Of a stretch of 64,000 bases of DNA, positions 1-64,000 are shown piece after piece; within the stretch, counting starts at the first letter, position 1; every line of letters starts with the position of its first letter. The position numbers were made by a program, and so were the translations under genes. The DNA is from Cliona cf. orientalis. Its lineage: Eukaryota > Porifera > Demospongiae > Clionaida > Clionaidae. The DNA lies in the NCBI GenBank assembly GCA_963930775.1, contig OZ005705.1:1364001-1428000 (forward strand), written 5' to 3'. Under the pieces are notes generated by a model. That model ran no database searches. It was not told the DNA's origin and saw only the letters and a list, made by a program, of their open reading frames with translations.

Positions 1-359
1 AAACAGTGTGGCAACTTGAGTATTGCTGGAGTATTAAACTTTTTTTGTGGAGAGAAGCACAGCCACACTGCTGGTGAGACCGGAATCATTCCTTTAGGAA
101 GGACAAACTCTGATCCAACGCCAGGACCAAAAGGAGCAAAAGCTACTTCAACTGTTGGATTTTGGAAGTCCAAAACCTCTTCAGGCAACTGAAGATGTGC
201 ATCTACGTCTGGAAATGGAAGGGAAAGGTTGTTGTGATTATTGATGGGAATCACTTGTCTTTTTATGAGAATTCCTTCACTGCATAGTTGCATTCCTAGC
301 AGATATTCATGAGCCTTGCAAAGCTGATCATTTTTATACTGTATTGATGGATGAGCTGC
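1..359 (-). other. Open exon at left edge, weakly ZU5-like
   Basis: On the minus strand this stretch is open for ~118 codons, from an acceptor (gaatgcag, ending at 360) to the window edge. A second AG at about 329 would allow a phase-0 join to the exon ending at AAAGAG (about 780) of the upstream propeller gene. The peptide contains LPKGMIPVSPAVWLCF and later FNTPAILKLPHC. This resembles the end of ZU5-like modules, where an ISP-x-V/W stretch precedes a K-P-x-x-L-x-L/I-PHC strand. The resemblance is weak and the domain is cut off. It is most simply the continuation of the neighbouring gene, because no other upstream coding exon lies between 360 and 734. Confidence 0.4.
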
Positions 360-3300
360 ATTCAAGTATAGTGACATTGATAAAATGTAAATAATAAGTT
401 GCAAAAAATAATACAATTTTGAATAACTATGAGATAGAATGGCCCTGACATGTGGACAACTTAATATGTTTACAATGTGAAAGTTGTAAACTGAACATTG
501 AATGCTGTAAAGTTGTCCACAGACAGGTATCTATTCAGCTACTGCACCTGAGAACTATAAATGTACTTTTGGTGTCTTGTGCATTGCTAAGCTAATGATG
601 TACTTAACTGACCATTCCAAGCTTTGATAAGTCCATTTTTGTATGCCACATAAATACATGTACAGTCTATCTCTGTAGCAATCGCCACCACTGATGATGC
701 TACACTCTTTAGTTGAAATCATATTATATATGATTAAAAATAAAAACTAGCTACTATAATATAGGAATTATTATAGCCGTGCACCTCTTTGCTTTCAAGT
801 TGGCCTTGTATTGTAAGATTATTAGTGGATAGAATCATCACTTTTCCACCAGTTGTTCCAACCAGTATCACTCCTTTTGCACAGTTCATACATGTTACAT
901 CTTCAGCTACAGTCACATGGTACCCAAATAATGATAAATATTTGTGATCAGGTACTGGTATGCGGTACCTAATGTGATGGAGTGGACAGTTTTTCCCATT
1001 TTCTTGTTGATTAGAGATACTGCTTTCTTGTTACCTGACACAATGTACCTGCAGCATTTCAAACAATAATTTAGGCTACTTAGTGTATGGTTTCTTACAT
1101 TCCATTGACATTGACAATGAGCGGTGAGTAATTGCTGATCTCTTGACCTTCATTCAACTCCAATGATATGGTCTCCAGTGAGAAAGAGGAGTTTGAAGTC
1201 TTCCAATCTACAGTGCCCAATTTCAAGCAGCCATCCTGTTTACTCACTGCAGTCATCCAAGTGTGAGTGGGGTGGTTGGATGCTGTCAAACTGTGAATAA
1301 CAATAACTCATAGAATAATAAAATCCTTATGTAGTGATTTCACTGATTAAATTTACCTCAATATGGTTCCATCATCTAAGGTGATACAAGACTCAGGCTT
1401 TGTAACAACTTGGGTATCTACCGATGGTGGAGCCCAGATATCAATTACATTACCACCAATCTTTGCACTCGCTAAACGACCATCTTCTCCGAGGAAAGTT
1501 ACAAGATATTGGGAGTTAGGTGACTACACAAAACAAGAGTATATGCATTATCTGTGAGCATAAAGTGCTAAAAGTACCTGAAGACGATCTTTCCCTTTGG
1601 CATAAAGTATTCTTTTGGGATCAGCCCCTGGTTTTAGTTTGATTAGCTGCACCACTGATGAACCTACTGCAATGAAATCATTCCAGCTATCAAGTGAGAC
1701 CACTTTCCCGGCGATTTTCAAGCTTATTTTCAAAGTCAAGTTTGCAGTGGCTGTATCCCATACTTGTAGCTATGTGTATTGCAATTATTAGGAGCCACTC
1801 ATAAAAATCAGAATTTTAATACCATTCCATTCACTCCAAATATCAATAAGTTTTGATACAACAGTAGTGTACTTGGGTGTTGGGGAAGAGTCAAGGAGAA
1901 TGCGGGAATCAACATGTCGTAGGTTACAGTTGACACACCCTGAAATCGTATTAAAGAACATCATTCCACAGTTGGAAATGTATGTAACTAAACCTAATGA
2001 CCTGATCAACGTGCATGGTTTCTTTTTTCCCCTCAGCTTGTGTACCTTCTACAGATATGATCATGAAGTAGACTTAGTGAAATTCATTCATGCATTGGAT
2101 AATTTACCTTGGTATTTTCTGACATTCCTTCCTATTCCTTCATCTTCCATCTCTTCAAATTCATCTGATAAGATATCTGTTATGTCACTGTCTAAATCTG
2201 TGCCATAGATTATTAAATTTGATTACAAGCACATAAGGAGCTAGTGTTTCAGTTACCAACAGATGGTAGTTGCTGTCTTTTAGCTCCTGCTTTTGAGTGT
2301 TGGTTCATATCACTGATTCCACTTTCAGTAGTACCTAAATTAACATTATATACAACACGAGTGACATCCTAGCTCATGATCAGGATGTATAGCATTTACT
2401 TGCTCTTGATCTTCTTACTGGATTTGTAACACGATCGTCAAAATTAACTGGCTCCCTGTGAATCAGTATTGGAGATAGGCAGTCTGGCTCTATTCTGTAG
2501 TTAGCATAATTATATTATATATTGTGCCAAGAGATCCCTAGTTTGTACATTAGCTGCTTACAATGATGAATGTTTGGATAAACCAGAACTACAAGATGAA
2601 CTATGTGTTATTGAACTTGTCAATGAACCGTTATCACTTTTCAAAGTATCATCAGACTTGGTTGAGATACCAGAGTCTTTTCTGGTTAGGGTAGTGACAC
2701 TTTGACATCCTGGTACATCCTTTCTACTTTCATTGCAACAGCTCCACTGGCCAGTAGTTTTTGATCCATATGCTCCGAAGTGATAGCGCTCAAGCATTTT
2801 GTTACCTCTTTCACCAGCAACTAAGTTTATTGGTTTATATTATATAGGCTAAACTTATTAAGGCTTAAGTTTCTCTATATATAGAGGTATATTGCCACCC
2901 ACCAAAATCAATGCCCTCACCTTGCAAGAAGGCTTCTTTCCATTTATCCCTTGCAGTCTTTGTTGGAGCAATAAGATAGAGTACCTCAGTTTCATCCCCA
3001 ATCTGCATGTATGAAAGTTTAATATCCAGTCTTAAACCCAAAAGAAAAGTAGCTAATCATTCCTAGACCAGTGGCTGCTCTGTTACATAAATTGTACCAA
3101 GGCGAGAATGTGGCTCTGAAATGAAGCAAGCTATGGCTATATTTACCTGAAAATAAACATCAGGAGATGCTAATGATCCTCTCTTAAATGCTCTTGGATC
3201 TGTATTGGCGACAAGTTTGATCCTTGAGGCTTGGAACGTTCCCCTGGCCTTGCTCTGCATGATTATGGCTACAATGAGCTATCACTCTAGTGGCTAGACT

Positions 3301-3480
3301 AAGTGTGATTAGCTACAACCATACATTCTCCTTTTTGCTGTAGGTGAAGGAGTGTTCAGTTAGAGTGCAAAACCTCTCTTGAAACTTCAGATTCTTTAGT
3401 TGACTCTCTCTTCTTATGTGCTTCCCTCTCTGTCTCTTTCTGAGAAAGCCACTCATGTAGACCCGCTCTGGTTCTGCCAT
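1..3480 (-). CDS. PH domain + BTK zinc motif + WD40-like propeller protein (3' end uncertain)
   Basis: Start ATG is at 3480. Exons chain in frame with GT-AG ends: 3480-3325, 3254-3147, 3002-2921, 2820-2562, 2455-2400, 2334-2257, 2197-2108, 2048-2002, 1939-1823, 1769-1578, 1523-1357, 1290-1099, 1048-969, 906 onward. Residues 1-120 form a PH domain opening MSGFLRKRQRGK, with RFCTLTEHSFTYSK matching the BTK/Tec strand and a closing Trp helix (RDKWKEAFLQ). A BTK-type zinc motif follows (H, then CC, nine residues, C: WSCCNESRKDVPGCQ). Next comes a Ser/Thr-rich and acidic linker. The last ~300 residues show repeated propeller strands such as LLIFGVNGMLQVWD, DFIAVGSSVVQLIKL and VILVGTTGGKVMIL. Ending at the stop at 734 gives 598 aa. 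Otherwise it splices (734-780 region) into an open exon at 1-359 that leaves the window. PH-BTK domains usually bind phosphoinositides and sit in Tec kinases or RASA GAPs; neither a kinase nor a GAP domain is seen here. Function unknown. Confidence 0.75.
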
Positions 3481-3787
3481 GTCTAGCTATAGTATAGTAT
3501 AGCTCCACTGGACTCTAGCCAAGTTTCAGTTAGTGATGTACAGCTGCTATGATCAATTATGCTATAGAAAATATAGACTTAGTCTGTAGTCTAACTCAAT
3601 TGATCAACAAATGCACTTGGCATGTAGCCTGTACCACTCCTACATTTTTAGCATAGCTTCATGACGTAGCAGGATATGCACAATATTATTATTATGCATG
3701 TGCAATTTATGTGACAGTTTATAATAATATTATTATTGTTTATTCTTTTTAATATGCTGACACATGAATATTATTATAGGATAATAG
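3481..3787. other. Intergenic spacer between two minus-strand genes
   Basis: About 300 bases separate the stop of the Tiam-like gene from the start of the PH/BTK gene on the same strand. It is AT-rich with ATT/AAT repeats near 3683-3735. It should contain the 3' UTR of the first gene and the promoter of the second. No specific promoter element stood out. Confidence 0.5.
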
Positions 3788-6700
3788 TCATGAGGGTAGT
3801 GATGAATGTGAAGTCTTATTGCGATTGTGGCTATCTGTCGATGACTCAGTTATTATGGACATGTTATGTGAAGTTTTCCTGTCAAATGAAGGAAGTACTG
3901 ATGTGGATGCAGCTTTAACCTTTGTACCCTGACTTGGGCCCCAGTGGAGTCTTTGAGGCTGCTGATGAATGCATTGTCTTATTGCTTGAAGTGTTGATGA
4001 TTTTTGCTGCACTGATCTATAATGATACATAAACCATTTTGATGATGTACACAATCATCATCTGCTAAGTACACGACAATCTTACTGGCTTCTTAGTAGA
4101 TAGTCCACACACTTATCAAAATTAGAATTTGAGCTGTACTGTAGTCTCCACATGTTTGTCACACCTGCTCAGTGGATATCTCAAATTTAAAGTTTACAGG
4201 TAGCAATGTACAGTACATACCATCAGAGTCCGGTAAATCATATATACTACACTTGGCACATGGAAGTAGAATTTTGAATCTGATCTCATCTTCTGCAACT
4301 GCTAATTCTTGGATGACCTACATGACAGCATAATATTATTGAACAATACATTATATAGTATGATTTTAGTGCTATTGCACTTCATCACCTTGTTTTCTTT
4401 ACGTTTGAGTTTCTTGTCGAGACAGAGAAGAATAATAGATGCATCAAACACTGCAATATTATTATTATTATTGTAGTGAATTCAAAGATGGGATGAGATT
4501 TCTTATGGATTTCTACTCACCGAGACAAGCAGTCTTTGGACCTTGACCTTTCTTCCACCCCTTAGCTAGCTGCTCATCCACTGGATTCAGCCACATGACC
4601 TCTGATTGGTTCTTCAGCTGAGAAACCTTCAAACTCACATTATGCTGCTGAATTGATTCAGGGTAGTCAAAATGGTAGCATTAGAATTACTCATAGGGCA
4701 ATCTAACCTCAAGTAGTGCCTGGTGTTTCAAGAGTGAGTCCAGCACAGTACCATAAGTTTCACAAAGTCTCTGTACTTCATTGATGTAGTCTACCACACG
4801 AGTCATAGCTTCTAGAGCATCTATATGTACATTTGGGCACAGGGAAATGTAACCCCATCTTCAACCCGGAATGCGTGGAATTTACTCTCAATAATTATAG
4901 CAAACCTTTGAGATGTTTTTTCTCTTCACTGTCAGGTAATGTATTGTCCATCATTGCATTGATGAAGAGAGGGTACCTTGATATCCGCTGCACATAATAA
5001 TATACAACAAAGCATTATGAGCTAGCCCTGACCAGCTGACTACTTTCAGCACTCACCACCATCGGTTTCGCTAGCAGAGCCTCGATGTTTAGCGATGTGT
5101 CTCTCTCTGGATTCCTGGCTTCCAGGAACTGGTGCAGCTGCTTGTTACCCTCGTGTGCAAGAATCTGTTTGATCTTCTGACGACTGGAACAAAAGGTTCC
5201 ATACTCTCTAAAGTGCTCTGCTGCATACTCAACTAGAGCTCGGGACATTCCAATGACAACATGCTGCAAACAAAATTAATGGATACTCATACTTAAGATA
5301 TTAGATGGAACTAGAATATGTCTACCTTTAGCTTATTATCTTCATCCAATGCCTCTGGATGATCTCGTTCCAGTTCAAGAGAGTCCTAATTAATGGTTTT
5401 AATGAAGCTACATCACTAAACTAGTTCTATTTGAGTACTTTTGTTCACCTCTAGTCTCTTTAGGAAAGTCCTTTGTGTACTGAGGATATCCGGAATGTTA
5501 CCAACCAATGTGTTCACCTGAACAAACAATTGAGTTTAAAACCAAGTCCACTTATTTATTGCATAAGCTTACGTCATTTAGAGGTAGGACTGATGCTCTC
5601 TCCAATGGCTCTAAATATCTCTTGGTAAGTATTTCAAGATTCTATGGTGGAATTAACAGCTCAAAAATTCTAGCGACAGATATTTATGTGTAATTATCGC
5701 TTTACCGTGACATATTCAGACTCAGTTTCGACCAAATCGGTGGCACTCTTCCTCAATCTATCAAGCCTTGTCCATGCAGTGTGTGCTGGCGGTGGCTGGC
5801 TCATCTCCCAAACATCTATGAGCTTTGAGACCTCTCGAGAATCCTGAAAATATAGACACACAAAACAGTAGTACTATGAATATTTTATAAGTATTGATCC
5901 CACATTCAGCAAAAGGTCAATCTGATCTTGAGTGATGCTAGGAGAAGGTGGCTCCATCAAGGTCCCTTCCGAGCTTTCAGCTGTAACCAGAGAGTCATTG
6001 ATTAAACAGCGGCAGTGTGCATGAGCCATACAAGCATAGGTGTGCAGTGTATAAAATTCATGCTCTATGGTTTAATAATATTATTGTTATTCTTACAGCC
6101 TGGCCTGGGGACAGTTAGTCTCAATAAGTGCTCTCCAGTGATCTCTGTTTGGTGGGAAGGAGGGGCGGGGCATATCAGGCTCTCAAGGATGGGTGGCGTA
6201 GGACTGAGGGATGAGCCGGGATACGACTTACTTCTCACAGTCATCACCAATCTCGATGCTGAAAAAAAAAATGGAATTTACAAATTCAGTGTCACTACCA
6301 TCGATACAATACTATGACAATATCAGTGCAAATGATGACACACCAGAATCAGTTAAATCTTGTAGTTCTTTCTGCTCAAGTTCGTGTACATCTTTATCAT
6401 CGATAATGTTTATTTGATCTCCTTTGTAGTCAGATTGAACAGGAGCTGAGCCTGTTGACCATACTGGCATACCAGCTGGGGAGTCTACATTTTCCTCCAT
6501 GTTTGTTGTCTCCTGCACATGTATTAATATTACCCATAATACCAATGTTACCATTATTACCTATAATACCAACACTACCTATTATTACGATACCTAAATA
6601 TAAATCAGACAGATGTTAGTTAATGTTGGTATTATGTATGAACTTCGTGCACTGAAACTGCACATGCAATATGTAAATTAAAAAGTACCTGTTGGTCAGA

Positions 6701-9700
6701 TTGTCCAGATTTTGGCGTAAAAGTGGGAGAAGGCGTGACTAGTGAAGTTGGTGAGATGACTAATGGATAGGGACCAGATATCTCTTTGGATCTAGCGGTG
6801 ATCATGAACTAAATACTCATTCATAATTTATTTATTTACTGGCTAACCTCAAGTCTGGAGTGCTTAATTTTCTCTCTTGTGTTCTCTGAAAGAAATGCAC
6901 AGAGAGAGCCTTTGAAATACCACATAGCTAGCTACTATTGTCATTGCTCACTGACCTTAGGTAGAGAGATAAGCTTGGATCTAGATGAGGGCTGCTAGTA
7001 GCAGTACAAAGATAAGGCATAAATATGTTTACGATGCATGCATTATTAGCTACTTACACTTGGCTGTGGTGATAATTGTCTGAATATTTCTAGAGGTCTG
7101 AAAGTTACGATCAGCATGATAAATCTTTGTTCTGTAAGTTAATCCCAAAATGTAGCTACCTTCTACTCTTGGGAGATCTTGGCAGACTACGAGACTAGAT
7201 AAATTTCACACAAAATTGAATAATATGGTAATTACCAAAGATTGGTATTAATAATATTATTACTTCCTTTACGGAGACTTACTCTTTCTCTTGCAGTAAG
7301 TTTAGATGTGCTTGCAGGCTGTAGCCACAGGGATGTAAATTAAATATTGTTTTGTATTGTAAATCAGTGATCTTACGCTTGAATTTGGTGATACTTTCAG
7401 GATGGGGCCAGATATTTCCAAACCTCTGTATATAGGCAGAAATCAATTCGATGATATAATTATGTAATAATTCACCATCATACCTTTTGCTGGTCTTTGT
7501 ACTATCTGATTCTTTTGGACTTTTAGGACTCTGAAATGTAACACACCAATATTAAGCTACTGACAATAAATGGTTTGGTGGCATATACGTTGTTTCTTGA
7601 CTTTGTTCTGAATATTGCTGAAGGCTACAAAATTGAAATTAACTATGCACTAACTAGCACATTGACAAATTTGTGTCCCTTACGCTGGATGGAATTGAAA
7701 GTTTTGGTCTGAGAGACCAACTGCTGGATGACGTAACCATCCCAGTTCGAGAGCACACCTAAAGAGAGTAGGATGAGACAATAACCTTAAACTTCTATAG
7801 TATAATAGTATGAACTTACAATAGCATTGAGAGAGGCAACGGAGAACATGCCTACTCTTCCCAGAGCCAACTTAGTTGGTTTGGAAACAGAGGCCAGCAA
7901 GGACTGTAGGAAAAAAATGAAAATTGGATCTGTTTGACTGATCCTGATTTCAACGATAACGTACTTGGGGATTGGGTAGTTCGTTTCCCTCCAGTGAAGC
8001 AATGTAACAACGAACCCTTGAAGGCAAGAAAAACATATGCATCGGTCATGGATACCACAAAATTTAATATTCGATAGTACCTGTAGAGATTGAGTTTGTA
8101 CTTCTCGATATTTTCACTGCATACTATCAGCTATGAAGAAGCAGATAATATTATTACATCAGCTACATGTCTATAGCTATTGTATGAAATTGTATACCTG
8201 ATCTGATGCCATTGATTTGATATCACTATTGGTGGCTGCCAACTCAGTCAGATTCCTCAGCTTCTTCTCCTGTAGAGAAATTACCATAAAAATTATGATC
8301 TATGAATCCGAAGCATTAATATTGACACCAGAGAACCTTTTCAATGTCTCCACCGAGTTCTTCAACTTTATCCTGTAGTTAATAAATTTTGAGTCATGAA
8401 TATTAGAGAGCATTGGTGCTAGTTTCACCTTGAGCACAGCAATGGCATCTTCTTTGTTATGGTGTCTACTTAACACAGTTGCGGCAGCTGCAATGGGAAA
8501 TGGGCTCATTAATAATTAATAGCACACTATTACAGTACCCTATAGTAAGCAATTAACTACAGCAGCTTACCACAGTGGATAGTTATAATCCAGTCATCCA
8601 CCTCTGATTGACTAATGGTCTGGTAGAATGATGAAAATCAATAATAATCCACTTTGACTAAAATTATTGATCTCACCTGCATGTAGTATGTGTTGCCATT
8701 GTTGGTGCTCAGACAGAATATGTGGTCCCTCTTCACGTGATCGTGTACAGTGTGAGCCAAGCTCAACTCTAGATCTAAAGAATAGCATGGAAAAAGGAGA
8801 TGAATCGTGATCTAGCTGAGGTGCCAGAATTAATACTGATGTCAAACAAACCTAGCTTCAGTTCTGGTAGATCATACTCCAATATGCTGTCATCACATTG
8901 ATAAAATAGTAGGGACGACCCCTTCAGAGTTGCTATAATTATACACAAGGACGTTATCAATCATTGTGTGCTGAATTTATTATCATTACTCACCCCAGTA
9001 CTTCTTCCATTTTCGTTTTGAAGCCATGGCTACCTTTCTGTTCTTGCGCACCAATACTGTTTTGACTTCCAGCCACCTAATAAATTTACCATTCTGTATT
9101 ATACAACGCAGCGTGAGAAAATAATATGGTATATACCCTGTTTTTCGAATTGATGGTTTGATTGTCTCTCCTTGCTCTGGTGATAAGGGAGGACTACTAA
9201 TGACAGGAGGTGGGTGCACATGGGGTTCCCCCTCATTCTGCTCATAGTCACCAATCTTGGTACTCATACTATTGGCATCGTCATTTTCATGTGATTCTGC
9301 CTCAGATGGAGAATGCTAACAACAGAAAAAATGTCTCAATTTAATACTAATTCATCTATGTTCCAAGGCTCCCCGATCTTTTCAACACATGCAAAAATGG
9401 ATGGGGGGAGGGGGGATTATACATTATCCCTCCCTACCTGACTACCAGAAGAGAAGTTAGTTTTGAGCCCAATAGACCCACTGTACTCAGTTGTTCTCTC
9501 ATCACTGCAGCTTGCGATGGATGTTGAGCTGTTTTTTGTCGCTACAGAGATGAACTGATGTGGGTTGCCAATCGGAGTGTCGATATTTCTTCCACCAGTG
9601 CTATGATCAGTGGCCATGTCTGTGTCTGGGAATCCACTATCACTTGTTGATAAGTGTTCGATAAATTTATGAGACATTTCAGCTTCTTCACTTTTAATGA

Positions 9701-10738
9701 TTGGATCATGATTTATAGCATCAGCCTTTAATTCTTCGTGTGAATTTGAGTCCCCAGAATGAATTTTCTCCTCATTAGTTCTTTTCAGCTCATACCACAA
9801 GTCAATCTTGGATTCAGGATCTTGGTACAGCAGACTTTCTCGAGGAATGAGTTTTCCTGGCGGAAGACTGGTTGGAAGTGGAGGAGCTATTTCACTAGAC
9901 ACACTGACAATTGAGAATCGATTGTGGTCATCCTGCTCACTGCTCTCCAGTAGCATCATGCTGTATCTAGGGGAGAGTAGTGGGCCAGGGGGAGGGCTAA
10001 CTGGGAGAATGGGAGGGTCTACTGGTGACCCTGAAGCATCTGGTGCTTGCTCATCATCACAGTTATCATCATTCACTGGCAAAGGTACATCACTGTCGAA
10101 GTTAGTTTCAACTACATCGAGCCCTGTCTCTTCAAAGGGGTCAAATTTTGTGAATTTTTGTTTGCTTGGGCTTTTGATGATCATCCCATCTGAGCTTAGC
10201 AAGCTACTCCTCAGGCTTTCACTTCGTTCATTCTCACTCTCCTCCATGATGTCTGGGAGAAGGAAGTTGCTACCGATTTGTAGAGGTGATGACGGCTCAA
10301 ATAGTTCAGGGAGACTCTCATCATCCGTTCCCATACCACTGCTGTCTCTCTCTTCTATCTCCTCCTCCTCTCCCCCCTCTTCTTCTTCAGGTGGCTCTAA
10401 TTCATGCTGATTCTGGTACGTTGAAGGGTCCGTTGGTTGTTCTTCTCCCATTGTTTCTTCAATAGAGGGTTCTTCATCTTTTGGGCTTGTCAGATCAAGA
10501 GCATGGTGTGTTGGGAGGTCAGAAACATCTTCTTGAGACCTATAAAATATCACAGGTAACATTAGTTAGCAAGCTGTGAGAGATCAGGGTCTAGCCTATA
10601 TATTATCTACCTGTCCTGTTGTGCTTTGAATTCTTCCAGGCTAATGGGGGCACTGATGGTGAGCTTCTTCTTCTCTCTGTCTCTCTGCTTCTCCTCTCCA
10701 GACTCAGGAGAAGGAGAGGCTGCACAGCTATTTCCCAT
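3788..10738 (-). CDS. Tiam/Still-life-like Rac guanine nucleotide exchange factor lacking RBD and PDZ
   Basis: Likely Rac-type GEF. An in-frame ATG at 10738 gives MGNSCAAS, an N-myristoylation signal with a nearby Cys, as in Tiam1 and fly Sif. An upstream ATG at 10786 is possible but would bury it. Exon 1 runs to 10611; exon 2 (10539-9438) is acidic and disordered. An N-terminal PH domain follows (~9310-8600; WLEVKTVLVRKNRK, SKRKWKKYW, LKGSSLLFYQ). A CC-Ex module (~8510-7780) includes VRCYIASLEGNELPNPQ and SLLASVSKPTKLALGRVGMF, near-diagnostic of Tiam. After a micro-exon run (7758-6689) and an acidic linker comes the DH domain (~5815-4790; LRKSATDLVETESEYVT, HFREYGTFCSSRQKI) and the C-terminal PH (~4760-3950; VMWLNPVDEQLAKGWKK). 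The stop is at 3788. I read the linker continuously from CC-Ex to DH and found no Ras-binding or PDZ domain. Not every exon edge was fixed. Confidence 0.85.
6689..7758 (-). other. Micro-exon array within the Tiam-like gene
   Basis: Ten consecutive small exons lie in about 1.07 kb: 7758-7684 (75), 7624-7589 (36), 7530-7484 (47), 7425-7377 (49), 7318-7283 (36), 7194-7160 (35), 7097-7058 (40), 6991-6956 (36), 6885-6848 (38), then one ending 6689. All joins are GT-AG and stay in frame. They encode short Ser/Pro/Arg cassettes, for example SPKSPKESDS, SRSLPRSPKS and PSSRSKLISLPK. EISGP occurs twice. The 75- and 36-nt exons are phase 0-0, so each could be skipped alone. The 47+49, 35+40 and 38+last exons form phase-matched pairs. 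Confidence 0.8.
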
Positions 10739-10786
10739 GGAACCTTTCTTCAACCTAGCCAGGCTCTTCAACTTCGATTTGAACAT

Positions 10787-11309
10787 ACCTGGGAGTGGCT
10801 GTTTACAATTTCGAGCAAGCACTGCAAAACGAGATCCGCCCACTTTCGCCAGCTCGGCTGCACTGGTGGGTGGAGTCGCTAGATGGGATATACCGGATAT
10901 ATAAAACCCTTGCTATGATTTTCCACTATGTTCGTTAAATTAGATAAAACTGCTTGCTGAACTCTTTGGACATTGTGCTGCATGTGGTGCTGGATTCGAT
11001 GCGATCTTCTTGTTAATTGTCGCGAGTAAGTACAAGTGGACAGCACAGCATTTATAATTATACTTTCGAGAACAATGCTTACTAGACTAGTCATGTGACC
11101 TAAGTTCCCTGCATATTGTGCGGTAAAATTTATACTTCTAGGGACACAGTACAGTCACAAGTACGAGTTGTATTGATCTGTCCTGTACTGTAGGGCGTCG
11201 ATTTACTAGAGCCAGGACACCGAACTGATAGTGTCCGGTACGGTTTGGAGTGGAGACGACATCACCGAGGTCAGTAGCTCACTCGGTGTCAAAGGTGAAC
11301 CTGGGGAGA
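10787..11309. promoter_or_regulatory. Divergent promoter region, Tiam-like (-) and Rab-like (+)
   Basis: About 520 bases separate the two divergent start codons. It should hold both promoters and 5' UTRs. No TATA box is obvious. GC rises near 11190-11310, upstream of the Rab-like ATG (gagaATGG). Assigned from gene orientation only. Confidence 0.4.
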
Positions 11310-14300
11310 ATGGCCTACAGCAGAGCAGGTGGGTTTAATTAAATGAGTGAGGTAGTGCGTGCAATTGCTAACGTGTGTGTGTTGGTTTAGTTCCGTGGCT
11401 TCTTGTACCCTCTTAGCACTCATTAACTGGCCTGCCACTAAACAATCGAGCTAGGGGGTACTCATAATTTGCTGGGTGTCTTGTGTCCTTGTGTCTGGTT
11501 TGAGATAATACTTGCTGATGGGTGATCGGCACACAAATGATTGATCCACTTTAATAGAGATGTTGATCTCTTGTAGTAATGCTTGTGATACGATGGGTCA
11601 CACCTGTTTAGGAGTAGCAGCACAGATGAAGTATGGGGCACATTATATAGTGACCATCCCTTGGCAGGACACTTGAACACTCCTACCCAGAATTGGGATA
11701 ATTTCATGCATATTTATTTAATACGTAAAGCTGTACGATGATTGCAGTTTATATTAGACTAGTTGTATACTGTAGATCCCTAGGGTGTCCCAACAGAAAT
11801 GTTTCGTTCTTATCAGTGGACTTTTGCTCTTGTGCATACAGTGCTTAGCGTAATCCCAGTGCAAACACTCGCTCCATAGCATAACAATGTTTTACATTTG
11901 TGAGAAATTTGCTGAATAAGCTACGCTGTGCAAGTATGGGGGCGTTGATTGGAATTGTTGTTGTCAGAGTGTGCCTGGTGTCTATTTTCCTTCTCAAAAC
12001 AGTTGAAGTTGCCTGTTGGTATGACAGAGAGTCAAACACACCATGCAATCACCTCGTTGCTGTTGTACACTGGATATTATAATCAGCAAAAAATATCAGA
12101 TAAGTAGTGTCAGGAGTAGATAAGGGGATATTCCTGGTTAGGTGTAGTGTACACATGTTATAATAAGTGGCAGCTGCAATTTTCAGTATAAGTAATGTGG
12201 GGGAGGGCACATGCACTGTATATAATTGTGGAGCTCCAGAGCTTCTATTCAAAAGACGTGGTTTTGAAGGTAGTAGCTATAAGATTCTGTTTCATGACTT
12301 TATCAGCAGTACGTACATATTGCATACCATGCGGAGTATGTTATGTCCATGTTTGTCTGTACTCCTTATCCACACATCTACCAACCCCATAGGCCATGCA
12401 GTCCAGGTCAGTGGCCTGACTGTTGCTCAGCTGTTTGCTACTATATATGGTCAATGCTGGGCGGTATATATAAATAGCACAGTAGTTCATGTAGCTACAT
12501 GCATGTATATGGCATCTACGAGTGCATTTTGGTCTATCATAACAGTAGGACAATTGGTGGACGTAAAAGCTTTATAAACTGACTAAAGTGGTTTGCTAAG
12601 ATAGCCGTCAAACAACAGCTGTATGTATTAGTTGCATTACATGGAGCTCGTGTGGTACAGACTCACTTTTATGGTGGTTTTTCTCACTCTCTCTTCATGC
12701 AGCATGTTATGGCCATGCACACGTACACTTAGTCACTTACTCATAGACACCCCGATTACTCGCTGTACGGTAGCCGATATCAGACAAAGATTCAACACAC
12801 ACAACTAATCAACGGCATGATGATATAGCACCCACTGATTAAAAATTTATATTTCAACTCATGAAAATAGGCTAATTTGAAAACGCTATAATATAGGACA
12901 AATGCATGAATACTGTGGCGCTGTATGGTATTATGTGCACCAGTCAGTGTATTGTGGCGGTGATGTAAAGAACGACCAGCCATTCTCCTGTATTGTTGGG
13001 GAGTGTGTTGGGTTGTCATTGAACACTGGCTACAGTGGCTTTGTCACTGGTCACTCTAGACCCCCTTTTAGTCCACAATATACAATAATGTACATGTAGC
13101 AGCTTCCTATACATGTATAATTATGTATATATACACACTGTGGTGGTTGTGTCAGTACTTATTAGTGTATAGTGTGGTTATGTGTTGAGTGATTCAGTTT
13201 TCTCTCTCTCCCTCCCTCCCTTTCTCTCTGTCTCTCTCTTGCTTCCCCTCTCCCTCCCTTCTTCCCCCCCCCCCTCTCTCTTTCCTGTTTCTCCCCCTCT
13301 CCCTCCCTCCTTCCCTCTCTCTCTCTCTTTCCTGTTTCTCCCCCCCCCCCCCTCCCTCTCTCTTACACACTTATTAGCATTCGCTGATGGTAGCACTAGG
13401 GTGGAGTATGATCACATCTTTAAGGTCATTCTCATTGGTGACAATGGAGTTGGGAAATCAAGCTTCATCCGCAGGTAAGGTGCCCGTGTATGTGCATAAT
13501 GCAAGTACAACTTGTGTTCCATTTTGTGGTTAATATACCTGTGGTCCACTATTAATACCGCTGTAAATGGTAATAATTATGGCTGGTATTACATTGTTGT
13601 GGTGTCAGCAAATAGGTCAGGATTGATGCACATCACATGACCACTATGTAGCTAAAGGATGACAGTTTATAGAAGGTCATCTCCCAGATTTGATATTATA
13701 TATATAGCCAGGAGCCCTAGTAGTGCTAGCCAATACAGCCAGCAGTTGTATACTAGACCTCATGTTGAGCCATGGACTCTGTACTGAAGTCTGCCTATAT
13801 GGTAGCTGTGTAGCCAAGAACGTGATTGGTAAAGGGTCATTAACTTGTTGTGTGCATACCCCACATTATACATTTGCTGGGTTAGAATTTTACCGACGTT
13901 CATCTCAGAATGGCTCTAGATCATGCTGAATTTTTTTGTCGTAGATTTACAACATAATTATCTTCATAACCACGTGCATAAATCTACCGCCTAGACATTA
14001 ATGATGCTGTATTACTCTATAGATTTTGTGAAGGTAACTTTGTTGGTGAGATGGAGAGCACTATCGGAGTGGACTTCTACCTCAGCGAGATTGACGTCGA
14101 CGGCAAAAAGATAAAGGTTCTATATAACTCATGCTATAGCAACAAGATTAACAGCTAACACTGATGACTTTTTGTGTTGGTTTGTATGCTTGTAGGTTAA
14201 GATTTGGGACACAGCGGGGTCAGAGAAGTACATGTCCATATCAGCGGTGTACTACCGGAAGGCGGATGGGGTAATCCTCGTGTTTGACGTCACAAAACCA

Positions 14301-14823
14301 AGATCGTTCACGAACATCGAGACTATCTGGATGAATGCAGTAGAAGAACCAGATAGGTAAAATAGTTTGAAGGGCTGAGATATTTAATAATAACCCATAA
14401 ATATTGGGTTTTTAATTTCCAGTGGTTGTCCAGAGGCAGTGAAGTTATTAGTGGGGAATAAGTGCGACCTCCCGGCTGAAGTCGACCTCCAACAGGCAAA
14501 AGTATGCTATAATAGCAAACATCATTGATTTTATACTTAAATTTATCGATGTCTATAACGTATAAGGTTGACTGAAAATAATATTATTGCAGAGATATGC
14601 TGATCTGCACGATATGGAGTTCGTAGAAGCAAGTGCAAAGAAGAACACGAACATACAAGAGGCGTTTGCCAAGCTAGCCAAGGAGATTTGCGAGGTCAAA
14701 GCGCAGCAACAACCAACAACCATTACTCCGCACGAAGCAGATCTAACTCCTAGCTTCACCCTCGGACAAAATACCATACCACTCCACGATGACGATCAGC
14801 AAGGAAGCTCATGTAGCTGCTAG
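11310..14823 (+). CDS. Rab-like small GTPase with Ser at the catalytic Gln position
   Basis: Six exons in frame: 11310-11328, 13378-13474, 14023-14116, 14196-14356, 14423-14501, 14593-14823; 226 aa. Rab proteins are GTP-switched regulators of vesicle traffic. G-boxes are clear: GDNGVGKS (27-34), Thr in STIGVDF (52), WDTAGSEKY (75-83), NKCD, and SAK. The C-terminus is SCSC, a CxC geranylgeranylation signal. The RabF-like stretch TIGVDF and the residues after switch II (YYRKADGVILVFDVT) place it with Rabs, perhaps nearest RASEF/Rab44-type. Residue 79 is Ser where most Rabs have the catalytic Gln. Rab24 also has Ser there, but this protein keeps a normal NKxD box, so I do not call it Rab24. Intron 1 is 2.05 kb and ends in a long CT tract. 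Confidence 0.9.
11329..13377 (+). other. Intron 1 of the Rab-like gene
   Basis: This 2.05-kb intron has no convincing exon. Small open frames on both strands show no recognisable protein. Its last ~180 bases (13199-13370) are almost pure pyrimidine and lead straight into the acceptor at 13377, so the tract probably doubles as the splice-site polypyrimidine tract. Confidence 0.7.
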
Positions 14824-15355
14824 CGCTGATCGATTTTTTTGTCCCTCTAATCAATCAGTTTGTATTAATCAATATAATTATTATGAGCACACTATAATTA
14901 TATTATTATATATTACTTATTGTATTAATAATTTTGTAACTCGGTGTCAGTCAATGTTCTCGTACTTTAATTTGTACATGTACTCATTTATGTAATTATT
15001 ACGTAATTGATAATAATAATGGTGTCATTACACCGTACCATCATCAACTGACTCTGCGTGAGTGATAAAGAGAACTGAAAATATTACTGATGATTAATAA
15101 GTTATCATAACTGTCAAGAGTGCCAAGCACACAACCTAGTTTTTACTAGATCTAGAGCTACAATGATAACAATAATTAAATATTATAGGTACTGTAATTG
15201 CTGGGGCAGGCCCTCAAACCAATTAATAATAAGTACATGCATGACTAATATGCCTGCATGTGATCTGCTGCCATTATGTTATATATATAGACCCAGTCAC
15301 CCTCTTCGTGATTAAAAGAGAGCCAGAACTGGCATTTACACTGCGCAGTACAACA
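14824..15355. other. Spacer after the Rab-like gene
   Basis: AT-rich sequence that should include the Rab-like 3' UTR and the promoter/5' UTR of the first receptor-like gene. A tatatata stretch at about 15282 lies some 70 bases upstream of the ATG at 15356 and could act as a TATA-like element. Nothing else seen. Confidence 0.4.
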
Positions 15356-17157
15356 ATGTGTCAACTAATACTACTACTGGTGATGTTAGGCAGCTGTCTG
15401 TCTGCTTGCAGTGGTGAGGCAGGACGTGTGCACAGTAGCCATGTACCATGGTCAAGCAATCTCGAAGATCTGCCAGCAAAAGAATCGTGGGTGAAACTGT
15501 ACAGAAAGTTAGAGAACACTCTGTTGAACAGTCCAGAATTACTAGACAATCTTCGAGAGAAATTCTTTCCATCGCGGAGTCGCTACCGAGCCAAAGATCC
15601 TGCCAGCATTGATGGTATTCAGGTGGATTTATTACCGACATGTGTTACGTTCAGTTTTGGAATGGACGACTTTCACGGAAATAATATAAGTTTAAACGGC
15701 TCAACTTCCAAGTGCATGAATTTCAGATGGACCAACTCAAGATTGTTGAACATAATGCCAGCAGACCAGCTGAGTGCACTAGATCCCTTCTGGACGAAAA
15801 TACTTTACTCTGGTATTGTTTCATCACGAATCAATGGACAACCAATAGTGATCACCCTAGACGTTGATATCGATACACATTACTACATGACTCTAACTGA
15901 AGAAGACATTGTAATCTCCATGGCAATTCTCTTAAGTTGGGTAAGTAATAGATAAAAAAGTGGCTGGTCCGTAGTCCCAGTATGCATACATGCATAGATT
16001 GCCCTATGGTCCCAGCAACCCATAATGTACAATGGTCACCGATGCCTATAAGGCCCCAAATCACTGGCTGCATGACATTGTAATTGAGAGGTGCATGGTT
16101 GTGGTTTGTGGGGATAATGTAGGGAGCTTTAGCTTGAACTAAGGAGCTGTAATACAAGGTTTGACTGTATACCCTTTTACAGAGCAAAAATTTGGCCTTG
16201 GACAGGACTGGAGAGCACTGGAGTCAGGAGAACCAAGGATATGTGGTACCCTGGTACGACTACTACACAACTGATAATCACTATCAGGAAGACTCTCTAA
16301 CACTCAAACGCATTATTTTCTACCTAAATTTCTTCTTTGTAGCAATGAATGCATTTATCGTCATAGTCTTGGCTCGATACAGCACCAAGATACTCTCAAC
16401 CATTGGTCAACTCTGTGCTACTCCAAGCTTCACATCAAGCATTCACAAAGGTGCATTATGTACGGCTACACTATTAGTGATACTGTATCTCACTACAGTA
16501 TTCGTTTACGACTGCGTAAGTGGTGACTTTCAGCTTCACAATACTAATCCCATCTTCCGTTACAAGATCAAAGCTTGCATAGCTAGTCTCTGTATTCGGA
16601 TGGGTATTCTCATAATCGCTGGCATAGTACATGCTGGAGTTGCAGTGCACACCACTCTGATAGCCCATCGCCAGTCTGGGAAAGTTTTTAAGTACCAGTT
16701 CCTTGACACAATAGTTTTATGGGGTACTTTTATGTTTTGTCAGCTATGGATTGGAGTATTTTCAATTCCAATAGTGACATTTCTTGCAATATCACCGACC
16801 ATTACACTGTTCCACCTTTGCATGGCTGTGCTGATCTACATCCACCTCACGGCACCCATTGCCTACATGATACACTTCTTCAACAACAGGAACCGTATGG
16901 GACTCAAGTGCATACGGGTCACACTTTTTTACACCGCATACTATCTGGCGACATCGGCAGTGACCATCAGTGCATCAGTGATCTATTGTGAGATAATGGT
17001 AAGGGGCGCAGTCCCTCATGGGGCCCAGGGCTTCTTCCTCTCCTTCATTCCCCCACTAATACTCTCAATGATGCTTTGGCTCATCAAAACTAAGCTTTTT
17101 ACAAACAAGAAAGTCCCTTACACAAGTATAGGACAAAAAATAACCTACATGGTGTGA
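15356..17157 (+). CDS. Receptor-like protein A: signal peptide, novel ectodomain, seven predicted TM helices
   Basis: Family not recognised. Two exons, 15356-15940 and 16183-17157, phase-0 join, 519 aa. I chose the ATG at 15356 because it opens directly into a signal peptide (MCQLILLLVMLGSCLSACSG); an upstream in-frame ATG at 15260 would place 32 odd residues before it. Exon 1 is the ectodomain, with N-glycosylation sites NNIS and NGST and family motifs DGIQV, CVTF, NFRWTNSRLLN and ILYSGIV. Exon 2 starts near the membrane (ENQGYVVPWYDYY) and holds seven hydrophobic segments, among them FFVAMNAFIVIVLA, LCTATLLVILYLTTVFVY, FCQLWIGVFSIP and FFLSFIPPLILSMMLWLI. The tail is short. It is the most divergent of three tandem copies. 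Receptor function is inferred only from topology. Confidence 0.85.
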
Positions 17158-17992
17158 ACTGTGAAGAAGTTAGTTGCACTATTATGAACAATGTGTATAA
17201 TGAAAAACTAGAATATAGCTTATACTATAATATTATGACAACATTATTAAGTACTTTGTATGTATACTTGCCATCTGAGAACAAGTTGAAGATGTAAGGA
17301 TGTCTTTCACTAAACTGGTGTAGTGAGCTCCAGGAATCCAACCTGTAGGTGTGGAGCAGGGGTGTACATGTAGTACACATAAATTTACATTCGAGCTGTT
17401 AATAATATTATATGTCTTACCATGCAATTAATTATTCTAACTTGTAGTGCATGATATTATTGCTGGGAATGTAGCTATGGACATTGCACACTGTATAATA
17501 TGTATTCGAATAAATACAGTATTCCAGGGCCAGTTTGTGTGAAATTGATGCCACATACTCGGACGTGACTGTTTTTGCAAAGAAACAGCCATTAATAGTT
17601 GTGGGCTGATCAGGTATGCAATGCTTATAACACAACAACTCCAATTTCCATCAACAAAAAGTGAAAATAAATACAAAACTTCCAAGTTTGAGGTTCCCAT
17701 GCAGAATCAATATGCATCATCATAATAGTACTTACTACTTAGGAGAGCTACATATAGTAGACCTTGTATACAAGACGTTGTTGCTAAAGCACGCAGGGAC
17801 TACATAAATCAATTTGGGATTTTTCTTTTTCAGTACTTGTTTTGAAATTGGAACATCACCGGGTCCCATGCTATAGACCATTCTAGAAGCGGCTACATAT
17901 ATACATACAGCTACACTGGGCACGCATATAAACAGCTGCAACAGAACCAATGAAGTATTGTAACACTCCGACACAACAGACTAGACGCAGCA
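17158..17992. other. Spacer between receptor-like genes A and B
   Basis: About 830 bases without a supported exon. A catataaaca stretch near 17926 lies about 65 bases upstream of the gene B ATG and may be a TATA-like element. No tRNA or repeat recognised. Confidence 0.4.
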
Positions 17993-19661
17993 ATGAGGAT
18001 CTTAATACTTGCAGTTGCAAACTCCATTCTCCTACTAATGCTTTCAAAGCCAACGAGCCAAGAAATTGAATGCTCGGAAACACTCTCGGACTATACTGCC
18101 CACAAGCTGATCAAAGATGCCATTGTACTCGATCCCGAGCAGCTGTTTAAGATGAGAAATGCTTTCTTCCCGACCAATAATGATCGCTACTGGCAGGTGG
18201 ATGGGGTACAGGTCCTTCCAATAAGTGTCTGCGTATCAATGGCAAACTCAACCTCACACTTGGAGCACAAAGAAGAGGAAGATATCAATGATCTAGAAGA
18301 GACCAGAAGGTGCTGGTCTTTTCATTGGACAAACTCGCGCTTGTTTAACCTCATATCTGGGGAAATTCTGCTTGCCATGGACATTGTGACAACGAAGTAC
18401 ATATATCCTGGAATACTAGGCACTGCAAATTTGCAACTTGATTTGAAAATCAACCAGAACACAAGCATGCTAGGATGTCTGTTGATTTCTGAAAGGATGG
18501 AGAGGGCTGTAACAAATCTTCTAACTTGGGTATGCTCTTGTATATTGTCAACTGTATAATTATTTATACAATGTGTGTCTTTTTCTTTTACAATAGGCGA
18601 AGCTTTATGCAATGGAGAATTCACTACCCCCAACAAAATGGGAGTCGAGCTACCAAGGCTACGTAGCCAAGAGCTACACTTATTTCAGCACAGACTCCTA
18701 TTCCAACAATCTATCTAGAAATAGGTGGAAAATCCGACTGACTGAGAATCTTCTTTGGGCCACATTCATAGTCATCAATCTTCTCATTCCCATTCTCTTC
18801 ATAAGCAAAGGAAAGCAGTTGGTAACCTGTGACGTCAACCACCACTTTCCTTACAGAGCAGCGGCCACAATAATAACCACCTTCAATTTTCTCTACTCAC
18901 TAGTGACACTCGGTACGCTTTTTAGCCCTACCAAAAAAGGATATCCAAGTGTTCTTGATTGCTTCATTGCAGAAAATAGGCATCGTTGCATCATTCCCAA
19001 AGAGGCAATCTTTTACGATGTCTCCATAGGAATTCTTGTCACCAAAGTAACAATTCTTCCCGTTGCAGTATTGATCGAACTGATTGTAGCAATATACTAC
19101 GTCAGAAAGAGGAGGGTGTCTAGTACATGTAGGTCGGAGTTTCTAGGTGTTCAAACAATAAAAAATGTTGGTTGCTTTATCATGAGAGTTTTCACGCTAT
19201 GGCAAATACTAATCTTCATACAGATAATGATAGGATCTGTGAGCATCCCCTTTCTCATACTGTTGCTCGTAAGCCCGGCTCAGTCTATCTTGCTAAGTGT
19301 TGAACTGATCGCATTCATAATCTCAATCTCAGGTTGTCTTCTTGGCATACCATTACCATCAAGCTGTAAATTTAATGTCTATTCCTGCACGAAGCTGTGG
19401 TTTTCGTACGTCGAAAATCTTCTCGTAATGGCTGTCATATTCCTTGCCTCAACCACTTACTGCCTAATCGTTAAAGAAGGAATAAGTATGGGTAGTGTCA
19501 AGGTGTACGTTTTGTCACTGGCTCCTACCATCCCAATTTCCATCTTCATCTGGATGATCCAAGAAAGAATTCGCAGTAAGAGGGGCAAGAGAAGTAACAG
19601 ACAGCTAACTACAGTATTGCTACAGAGGAAGGAAAGCTTTTCCATGGATGAAGAGATATAG
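17993..19661 (+). CDS. Receptor-like protein B: signal peptide, novel ectodomain, seven predicted TM helices
   Basis: Paralogue of the flanking genes A and C; no known family recognised. Exons 17993-18529 and 18597-19661 join in phase 0 at the same position as in A and C (after a Leu-x-Trp); 533 aa. It has a signal peptide (MRILILAVANSILLLMLS) and an ectodomain with RYWQVDGVQV, SVCVSM, SFHWTNSRLFNLIS and YIYPGILG. Near the membrane are AKLYAMEN and SSYQGYVAKSY. Seven hydrophobic helices follow, including LLWATFIVINLLIPILFI, ILPVAVLIELIVAIYYV and LILLLVSPAQSILLSV. Basic loops (RKRR after helix 3, RSKRGKR after helix 7) fit an N-out, C-in arrangement. The cytoplasmic tail ends with LLQRKESFSMDEEI, shared with C. 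Role unknown; topology is GPCR-like but no DRY or NPxxY motif is seen. Confidence 0.87.
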
Positions 19662-20198
19662 TACAGTGGATTTGTCAACTAGTTCAGAAGATGATGTATA
19701 ATAGGAAGTGTAGTAAAATTTGGTATCACAACTGTTACAGCTGTTAGGAATTGAAATAGCTTCATTTCTATAAACTATTCATTACACATAGTAAGTTCAT
19801 ATCAATCTTTTTAATAGCAATTAGCATTATCAATGTTTTATGTAGTGAGAAATTTGTAAAATGTAAGATTTATTAATTCTTGTTATATTATTACTGCTTA
19901 TGGTCAGAAACAGCTCGTGTCCATATTAATTAGAATCTGATGGAAAGTTTCAACAACAATGCATATTTGCATAGTGCCTCATTGTATACACATAAAAAGT
20001 GAGGGTAAATCATTAGCTTTTGAAAATCCCCATATCATTAGCAAAAATAACCATTATGCTTACATAAAATAGCAAAAAAAACCTATGGTACTCCCCAAAC
20101 AGTAATATCACACTGCATGTTATTCATGTACGTAATACTGTATACGCAAGGAGTCAAGTGCAGCTACTGTTAGCGAATAATTCCTCTTTATCAGAAAG
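19662..20198. other. Spacer between receptor-like genes B and C
   Basis: About 540 bases, AT-rich, without a supported exon. It presumably holds the 3' end of B and the promoter of C. No distinct motif found. Confidence 0.4.
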
Positions 20199-21956
20199 AT
20201 GAAGCAACTGGTGACACTTTTTATTCTTTTGGTACGATTACTAGTGCAGCCAGCCAATGCTATATACAGTGACTCTATCTACTTCACCTATAACCAGATA
20301 GAAAATGCGGTTCTTAGCGACCCAAAGCTGGTCTTTAAGTTGAGAGAAGCGTTCCACCCAGTAATCACCGAGCGACGTTGGCAAGTAGACGGCGTCCAAG
20401 TTGTATCCATTAAGCTGTGTGTCAACTTCAATCCTGCACATGAGGCAGACATATGCGGAACCAACGAAATACTCAGTCCCAACACCAAATACTGCAAGTG
20501 GTTTCAATGGACAAACTCGTACCTTTTTAATCTAATATCCCCCGAGCTGCTACTAATAATGGATCCTGTATTCTATTCAGTTATCTATTCAGGGATAGTA
20601 AGATCAGTGCACAATTCAGTATATCTGACTGACATTGAAGTCAACTCAAGCTGCATACCATCGTTCGATGATTTTCTATCAGCATCAGCACTATTTCTTA
20701 GCTGGGTAATAACCTAGAAATCCAATCTATTGCAACACATACACTGTATACATGAATGACTTGGCTTATATCCCAGCTGCATTACATTTAATAATTCTCT
20801 TATATACTCTATGCCTTCATTATTCCTCCCCCCCCCCCCTCTCTCCCTCTCTCCTTCCCTCCCTCCTTACTCTCTGTAGAGTAAGCTCTATGCTATTGAG
20901 AACTCAGGAAAGCCGACGAGATGGGACCCCAAGTACCAAGGCTACATTGCAAAATGGTACACATACTATGAAGCTGATCCACAGTTTCGAGGATTAACGA
21001 AACACCATCAAATACTGTATACACAGTTGGGGCTATGGGTAAGTTTTGTGCTTCTTAACATTCTGATTCCAGTTGCCTTCATCAAAAGAGGAGGATGGAT
21101 ATATCAACTTATATCTACGTCGAGGAGTAAATACATACTCAGTCGGATATTTCCTGCTATGCCCATATTCACTGCTATATATTTCGGTGTGATGATTGGC
21201 TCCCATATTAAACACCAACTGCAATCACACCCGATAATTCATAATTGTCACAATATACGAAACTATTCAGACGCAGAAATGCTACCAGTGATATTTTGCC
21301 GTGGCATACTAGGCATGCTGATCACCAAGGTTATCTTCCTACCTGCAGCAATACTGACAGAACTAATCACTGCAGTAGTATATATTATCACAAGAATGAC
21401 ATCACTACGCTCCAGAAGTTGTTGTACCAATATCGGACAAGTGCTTGTACTTTGGCAGCTTTTTGTCCTTGTGCAGCTTATACTCGGTCTCATCACCATT
21501 CCCCTACTAATCATGATACTCATCAGTCCAGCCCAGAGCATACTGGTTGCAGGAGTAACCTGCACACCATTTCTTCTGTTTGCTTGCCTCTTGATTCTGA
21601 CACCATGCACCAAATCTTGCAAATCCACACTCAAACTTCACTGGAGTACACTGCTGGAGAACACGGTTGCTGCCTGTCTTATCACTGTTGCCTTCCTGAC
21701 TTACTACAGTATCGTTAGCTATGGAGCAAGCATGAACAGCATTAAAGGCTACATCCTCTCACTGATTCCAACAGTGCCCATTTCAATATTTGTGTGGATG
21801 CTCAAAAGAAAATTTACTAGCAAAAATGCCAAGCATAATACTAGGACCAGAGAAAGAAAGATGAAGGGTACGCTTCAACAGAGAAGAGCAAGCTTGTCAA
21901 CAGAAGAGGAGATGGTTTTCATGAGCGATACCTCAGCAGATGATGCAAGTGACTAA
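20199..21956 (+). CDS. Receptor-like protein C: signal peptide, novel ectodomain, seven predicted TM helices
   Basis: Third tandem paralogue. Exons 20199-20705 and 20880-21956, phase-0 join after LSW, 527 aa. Signal peptide MKQLVTLFILLVRLLVQPANA. The ectodomain has RRWQVDGVQV, KLCVNF, WFQWTNSYLFNLIS, IYSGIVRS and an NSS glycosylation site. Exon 2 begins SKLYAIEN, then PKYQGYIAKWYTYY, then seven helices (e.g. LWVSFVLLNILIPVAFI, VIFLPAAILTELITAVVYI, LILGLITIPLLIMILISPAQ). The tail is the longest and ends TLQQRRASLSTEEEMVF then DTSADDASD, a basic-Ser-acidic pattern shared with B. The intron ends in a CT tract (20827-20876) just before the acceptor. B and C are closer to each other than to A. Confidence 0.87.
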
Positions 21957-22075
21957 CCCGAACAAGAATTGTACACTATACATGCAAAAACACATTCATT
22001 CATTAACCATGCAAGTAGTATACAAATGAGTGTCCGGAACAGTAGATAGATAGCATTATAGTTGTAGCTGGAGTC

Positions 22076-25000
22076 TTATATGATGTATCTTACCTTGAAT
22101 AGTTGTAGCTGATTTGTGACACGGTGGGAGGGAGGGATGAGTTGATTGCTCTGAAGTAACAAGAGCACAAGAATCAGACATTCCTCCGTAGTCATTTCCA
22201 GGGATTCAGCGTTTGTTGAAAAAGTGGGCCGGCGACAGCTTCCCTCCTATATTATGTATATAGAAATAATTCCATTGATGCCGAATAAAACTATTATTCA
22301 TAAGCTTACTAATTGACACTGAAACAGCAATTTTAACACAAGAGAATTTTTGAACTTGTCATCACCAGCAGGATGTAGATCTGGTAGTCCTATGTGATAA
22401 TCATTAATTGTGCTGATGTAGCAATGCACTAATCAAGTCAAGTGATTTTCCTCACCATCCCTCCTACCCGTGAACTTATCCAATAGTGCACAACCATGGA
22501 CAAGTGATGGAGAAAAAAACATCCGACAGATCACATTCAACATCCATACCTACAATCGGTCAAGTATTGTTGATGTTTATAGAGTTGCTTTGCTGGTGCA
22601 AACTCACAGTGAGATAGGCCTTCTTGTTTCGGTCGACTATCTTAAACTGAAATGCAGCGTTTGACCGCGAGAAAGATATCAATCTCCTCGCTAAATAATT
22701 CTCGAAACTTTTCCAAGTATCTTTAAGTTCTATGCTCTGGAGATGATCATGATGGCTGGCATCCAAAACTTGCAATTTTGACCGCTGTATCTGAAACACC
22801 ATAGCATCTTTTGTGTCTGCACTAGCACCTAGCAATTGCATGGATAAATCACATGTAGATCTGACGACCATTACCCAATCACAATGTGTGACATAAATAC
22901 CTTGATCGGTCACCACACTTCCAAGACATAGCAAGCATCGCTGACAGTGTATCTTGTTACCATCCTCCTCCTGTTTAGTAGAACATGAACGAATTATGTA
23001 CTGTCATGCTCTTGACGATTTCATTACATCTCTACACATGTACAACATCAGACCACACTAATTAGAGGAATGCTAACAAACAAGGTTAGGTGCAGACAGC
23101 CGTATTAATTGGATTAAGGAGTGTCAATGGCTTACAATTTGTGTAATTACCACTGCACGACAGAAATGCTCATTTCCAATAAGAGTGAGGTTATATGTGC
23201 GCCGTCATCCACCACAAAACATAACAGTCAAGGCCACCCTACGTCTACTGTAATACACTGTTGCATGCTAAACCCACATCAGGATGTGGGCTGGAATATG
23301 ATACTAGCTCATCCATACAATAACTAGATTGAGGTTTGGAATCCACTTAATGGTTTCATAAGGGTACACTATTCTCAGCAGCCTATATAATAGAGAAGCC
23401 AGAAATCACATCCACTGCTCACATGTACATGTATAGTATCCCATAGGGAAGAAGATGAGTGATAAACTGAGTTCTCTGTAAAAATGAATTCCGAGAGGGA
23501 GCTACTGAAAGGAAGCCACTGTGAATAGTAGTGCATACCGCGACACGCCATCTCTCTACGGTACAGGCTAAATGTTTACGGTAATACTTAATTATTGTCT
23601 ACATGTATAGCAGCACACAAGACCAAATTAGCATCGCAAGTCGTGCTGAACACAAATAACGGTAGCTACATGTAGGTAAAATGCATAGAACTATGCTAAC
23701 AAGCCTCAGATTAATAATTGTTTACAGTACACAGACTCTAGTGACTACATGCAGCCTATGGAATTGATAGCATGCAGAACACAGTAACTGTAAAAGTACG
23801 CTATAATACCGGTATTCTTTCTAAGAGCTCCACCAAAGCTACCACCATGTCAGTAACAACAATAGGGAGTAGCTATATACTTTAAGTAGCTTTATGTTAC
23901 ACATAATACAGCGAACACCTAACACAATGCATTATACGTGTACCTCTATTATACCTTGCTTTTAATGACAACTCTGTTACTATCCAAAGCCGTCCCTCTA
24001 ATGACCAACTGGGAACTGCTGATGAGGCAGTCGTCTTCTTTGGGTACTAGCTTAGTATGATCCGCTGACAAGTGGGTGTGGTCGTCTTCCTCTCCTCCTC
24101 CTCCTCCTCCTCCTCCGTGGGTGTGGCAAAAGAAGCTTCCACTAAGCTCCTCCCATCCGTCCGAGGGTAGAGGAAGAACCCTCTTGAATACACTACACCA
24201 TGACATGACTGCAATAACGTTTTTGCTCTCATGACAGCAAGAGTGGATAAGAAAGAGAGGATGTCTGATAACCTCTCTTTCTCTCCTACTCTCAGTAGTG
24301 TACAGGGGAACCCTCTATAAAGACACAGCTGAATGAGGATGATATTTCCCTTAACCAAGACACTATGCATGGTCCTAGCTACATAGAAATGAGTACAAAC
24401 TATCCCTGAAATGAGGACATCTCCTTTAATCAGGATACTTTAATTAAGCTGCCCTGAGGGAGTCTAGAATAGAGGGGTTGCACTGTATACAAGAGAAGAT
24501 GTTTGATCATGATGCTAGGATGGAAACATGCAGTTTACCAGCTCACAACAAACCACTAAACTTGTTTGAACCCTACAAACACTTGTACCTACATGGCGTA
24601 ACTAATAATTCAGACAGCAGGTATCATGAGGTATGCCTACATATACATACATAGTACACAGCTATGTATATACATAATCAATTTAATGCTAAGCCATCAA
24701 AGCTGTACAAGACAAGCAAAGAAGAAGCTACAAAACTTCACCATTAAAGGGTGCACATTTAGCGTAGTCTGATGGCAACATCACTACATCGCCCATACCA
24801 CCCACCTGATGCAATAGCAGTACAGTGAGCTAATATAGTTAGTATAATTACTGACAATCACTAGATTAGAGTGCCACAGCACCACACCCTGAGTACTAAT
24901 CGGGTTATTGCCATATTGTATTATTGCTGTGCAATGACTGGTTCAGTTTCAGTGTACCACTTAAAGGTAGAGTCATTGAAAGACACAACACAAGTACCGA

Positions 25001-25767
25001 TAACATTTGCAGCACTCGAAACAACAATAACTGAATAGGTTTTTTCCATGTAAGGTTATGCCTACAAGTGGTATCTCGGAACACACAATGTCATACACAT
25101 CAAAGAGCAAATCCGTTTCAATATCAGCCAGGCATTAAAATATACATGCAAGAATACACAGCGTCACGAGTCCTTGTTATAGAACGGGAAAGTAGTTTTT
25201 CTGGTATGATTTATAAACTTTGGGGCCCAAGATCATAGCTATTATAAACATTACTAAAAAGGCAATTGGGGATTAGAAGAATAATCCAATATCGGTAAAC
25301 ATATTATGATTATATATTTTTCATATGCAAATATGGTCGAGATCTTACTAGTCCCTTAGTGAGAGCTCTGCTTGACAGAAAGCACATCTCAGACTCAGTC
25401 TACACTGCTCTGCTCCGTATTCTGCCAGCTCATCTTTAGGTACAATAAACGAGGGGCAGATGGGGAATTCCCCACCTCCTCTCGTCTGATTGGTTTCCCT
25501 TGTAATCTCAAACCGCATGTTGAGTCCCTCTCCGCGAACCAGCTTCATCTCCCTGCATGTTCTTATGCTCAGTTCCGGCGCGACCCAGCTACAAAGTCTG
25601 ATTCCTTCCAAATTAGTTTTGCCCCTATCATTTTCTTCACCATCAGCGGGGTGGTAAGTTATGCTGTTTTTGGTAAAGGAGAAGCTTTCAGTGCACCTTC
25701 CAGCTAGGTTGACCTGGGCGATCTCGATTCTCGGCAAAAATTCCACAAAGAAAGTTGGAAGAGACAT
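22076..25767 (-). CDS. UBE3D: E3 ubiquitin-protein ligase E3D
   Basis: UBE3D is an atypical E3 that binds E2 enzymes through a HECT-like C-terminal region. Six exons in frame: 25767-25349, 24192-23955, 22970-22608, 22549-22468, 22389-22310, 22246-22076; 450 aa against about 390 in human. Diagnostic matches are FKRVLPLPSDGWEELSG and KEDDCLISSSQLVI in the middle, CQRCLLCLG, and a C-terminal helix (TTEECLILVLLLLQSNQL). Two CxxC pairs (CAFC and CQRC) may bind metal. ATG 25767 is the first Met that fits the family; upstream in-frame codons have no similarity. The last five codons (VRYII) read through a possible donor at 22093, so the extreme C-terminus could instead splice onward. A run of eight Gly codons (~24087-24116) comes from a TCC repeat. 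Divergent with TENT5. Confidence 0.9.
22971..23954 (-). other. UBE3D intron 2
   Basis: Nearly 1 kb between exons 2 and 3. Mixed, moderately AT-rich sequence with no supported exon on either strand and no recognisable repeat. Confidence 0.6.
24193..25348 (-). other. UBE3D intron 1, carrying an inverted-repeat element
   Basis: This 1.16-kb intron contains the element at 24301-24485 (described separately). The rest is AT-rich with no coding signal. Confidence 0.65.
24301..24485 (-). mobile_element. MITE-like element, copy 1
   Basis: Read on the minus strand, this ~185-base unit aligns through its length with 35393-35574 (plus). Shared blocks are CCCCTCTATT, CCTGATTAAAGGAG, TGTCCTCATTTCAGGG, ATGCATAGTGTCTTG and TTTATAGAGGG. 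The ends are imperfect inverted repeats of about 16 bases (GGAACCCTCTATA and its complement). No open frame, so it looks like a non-autonomous DNA transposon remnant. Confidence 0.7.
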
Positions 25768-26606
25768 CTTGAGGCTCAATGGAAGCACGTGGCTGGAGGT
25801 GTGGCACGGGCGGAGTTCAGTTATGCGCATGCGCACACGGGCACAAATGCGCAAATTGGAGAACAAGCTTTGACGTCACGCATTGTGTGGGCGGTAACTA
25901 TAGCGATATGACCAATGAGTGAGCAGGTTTTTTCCTGTTGCCATGCCAAGGCGCTAGGCAGGATGCGTTGTAATGCATGCTAAAATGCGCTGTATCATTG
26001 CAGTGCGGACGTGCCTGATGTTGTGACTCGGTGTGTTGCATCAAAGGGACCAAGTCAGGGAACTCTAGCTCCGTCTGTTAGAAGTTGTATCGTCGCGCCT
26101 CACACAAACTCGGGCCGCCTTCGCACGCTAAACTAAACTTCTGGATTCGGAGTGTCAGAGTTCTTCGGCAAGCACGGTACCCTGCGACTATACATACGAT
26201 CCAGCTCCCCACACCTACCCTGCAAGCCAGCGCCAGCGCCAGGAGTCTCACACTTGAACTTCATCATCTGCACTTCACTCAAGTACTTATTCGATATCTA
26301 GTGACTGAAAGGAGCCAGCATTTGGACCACGAGGTAGGCTATTGCGCGTATAGCTGCATTCGTGGTGGCGAGTACTGAAGACTGTGCGATTGTGCGAGAG
26401 AGAGAAAAGGATAGCATTGTAACAGTATCATCAGGTTATTTGCAAGGGATGAGCTTTCTATCATGTTCAGGGGAAAAACACCGGCTTGAATGAAAATTGA
26501 TTTACTCTAGATTTGTCCTGAGAGGTGCTAACCATCATTCATAGTCTTATTAATTTGTTGTGTATTTTATCTTCTACTTTTCCCACACTCCAATAGAGCA
26601 GACATC
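25768..26606. promoter_or_regulatory. Divergent UBE3D/TENT5 promoter with NRF1-like, CRE and CCAAT motifs
   Basis: Just upstream of the UBE3D ATG lie a 12-base palindrome TGCGCATGCGCA (25824-25835), the NRF1 consensus; a perfect CRE TGACGTCA (25871-25878); and a CCAAT box (25912-25916). GC content is higher than around it. The TENT5 side continues with a probable non-coding first exon ending at a GAG|GTAGGC donor near 26331 and an acceptor (ccaatag) just before 26600. Motif identities are from known consensus sequences; activity is inferred. Confidence 0.6.
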
Positions 26607-28001
26607 ATGGAAGAGACGCATTCCCTCGACTACGACCAAGTGGAGAAACTATACAGAGTCCTCACGGAGCCTATCGACATATACCCTGCAGACAACTTTC
26701 CAACGTTGAGCATTGCCCCTGCCAGCTTTGTCAAGGTGGTACGGACACGCCTCGTTCAGAAGGGCATTCAGATCAGAGACATTCGAATGAATGGCAGTGC
26801 AGCTAGCTACTGCTTGTGTAAAGACAGCGACGGCCAACCCCCGGTCCGTTACAATGACATTGACCTCATATTTGGGGTTTCCATCGAGCGTGAAAATGAT
26901 TTCCACGTGATCAAGGAAGAGGTTTTGACATCCCTCTTGGAGTTCTTCCCAGAAGAGGTAACAAAGAAGAATATCGGGTCTCAGTTGCTCGAAGAGACCT
27001 ACATGAAGAAGATGGTACTAGTGTCTGACGCAAACAACAGATGGTCCCTCTTTTCGCTTGGCTGTCAGCCCACTGATCATATCAGCATTGAACTAAAATT
27101 TGTCAGCGAGATCAAGAGAAAATTCGAGTTCACCGTCGACTCTTTTCAGATCATTCTCGATTCCTACTTTGATTTTGGCCAGTGTGCCGAGGAGAGCCCA
27201 GTCTCCATCACCCCCACCTTTTTCCCCTCCGTCCAAGCTATCTCAGTGTACAGCGACTACTCAGAGGCGCTAGAACACTTGAACAATCGTCTCATTCACA
27301 CTGTTGCCCCTGAGGAAATTAGGGGTGGAGGCCTGTTGAAATATTGCAGCCTATTGGTCAATGGCTATCAGCCAGCCGACAAGGAAAAAATGATGAGCCT
27401 CGAGCCGTACATGTGTAGCAGATTCTTTATTGATTTTTCTTCAGCCGAGATGCAGCACAGCAAGATTATGAAATGTGCCGAGACGAGATTTCTCCAACGA
27501 GGAGATGTCTTGGGATGTTTGAGTTTCTTGGATGTTCTCTACAACACTGTGTCCTCTCGAGCAAGATGTCTAATGGAGAGTCAGAAATACGAGACCATTT
27601 CTGTGATTTCGAGAATTCGGCATATGATTGTCTTTCCGTATTCCTACTACTACCCATTCCCACAGCCTTGTGTGCCAATCTCTGGCTTTGGTGGTGGGGT
27701 CACGGGTGGTTCCGCCTCGTCCTACTACCACCACAACCATCACTCACAGCAAAGTGGCCCGTCCAACGAGTACCACTATCACCACCACCATCATCACTAT
27801 GGCAACCAAGAGTTGTCCAGAACTTCCCCTCCCCCTCCTCCTCCCCACTGGCAACACCATCGAAGACCAAATGGCTATCGTCGAAACTACCATAATCATC
27901 ACCACTCTCGTTCTCGTTCTAGCTCTCCTCGCCAAGATGAGCCTTGGATGTCTCAAAATTCCTTAACTGCAACTGCTCAGTCAGCAGAAGTGAAGTCATA
28001 G
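26607..28001 (+). CDS. TENT5: Terminal nucleotidyltransferase 5 (FAM46-type non-canonical poly(A) polymerase)
   Basis: TENT5 proteins add poly(A) to mRNA 3' ends, often mRNAs of secreted proteins. One coding exon, 464 aa. The nucleotidyltransferase core is complete: MNGSAAS (Gly63-Ser64), catalytic NDIDLIF (Asp84 and Asp86) and the third acidic residue in IELKF (Glu162). Other family blocks are VDSFQIILDSYFDF, EEIRGGGLLKYCSLLV and EPYMCSRFFIDF. Vertebrates have four copies, and this single gene cannot be assigned to one of them. The C-terminal ~120 residues are unlike vertebrate TENT5: a Gly/Ser stretch, then His-rich (YHYHHHHHHYG), a Pro6 run, and an Arg/Ser-rich end. ATG 26607 follows an acceptor by a few bases, implying an upstream non-coding exon. 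Confidence 0.93.
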   Translation: MEETHSLDYDQVEKLYRVLTEPIDIYPADNFPTLSIAPASFVKVVRTRLVQKGIQIRDIRMNGSAASYCLCKDSDGQPPVRYNDIDLIFGVSIERENDFHVIKEEVLTSLLEFFPEEVTKKNIGSQLLEETYMKKMVLVSDANNRWSLFSLGCQPTDHISIELKFVSEIKRKFEFTVDSFQIILDSYFDFGQCAEESPVSITPTFFPSVQAISVYSDYSEALEHLNNRLIHTVAPEEIRGGGLLKYCSLLVNGYQPADKEKMMSLEPYMCSRFFIDFSSAEMQHSKIMKCAETRFLQRGDVLGCLSFLDVLYNTVSSRARCLMESQKYETISVISRIRHMIVFPYSYYYPFPQPCVPISGFGGGVTGGSASSYYHHNHHSQQSGPSNEYHYHHHHHHYGNQELSRTSPPPPPPHWQHHRRPNGYRRNYHNHHHSRSRSSSPRQDEPWMSQNSLTATAQSAEVKS

Positions 28002-31000
28002 CCATTCCGAAAAAAAATTTATCTTCCGTCTATTCGTATATTGTTCCCCTTACTCAAAACTATTTGATACATGTATCATTTTTTTGTGAATGGCTGTACA
28101 AGTTCAACTGATTCAGTGACTGTAATTATCATTGTTGACTCTCAGTATTTGCCAAACTCTGTATACCGTTTTTATTGGGTTTTTGTTTCTTGTTGAGTAC
28201 AATGTATATACATTTTTCCTTTCTGTCTGTCCGTCTGTCTATCTATCTGTGTGCTATTGACGAACAAACTCCAAACGACCTAAACCTGTACAAAAATTTT
28301 ACAATCATAAAACAAACCAGAAAATACTGAGTTCAACCTGAGCTGTTCATTTTGTCCGTTTTTTTTTCATTGTCAATCTCAAGGTTGGAAGAGAGAAGAG
28401 ATCTAACAAATTATATCATAATATCTTCACCTTTTCTTTCATTATGTATTTTTTTTGTTTTCAATCCTGTGTGATTACCAGTTACAAAAAAAAAAAAAAA
28501 GAATTGTTCAGCTCCCAACAAAAATTCACAAATTGTAAATTTTTCATATTCTGGCTAACTCTCATAACAATCCTTGTGCAGGAAAGATCTCAAAAAGCCC
28601 TACCTAATTTTCCAATCCAGCCCTTGTCATACGTACGTACGTGTGTGTGTGTGTATGTGTTGCTATGCCTGCTTACGTAACTGGTCTATTTTCTCTAAAG
28701 TATTTCCTTCTGTTTCTCCCTCCCTTTCCTCTAGCGCTCCATTTTTATCTCTTCCTGTTTTCAGTCTCATCTCCATTATTGACCATCTCCCCGGCCAGCT
28801 GTCACATGGACTAGGCCCGAGCCATTTCACTTCAAAAACTGTGTCACTCATCAATCGTGACGTCATACAATACCTACTCTGTTGTTCTGTATACACTGAG
28901 TAATACTCTGTTGGCATATTATGTACATACATTTCAAGCACTTGTATTGCATTGTGTCATCATCCACTTCTGGTTCTGAGTTGTGTAACCATTCATATTA
29001 TTATGCATCAGTGCCTGTCTACATTATGCTAACAAAAAAATTATAATATCATTCCAAGTTTTGTTCAGAAGCAAAGAGCCGCAACGTAGCGTTGTTTATG
29101 GTTTGCCTTCTGTCAATACCGTGCATCGCTAAACCCAAACACTCCGTAGTGCACAAATTTTACATGTGTATCAATCAACGAACAATTTGCACCATAAGAA
29201 AGCCTCTAGGATCGTACACAACTTTCTACTACTTCACATTCAGTCTAGTATATAGGCCACTGCATCGTACACAATAATAATAATTATTAACGTTTTAGCT
29301 TACAAAAGTAATATTGTGTCTGTTCGGTATTACGGTTGTATGAGTGTGCGTGTGCGTGTGGAGGGGGGGGGGAGGGAAAGATTTGCAATCTGTACGAGTG
29401 GGAAAGTACCCTATTTCCCTACACCTCGATCAACATGTGTGTGTACACTTGAGATATGACATGCGCATAGGAAACGAGAGGATAATCGCCCGTTGCTCAA
29501 ACTATTGAGTGCGTGCTGCGGTGATGATGGTAGTAATTGCTATACGTGATTACGTGCCTGCCAAAGAAATGTTTCCAAACAAAGCAATATCCTCCGGCTC
29601 CCAGAGACCTGTGAGACTGCTTGCCGAAGCCAAGTTGGAAGAATGCAAATCAACTTACCAGACTGTGCTTCTTGTTGTAGGGTACGAGATAGCCAGGGGC
29701 ACAAACTGCCAAACTTAGATGAGTCAGGATAAACACCTAACTATATAGTTAGCATTCCTTCTCTCAAGTTAATCAAGTTATAACTCTTCTGCCATGGAAG
29801 GCGATCATCAGATGTGGCCATAAAGAGCACCAGAGGGGTCAAGTATCTTGCTTGACCTCATCAAGAGGTGGAACTGTACATAAAATTTAAGGGCTTCACA
29901 CTTCTACATACATACAATGTCATACTAGTACATCCTGGAATGGGAGCAACCACACATACGTCCAGTGAACCACAATAGGTCCTCTGTAAGCCCAAATAAG
30001 GTTATTCTGAAAGCCTTTGACACCTGGGATCTGGAAAGATCTCTAGCTATATATATTGTTGTACCAAGAGTAAGGGAAATTAGGTAGCTATATTATAGCT
30101 GTGTTGGCTATGTTTTTTAACATTGCAAAAAAAAAAAAAAAAAAACATGCATGAGAAATAGATTCTGGGTAAGAGGCTACTACTGCCCTGATTGCTGAAG
30201 TGTAAAAGACCCCCTCCCTCCCTCCCCCCATTTGATTATGGGCAAGCTTAGTTAGCTACCATTAAAATTTGTTGCATTAGCACTTACTGTGCAATATATT
30301 ACACACACTGACACTTGATAGCTTAATAAGCTGCAAGTCTAAGGCTCTTAGTATTAAAGGGAGTGCACAAAGACTTCTGCAGAATTAGCGAATTCCTCGA
30401 GCAAACCTGTGGAATCAGCTAATGAATACGAGCCAAATTCCACCGAACAGACTTTAAAAAATCCAGGCACATTGCTAAGAGTGCATATTCACTTGAACTG
30501 TCAATCCGATAAATCCCATTGACTGGCAATGAATAACCCTTTTCGCCTCATTAACAGCTGCCCTCCCATGGCACATGATGGCCAGTACCACATGGTGGGC
30601 CAAGAGTATGCATAGCCTGCTCATAAACAAACATGGAAGTCTATTAGATTCGATGGTGCATGGCAAGGTACTGTAGAGGTATGTGTAATGTCATTAGAAG
30701 GTGTACTCAGGTACTCATTATTAAGTTTAGCAAGTGGATCTGAAATGAATTCTTGTGGGGTGATATAATTCATTTAAACACAGTACACATTCCCATACAG
30801 TTATATCACTAGGAAGTTACTACATGTACGTTGGTGGTGGTATCAGTAATGGCCAATCAGCAGCACTCAATAACCATCTCACTTCCACAATGCATGCTAC
30901 ACACTTGCTGTAAGTCAATCCAGTGACAGTCTACAAAATATTATATACAACTCTCGATCAAGTACAGTACGTAATTTGTAGTTCCCAGCACTATTCCCAT

Positions 31001-31246
31001 AACAGAGAACCATCGTATCTATGACAAAGAAACACAAGACTTGATACACAAATAATATTATAGCGCCCATTTCATGATTCTCTATGTCCCAACAATACCA
31101 TTTTCAAAGTTTATGGATACAAATTAAATACCGAAAATTATATATTATATTCTGTATAGGGTCACTGCAGAGCCAGTACCTGATGTTATAGTAACAATAA
31201 TAATAATAATGCTGTCATCAACAAAAAATAGCCCAAGCACGTATGT
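28002..31246. other. Convergent spacer between TENT5 and DDX18
   Basis: About 3.2 kb. The first few hundred bases should be TENT5 3' UTR. It contains simple runs, namely poly-A at about 28487-28500 and 30127-30144, a GT repeat at about 28641-28655 and a G-run near 29363, but no supported exon. Small open frames on both strands lack recognisable protein features. Confidence 0.6.
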
Positions 31247-34200
31247 CTAGCGTACAAACTGTCTCTTGTCAGAAACTGAAGTCCACTTTTTGAATTTCTT
31301 TGACTTGTCCACTGCCTTCCTCTTCTGCCAGCCATAGCCCCCGGGCTTGCCTGACGACCGATGCGTCTTCTTACCACCGCTGTGGACACCTAGAGTGTGC
31401 TCTAAATTAAGGAAACAACAAAAAAATTTTCAATTTTTCTTGGCTAAACTACGTACATATAATATTATTATATCCTGTATGGGAAATGGTAAGAACAAAA
31501 TTGACCAAGTATGATGGTTGGCCACATCTACCAGAATTATGTAGTTAATCGTGTCAAACAGTCGACAAAAAGCAAAAAGAACAGATCTAAACATTACACA
31601 CAGCAAATACTAGAAGAATGCAAGCACATAATTATTATAAAGATCTATAGCTAGAATTTAATTATTATTAATCCTTTTTTAATAAAGTGAGTAAACTTTC
31701 ATGGATCACTAGTAGTATACAGATGACATCACAATGCCAACAACAGCTACAGAAAGGAAGAGGACAAACTGGCAACAGTAAACACAGCTGCCCTGCAGTG
31801 GCCCAAAGTGACATCATCCACTGAATGATGAATATTATTATTATACACTAACCATGATTACTGTTTAGATGCATATAAACACATTACATAGGGAGAGGGA
31901 GCAGGACCATCAATAAATATTGCGATATTATCTTCAGGAGGGAGAAATCAGGCATGTTCCAATACCACTTAATCTATGCACACTTAGGTAAGGGAAATAC
32001 CAATCTCTGACCTGGTCATACTATCAGTAATTACAGAGAGTCCGAGGAGGAGGGGGGGGGGGGATACCATAGTACCCGACCCCCTGCTGCATATTATTAC
32101 AGTGAATCCCTCATATGCATAGTACAAATAATACCATCAAAAGTTAATTCATTAAGATCTAGGTACATTAGGTAATACAAGGAAAGGCCAACTGTTACGC
32201 TACTCCACATGACATAAACGTACAAGGTTGCCCGCATATCAAATTTCAATACATAGCCAACACAAGCATCCCTGTCTCAGCAATGAGTGAGTCGGCAGTA
32301 CATATCACCAGACGTCAGAGACAGTAAGACGGCATCAAATTTACATACGTACCAAGTCAAGAACTAACTCTTTGATATTCAATATGGTCTGCTATGCTAA
32401 TTTCCTTTTGCACGAAACAGCCCATGTGTGCTATATAGTATTACACCTAAGCTCATAGTGATCATTTCGCCTTGTCTAAAAAAAAGCATTACAAGGCTAA
32501 AGTTATAGTGTGCGTATGCGCACTAAATTCTTGGGGCCTGATCAAAGGCAGAGAAAAACCACACCCCTTGTTGCTATGGTGACATATTTCCATCCAGATC
32601 AAGACACAGGACTTCGTTTTTGAGGCTATAGTGAACAGCTAGGGCTTGGAGTAGATCATCTGTGACCACCATCACGATAAAAGGTGCAAGTAGAGGCGGC
32701 TGGGTAAAAAGCTCCGTCAAGGCTTTGTAGCTACTACCACCGTCACAAGACAGTCACTGTACATGTGAAGCATTGTTAGCAACAGAGTAGGGACAAAATA
32801 GGTTACTACCAGTCATCTGCGAAATGAGCTAACACTTACAAATCCCGTGTGCCTTGACAGTACGTGATTTAACCAATCTCACCACTGACTGTGGCCTGAT
32901 ATAATATTATACCAATTAAGCACGAGATCATGAAAATGTAGTACTACTATGTAGAGCACATGCATGTAGCAAATGCACGCACAATTATTCATCCCTAGCT
33001 AGCTACTTACTACATTACTACACCAACAATGGTGCCTTAGTATGTACTGCTAGCTAGCTGTACATGCATTCAGTGCTACTCTCTGGAACCCACTTCCCAA
33101 CCTATTGAACTGTCCATCAATTACGCTCACTCGGTACTCAACCAAAATGATAGAAATAGAAAGCTTCACACAAACAGACTATCAGACAATATAATATGGT
33201 GCTCTAATGTAGGGCATTGAGTACTATGTAACTCCTGGACCCAGCCAAATTCTCAATATTATTATAATAATAATATTATTATTAGCTGACTTAAAAGTAA
33301 AATGGAATGTTATATTTATATAATATAAGAGCAGCCTTAGAACTTCAGTGTCTCCCTCTAGGTATTCAGGAAATGGCACAGTTGTAAATCCCATTAATCA
33401 GTACTCAAGGAGACAACTTCAATGTTCACATAATATGGGGGAAAGTTATATACAGTAACTTGTATTGCTGCTTGTAATTAGCAGTTGGTAAAAAAAAAAG
33501 CTAAGAGCTAATCTCCTGAATGAGAGAGGCGTGGGAACCAGGCCACCAATGTATACATGTGTACCTTGATAGGACAGGGCAAACAGCTGCCAGTAAGGTT
33601 GAAGTGTGTGGGTATGTACATGCACATGTACATGTACAGTCCAATGGAACACAATAATTATACCACCTTCATGCATAATGCAGTTCAGCACAGGGTGCAC
33701 ATGGAGTAGTACACTGAGTTCCTGTCATGTGCACTTTCCTACCCCCTCACTATCAAGAGCACATTCTTAACTAGATGGTCATTAATTGAGTAGCTGCACT
33801 TTTCCAGTACCCATACACTACATAACTCTCTTACATAACACACACACATGTAGGGGATTTGGGAGAAGGTATCCAGTTACAGGGAAACCTTTCATTTGAG
33901 TGTTTCTAAAAGGTCATGATTACTGCTGAGGATGTTAGGAGGGGTTGGGTGACAGCTGTTTGTAATTAGCTAGACTTATACAACAGCTCAGAGGTTTGTG
34001 GATTGGCCAGTGGGTAGCAGGACTGAGGGGGGAGAGAGGTACACATTAGACACAGTCACGGTATGCTTCAAGGGAACTGGAAATAGCTGAGAAAGCGAGT
34101 TAGACATTTACCATTAGCTTGATTATTATTCAAAGAAGATGTAATTGTACATCCACAACAAATTGGGAGCAACATTTGTTAACAGAATTAGCCAGGCAGT

Positions 34201-35072
34201 GCGTGATAATGTGGCTAGTATATACAGTGAACTCGGACGAAGTGATAATTATGCAAATTGAAACACCAAAGCTGAGGGTAATCTTTTAGACACAATCACA
34301 GTGATAAAAAGGCTTATAATAGGAGCTTATGCAGCCTCATTATAATAACATACATGAGTACTAGTAGCTACCACATAATATTATGCTCCTGATAATATTA
34401 TATTATAACGAACTGTATGGACTACTAAGTTAGCATGAGGTGCCTCAATTCTGAAGCTGCTCTCTGCGATAATGGTACATCAGTCTAGGAGTGTACTACA
34501 TTAGCAAATTGATACAGATTGGCCTAACAAAAAGAATCCACTTCAAAATTAACAAAGACCCCTTTCAAAATTTGGTCTACCAATGACAAGTTGCATTAAA
34601 AGAACCCAGCATATGATTTATTTGGTATTTCCACCAAAGCACCCACTTCACAATCTACTTGCTACCAATAATAGCACTAAGAAAACCCGTAAAATAAAAT
34701 CTGAATGGTCTACGCATTACATTACAATCTACGTCTTAATATAATATCACTGTGACAAAAATTAACGTTACCAGCGAAATACACTGCAGCAAATTCCATT
34801 TCAGCCCAGGATTGTGTGTACGCAACTGTAAGTTGTTGTTAGTTCAAATAGTCACAATGAAGTCGTTGAGAGTATACACAGGAAAGAAGCTCGACTATGT
34901 GGTAAGTGATGGCTACGGCTGTAGACTATAGTACGTGTTATACAGCTACGACTAAGGCAAGCTAGCTAGCTGGAGCAGCACCAACAAGCTGGGTATTGTG
35001 CCTTGGACTTTAGAGCAGCATTTAGACACACTAGTATGTATATATGGTGGTACGTGCTGGATGTTCTTTCTC

Positions 35073-35106
<34 letters not shown>

Positions 35107-37385
35107 TTCTCTCTCCTCTCACATCAACACCGTACATGTATGTGATATGGTTCATCAAACTATAATACAGCTCATTTCCGTGTGGAAGCAGAACCATTGC
35201 AATTCTTCGTAGTGTTGTGCCTTCTTCTTAGTAAACATACTTATACATGCATGATTTACCTCTGCCCATGCACTCGCTTCCTTGTAGGAAAGATTCACTA
35301 TTACAACTTAGCACTTCACTCACGACAGCATACTAATAGCTCAGAACATTTAATCTACATGATGAACTCCATTACTGATGAATATTATAATACACTGGAA
35401 CCCCTCTATTCCGGACACCCTCGGGACAGCTTCAGTGTCCTGATTAAAGGAGGTGTATGTCCTCATTTCAGGGGGTAGTTTGTACACTGATCTATGTAGT
35501 TTAGATCATGCATAGTGTCTTGATTAAGGGAGATGTCCTCATTTCGGAGGTATCTTTATAGAGGGATTCCACTGCTGCAGCACTGATACTAACAATATGA
35601 CTATTTTGAGTGCTTATAATGACGTAAAAAAGCAATACCTGTACGAGACTTTGGGAGGTAAAGGGGGAAGGGGAGGGGCTTATTGTTGGGAGAATACGGC
35701 AATAATGTACTACTGTCTCGAGTGCAGACGGCAGTGTTACTGGCCACATAATTCAAATAAGAGGAACCAATTACCAGTGAAAATACATAACAATATGAGG
35801 GGGTGGACACTTACACTAATTAACTTAGTAACAAAATGCAGTACAACATGCTGCATTGTAGCATAATCAAGTTGGAGCTGATTAGTACAATCTCTCATTA
35901 AGTACTTGAATTTACAGAAAGGGCAGTAGTTTTAAGAATTTTAACAGTGCATGGCTATATTTAATATTGTTTCCTGTTGGCCAGAAAATAGACAGATAAA
36001 AGTTGTTGAAAACATTCAAGTTTCCTGGGATTTTTTGAGCTATTTACAATTAATACTTAAAGGAATTGAGGTGACCGGTGCTTACCTCAATTGCTAAGCT
36101 AGCTCCCACTGACCTTCACACAAATGCCCCAATATAATAAGTTACATTATGTAACTATCAATAACCCCGTGTTTATCAATAACAAGACAAGGGGATAATT
36201 AAGGGGCTAACTAATTGTCAATTTAGTGAACAAGAAACACAAGGAAACACCCACCTATACCTACCTACATACACACAAGAGAATTGTTTGGGGTCTGGTT
36301 TCAATGACACATAACTCCTGAAGTTTTTACTATCCCCTTCTCCACTGCTTAAGAATTATAGGGAGGGGGGTCTATCACAGTTGGTGGGGAAGGATAGAGA
36401 GCTGGCTTGTTCAAGTATTGAATCAACAAAAACAGCAGGACAAGAATGTTCTGGTAATCCTGCATGGGAAATACAGGAGTTCTGTCAAAATTAGATATCA
36501 GGTTACTAGGGGACTGTCTAGTGGATATCCATGTAAAGGTACTTATCTACAGGTGTAGATCCCTGCAGAAGTAGGTTATTTTTGATGACCTAAATTAAAT
36601 CCACCTCCATATAACATAAATACAACATACATGTATAATAATATGTTAAGCAAACATATTATGTCCACACAGCATGAATAAATGCACCCCTCTGGTGACA
36701 TCAAATTATGATGACAAGGCATATTTAATTTTAGTCCCATAATATCACCATATCCCATAAACACACTAAACAAACAGTCTAATGTTAGAAGCTAAATGAC
36801 ATTATATATCATTATGAGCAGCATGAGAATGTCACTTACATAATAATCTATTTTGCCTTTCAGAGAGAAGACTATTATTATGGAATATAGACAGGTGGCT
36901 GGAGGGGAAGTGGCCTCATTGCCACATCCTCCCACCATGTACACAACTGTATAGACCTCACAACCACCAAGAGGTCCGTGGTGGTGTTAATGTAGTTGCT
37001 GACCTTAGCATAAATAATAAATGGCGGCATTGAATGGGACTTCCAGGACGAGCACTAATGGACCGATTCACTTGAGTACAGTGTACACACATACACACAC
37101 ACACATATATATATACATACACAAGAGCAGAGGGAAGCCAATCGACATATCTCATACACATACTTGCAATAACACAGATGCAAATAAATACACATGCATG
37201 TACAAACTGGAACAAACATGCGTAGGTACATAAACTACATGCGTACGCAGTGAGGCCGCTGTCACATCAAACTATCCAACAAGGCCTTCACTGACATTTC
37301 TCATTAGAAGGCTTGTACTGGTACAAGTAAGGCACAGAGTTGCATGTACCATTTAAACATACGTGAAACCATCCACGTCATGTGA

Positions 37386-37468
<83 letters not shown>

Positions 37469-40400
37469 AAGGGAGAGAGAGAAGGGGGGGGATAAGAGAA
37501 AGAGGCCACTTACCTAGCCACAACAAACTGGGTCGCGACATTCTTTCTAAACAATGTGCTGAGCTGGCGTAAAATACCACACAAAGGCAATTCAAACAGA
37601 GCCCATGCATGTATGTCTGTCCGTTCGTCTGTCCTTGAGGGTGGTGCTGCGAGCGCGTGATCACGGGAGATGACTAAGAACCCATCACAATGACAACAGA
37701 CACAAAGGCACATGACGCCAATAGAAACCCAACATGAGGCGTGAGATATAAAATACCATCGCATGCACACACACTGAAGCAAGAACGGGAAGATGCCATC
37801 ACCATGTCGATCGATCGTTGTGCAAGGCAATAACACGCCTGGGGAATGTACACTATGTTATGAGCATACTTCTGGTATGAATGGCAAGACCTTTTGGGGG
37901 GGGGGGGGGGGGGGGGAGGTCACGATAGGTCAGGATTAAGCCTTATATGGATGGGCTGCTAAGTACAGGATGTATTGAATCTCTGATCACTTCCCTCCCG
38001 AGCTCAGCCATTTCACACTTCATGATAGCTAGTATCTATACAGGTAGCAGCGCATAGTCTAGCATAAACAAACTAGGTATCTTCTTTGATATTATATTAT
38101 ATGAACTGTAGTTGCTGGCTTCTTCAGGGAAATGGGATGTGCAATCAATCCATGGATGATTCAAGCTTAATACATGTACATCCTCCCTCACAGGCAGTGT
38201 GAAAATTCCTAGACTGAAGTGTTGAAAGTGCTAGCTCAGGCCCCACTCCAGGGGCTGATTTTGGGGGGGGGGGGGGGGGGGGGGGGGGGTGGATAGGGTG
38301 GCTAGCCACCCCCCTTCACTAGTTGTTTTATGCAACGTAGTATTGGAGACATCCACCATTATTAACCAGCCACCCCCCTTGCACCAGTATAGTTTACTAT
38401 GGGTAGCCACCCCATCAGCCACCTTCCATGCAAATTTTCTGGATCAGTGCCTGCACTCACTGTCTTAGGTAACGACGATGAGAGGGAAACAGAAATTGAA
38501 TGGAAAGTGAGACCGAGATGGGGGGATTCATTAATAATTATTATTAATTAATCAGCTTACTCTTAATTAACGGCGATGCAGCAATAGGACAACACAATAG
38601 AAATAATTAACATTAGCATAACATGACATGAAGCAGTACCAAGGGGTTGCGCACTGGTACCGAGCACTAGACACACGACATTGTGTACAGTTCAGAAAAT
38701 TATCTGACTGTGATTACATTCAATAGAATATATTATATTGTGGGAAACAAATGAATAAGAGCAAGTCAGATCCAGGAATTTAGTAAACTCTAATCCCCCC
38801 TCCCATTCCTTCCCATCCCTTCCAATGAAAGAGGTTTGAAATCTAATAACACTGTTAATTACTCCACGTCATCGCACAGACCAGGTCAAGGCAATCTGCA
38901 CCATGTAATCAGATCCACAATCCCGTAATACTATTCATAGTACTTTAACAATACTATACATCCTACAAGGGAGCAAGGGTGATTGATAGAGAAAGTATGA
39001 AATCATGTGTGACACATGCATATTGAATTTCTGCTGCTTCAGTTCAGTAAGACTGATGACAGGAAGGCCACATCCATGCTGATAAACAATGTGAGGAATA
39101 ACGCAAGGAAAGATGTTCTCCCTAGACCCTTTCAGTACTGTAACAGCATCTCCCCCATGCCTTCAGTATCCATATTTCTTTGATATGGTAACCAAAGCGA
39201 TTGATGTGGTCATAAACTCCACCCAAACCACGCCCACCCACTATGGCTCAGGTCCTGGGAGGAGGGGGGTAATTACGAGGCCACAAGGAAGGCTGAGTAA
39301 GCAAATGAGGGAATGAAATCTCAGGGGAGGAGGAGGTGGAGGGGGGTACATTATCACGGAACAGCCTTGTAACCTCACGGGAGAACCAGCCCAGCAACAC
39401 GAATAGGAGTGACCAGTGATTGACCAAGTTTGCAGTTAATTTCTGTGTCGCGCATGAGCTATTGGTCAGGACATTGCTACCGAATGAGAGATAGCAAAAG
39501 AGAAGGGGAATACCGACATTTCATATTTATATTGCATGCATAGGACATTATAGCAAAAAAAAGTATGAGTAAGCTTTCACTTTATGCTGTTTAAGGACCA
39601 GTAGATTTTCAGTATGCAGGCTAGACTAGCCTGCACCCTAGGAAATGCATCAGATAACGAGCCTTTTTTTCCTCTATTTCCTTATTCCTTGTTTTTCATT
39701 CTAAGCCTTTGGGACTGGCCATTGAGTGAGTGATCTCACAGGGCAGTCACTGTAGCACATCTGCTTCAAAAACAACTGAGCTGCACAATCATCAAAAACG
39801 GCTCAAAAGATACACTGGATACAAGCCCCCCACCATACACTGTACTACAGACACATGCACAAACACACACACACACTCAATAATACCTACATATATACAA
39901 CCCTCACACTTGCATAATCTCAACAGTACACATCATCAAAAAATCAATGTAGCTGCATGCATGCACAGGTAAACAATGTCTTCATCAAAATGGACCTACA
40001 CCAGCTGGCAAGGCCAGCTACAGGTACATGTACATGTACATGTAGGCACAGGCATCATTCCCTAAACTCGCCGACTCGGCGAAAGATAATCACACAGATG
40101 TCTGGGCTTGAATGACCTAGAGTTTGTTTTGAGACTACGCACACACAAACGCACACACACGGCCAGACCAATTATTATCCACCAATAAGGGTAAACACGT
40201 TTCTTGGTAAGTTGATTCAGGTTTGAATAGATTGAAACGGACACATAAACAATAGGATGATGTCATTGGCAGTGTAATCATGCAGAGATAATCCGAGTAC
40301 ATGTGTGGACATGTACTGGACATGGCCCACAATATTATGTACATGTACGTAAATGTAAGATCAAAGAAATTATCATTAATTTTAGTTTTTCATAAACATT

Positions 40401-43400
40401 AAACTGAAAGAAAACAAGAGGAGCCCTTATCGCAAATAATATGTCATATGGTTCACTGTTCATGTGATAGAATTGAAAAGGTCTCTTCTTTTCAATCTTT
40501 CCCCCCCCCCCTCTCTCTCTCTTTCTCTTCCCTTCCTCCCTCCCCATCTCCTTGACCTCCTCCTTCTATCAAACTCATTACACTATTTGTACAAATCACC
40601 GTGACTGTCAAAGTGCTCAGCAACAATCAGCTACTTGTAAGGTAAGTCATCCTTGGAAACCATCTTAGTTCCAGGCCCGTAGCTGGGGCACTTTTGTATA
40701 CATATCTAGTCTAGTGTGGTAGTGATACCATGGCAATATTAATAATATATTTAACCCCGTTCTCCCAAAAATTAAGTCACTCACTGAGCTGTACTCCTTG
40801 CTATGTAATCTGTGTGCAATTAAATCAATGCATGCCAGCACAATTAACACAACGATGACTTTAAAATTCAAACTACAAGTAAATGACAGCTGCAGTTAAA
40901 TTAGCTCATAATGACACATAGTACACATACAAGCATCAGATGTCCTATTATGTACATTACTATGGTTTCAATATTACTTCCACAGTGTTGACACATGTAC
41001 ATTGTCAAAATAGTAATAATATTTTTCTATCCCCCTTGCATCACGGCTATTGTGCAATACACACAATACCCTTAGGCAATAGGCTAGGGAAGATTATGAT
41101 AACATCAGCACATGTAGAGGGCAACCAAGCAGCATGCACATCCAATGAATTTGTTTATGATAACCGACGTCACAGTTGTACAGTTGGTTTAACAAACACA
41201 AAAATGTTGGTTGTGGTATTTCCATTGTCAGCTCATCCTCCCCACCCCTCCCCCCATCTTCTCTCTCTTTTCTCTCTCTCCTTCTTCCCTCCCTCTCCCC
41301 CCCTTTCTTTCTTTCTTTCGTTCTCTCTCCCCCCTCTCTCTTCCCCTCCCTCTCCCTCCCTCCCTCCCTCCCTCCCACCCTCTCTCCCTGCCATCAGGAT
41401 ACTCAGAGAGACACTCGGAGGGTTTGAGAATCCGAATGACTTTGCCACTCTCTGTAGGTCCAGTAGCTCCACATTGAAGACAGTCTTGAGAGAGTGAGAG
41501 GCGTAGGCCTGGAGGTAGGACCTGTAGCCATCTCGAGCCGACTTGTGCAGGTAGTAGTTCTTTGCTATCAGCCTCTCCAGCTGTGTGCGTGCGTGCATGC
41601 ATGTATACGTGCATGTGTGTGTGCGTGCGTGAGCGAGTATGTGTGTGGATTCAAAGTCCAAACGTGCCTGTACGTACATGTATACTACATGCTAATTATA
41701 ATATGCTAATGTAATTAATTAGCATAATAAGGGTAATAACGACATGCATGCACACGCAATGCACAGCTGCACCACAAAGAAAGCGCATAAAATCTTACGT
41801 ACATGTAATCGAATTTGGGCAAATCATTAACTTTATCATCCCACACTTCACCAATTATCATCATTCACAAAAAAAATCAATCTATCCCGTTGATGAGACA
41901 CATACACATGTAGCTTTGGGAATTAGGTAACATGTATGAGAATATTGGCAGCAACTCAATATCACAGAAGCCCTCCATTTTACCACAAGGGCCTACCAAC
42001 TGAGAGCTGTAGAGTAAATAGACACACAAAGGTCTTCATGCATGGGCCTTGAAGTGGAGGGGGTGGGGGGCAAAGGGAAGAAGACTAAAAGGTGAATGGA
42101 GTATGGAGCAGACAGACTGGGATCGTAGGGCATCACCAGTCAATATATACATGCAATATACGGGTATGGTTTTATAAATAAGCCTCTCTGCTTGTTCAAA
42201 AGCTGACGGTACATGCTCTGACATGGATAAGGATGTCTCCCTTTCTCATCCCATCCTCCCTCCTTCTCTCACTCTCCCTTTCTCTCCCATCTTGACACCC
42301 AACCCAACCCGTCACAATCACAGAACTAATTTCATACCAGAACTAGGCATAATTAGACAGCCAACGATAAACACGGTGGAAGAGAACCATAGAGTAGCGG
42401 CACTCCATTGACTCTCTTACAGTGATGCCACACTAAGGCTTGGTTCATAGCACAATCACTGCAGGAACTAACTGAGTATCACGTATATTATAATACAATC
42501 CTCCACGCATATAACGTGATATAAATATATTATACTAATGGGCATCGTACACAAAGCATAAGGCTACATGCACTACTAGATAAGAGGCAGTAATTTATGC
42601 GAAATATGGCTAGATGCAAGGATGAACTACTGTAGACTTACAGCTACTGATGGCGGTAGTGTTGGCCATTTAAGGTTGTGTCAAAGATCAATTTACGCAC
42701 ACACGGAAGCAGTGTTATCAAAACTGAAGGCCACCTTCTTCCAGGTGAAAGGATCACATGGAGCATTTAAGTTAACCCCCCCCCCCCCCCGCCCCTTATC
42801 ATAGGTAGGGATATTCTATACATTACATCAAGGGACTAGCTATCACTGGTTGTTCAGGAGGGGAAATGTGCCAGTACTTTTAGTATTATTCTCTATCGAT
42901 ACTTCCTGTGAGGGGCAAATCAATCACAGGGATGGATTATCCCTGTGCCTCCCCTACTGGTAAGTTACCTTCAATTAATAAATCCCTGCTACATACATGA
43001 AATGATTTACAAAAATAATAGATGTACGCTACAGCCTACCCCTAGTTCTCAAGGCTAGGCAACTACATGCACATGTATATGTATGTAAGTGCAGGCTTTG
43101 CCTTTTCAATGGACTTATATTATGTACCTGAAGATTAAATCTCAAGCACACCACTCTTCGGACTACTGTGCCCTATGGGAAAACCCTGATCATAATACAG
43201 CCCCCCCCCCCCCCCCCCACAGACATACACACGCTTGGTCACTCATACACAGAACTACACATGTAAGGTTGCACATCACATATTATGTAATCCCATGCTT
43301 AATCACTGTCTGCTGAGACAACTATACAAATCGCAACATGTGCTGCTCCATGCTTAATCACAGCTCGGCAGTGGCAAGATTCACGCTCCACTGGTCGGGG

Positions 43401-43930
43401 TCATGGGTACATGCATGATGTGGACAAATACATTACAACAAGTAAATATGCACTGCTCACTTGAGACTGGACATTGCTCAATTTCTTATTGGCAAACTCG
43501 TACTCATTCAGGGGAACCTGGGGTGCATGTGTGTGTGTGTGTGTGTGAGAGAGAGAAAAACAGTAAAATCTTTCTGGCATAAGCAAGGGTATACTTTCTC
43601 TCCCCCTCCCTCCCTCTCCCTCATTACCTTGGCATGCTTTAGAAACTTCAAAAAGCCGAGCTCCTCTGGTAACAGGAAGAGGAGGGCATGACCACGCCCA
43701 CCTGCCCGAGCCGTACGTCCCACTCGATGAATGTATTCTTTGGGGTCGTCAGGCGGATCATACTGGACAATCCAGTCCACTTCTGGTATGTCCAGTCCTC
43801 TTGCGGCTACATCCGTACAGCAGAGGATGCCATGCTCAGCTTGACAAAACTCAAGAAATGATGAAGTTCTTTTTTGCTGTTTTTGGCGACCCTAGTGAAG
43901 AATAAAAGAGAGTGAGAGTAAACAAGGGCA

Positions 43931-43980
<50 letters not shown>

Positions 43981-46856
43981 GAGGGAGAGGGAGAGGGAGA
44001 GAGAGGATGAGAAAGAGGAAGAGAGAGAATAACAGTCAATCCTAAAACAAAACAGCAAACAACAAATGGAACTAAAATTCCAAATCTTACAGATCGACAG
44101 CACAATGTCGTAAATGATTTCACTAGCTGAAGTCCTAATGGGAAACAAATTGATTCTGGAGCAAAGTGGCGTCACTCAGTCTAGCTACTCTCTGTTATTG
44201 CATACTTGGAAGTATCTCCATGGCAACCTTTTAAAGAGTTGTTACGACTAACACACCCATCGAACCAAGTCCAGCAAAATAATGGCTTCATAAAATCAAA
44301 TTGAACAGTAAACCCACACAAGGTGCCAGGACACCATAGTTATGCAAGCAACACTTATTGAGTGATTAATAAAGGATTATCGACTGCTGATCCCTACCAG
44401 AACAAACTACTGAACCAAACAAACTACATGTACCCCTGGATCCACCACTGGTCTGACCCCACCAGCACAAACTACTGAACACCCCTGGATCCACCACTGA
44501 TTCTCAGAATACTTACATAATATTATATAAAACTAGTTTGCACTCACGTGTATGTCCATTACAGGTATGTCAATGTAGTTGAGCAGCTCGGAGTGGAATT
44601 TGACTGAGTTGCACGAGGAAAAGAAAACCATCACTTTCTTGTTGAGGTTCTTCTTGAGGAACGTGAACAACAGAAGGAACCGCAGCTCCGAGGCACACAC
44701 AACATAGCCCTGCACGAAAGGAGTGGTAGCATGTAAAATGATCGACCCTTACCCATTTGCCACTCATATTATGTATTGCGAAATTGACGACCCTTACCAT
44801 TTAAAACATTCAACTAGCCACTAATTTGAACTCACACTATCATCAAGCACATGTTGCGCTTTTGGGGCTGACGACCATTACCACATACAGTACTGTCATA
44901 CCCCAGGTTGCTAACACCTATATAGCACATTTCTCTCAGATCTGGCTCACTAGAGCTGACCAATGGCTAACCTGTTCCAGTCCTTCAACCGTCGACGTGT
45001 CCTTGTGATCGTCCACCCCTACATAAAGAGGCGCCTTCTTCAGTGACACACGGGCGAGATCTTCCACGTTCCGAGTCTGGGTCGCTGAAAACAAGACTGT
45101 CTGACGCTTCTCTGCAAAAAAAGAGAGAGAACAAAACAATATTAGCAAATAATTACGTGGTATTTTCTTCAGCAAAAAATGACGAGACACACTTGGTAGA
45201 AGTTTGATAATCTGTTTCATTTCTTCCTCAAATCCAATCTCCAAAATTCTGTCTGCTTCGTCGATGATAAGACACTGAAGGTTGCTGTACTGAAAGCCTT
45301 TCGTGTTCTGCCGAAGAAAAGAACCACTATTAGGAAAAGGGTCGGCACACCACCACGCTTCAATATTCTTAACACTACTCCCCAGCGCAGCGTACTCTAC
45401 AAAAGGCCCTCTCCCCACTTAAAACCCACCTGCTTTAGGTTGAATCGATCACTTCCTCTCCACCCCCCTCGTTCTCGTCCCAATATACCCACCTGTAAGT
45501 GATCCAGAAGTCTTCCCGGAGTGGCAACAAGCAGGTTCACCCCCTTCTGCAGTTTCTCCGCCTCCACCCTGCGGTTGGCCCCGCCCATAATGATCCCGTG
45601 TGAATGGTGGTGATAGGCGAGGAGTTCGGTCACGACACCGTACGTCTGGAGGGAGAGCTCTCGAGTCGGGGAGATGATTATGACTCCAGTACCTACAAGA
45701 GTAATAATTATTGAGAAGTGTACCAGAGGGTCTCCTTTCCAAAACAATCAGATAAAAAGAAAACGAGAGAGCTTTTGGTAAGAGCAGAAGAGTGCTAAAA
45801 TGATGATGTACACAATGTCATACCATTTCTTGGCATGAAATTGAGTTTGTAGAGGAGCTCCACGGCTGGAACAAGGAAAGCAAGAGTCTTCCCACTGCCT
45901 GTGCGAGCAGCACCCATCAAATCCCTAAAATTAAAATTAATGAGGAGACACACTGAATATTATCATATTGTAGGGCTAGGGATAGTCTGGAGAATCAAAG
46001 CAAAACTCCCTTCTGCATGCTGATGATACAGTGCTGCAATTACGTGGCAGAGGGGTTGTGGTCTGATTCTCGAGTGATCGATACTATGGTAGTGGCCACC
46101 CAGCTACACGTGGCTTGTCTCTAATTGGTACTCACCTTCCCTCGAGGAGAGGTCTGATGGATCGGTACTGTATCTCCATCATTTCTGTGAATCCCATCTC
46201 CCCGATGGCCTTGAGCGTCTTCTCTGACACCACATCGCCGAGAGACGAGAACAATCTGTCGTTGCCACCGACAACAGCTGTAGCTCCGCCTCCCGTCGAC
46301 ACAGCACCAGAGGTAGTGGCACCAGATGAAACAACTGGACCTTCATTCTTTGCTTCTGTATCTATAATATAGAAAAAAATTGGCAGGGAATTAAAGCCGG
46401 CAAAAAATTTTGCCAATGAGAGCAAATAGCAAACTCGATACATGTACCTTCAGTGTTGTCATGACTATCTGAAGTTTCTTTCGTGTCTCCAGTTTCATCG
46501 ATATCATCAGTTGATTCTAGCTCCTCATCAACACTCTCAAAGTCGCTACTGCTATTAACCCCTTCTTCACTACATTTTTGACGCTTAGTTCTCTGGGGCA
46601 TCGAATTGAGATCTCTACGCAATCTCTTCTTTTTTGACGAATCTTTCACTTCAGACGAAGTGTCATCTTCAGCAGCAACAGAACAAGCCTTTTCTTCAAC
46701 TTCTAAAAATAATTTTACCATACAATTTAGCACACATAAAGGTTTGGCGGGTTCCTTACTAGTAGAAAGCTCCTTTAGAGTATCTTTCATTCTCGCTCTC
46801 GCCTTCTTCCTCATCCTTCTGAGCTTTCTAACGTTCCTATCTCTCAGAGTCGGCAT
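31247..46856 (-). CDS. DDX18: DEAD-box RNA helicase DDX18 (Has1 orthologue)
   Basis: DDX18/Has1 is a nucleolar ATP-dependent RNA helicase of 60S ribosome biogenesis. Twelve exons join in frame: 46856-46760, 46702-46448, 46361-46136, 45924-45824, 45692-45493, 45307-45193, 45111-44972, 44709-44548, 43891-43628, 43517-43461, 41580-41403, 31401-31247; 649 aa (human about 670). Motifs in order: Q region ([19 protein letters not shown]), [28 protein letters not shown] in [22 protein letters not shown], and HRVGRTAR. The family-specific tail includes YFLHKS-like [11 protein letters not shown] and FGFSNPP. The basic C-terminus ([18 protein letters not shown]) matches the DDX18 ending and lies 10.0 kb away from the previous exon. 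The N-terminus is Lys/Arg- then Asp/Glu/Ser-rich. Head-to-head with ILVBL. Confidence 0.95.
35393..35574 (+). mobile_element. MITE-like element, copy 2 (full length)
   Basis: About 182 bases bounded by inverted ends: CACTGGAACCCCTCTATT on the left and TATAGAGGGATTCCACTG on the right. It aligns through its length with the minus strand of 24301-24485. No coding capacity. Confidence 0.72.
37386..37466. repeat. (GA)n microsatellite
   Basis: About 40 near-perfect GA units inside the large DDX18 intron. It produces spurious Arg-Glu and Ser-Leu open frames. Confidence 0.95.
38263..38289. repeat. Poly-G run of about 27 bases
   Basis: An uninterrupted G tract flanked by short repeated agccacccc units (38300-38420). 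A second G run of about 20 lies near 37897-37916. Length is uncertain because homopolymers are prone to sequencing error. Confidence 0.85.
41581..43460 (-). other. DDX18 intron 10
   Basis: This 1.9-kb intron has C-runs at about 42777-42790 and 43201-43218 and scattered GT-rich sequence. No supported exon. Confidence 0.65.
43925..44025. repeat. (GA)n tract in DDX18 intron 8
   Basis: About 100 bases of GA-rich repeat. On the DDX18 strand it is CT-rich and ends about 30 bases before the exon-9 acceptor at 43892, so it can serve as an extended polypyrimidine tract. Confidence 0.85.
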
Positions 46857-47085
46857 CTTGACTTGCTATCTACACGTGGATTCCGTAAATTAACCCCTTC
46901 TCCATTTTAACGGAAAAAGTAAAAATAGGAACCTAAGTCACATGCACATTCCAGCTGCATATCGCACGCATGCAGGGCAATTCAAATCATCTTCCAACGT
47001 TGCCTCGAATTTCGTCTGCGTATTCAAACAAAGACAGCTGGAACGTCAGTATTCCTATCAGGTTCGTTTTGCGCGACAAAGAATC
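46857..47085. promoter_or_regulatory. Bidirectional promoter, DDX18 (-) and ILVBL (+)
   Basis: Only 229 bases separate the two start codons. It includes an E-box-like CACGTG near 46874 and a cgcacgcatgcag stretch near 46968 that is a partial NRF1-like match. Motif function is inferred. Confidence 0.55.
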
Positions 47086-49008
47086 ATGGACAATTTTGAA
47101 AATCTCACAGCAGCTGCTGCGTCATGCTCCATCACTCCATCCCTCGTACTGTCGATCGTTGCAGCCATCGTGTGCGTCCTAGTGGCCATCTTTGTGCAAA
47201 AATTCGGTTTGATAGACCTCCTCTTCAATAAGGTGGATCGTAAGTCCAAGAGAAATGGAGGAGAGCTCGTGGCCGATGTTCTAAAGGAGCACGAAGTGAA
47301 ATTTATGTTCACTCTGAGCGGTGGCCACATTTCACCGATTCTGGCCGCATGCGAGAAGAAGGGGATAAGAATCGTTGACACTCGACATGAAGTGACATGC
47401 GTATTTGCCGCTGATGCAGTCGCACGACTGTCTGGAGTTGTGGGTGTGGCTTGTGTGACTGCAGGACCTGGTGTGACCAATACCGTCACTGCCGCCAAGA
47501 ACGCCAGCATGGCAGAATCTCCCGTGCTGATTCTTGGGGGTGCGGCAGCTACTCTCATGAAGGGAAGGGGTTCGCTACAGGACATCGACCAAATCTCACT
47601 ATTCAAGCCGATTTGTAAGTTTACAGCGAGTATCGAGCGTGTTCGAGACATTGTACCTACCCTGCGTAAAGCTATCTGTATCGCGCAGAGTGGTGTCCCT
47701 GGACCGGTGTTTGTCGAGCTACCCATCGACTCCCTTTACCCTTACGACATAGTGGTCAAGGAGCTTTTCCCCAAGAATCAAAAGTCCAAGTCGCTGAATC
47801 TCAAGATCATCGAGCTCTACCTTCAGAACTACGTGAACAGACTCTTTGCTGGTGCCTGGAAGCGGTATGACTACGGACCACTTCCTGTCACATTTCCAAA
47901 AGCCAGTCGGAGCGAAATCAAGCGCTGTGCTTCCCTCCTCAAGAGTGCCAAGAAACCAATCTTTCTTCTTGGCAGCCAGGCCACCCTTCCCCCTGCCAAA
48001 GCCGATGACGTTCAGGCAGCCCTGAAGAAGATTGGGGTGCCATGTTTCCTTGGAGGAATGTCCAGAGGATACCTAGGGAGAAAGAATCAGTACCATATTC
48101 GACAGAAGAGAAGGGATGCTCTCAAAGAAGCTGATTTCGTTGTCTGTGCTGGTGCCGTGGTCGATTTTCGACTCTCCTACGGGCGAGTGTTCAACCGAAA
48201 ATCGAAGATCATTGCTATCAACCGCTCCAAGGATAACCTGAAGCTGAACACGGATGCATTTTGGAAAGCTCACATGTACATCCTGGGCGACCCTGGTCTG
48301 TTCCTCATCGCACTAGCTGAAGCTTTAGGAGAAGGCTACTCCTGTCCGGAAGACTGGCTAAAGACGCTCCATGATCGAGACGTAGAGAAGGAGAAAGCAA
48401 ACTTGGAAAAGTGCGGTGAAGCGACAAATAAGCACATGAATTCCATCAATTTGCTGCACAAGGCTGAAGAGGTGATGAGCGACAACACCATCCTCGTTGC
48501 CGACGGTGGGGATTTCGTCGGGAGCGCGTCCTACATCCTTCGTCCACGAGGTCCTCTGAAGTGGCTCGACCCCGGTCCATTCGGTACCCTAGGCGTGGGC
48601 GGAGGATTTGCCCTCGGGGCAAAGCTCTGCAATCCCGACGACGACGTTTGGATCATCTATGGAGACGGATCGCTGGGATACAGCGTGGCAGAGTTTGACA
48701 CCTTCGCTCGCCACAAGACTCCTGTGATAGCGCTGATCGGTAACGACGCCTGCTGGACGCAGATAGCTCGCGAGCAGGTTCCGATGTTCGGTACGGCCGT
48801 GGCTTGTAACCTCGAGTACTGCAACTACGACAGGGTGGCGGAGGGGTTTGGTGGAGTGGGGTACAAACTCGATGGAAAATCGTCGGATAAGGAGATTGTG
48901 AAGATACTGGAGAAGGCGCAACAGGTGTCCCGTAACGACAAGAAGCCGGTGCTCATCAATTGCTTGATTGGACGGACTGACTTTCGAGATGGTTCTATTT
49001 CCGTCTAG
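47086..49008 (+). CDS. ILVBL: 2-hydroxyacyl-CoA lyase 2 / acetolactate synthase-like protein
   Basis: A thiamine diphosphate (ThDP) enzyme of the acetohydroxyacid synthase fold. The animal protein is an ER-membrane 2-hydroxyacyl-CoA lyase that shortens 2-hydroxy fatty acyl chains. Single exon. ATG 47086 gives 640 aa, close to human (~632); an upstream in-frame ATG at 46942 would add 48 unrelated residues. An N-terminal membrane segment is visible (LVLSIVAAIVCVLVAIFV). The cofactor-activating Glu is in TRHEVTCVFAAD (about Glu102). The ThDP metal motif runs from GDGSLGYS (about 526) to the Asn of LIGNDACW (553). GPGVTN and GGAAATLMKG blocks match the family. It has no introns, whereas its neighbours have many, and it is more GC-rich than its surroundings. 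Confidence 0.93.
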   Translation: MDNFENLTAAAASCSITPSLVLSIVAAIVCVLVAIFVQKFGLIDLLFNKVDRKSKRNGGELVADVLKEHEVKFMFTLSGGHISPILAACEKKGIRIVDTRHEVTCVFAADAVARLSGVVGVACVTAGPGVTNTVTAAKNASMAESPVLILGGAAATLMKGRGSLQDIDQISLFKPICKFTASIERVRDIVPTLRKAICIAQSGVPGPVFVELPIDSLYPYDIVVKELFPKNQKSKSLNLKIIELYLQNYVNRLFAGAWKRYDYGPLPVTFPKASRSEIKRCASLLKSAKKPIFLLGSQATLPPAKADDVQAALKKIGVPCFLGGMSRGYLGRKNQYHIRQKRRDALKEADFVVCAGAVVDFRLSYGRVFNRKSKIIAINRSKDNLKLNTDAFWKAHMYILGDPGLFLIALAEALGEGYSCPEDWLKTLHDRDVEKEKANLEKCGEATNKHMNSINLLHKAEEVMSDNTILVADGGDFVGSASYILRPRGPLKWLDPGPFGTLGVGGGFALGAKLCNPDDDVWIIYGDGSLGYSVAEFDTFARHKTPVIALIGNDACWTQIAREQVPMFGTAVACNLEYCNYDRVAEGFGGVGYKLDGKSSDKEIVKILEKAQQVSRNDKKPVLINCLIGRTDFRDGSISV

Positions 49009-50145
49009 TGTGAAGTTATATGCTCTTATTACTATTAAATTTATAGGACGTTTTAACAAGGTAGCTTCAAGCTGCTTTTTGTACATTGTAGGAGGTTATT
49101 TCTAGACCTGCACAGCAGTGATTTAATGTTAGATTCCTGCACTCAACACGATTATAATGATTATGATTTACTGTATAGTTAGTTTGTGTCAGCTATAATA
49201 AGCAGTGTGCATACTGATGTCTGTGTTTGCTTGATGATGTATTAATGTATACAGAGGACACTATATAATAATGTAACAATGAAAAGTGTACAGTGCTATA
49301 TACCAAGGGCTTATTGCTGCCATATGCTCACTGCCTTGATAAGCCCTTGGCACTACATATACAGTTTGTGAATTAGTTACATAATATAACTTATCAATCT
49401 GCATAATATGTGATTGGATGACCTCATAGCTATTAATAAAATTAATTTTATTTTACACAAAGTAACTTAGTACATTGCACAGTGGTTACAAGAGAGAATG
49501 CCATTTGTTGTTAATAATAATATAATATAATACGGGTGCGATATGATAATATCGTGCACAAGGAGTTAAAATTAATGTACACAGTGGAAAAAAGTACATT
49601 AAGGAGCGTCCACCATAACCAATATCAATTACACCAGGGACTTTATAGTGGATACTCACAAAAATTATTATGATGTCACCGCTATATAGTGTGACATAAA
49701 TAAATTACTTATTGTTCTATAATATAATTTTTAGACTTGAAGGTTCAGCGAGGCAATGATGTCAGACTTTGAACTAGTGTGTGAGTCCACAAAGTCACCA
49801 AAGTGCGTTGGGGAGGTGGGAACTGACTTCATCGCAACTGCATGGAGAAAGAATTAAAACTTGAAAATAGAGGCTGGAACGAACCAATGATTATTACTAA
49901 TCTTTGTTTAATTTCTACACGGGCAATGAAATTAATAAAACACCTTTCCCATCATATCTACTACCAAAATTATCTACTCAAAGTTTACATACTTCCGAAC
50001 AGCTATTTTATTACAGCTTTCATATAATGCAGTGGAAAGTATTACTTAATGGAGACTCCTGAATTAAAGCTTTGATATGGTCACGTCTATAGGCACTATA
50101 ACAGAAGTGCATAATGATAATATGTGCCCCTGACTATACAGATAC
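49009..50145. other. Convergent spacer after ILVBL
   Basis: About 1.1 kb, AT-rich, holding the ILVBL 3' UTR and the 3' end of the PH/coiled-coil gene. A 12-base inverted repeat (CCAAGGGCTTAT at 49303-49314, complement at 49339-49350) could form a hairpin with a 24-base loop. No coding exon. Confidence 0.55.
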
Positions 50146-53100
50146 TCAGCCTTGTTCCCAGGCCACTCCCAGTTTTTCAACAGATATATACTCACTTGGT
50201 TCCTCTGATTCAGAGAGAGTCTCTCCGAGTCTGTTACGGCCGTATGGAGCAGATGTGATCTGGCCGAGAGGTTGGTGGTGGTGGACCTGCGGCAGGTTTA
50301 CCGGCTCCAGCTCGGAGGCTTCTGATTGGACGACCTTTCGGTGTAGCTGTGGAGAAGAGTTGTCGTCCTTGGATGATTTCACATCTGCTGACTCAGCTGT
50401 TTTTTGCTGTGACTGTTGTAGTTGTTGTTGTTGTGATGCTGCCTGGCCTTCAGCCTTGGAGGAGTGTGTCTTAGCCTGCTGAGCGAGTGCTTGAGCTTGG
50501 ATCTGAGCCTGCGCCTGTGAAAATTAAAGTGTGTGTGTGCATGTATGCAAAATAATATTATTATAAAAGTTATCATCGTAGCTATAATTATTTATCCCCA
50601 CATGCATGTGTGGCACGTATGCAGCATTTTCTCCCCCCTCTCTCTTCTCTACTGCTTAAACCTATCAACCCCAGGTACATTAAACTCCATTTTGATCAAA
50701 GCAGCATGGGCTGAAATAGGGACTGGGCATAGTCTCATTCCCAGAATCCATTCCTAGATTTTCAATGTTGTATGTAATCGGTGCACTCAATTCAACGCGC
50801 GATATAGAAATACTATACACTGCATGAATCAAGGACAGACGCATGTGCCTAGATATAGCTGTGACTTACAGTAACCTTGCTGTACTGCTTGAGTGTCTGG
50901 AGCATTCCCACCCACGACTGCATTTCGTCCTCGGATGAAGCGGACAGGAAGAATATACGACCCTGCGTGTGAACCTCAAACATGTGCGGCTGTACAGTCC
51001 TGCCAATTGATCATAAATTATTGATGATTCGGTGAAAAACATCCGTGGAGTGTATACATAAGGGAATACTGATGTACACACTGTACATGTACCTGCCATG
51101 ACAGACTTGAACTTTGTCAATTTTCTCCAGTGGTATAGTTTGAATTGGCTGGGGAAAAGTAATAGTGTGATCATTTACTCTCTCTCTCCCTCTCTTTCTC
51201 TCTCCCTTCCTCCTCCCCCTCTCTTTCCCTCCTCTCTCTCTCTCTCCCTCCTTCCTTTGCTCTCTCCTTCATCGATCTACCTGTTCAGTCTTGAAGTAAG
51301 CTAGACCATCAGTGTTGAGAACAAACAGCCTCTTCTTCCAACTCTTGACCTTTGCACCTTGCTTTGTCAAGAACCCTTGCTTGTGAACAAAGTGCCCAGA
51401 GTCATCCTGTCAAGAAAACACAAGGCCATGCCAAATTAATCAATGGACCCTTAATGGGACAGAATAGGGTAAAAAATATTGGCGGTTCGGTACAGGAATG
51501 CCGTACTAGTCCACTATCGGATGAATTGCTACCACCCTGATACTTAAACTGCATAATAATTATGTTATCATGCAGCTACACAGTACACTGACATTGAGTA
51601 TTAATTGGGCTCTTACAAATCCGATGTAAGTCTCCTGTAGTCCAGCATCTTCGTTGAAAGTGCTGAAGCCGCTGTTGACGCTGATGTTGTCTCCCTCCGC
51701 CCCTGGAGAGGACGCACTGCCTGGACCATGACGACTCAGCTTCCTCACGGACATCTGACGCATCTGGAGCACATAATTGTCATTATAAAGACTACTGTAT
51801 AGTGAGAAAGTTTTATAAGGTACAAGATTACAGCATTCATACGAGCAGTATGGGAAGAAATTTAATTGTATGTAATGACGTCATCTGAGTAGAATTATGC
51901 AGCAATTTGACTACCTTGGCCCAGAGGAGGTTGGACACGATCACGTGCGCACAAAAAGTGGGCGTGTTGCCCCATACATAACACTGTACAAAATGTAAGT
52001 CACGATCTAAAGCCTTGATGACAGTTTTAAATGTGAAAGCAAGTTGAAATCCATGAGAAAAGAAGATCCAGCGCCATACCCCGCCCGTCCACCCCTCACA
52101 CTTCTTGCAAATCGAGAAAACTCGTTCCTCAGAATGGCAACATCAAAAACAGTATTTGTCGATAGCAGTCAGCTTCTTTCGCCGTTATAACACTAGATCT
52201 ACACGATTTGTCTCCATTTCAGCTTCAGATTTGGCCATAGTTCACAAACGCAAACATTTTAGCTACCAGCTACACTCGCAAATGGCATTCTTTTGAACGC
52301 GTGGCAGCATAATTGCATACCAAGGTCATGTGACTATGGCGCAAATATGCGTCGTGTCCAACCTCCTCTGACCTTGGCCAAAGAAAATTACCAGCAGCAG
52401 ATAATACAATAATATCATAATACTACTATACTTATGGAATTGACAATAATCATTGTTCATCTCACCCTCTGTGTGAGCCTCCAGTTCTCGAGGGCCAGCG
52501 TCTTGTTGGTGGCCGACTTCTCCTGGAGCAGTCGAATGAGGGAGACCTTGACAGCTGCGCTCTCGTCCTCGAGGTTGCTAAGATGTTCTGTCAGCTGTGC
52601 CTTCTCCCTGCATGCAGGCAGGCATGAGCCAGAAGGCAACAACAAGTCAGATCACAATAACACATAATATGTATAGAAATTTACAGGTACATTTGTACAT
52701 TGTATATATCCTCATCCCCAGGCTTGAGTCCCTCATGCAACATTGAAAACATGAAGGAGCCTGCATGGGGACGAGGCCAATTCACAGGTAGGTTGACGGA
52801 TGGAAGCAAGTGGAGTTGACCATAACACCCTACAGCTGTAGCACTGTACTGCAGTCTAGAAGTTCAATTGTTTTGGTTACCAACTCTAATTCTAGTTCCT
52901 CATCCTACGCTACTAGCTAGTGTACCTGCAACAGCTGTTGATAGAGGAATCGAAAAGTTACTAAATTGTGTGCACAAGCCTTAAGGAGCCTAAACTAACT
53001 CAGACAAGAAGGAGTCTTAAAAAACAAGAAGCCACCAGTGACCTAGCTAGCACCTTCTTATATAGTATCTCTGTAATTTCTTATTGTCACTACTACTCCA

Positions 53101-54564
53101 AAGGTCTATGATAACAATAATTATGTACATGACATTGTATAAACAGCTGTACACCACAGTGCACCCTTAGACCACACCAAAGGGTAAAGGATGGGATGGA
53201 GTCCACTGGGCAGCATCTGGCAGAGTGTACCTAGGGAAACCCTGCATGACTGTCATGTCGTGGTTACGGATAACATCCTGTTTGGTACCCATTATTTCAG
53301 GGTATTACATAATATTTTATGCCTAGTGAGCATTGTTTGAATTATTATTATACCGGGCACCAAGATTGCTACAGTATCTAACTACTCTTAAACTTTTCGC
53401 CACCTTACTCTTACTGGAAAATTATTTGTCGAGTATTGATTGTACAGAAGACATGGTGATCTTTATTTGCACTGGTGAAAATGTTATTCCACAGGGTATT
53501 TCCGTAATGCAAGCATATAATATTATAGGTGGGCTGGTCGAAATTACCAGCTATATAGTAACTGCAGTATATTATATCTGTACCTTTCCAGGCATTCCAG
53601 TCTGCTTCTGAATTCAGCTGCCTGTTTGATCTCCTCGGTTGCTATGGAGAGGTCCTGCATGGCAAGGGTCAGCTGGAGGTCCTTGCTCTGAAGATCACCA
53701 AAAATATCACCAAGAGATTGGTGCACCTGAAAAAGAAATGAGATAAATTTCATGATACATATGGTAAGAAATTAAAAATGTACCATACTACCCCCAAAAT
53801 GAGGACACCTCCTTTAATCAGGACATTCTGAGCTGTTCCAAGGGTGTCCGAAATAAAGCGGTTCCACTATAACTATTTTGAGAATAGCCTAATAATAGAT
53901 GCTTTGGATGGAAAAGACATTAACTAGCTTTGCCCCAAATCCACCCCACCCAAGTACCACTTCAATAAAAAAACACTGAAAGCTTGGGAGAGGAGAGGGA
54001 AGATTGGGGGCTGCATGGGGGCAAGGCTCTCAAACCATCAACACGTACTGTAACAGTATTTGCCATATCTACTGAAGTCGGTACATGTATAAGTACCATT
54101 ATTAATTTTTTTTGCAGATGTTTTTGTTGCTTTAATGAAGCAGAGAATTGGCATGTGCAAGACCCACATGATGTTAGTTTAAGGTCTCTGTTGAGACTGA
54201 ATGGCTACTACATTATCACAAGACGAGAATATTAGATGTGTTTACATGCAAGTGAGGCGTGCACGGTTGCTGCTGGTTGGCCTTTGGCCTTTGGCTGTTG
54301 GCTGTTTTGGACTGGATGTGATGGTGTTATGGGTATATAGCATACGCCAGCCAGGCAGCTAAAGGCCAGCCCAGGGTACGCACAGCGGATCCCAAATGGA
54401 CAACTATTTATACAACACCGGGCTGTAAATGTATCGATTAGGACTGCTAGCTTTGAACCCCATGCCAAAACTATTGATCCCCCACTCGTTATGTTGACTT
54501 AATAATCAACAGAGGATGATTTGGAAAACACACAATTAGCAAATTAGGGATGAGAATGAGAAAT

Positions 54565-54601
<37 letters not shown>

Positions 54602-56518
54602 TCTTACCAACTGATTCTGATGGTGCAATTTATCGATGGTGTCAAGCAGTTTAATCCTCTCCTCTTCCAGACTGGCAATCTTTGACATCACCTGCTTCAC
54701 ATCGCTGTCTGAGTACGTACTCAGAATGGAGTCACGAACGTGGTCAGATGTTGTCGACGAAGTAGACAAAACGAGCTCCGGCCGTTCATCACTCTCACTC
54801 TTCGCCGCCTCCTTAGCCAACTTCTTTTGTTCTGTGACACCAAGCACAGACAGCAGTGGATTGTGCACTGGACTTCTAGACGCCGACGACACAGCACTAC
54901 TGGACCTATCCGAAGAATCTTCCGATTCGGCTTCTTTGTCCGATGGCAAAGAGTTACCATTTACGGCAACTTTTATCCACCCCTCCTCCATCTCGCTCGA
55001 GGAGATCATCGTTTTGGTAATTCTCTCTTTCTCTTTCGATATTTCGTGCAGCTTTGGATCAGACTCGGCATGATGTAGCTGACTGCCAGTGTTAAGCGAG
55101 TATATGCCAGGGCTGCTTCTCGCTCGTGTGAAACTTCCAGTCTTTGGGTGTTTGTTTGAAGATTTCTCCTCGTCTACTGACTGTAGTGGAGCGGCGGTGG
55201 CTGCTGGGTGGGGGGAGGAGTTTGTGGTCACCGGCGTTTTGGAGGATCTATAAGGAAGGATAAAGACATAATGCTAGGGGGAGAACACCAGTGGCAGGAA
55301 ATGGAGTTCAGCCATTTTAGGATGAGCAGGATCTGCCCTTAATGTCCTACACACAATGATTGAAATCCTAGGAAAGCTGGCCCAGAGAGAATAAGCTCCA
55401 AATAAAGTCAAGTTTCAATATGAAATCACCAAGGTTGGGTTGGGACTGGGATGCATGTGTAAATACAATAATTATGAGGCTTTGGTGACAATTATTGATA
55501 AGAGAAAAAAATTTGCATGCAAAAGTGACAATTTGTTACAAGAATAAGATTACACTTGTTATAATCAAAGCCCCTCCGTAAATTAAAAGCATTTTCCATC
55601 CTATAAATTTATACCAAACATTCGAATTTCTAACCTGGACACTGCCGGGGAAGTAGTAGATTTGATTGCAGGGGCAGTGGGCTGTCTCCTCAGGTGATGC
55701 CTCTCACCAGCTCCAACAGCTGCAGCAACACCACCACTACCACTACTCGCAGCTGAAGAAGAGCCAGCAACAGATTGATTACTCTTGAAGCAGGCAGCGG
55801 CTAGCTGCTGACATAGGTCAATGGCTTGACCCAGGTGAGTATTGAGGGTCTGAAGATAGTGCTCGTAGGATCGAGAGACACACTCCGTGCTGTTGTTCAC
55901 CAGACGTAACTCGGTCTCTTTCGGCGGGTACATCTGCTCCGCTAAATACGCCGTACCGTTGTTACTAGCACTGGTACCACCACCTTGCTCGGCGTGCAAA
56001 GATTTTCTATAAATAGACTTCTGCACTCGTGAAGTCACGTTTAAACTCTTTGTGACCGGTGCAGAGCTTTCCACTTCCGCCTTCTCCTGCAGTCGATACT
56101 CCAGTGCCTGGTGTGCCTCTCTGGCCTGATTCAGCTGCGCGAGGATCTTGCTACAGTTTCTGGCGATCCCTCCTACCCCCAGCTCCCACAGGGTGAGCAG
56201 TTGACTCAGCTCCTGACACTGTTGGCACTCTCCTTTGTCAGCAACTCCGGGCAATAGCAGCTTAAACTTTGCATCACGGATGGCTTGTTCGGATTTTGCG
56301 TCCGTTGAAGTTCTTGGGATGTTTGTCGAGATTGAGGGAGTGGCTCCGGTGGTGGATGATGGACTCTCACCGATCTTTATGCAAGGATCGGAGACGTGGG
56401 ACTCAAGGGGATGTGGTTTCGGAATGGGCCCCGGGTTCTCCGAAGCTCCCGGGCTTGGGAGACCGTTGACCTGGATATTCACATACCTTGACGGCCGTTT
56501 AGCAACTTTTGACGCCAT
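50146..56518 (-). CDS. Coiled-coil and PH domain protein, family unknown
   Basis: Nine exons in frame: 56518-55635, 55247-54608, 53726-53584, 52607-52466, 51763-51617, 51406-51281, 51148-51093, 50999-50870, 50514-50146; 878 aa. Start ATG 56518 follows an acceptor-like tgtacag, suggesting a non-coding first exon. Residues ~105-160 hold a CQQC pair and a short helix (ILAQLNQAREAHQAL). A second helical stretch lies near 245, then Ser-rich disorder. A long coiled coil spans ~485-605. A PH domain at ~655-755 opens HKQGFLTKQG and includes SWKKRLFVLNTDGLAYF and closes with EDEMQSWVGML. The basic K-x-KKR pattern with a Tyr fits phosphoinositide binding. The tail is Gln/Ala-rich, then acidic. I do not recognise the orthologue; a membrane-recruited adaptor is an inference. 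Confidence 0.85.
52608..53583 (-). other. Intron 3 of the PH/coiled-coil gene
   Basis: About 980 bases with no supported exon or recognised repeat. Confidence 0.6.
53727..54607 (-). other. Intron 2 of the PH/coiled-coil gene
   Basis: About 880 bases. It contains a truncated inverted-repeat element (53781-53868), a ggcctttggc tandem stretch near 54280, and a GA tract (54565-54597) immediately beside the upstream exon's donor. No coding exon. Confidence 0.6.
53781..53868 (-). mobile_element. MITE-like element, copy 3 (truncated)
   Basis: On the minus strand it begins with the same end (ATAGTGGAACCGCTTTATT) and shares CGGACACCCT and TCCTGATTAAAGGAGGTGTC with the full copy at 35393-35574. The right half, including the second inverted end, is missing. 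Confidence 0.6.
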
Positions 56519-56954
56519 TGATTCCTGTACATGTACAATATACAATGTCATATGTATGTGATAGTATGCATAGTATTACATGTATTGAAGGAGTTAGGGG
56601 GTATAGGCAAATATTGAGGGGGGACATGCAAAGATAGCTAGGGCTGGGGATTTTGTCATGAATAGCTGCTGATTGAAAGGAGGGTTATGTAAACTCGCGA
56701 GAATGGGGCAGAATAGCAAACGCCTACTACCAAATATGGAAGTAGCTAATCAGCTCAAATGGATATTACCCGATAAGCATTGTCAACTTAACGTTTACCC
56801 ACATGGGCCATAGTAAACAGTAAACTGTGTGCACTCGCTTATGCAAATAATATGCCTGTAGCCATGAGCTGACACATGCAAGTAATTAACAAGAGCATAG
56901 CTGTAACTCCTAGAAAATCAAACTTAAATGATCCACACATTATTCACAAGAGTA

Positions 56955-57030
56955 ATACTGTTAAGATTCTCCGTTGCGATAGATTTTGCCTTAATTTGTC
57001 AGCACCATCCTTGAGCACCTGGTCAATGTA
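56955..57030 (-). pseudogene. Fragment copy of the WARS2 3' end
   Basis: About 76 bases on the minus strand match the last exon of the WARS2 gene at about 63725-63795. The shared core is GACCAGGTGCTCAAGGATGG, followed by GTGCTGACAA. A five-base insertion (attaa-like) after GACAA then shifts the frame relative to WARS2. After the insertion the match resumes (GGCAAAATC, ATCGCAAC, GAGAA) with several substitutions. No other WARS2 exon is found nearby. It looks like a broken, inverted segmental copy about 6.7 kb from its source. Confidence 0.75.
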
Positions 57031-60000
57031 TTCACATAAGTCTAGTACACACCATACATAGAGAACACATGCACTAACATTTCGGTGAATCGGTTTGGGA
57101 ATCTGACATCCATAGGCCATGTGGTTGTAACTAGTTATAGCTAGATCACAACAGGCCAAGCTGAACTATAAAGCTAGATGAGTATACAGGTATACTCACA
57201 CAGTGGGTTTGACACAGAGCAATGGAATAATGGAAAAGCGTGAACAATAGCATATTTTGGTAAGAGAGGGAATTGCCCAACTAGTATACAATTACAGTGC
57301 TCTAAAGACAAACAAACCTCAGAAGGGCAGTCATGACAATGGCGCATTCATACAGAAATACTAGCTTAGAAGCCACAGTTGACAGGCTTGTGTATTAATA
57401 CAATAGTCAATAATATATCAAAGCATACAGCAATGAGCAGCATTATAACATTATAATATACAAGTTAACATGCAAGACTACAATGTACTTGATGATGCGT
57501 TTGTTCTTTCCCACCGTACAAACAACGATATGATCTTAGACTATTAAACAAGCATCGAGCGACAGCTAAAACACATATTCCGCCTAAGGTCTGTCTAATT
57601 TCTGTCTCATGTCGTGTCATTGCTAAAAGGACTGTAGGCAGTAACACCTCTACACTTGTAGATAGACAAGGCTGACACACGAAAACATACCATGGTCAGT
57701 GTATACTGTTATTGTAGTGAAATTGTCCACTTAATGGATCTTCAGTGTAGATTTAGAAAAGGGTGGAACTCCACCTCGTTGGTTTATAATTAAGGGAGAG
57801 AGGGGGAGTGTCGGCTAGCCACGCTGGCCAGAGGCCTCAATGGATAATTATGGTACTAAACATTGGAATGAAAGATACTGACAATATGGAGCACCCACGC
57901 ATGTATAACGTAAACCACGAAGCAACAAGTTATTAAATGTTATTAGTGAATTCAAACAACCGACTCCCAAGATGATGACTTTTAGCTGCAAGCAATCCGG
58001 TAGAACCGGCCATTTATATAATGAAACCTATGGCTACCGATTGATTCACCTACGTAACCTGTCGCAAATGCTCTGTGACCCACGCGTGAGGGGGAGGAGG
58101 GAGGGAGGGAGGGAGAGGGGGGGTGGTCGGTAAGCGATAGTTGCCCTGTAGCAGTAAAAACACTGCAAATGCACTTCTTTTGAAAGGGATATACAGCCCA
58201 TGCAAGATTAGCCCACTTATATATATATATTATGCACACACAAAGTAATGTATACCTACATTGAGATCCATGGCTATTTAGGAGCCAGGAAAGGGAACAA
58301 GGACTAGAATAATATTATTATTATGACATAATTACAAGACATAAGCTCAGGGGCCAGAGGTTAGGTTAAGGGTGGGTATACGTGAACCTCCAGCCAACAA
58401 GTCTGAAACTGACTGATAAGGCAAGCTTGGTCACTTACTACACATGTCGCTATAGTTTGATAAGGCAACTTTGGGAAGCACTTCTGATGAATATTTTTGC
58501 TCTTTGTCCCCTGGCTCAACTCAAGCCTTACACAGGAAGTGAAGGGAGATAATCATGATTACTAGTAAGTTAACGTTACGGGAAAACATACTAATTATAC
58601 CACTTCCACTTACAACACAGGACAAAGCATCATGAAGCAAGTAAATGCAAGCACATGTAATGTAAGAAGGCTGCCACGTACAAGGGATTTCTTTAGATCT
58701 GGCAATTAAATTATCATTAAGCTTGATTAAATAATTAACTTAATATCACCATTGATGGGTGATAGAATTAATGGCAGGCCAGAGAAGCTGTGGTAACAAT
58801 TATTGCTTAAAACTTAATCGCACGGCTAAGCCATGCATGCAAATTAATTACAGTACCGTAGATAGTAAATATTTCGTGCTTAAAATTATTGATCTTCATG
58901 ACCCTTTGTTTCCTAACAATCGAAAATCTACGGTGAATAGCTTCTTCTATGTTATAAGTTATTACTGATCAACAGTAAAGAATCGAAAATACAATATTTT
59001 TCCCTGTACCTATAGCACATGTGCTTCCCACAAATAAAAAAATAATTAAAGGACACTAAATGCCTCGTTTGTAACGTCATTTGTTGGAGCCAATTTTGGG
59101 ACACCGAGTATGCAGGTACATGTATACTGCGTTTTGCAAGTCAGCTGTCCAGTTGAAAGGGTAAATAGGCAGTGGCTCTCAAGTGCTTAATTCAGTTATA
59201 CTACAAATCACAAAGGCTTTCAGTTTGTTATAGTGACAGAGACAGGTGCCATTCCCTAACTTTCCTAGACAATCGACCTGCAAAGCACAGTATATAAATA
59301 TAGCCTTGCCTCCAAGCTCAAACCAATGTTATACACATAGAAAGTGCACACCATTGAAAAAAAAACCTTGAATCGGACTGGGGGAAGAGGCTGGGAATGC
59401 ACTATCTTAAACATACATTGTAAGGATGCTACTAACGATACCATTGCCTGCTCAGGCATGCAAACCTAATCCCAGCAAAAGGCAGATCGAGCCACTTACA
59501 TGTACATGTACATGTATATACATGTAATGTGCAGGTGCCCAGCCGTGAGAACTAGGGGTATAGTGTACATGTGTCAGTAGACATCTGTCAGTCTGCTGCC
59601 ACACTCCGTGACCAGGGTCGGTTATCCTAATCTCTCTGAGTATATGTTTGCACAGCAGTGTTTATTGTTTGGATACTTAGACACATGGAGCAATACTTTC
59701 AGATACTGGTCGGCCGTACCTATATCCACAACGCAGAGGGGATGAAAGATGATTGCAAGCTTTTACCATAATTCAAGCACGTATACTTTGATTGTGGCCA
59801 GAGCATCCATCCACAGTGAAACTCATCATCAAAAAAGCCAGTTTGGTATTACAAGCAAGGAGAATCTATCTAAGAAATTATGCTTTTATATTCATAGCAA
59901 ACCCATACATGTACATGCACGAACATGTACATGTACAAGGAAAGTTGATTGACAATATTATTATTCATGACTCAGCTGCAGCTAAAAAGAATCGCCGTGT

Positions 60001-60348
60001 GACTAATTTTATTAATTGTGTGTGTACTTATGCTTGTATAATATGTATACATCAATGCCATTTAAGGTACATGTATTTTAGGCACCTCGCCTCCACTAAT
60101 GGACAGCTAGCCACATCAACCCTCCACTAGGCCAGGCTCTCGTAAAGATTCACCCACACTAGGCTAGGCTACAAGCCTGCAGGGGCTTCACCTGTATCAA
60201 CTTCCTAAGGCTGCAAAGTAGGGCATGGCAGAAGAATTGGGATTACCCAGCTAAATTGCCGTTCCCTCTCTCTGATTTCTTTCATCATTTCTCTCTCTCC
60301 TGTCTGCTTCTGTCTCTCCCTCTCTCCCTCCAACTCCTCTCCCTCCCT

Positions 60349-60388
<40 letters not shown>

Positions 60389-61650
60389 CTCCTTCCCCTC
60401 TTCCCTTCCCTATAACTATGTAGGCAGGTTTTACAAACATAACAGCTGATAAAAACACACAAACAAGTCCTCTTGTTAGATGACTTCAGAGACCCACTGC
60501 TGAAACAGGTTCCTAAACTAGTCAGCTACTTGAACTATAGTATAATTTTAATTGAAAGCAAAATAATGGACAGTAGAAGAGAATCCCTTGTGCCTAAAGA
60601 TCATGCAAAGAAGAAATACTTTGTTGGGTTTCATCCATATGTGATCTAAAAGTCCCAACGAGGAATTACCCAAAATCCATACTCGGACAACAGGGCATAA
60701 AAACAGGATACCAATTATTAATAATTACCAAACTGACAACATGCACCTTGCTCAGCAGTGTAACAATTATAATGTGGGGCTATTACTAGTACATGCACAT
60801 AGCACACAGCACATAACATCGAGGACAGACATGTGTCAACAAATATTTTCCTGTAGCATAGTTTTTGAGTTATGGATGCCACAAGCTTTCGGTGACAAAC
60901 AAGCCAATAGTAAACAAACATATCAAACCATGCATGTACGCATCTAGATCAGGCAGCGCTGGGCCGGGCCAGGCAGGGATATTATGCAGATGCCCCAAAA
61001 TAATATTTCCCTAGCTTAACTTTTTACAATGCTTCTACATAGTATGGTAGTTTAATAATCACACTGCTGTGCAGTGGTTAGGGCTTAGGATTGATAATCA
61101 TAGTGATAAGCACTACGATTCCCCAGCTATAGCGCTAAGCAGCGCAGCTCAGGCGCTAACGAGCTGTCAATAGCTCCACACAGATACGTCATGCACATGT
61201 TGCTCATCACCGACCGGCGGCCGTATACCACAACAAGCGAGCTATCCTTGTACCAACGTATAAAGTGCAACGGCGCCGCGATGGTGTAATAATAATAATA
61301 TTATTGTGAAGGTAAGGTCACAGATTATGGATCAAGTTACCACAAATTATGAATCATCCCAGGCCGCAAATGCTAGTTGATAGCTACCTCGCTGCGCACA
61401 CGCGCAGTAAGGTCCTTGTACTACTAACGTTCACTCACCTCAAAATAGATAACCTCTCTGCGCCTCCAAAATAGACATCTCAAGCATTCACGCTGTATAA
61501 AAAAACACGTCTGATCTAGCTCGGGCCTCGAACTAGTAGCGAAAATTAGTGGGCGCGGTTCTCGAGGGCTGTTTATTGGATCACGTGACACGAACGTAAC
61601 GCCTACGCCATATCCGGGCCGCGCGCGTGGCCAGGCACAACTAGACTGAG
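57031..61650. other. Intergenic region between the PH/coiled-coil gene and WARS2
   Basis: About 4.6 kb. It contains G-rich purine sequence near 58088-58122, a CT microsatellite at 60265-60405, and acatgtac-type palindromic repeats near 59500 and 59908-59940. The last ~100 bases before WARS2 have a TCACGTGA E-box (61581-61588) preceded by an inverted CCAAT (ATTGG, about 61575), a plausible promoter. No supported exon was found; upstream non-coding exons of the PH/coiled-coil gene could lie here. Confidence 0.55.
60265..60405. repeat. CT-rich microsatellite
   Basis: About 140 bases of TCTC/TCCC repeats. It creates a spurious Arg/Glu-rich frame on the minus strand. Confidence 0.85.
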
Positions 61651-63819
61651 ATGGCTATGCCAATCAAGAGAATCTTTTCTGGCATCCAGCCCTCTGGATC
61701 GGCCCAACTGGGCAACTACCTGGGCGCCATTCGCCGCTGGGTCCAGCTGCAAGACCAGTGCAGCAGTGTGCTGTACAGTATCGTGGATCTCCATTCACTG
61801 ACTGTCCACCAGGCCCCTCTACTGCTCAAACAGAACATCAGACAGATGACGGTCTGTCTGCTGGCCTGCGGGGTGGATCCAAGCAAGACTATCCTTTTTC
61901 AGCAATCTCAGGTGCCAAAGAGTTTAGGCCTATAAAATCGCAGATACGAGCATGTTTTGCTTCCTGTACATGTACTTTCTCCACACATTTATGGATGTTT
62001 TTCCTTTCTCCCATTGTCTCTGTGATACATTCACATGGCACAACATATTCAATATCATAATATTAAAATGCCTCACAGCAGTAAATCATATAATATAGGG
62101 GAACATATATTATCTATGAATAAAATTATACACTGCTGCCATTAAGCAATGACGTAAGTAAGTCGTATGAGATTATTGTGTGTTGGTACTTTACCCTATA
62201 TAACTGTAAATATTGATACAGTACATTGCCCAACCCGGGGCCCGTATCTCCTAAATTTAAAATTCACCATGTGTACATACATGATAACCTTATTCCTTGA
62301 TGCCATAGTAACACATTTTGACTGCTGCCATATTGAGAGCCTGTGTATGTTTGATAGCCCATCCTGGTAAATACTGCAGTGGACCTGGCTAGCCGTGGAG
62401 TGTGTGTACAAGTGTTGATTTAATTAAGCGAACCTTAATTGGAGGGTAATGTGCTAATGGTTGCCAATACTGCATGAGTAACATGGGCATTATGTTTGTT
62501 TATTTTTTTTACCGATTCTATAAAATTATACCTTAATGATTGTATGTGTGGGGTGTACCCCGTCTAATTAAGACTTGGGATGGTGGTGGGGGCGAGGCAG
62601 CTTAACATTTGTATCGTAATTATTATCAGGTGCCCCAACATGCTGAGCTGGCTTGGTTGCTGGGCTGCAGGACTCCAACAGGATGGCTCAATAGAATGAC
62701 TCAATGGAAGGTATATAGCACCTTCAGTGAGCATGAGGATGCCTATAAATTAACGACAGTTCTCTCTCTCTCTCTCCCTCTCCCTCCCTCCCTCTCTCAC
62801 TCTCTCACTCTCTGTCTCCCCCTCCTCTCTCAGGCTAAGGGGGCAACTGATAATAGAGACCTTGTTCGTCTTGGCCTATTTGCCTATCCAGTTTTAATGG
62901 CAGCTGATGTTTTACTCTACAAGTAAGTGATATGCATAATTTATGGCTTTTATGCAACATTGAGTTTAGGTTCAAATTAACGTTTTACTTTTCCTCATTG
63001 TGCAGGGCTACTCACGTTCCAGTTGGTGATGATCAACTGCAGCATCTTGAGCTGGCCAGGGACATAGCCAGATCCTTCAATAACACCTATGGAGAGACTT
63101 TCCCCGAGCCAAAGCCACTACCAGGTTTGTTATCAATGTTTTGTTACTCCTGTGCTCTCACTTTACTTTCTTTCTCTTCTTTTATCTTCTCTCTCTCTCT
63201 GAATCGCTATCACTCTCTCTTTCTCTCTGTCTCTCTCTTACTCTCTATGCCTCTCCCTCTCCTTCTCTCCTCACCCTGCCTTCCTCTCTCCCTCCATCTC
63301 TCTCTATCCCTCTATCCCTTTCCCTCTTCTCCTCTCCCCCTTTCTCCCTCCCTCTCTGTCTCTCCTTTAGGTGAAGTTCAGCGAGTCATGAGTCTACGGA
63401 ATCCTCTGCAGAAGATGAGCAAATCTGACAACCAGGAATCAAGTAGGATAAACCTGACAGACTCACCTGATGTCATTCGACAGAAAATACGAAAAGCTGT
63501 CACGGACTCAACCAGCGCAGTAACCTTTGAACCTTCAGAACGCCCGGGTGTCTCGAACTTAGTTTCCATATACGGTGCCTTAGCTGAGCTAAACCATAAT
63601 GAAGTGTGTGAGAGATTTGAAGGAAAACAGACTGTTGACTTAAAGGACGAACTAGCTGAACTCTTGGTGGAGAAGCTGCAGCCTATTTGTCAACGAATAT
63701 CTGAACTAGAGGGAGAGCCAGGCTACATCGACCAGGTGCTCAAGGATGGTGCTGACAAGGCAAAATCCATCGCAACCGAGAACCTTGACGGCATTATGCG
63801 GTTAATGGGACTCTTGTAG
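61651..63819 (+). CDS. WARS2: Tryptophanyl-tRNA synthetase, mitochondrial/bacterial type
   Basis: Charges mitochondrial tRNA-Trp with tryptophan. Five exons in frame: 61651-61911, 62630-62710, 62834-62922, 63006-63124, 63371-63819; 332 aa, near the usual size of bacterial-type TrpRS. The class I core is present: [18 protein letters not shown] at the N-terminus, [47 protein letters not shown] and the KMSKS loop (QKMSKSDNQ). The first signature reads QLGN where most TrpRS have HLGN. There is little room for a targeting peptide before RIFSGIQ, so mitochondrial import may use a very short leader or an unseen upstream exon. Introns 2 and 4 end in long CT tracts directly before the acceptors. Confidence 0.94.
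63160..63369 (+). repeat. CT-rich tract filling WARS2 intron 4
   Basis: About 210 bases of TCTC/CCCT repeats make up most of the intron and run directly into the ttag acceptor at 63370. They are translated in one frame as a Ser/Leu/Pro-rich peptide, which is not a real protein. Confidence 0.9.
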
Positions 63820-64000
63820 CTTACGATCACGTGATATGTTAGTATAGTACTGTGCCCACTGTTTATCTAAAATGATTGTCAAACCCAATGTCATGGTCGA
63901 TCATGAGCAGTATGAGTACCGTAGTTTACAAATTTTTTCATCGAATGTTTTATGCATTCTAGCTCAAATAATTTGTAAATGAAACAAGCCTAGTGCTTTT

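Follow-up and report, generated by a model that had tools for sequence, protein, structure and literature searches.

Sponges have no neurons, and how they sense their surroundings and discriminate self from non-self is a question that is still open. Several groups of seven-helix proteins are available for comparison. The GPCR superfamily (Pfam clan CL0192, with 7tm_1, 7tm_2, 7tm_3 and Frizzled) is characterized by an N-out seven-helix pattern and basic inside loops, features that recur in most of the proteins examined here. The insect OR/GR and 7TMIC chemoreceptors resemble these proteins in their seven helices, tandem arrays and fast evolution; they are oriented N-in and have no signal peptide. 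The GOST and Hi-GOLD proteins (GPR107/108, TMEM87, TMEM145 and GPR180) offer a third likeness, as Hi-GOLD proteins are described with an ectodomain directly ahead of the seven-helix part (PMC12716839), the same order as in the present family. According to the same account, sponges and choanoflagellates have GPCR-tyrosine kinases with seven-helix domains that are placed in no supported clade (PMC12716839). Tandem expansion, as seen below, is also on record for another sponge receptor group, in the account given of it (PMC7385117). As described, the Amphimedon GPCR inventory gathered its sequences via known Pfam models (PMC4302439), so that a family without a model would be invisible to it.

The window considered here is a stretch of 64,000 nucleotides of the genome of the sponge Cliona cf. 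orientalis. Three of its genes encode proteins, called A, B and C, that belong to an expanded and largely tandem family. Judged from their sequences, A, B, C and their relatives may be receptors; the reading that we favor, at a probability of about 50%, is a family of plasma-membrane receptors with seven helices, an external N-terminus and an ectodomain ahead of the membrane part.

Gene structure and extent of the family

Three two-exon genes lie on the plus strand between positions 15356 and 21956 of the window and encode proteins of 519 (A), 533 (B) and 527 (C) aa; the limits and lengths proposed in the sequence-only reading are confirmed. All three share one layout, with a signal-like segment and the ectodomain on exon 1, seven hydrophobic helices on exon 2 and a single intron between them (Table 1).

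Table 1. Features of genes A, B and C, in window coordinates
Feature	Position	Strand	Basis
Gene A exon 1: signal-like segment and ectodomain, aa 1-195	15356..15940	+	gene model, hydrophobicity scan, protein C match
Gene A intron, GT-AG, phase 0, 242 bp	15941..16182	+	gene model
Gene A exon 2: juxtamembrane stretch, then helices 1-7 at about 16312-17085, a 23-aa tail and the stop	16183..17157	+	hydrophobicity scan
Gene B exon 1: signal-like segment and ectodomain, aa 1-179	17993..18529	+	gene model, hydrophobicity scan
Gene B intron, GT-AG, phase 0, 67 bp	18530..18596	+	gene model
Gene B exon 2: helices 1-7 at about 18750-19559, a basic tail of 33 aa and the stop	18597..19661	+	hydrophobicity scan
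Gene C exon 1: signal-like segment and ectodomain, aa 1-169	20199..20705	+	gene model, AlphaFold
Gene C intron, GT-AG, phase 0, 174 bp	20706..20879	+	gene model
Gene C exon 2: helices (about 21027-21803), 50-aa tail, stop	20880..21956	+	hydropathy scan, AlphaFold

Because protein C matches exon 2 (B, E 3.6e-57 and 39% identity; A, E 2.5e-6 and 26%) as well as exon 1 (B, E 1.7e-20; A, E 7.1e-16) of both other genes, sequence comparison identifies A, B and C as true homologues. They are a small part of a large family, and no isolated trio. In the same genome, the core family comprises 29 loci, five tandem or paired clusters accounting for 25 of them; 34 more distant loci, fragments included, were found at E<0.01, which gives at least 63 loci, the searches providing lower bounds. 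The tandem array that had been proposed from the window was borne out, and further tandem arrays occur elsewhere in the genome.

The homology of the core family was examined for each domain. With a profile built from five membrane exons of the window and C13 genes, each of the 15 members held out scored better than every one of the 90 shuffled or reversed controls, the weakest member having an E of 0.0074 versus 0.23 for the best control. The corresponding hold-out with a single ectodomain profile placed six of 12 members above the best control, two of them clearly. In profile-profile comparisons of the window group with the C19, C6, C1/C17 and C3/C8 groups, the membrane part scored 45-87 (shuffled columns ≤22.8, reversed ≤21.1) and the ectodomain 42-54 (shuffled ≤18.3, reversed ≤14.5); by these scores, both domains are homologous between the window genes and those four groups. 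The C17:7.06 group gave no significant match to the window genes directly (ectodomain E 0.027) and is joined to them only via C3/C8 (E 1.2e-9).

Furthermore, the family has a common intron position, with a phase 0 intron separating the ectodomain exon from the seven-helix exon (16 genes examined). GT and AG stand at the chosen points in 12 of the 16 genes; the GT lies one codon upstream of the chosen point in the C3 and C8 introns, the AG a few codons upstream in c19_697, and c6_8536 falls outside the 12 on account of its acceptor site.

Topology and relation to described seven-helix proteins

Topology was derived from simple hydropathy and a positive-inside charge count. The scan gives A and B a signal-like segment and seven helices. 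For gene C it adds two segments, one from a long helix 3 that is split and one from an ectodomain stretch barely above threshold, and exon 2 of gene C scanned alone gives eight segments, whereas its AlphaFold model shows seven long helices (pLDDT 59, pTM 0.39). Exactly seven helices are found in 20 of 23 members, all 20 having inside loops more basic than outside ones; the other three, namely gene C, C13a (a C13 gene) and C17_7064 (a member of C17:7.06), are over-split. An outside N-terminus fits these 20 members, A and B included. Gene C is ambiguous in this respect, with an inside/outside charge count of 7 versus 8 that does not by itself support N-out. Of the features attributed to all three proteins, the seven helices hold for A and B, whose charges fit the N-out topology, and a helix number other than seven was seen in the window only as the over-splitting of C in the simple scan. 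The signal-like segment of A, B and C, together with the N-out charges of A and B (C being ambiguous), is opposite to the N-in arrangement of the insect and 7TMIC chemoreceptors.

The short motifs named in the sequence-only reading fared unevenly. DG-x-QV, CV-x-F/M and WTNS-x-L-x-N stand as ectodomain hallmarks, but I-Y-x-GI does not, since the site reads LYSGI in A (IYPGI in B, IYSGI in C). YQGY before helix 1 does not extend to A, which reads NQGY, and ISPA before helix 5 is correct for C but not for A (ISPT) or B (VSPA). The Gln/Gly/IP pattern of helix 4 describes the window and C13 genes; the C19 and C6 relatives have a His-Arg pattern in its place. Across the 23 members, the helix 7 motif [LI]-S-[LIF]-x-P keeps its Ser in all and its Pro in 22, and a Pro after helix 4 is kept in 22. 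Helix 3 contains an internal Lys in 17 members, Arg in two more and Glu or Asp in 15, and H-R is present in helix 4 in 13.

The charges inside helices 3 and 4 speak against a receptor, as they would be equally at home in a transporter or channel, a reading that the Pro residues of helices 4 and 7 also favor. The luminal or extracellular domain would then gate or dock the transport part, perhaps in an endolysosomal compartment, as suggested by an acidic dileucine, [DE]xxxL[LI], in eight of 23 tails; 2000 rounds of shuffling averaged 1.3 such tails and never gave more than 5, the sequences being related and so not independent. None of the three window gene tails has the motif. Two relatives also match PFF1_TM, a vacuolar protease membrane domain, below threshold (L020, E 1.8e-5 and 24.9 bits versus a cut-off of 32.3; L019, E 6.2e-4). 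However, this match concerns two of seven proteins that are near-copies of each other and runs into the charged tail; it was set aside as noise. Moreover, A-C match no transporter family in Pfam, and a tandem set of tens of copies with a rapidly changing ectodomain is more what one expects of recognition proteins. A transporter or channel is, in our estimate, improbable.

The earlier claim that the proteins bear no GPCR, channel or transporter signature is upheld for A-C in Pfam and PDB, where no convincing match to a catalogued family, and hence no contradicting profile match, was found. A Pfam search with A, B and C returned no family at E≤10, and the family profiles returned no PDB chain at E≤10. 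No GPCR model is among the 17 weak families listed for 20 membrane-exon members, and none of the GOST models (Lung_7-TM_R and kin) is among the hits listed for A-C, the membrane exons and the ectodomains. Four other weak hits were set aside as noise: DUF5770 (three of 17 ectodomains, best E 8.6e-4), NTase_sub_bind (one of 17 ectodomains, E 0.001), an NCBIfam mobilome membrane protein (one of 20 members, E 7.6e-5) and Porin_OmpG_1_2 (one of 12, E 0.0065).

These searches bear on the possibility that the proteins are extremely diverged GPCRs, either of a known class or of an orphan eukaryotic group, with a GPCR fold and G-protein coupling, a proposal that overlaps with the receptor reading and would specify it. 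A GPCR is indeed the top Foldseek match for gene C exon 2, but with an E of 0.53 at best, from the model with pLDDT 59 and a low pTM; any helical bundle could reach such a score, and one Foldseek search ranked BAR domains above GPCRs. The AlphaFold models are too weak to settle GPCR kinship. Against it stand the missing Pfam match and a helix 4-5 loop of just 4-8 residues in A-C, which leaves no long second extracellular loop. Of the class A micro-switches, NPxxY and CWxP are absent from all 23 members and a DRY-like triplet occurs anywhere in four; the three window genes have none of DRY, CWxP and NPxxY. We regard a GPCR origin as possible but doubtful.

The other described groups were compared by their additional domains. 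GOLD domains are beta-sandwiches, whereas the gene C ectodomain is tentatively modeled as a mixed alpha/beta domain (pLDDT 70, pTM 0.62). For Hi-GOLD we know of no Pfam model, so that kinship with these proteins is possible despite the missing Pfam match. The GPCR-tyrosine kinases, the seven-helix domains of which are likewise reported from sponges, carry a kinase domain, which is absent in A, B and C because they end 23, 33 and 50 residues past the last helix. PF07714 has 142 matches in the genome, none at family loci among the 119 of 2511 candidates scored, and 601 bases upstream of one kinase contained a repetitive stretch, with no seven-helix part found in them.

Outside this genome, exon 2 of gene C gave 22 pattern stretches in genome_contigs, a collection without animal genomes, and four in viral_contigs, and a C19 exon gave three in viral_contigs; none was confirmed. 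No description of the family was recognized by title or abstract opening in the literature covered, which excludes subscription papers and preprints.

Ectodomain divergence and the proposed receptor role

In the receptor reading, each protein would reside in the plasma membrane and have a putative signal peptide, which is presumed to be cleaved. The extracellular part, some 150 residues on their own exon that are predicted to form a mixed alpha/beta recognition domain, would bind a ligand, and the seven-helix domain would relay the bound state to the basic intracellular loops and the short cytoplasmic tail, with signaling through a G protein or another route. Tandem duplication, together with an ectodomain exon that changes faster in recent copies, could then generate many receptors for different ligands on a conserved membrane part, with environmental, microbial or self cues as candidate ligands. 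The acidic dileucine in the tails of the C19 and C13 branches might recruit clathrin adaptors and thereby direct endocytosis or endosomal sorting; the same motif could instead point to proteins that reside in lysosomes and receive nothing at the surface. The searches above gave no match to a catalogued receptor family, which also counts against the receptor reading.

A further and tentative step is to regard the family as a new animal class of seven-helix receptors, not derived from GPCRs, that forms a large sensory or recognition repertoire of this sponge. If the bundle proves to be non-GPCR, animals would gain a further seven-helix receptor class, one that would escape receptor inventories starting from Pfam models, as the Amphimedon inventory is described to do. 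In either case, a single genome offers about 60 loci, most of them in tandem, for seven-helix proteins with an ectodomain, and these are concrete candidates with exon limits for the study of sponge sensing.

The rate of change of the two domains was compared in 17 pairs, which are not independent; six of them, all among the window and C13 genes, are saturated and provide identities only. With exons trimmed to their coding limits, 10 of 11 recent pairs show lower conservation of the ectodomain than of the membrane part, and ectodomain dN/dS is the higher one in eight of the 11. This pattern, combined with the tandem copies, would also suit adhesion or allorecognition molecules, in which homophilic or heterophilic contacts are made by the ectodomain and the seven-helix part is an anchor. 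Adhesion proteins usually have repeated domains, but here the ectodomain is small and single, and the membrane part has nearly invariant residues, more than an anchor requires. Such a function appears very improbable.

Faster ectodomain change is, on these comparisons, a trait of recent copies elsewhere in the genome, and the window genes show no such trend, a point that again counts against the receptor reading. Among the window and C13 genes, ectodomain identity is lower in only two of six pairs, and in all three pairs containing A it is clearly higher than that of the membrane part. No measured pair has a dN/dS above 1, and positive selection is therefore unsupported. The ectodomain has the lower dN/dS in two C6 pairs and in the C13 pair, while in the six C19 pairs its values are 0.60-0.97 versus 0.29-0.44 for the membrane part.

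Genes A, B and C and their membrane topology

The window occupies positions 1,364,001-1,428,000 on contig 17 of an assembly of 216.8 Mb in 149 contigs, and each of its genes A, B and C has two coding exons, the first for the ectodomain and the second for the membrane part. The ectodomain closes, in a common frame, with LSW (A and C) or LTW (B) as the last residues of exon 1, and SK or AK opens exon 2. Between the exons lie GT-AG introns of 242 bp (A), 67 bp (B) and 174 bp (C), all of phase 0. The gene models bear out the protein lengths of 519, 533 and 527 aa read earlier, and protein C matched the exons of A and B in one search (E 3.6e-57 to 2.5e-6). The sequence-only reading of three tandem genes of one family was right about the genes and understated the family, which occupies about 60 loci in this genome.

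That reading had also proposed seven helices with the N terminus outside. Scanning with a 19-residue hydropathy window gave A and B an N-terminal hydrophobic segment, signal-like on hydropathy only, and seven further helices. Exactly seven were counted by hydropathy in the membrane exon of 20/23 members, and in all 20 Lys and Arg are richer in the would-be inside loops than in the outside loops. The proposal thus stands for A, B and these charge patterns, whereas gene C over-splits into eight helices in its membrane exon, with 7 charges inside and 8 outside. Along the whole protein C, the long third helix was counted twice, and one ectodomain stretch was barely over threshold. Eight were also parsed in C13a, from contig 13, and nine in a contig 17 member near 7.06 Mb. 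Because B and C align along the full length of C, we read gene C, like B, as a seven-helix protein. AlphaFold also models seven long helices for its membrane exon, but at a pLDDT of 59.

Family loci and their relationships

Own-genome searches with five core-group members as queries found 29 core loci. A locus at 1.067 Mb of contig 3 was reached via a weak match (E 0.34), and it matches the family profiles in its ectodomain (E 1e-10; best of 200 shuffles, 0.02) and its membrane exon (E 2.7e-6; best of 200 shuffles, 1.2). With this locus and two relatives as queries, 34 further outer loci were found at E<0.01, fragments included; loci were counted by hand with neighbouring matches grouped, and for large families the counts are lower bounds.

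Loci of the family and other features (Mb positions refer to contigs of the same genome)
Feature	Position	Strand	Loci	Remark
Core, genes A, B, C	window 15356-21956	+	3	head to tail
Core, contig 13	5.13 Mb		2	L018; common intron site, introns 67 bp and 1208 bp
Core, recent pair	contig 1, 6.21 Mb; contig 17, 5.50 Mb		2	
Core, contig 19	0.684-0.704 Mb		8	20-kb array
Core, contig 6, first group	8.536-8.567 Mb		9	
Core, contig 6, second group	9.905-9.917 Mb		3	
Core, contig 1	15.15 Mb		1	
Core, contig 1	5.45 Mb (5.4521 Mb)		1	broken copy, in-frame stops; L034, L052, L056
Outer, contig 3			6	
Outer, contig 8	7.08-7.18 Mb		10	
Outer, contig 17	7.05-7.065 Mb		6	
Outer, contig 6	8.58-8.60 Mb		4	adjoins core array
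Outer, contig 1	10.48-10.49 Mb		2	
Outer, contig 10			2	
Outer, contig 6	2.83 Mb		1	
Outer, contig 6	10.13 Mb		1	
Outer, contig 14			1	
Outer, contig 15			1	
Recent duplicate pair, two contigs	L019:2262-3812; L020:2842-4389			membrane exon 97% identical
Ras/Rab GTPase	window 13173-14820	+		apparent gene pieces
NTP_transf_7 nucleotidyltransferase family	window 26532-27998	+		long single-exon frame, Pfam E 2.1e-113; presumably TENT5-like
DEAD-box helicase	window 43511-46449	-		apparent gene pieces
Thiamine-pyrophosphate enzyme	window 46894-49005	+		one open frame, 704 aa; presumably acetolactate-synthase-like
Class I W/Y tRNA synthetase	window 61645-63816	+		apparent gene pieces
Presumed ZU5-type domain	window 3-530	-		judged by eye
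Presumed ZU5-type domain	L023:2-1861	+		judged by eye

A membrane profile built from five window and contig 13 exons ranked 15/15 held-out members above all 90 shuffled or reversed controls (weakest member E 0.0074, best control 0.23). The matching ectodomain profile was weaker, with 6/12 held-out members above the best control and a clear result only for the contig 1/contig 17 pair. Profile-profile comparison is more sensitive than a single profile. The window and contig 13 genes, compared with the groups of contigs 19, 6, 1/17 and 3/8, scored 44, 54, 42 and 43 in the ectodomain (largest shuffled-column control 18.3, largest reversed 14.5) and 76, 87, 58 and 45 in the membrane part (22.8 and 21.1), the controls being shuffled columns and reversed profiles only. 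Furthermore, the intron between the two parts has the same place and phase in 15/16 genes, 12 directly and three after a site shift of a few codons; the one not placed, c6_8536 of contig 6, failed at its acceptor.

The group near 7.06 Mb of contig 17 is joined to the contig 3/contig 8 members by its ectodomain (E 1.2e-9). Since its link to the window genes is not firm (ectodomain E 0.027, membrane 0.002), this group, and the copies near 8.58 Mb of contig 6 found through it, belong only probably to the family. Two subfamilies stand side by side at 8.536-8.597 Mb of contig 6, the core array reaching about 8.567 Mb and copies like those at 7.06 Mb of contig 17 starting from about 8.579 Mb.

In the tree, B, C and two contig 13 genes form a supported group (99/97) in which B and C are not mutual closest kin, and A joins them at 92/91. 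Contig 19 and contig 6 members form another group (99/98), with c19_684 of contig 19 beside the contig 6 copies (93/89); A, the contig 3 and contig 8 members and C17_7064 of contig 17 are on long branches of unsure placement. These groupings indicate that the window trio is an old array and that contigs 19 and 6 hold recent copies. The decayed copy on contig 1 has pieces 55-73% identical to a contig 19 member and is remote from every array found.

Known families and the probable function

The earlier statement that A, B and C match no familiar GPCR, channel or transporter signature was borne out: Pfam gave them no model at E<=10, and profiles of both parts found nothing at E<=10 among PDB sequences. 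When 20 membrane exons and 17 ectodomains were scanned, weak matches turned up here and there, to unrelated families. Fold comparison carries no decisive weight, as it rests on weak predicted models. Some sponge proteins may have similar ectodomain motifs.

The predicted layout is a signal-like segment, one small extracellular domain and an N-out seven-helix bundle, with basic loops and a short tail on the inner side; there are tens of copies, mostly tandem, and among recent ones the outer domain is the fastest-changing part. The layout, the tandem copies and the fast outer domain make recognition receptors the most likely reading (probability about 0.5), for which we infer location, ligand and signalling alike. 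A, B and C are three of about 60 loci of a family, putatively of receptors, that no catalogued model fits.

A GPCR-like bundle coupling to G proteins, as a refinement or rival of the receptor reading, would share the N-out seven-helix layout and is a tentative proposal; unlike class A GPCRs, A, B and C have a helix 4-5 loop of 4-8 residues, and NPxxY and CWxP are absent from the family members examined. In a 2014 survey of Amphimedon GPCRs, sequences were retrieved by Pfam clan CL0192 (PMC4302439), so that a family without a model of that clan would escape it. A 2025 choanoflagellate survey reports orphan groups including Hi-GOLD and GPRch3, and also sponge GPCR-tyrosine kinases (PMC12716839), all of them possible kin of the family.

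A transporter or channel is rather improbable beside a receptor; the residues kept in the membrane part, some of them charged, bear on it. The helix 7 motif [LI]-S-[LIF]-x-P keeps its Ser in 23/23 and its Pro in 22/23 members, and the Pro that follows helix 4 is likewise present in 22/23. Helix 3 has Lys in 17/23, Arg in two more and an acidic residue in 15/23; helix 4 has His-Arg in the contig 19 and contig 6 members (13/23) and Gln with an uncharged residue in the window and contig 13 genes. An acidic dileucine, [DE]xxxL[LI], is found in 8/23 tails, all from contigs 13 and 19 (2000 rounds of shuffling gave 1.3 on average and never more than 5, a figure that overstates independence as the sequences are related); the tails of A, B and C lack it. 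L019 and L020 have a highly charged tail of about 205 residues, a length that none of the remaining 21 of the 23 members comes near, and both loci have a sub-threshold match to PFF1_TM of Pfam.

An adhesion role, to which the outer domain is also relevant, is the least probable reading. With exons trimmed to coding limits, synonymous change could be measured in both parts for 11/17 pairs. Of these, 10/11 had diverged more in the ectodomain than in the membrane part, and 8/11 had the higher dN/dS there. The six contig 19 pairs gave 0.60-0.97 for the ectodomain and 0.29-0.44 for the membrane part, and the lower value fell to the ectodomain in the contig 13 pair and 2/3 contig 6 pairs. The trend fails in the six old window/contig 13 pairs, where ectodomain identity is lower in 2/6 and clearly higher in the three A pairs. 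Taken together, these values indicate that it is mainly in the recent contig 19 array that the outer domain evolves faster, and no dN/dS exceeds the value of 1 above which positive selection would show.

Other genes in and around the window

The thiamine-pyrophosphate enzyme frame contains all three domains of that class, and for the GTPase, helicase and synthetase one piece each was tried and gave a Pfam match. The window piece at 3-530 matched no Pfam family at E<=0.01. Tyrosine-kinase-like domain clusters occur, among the matches listed, on contigs 7, 9, 10, 12 and 17 of the same genome, and contig 17 has an open frame of 2925 aa with ten kinase matches in a row.
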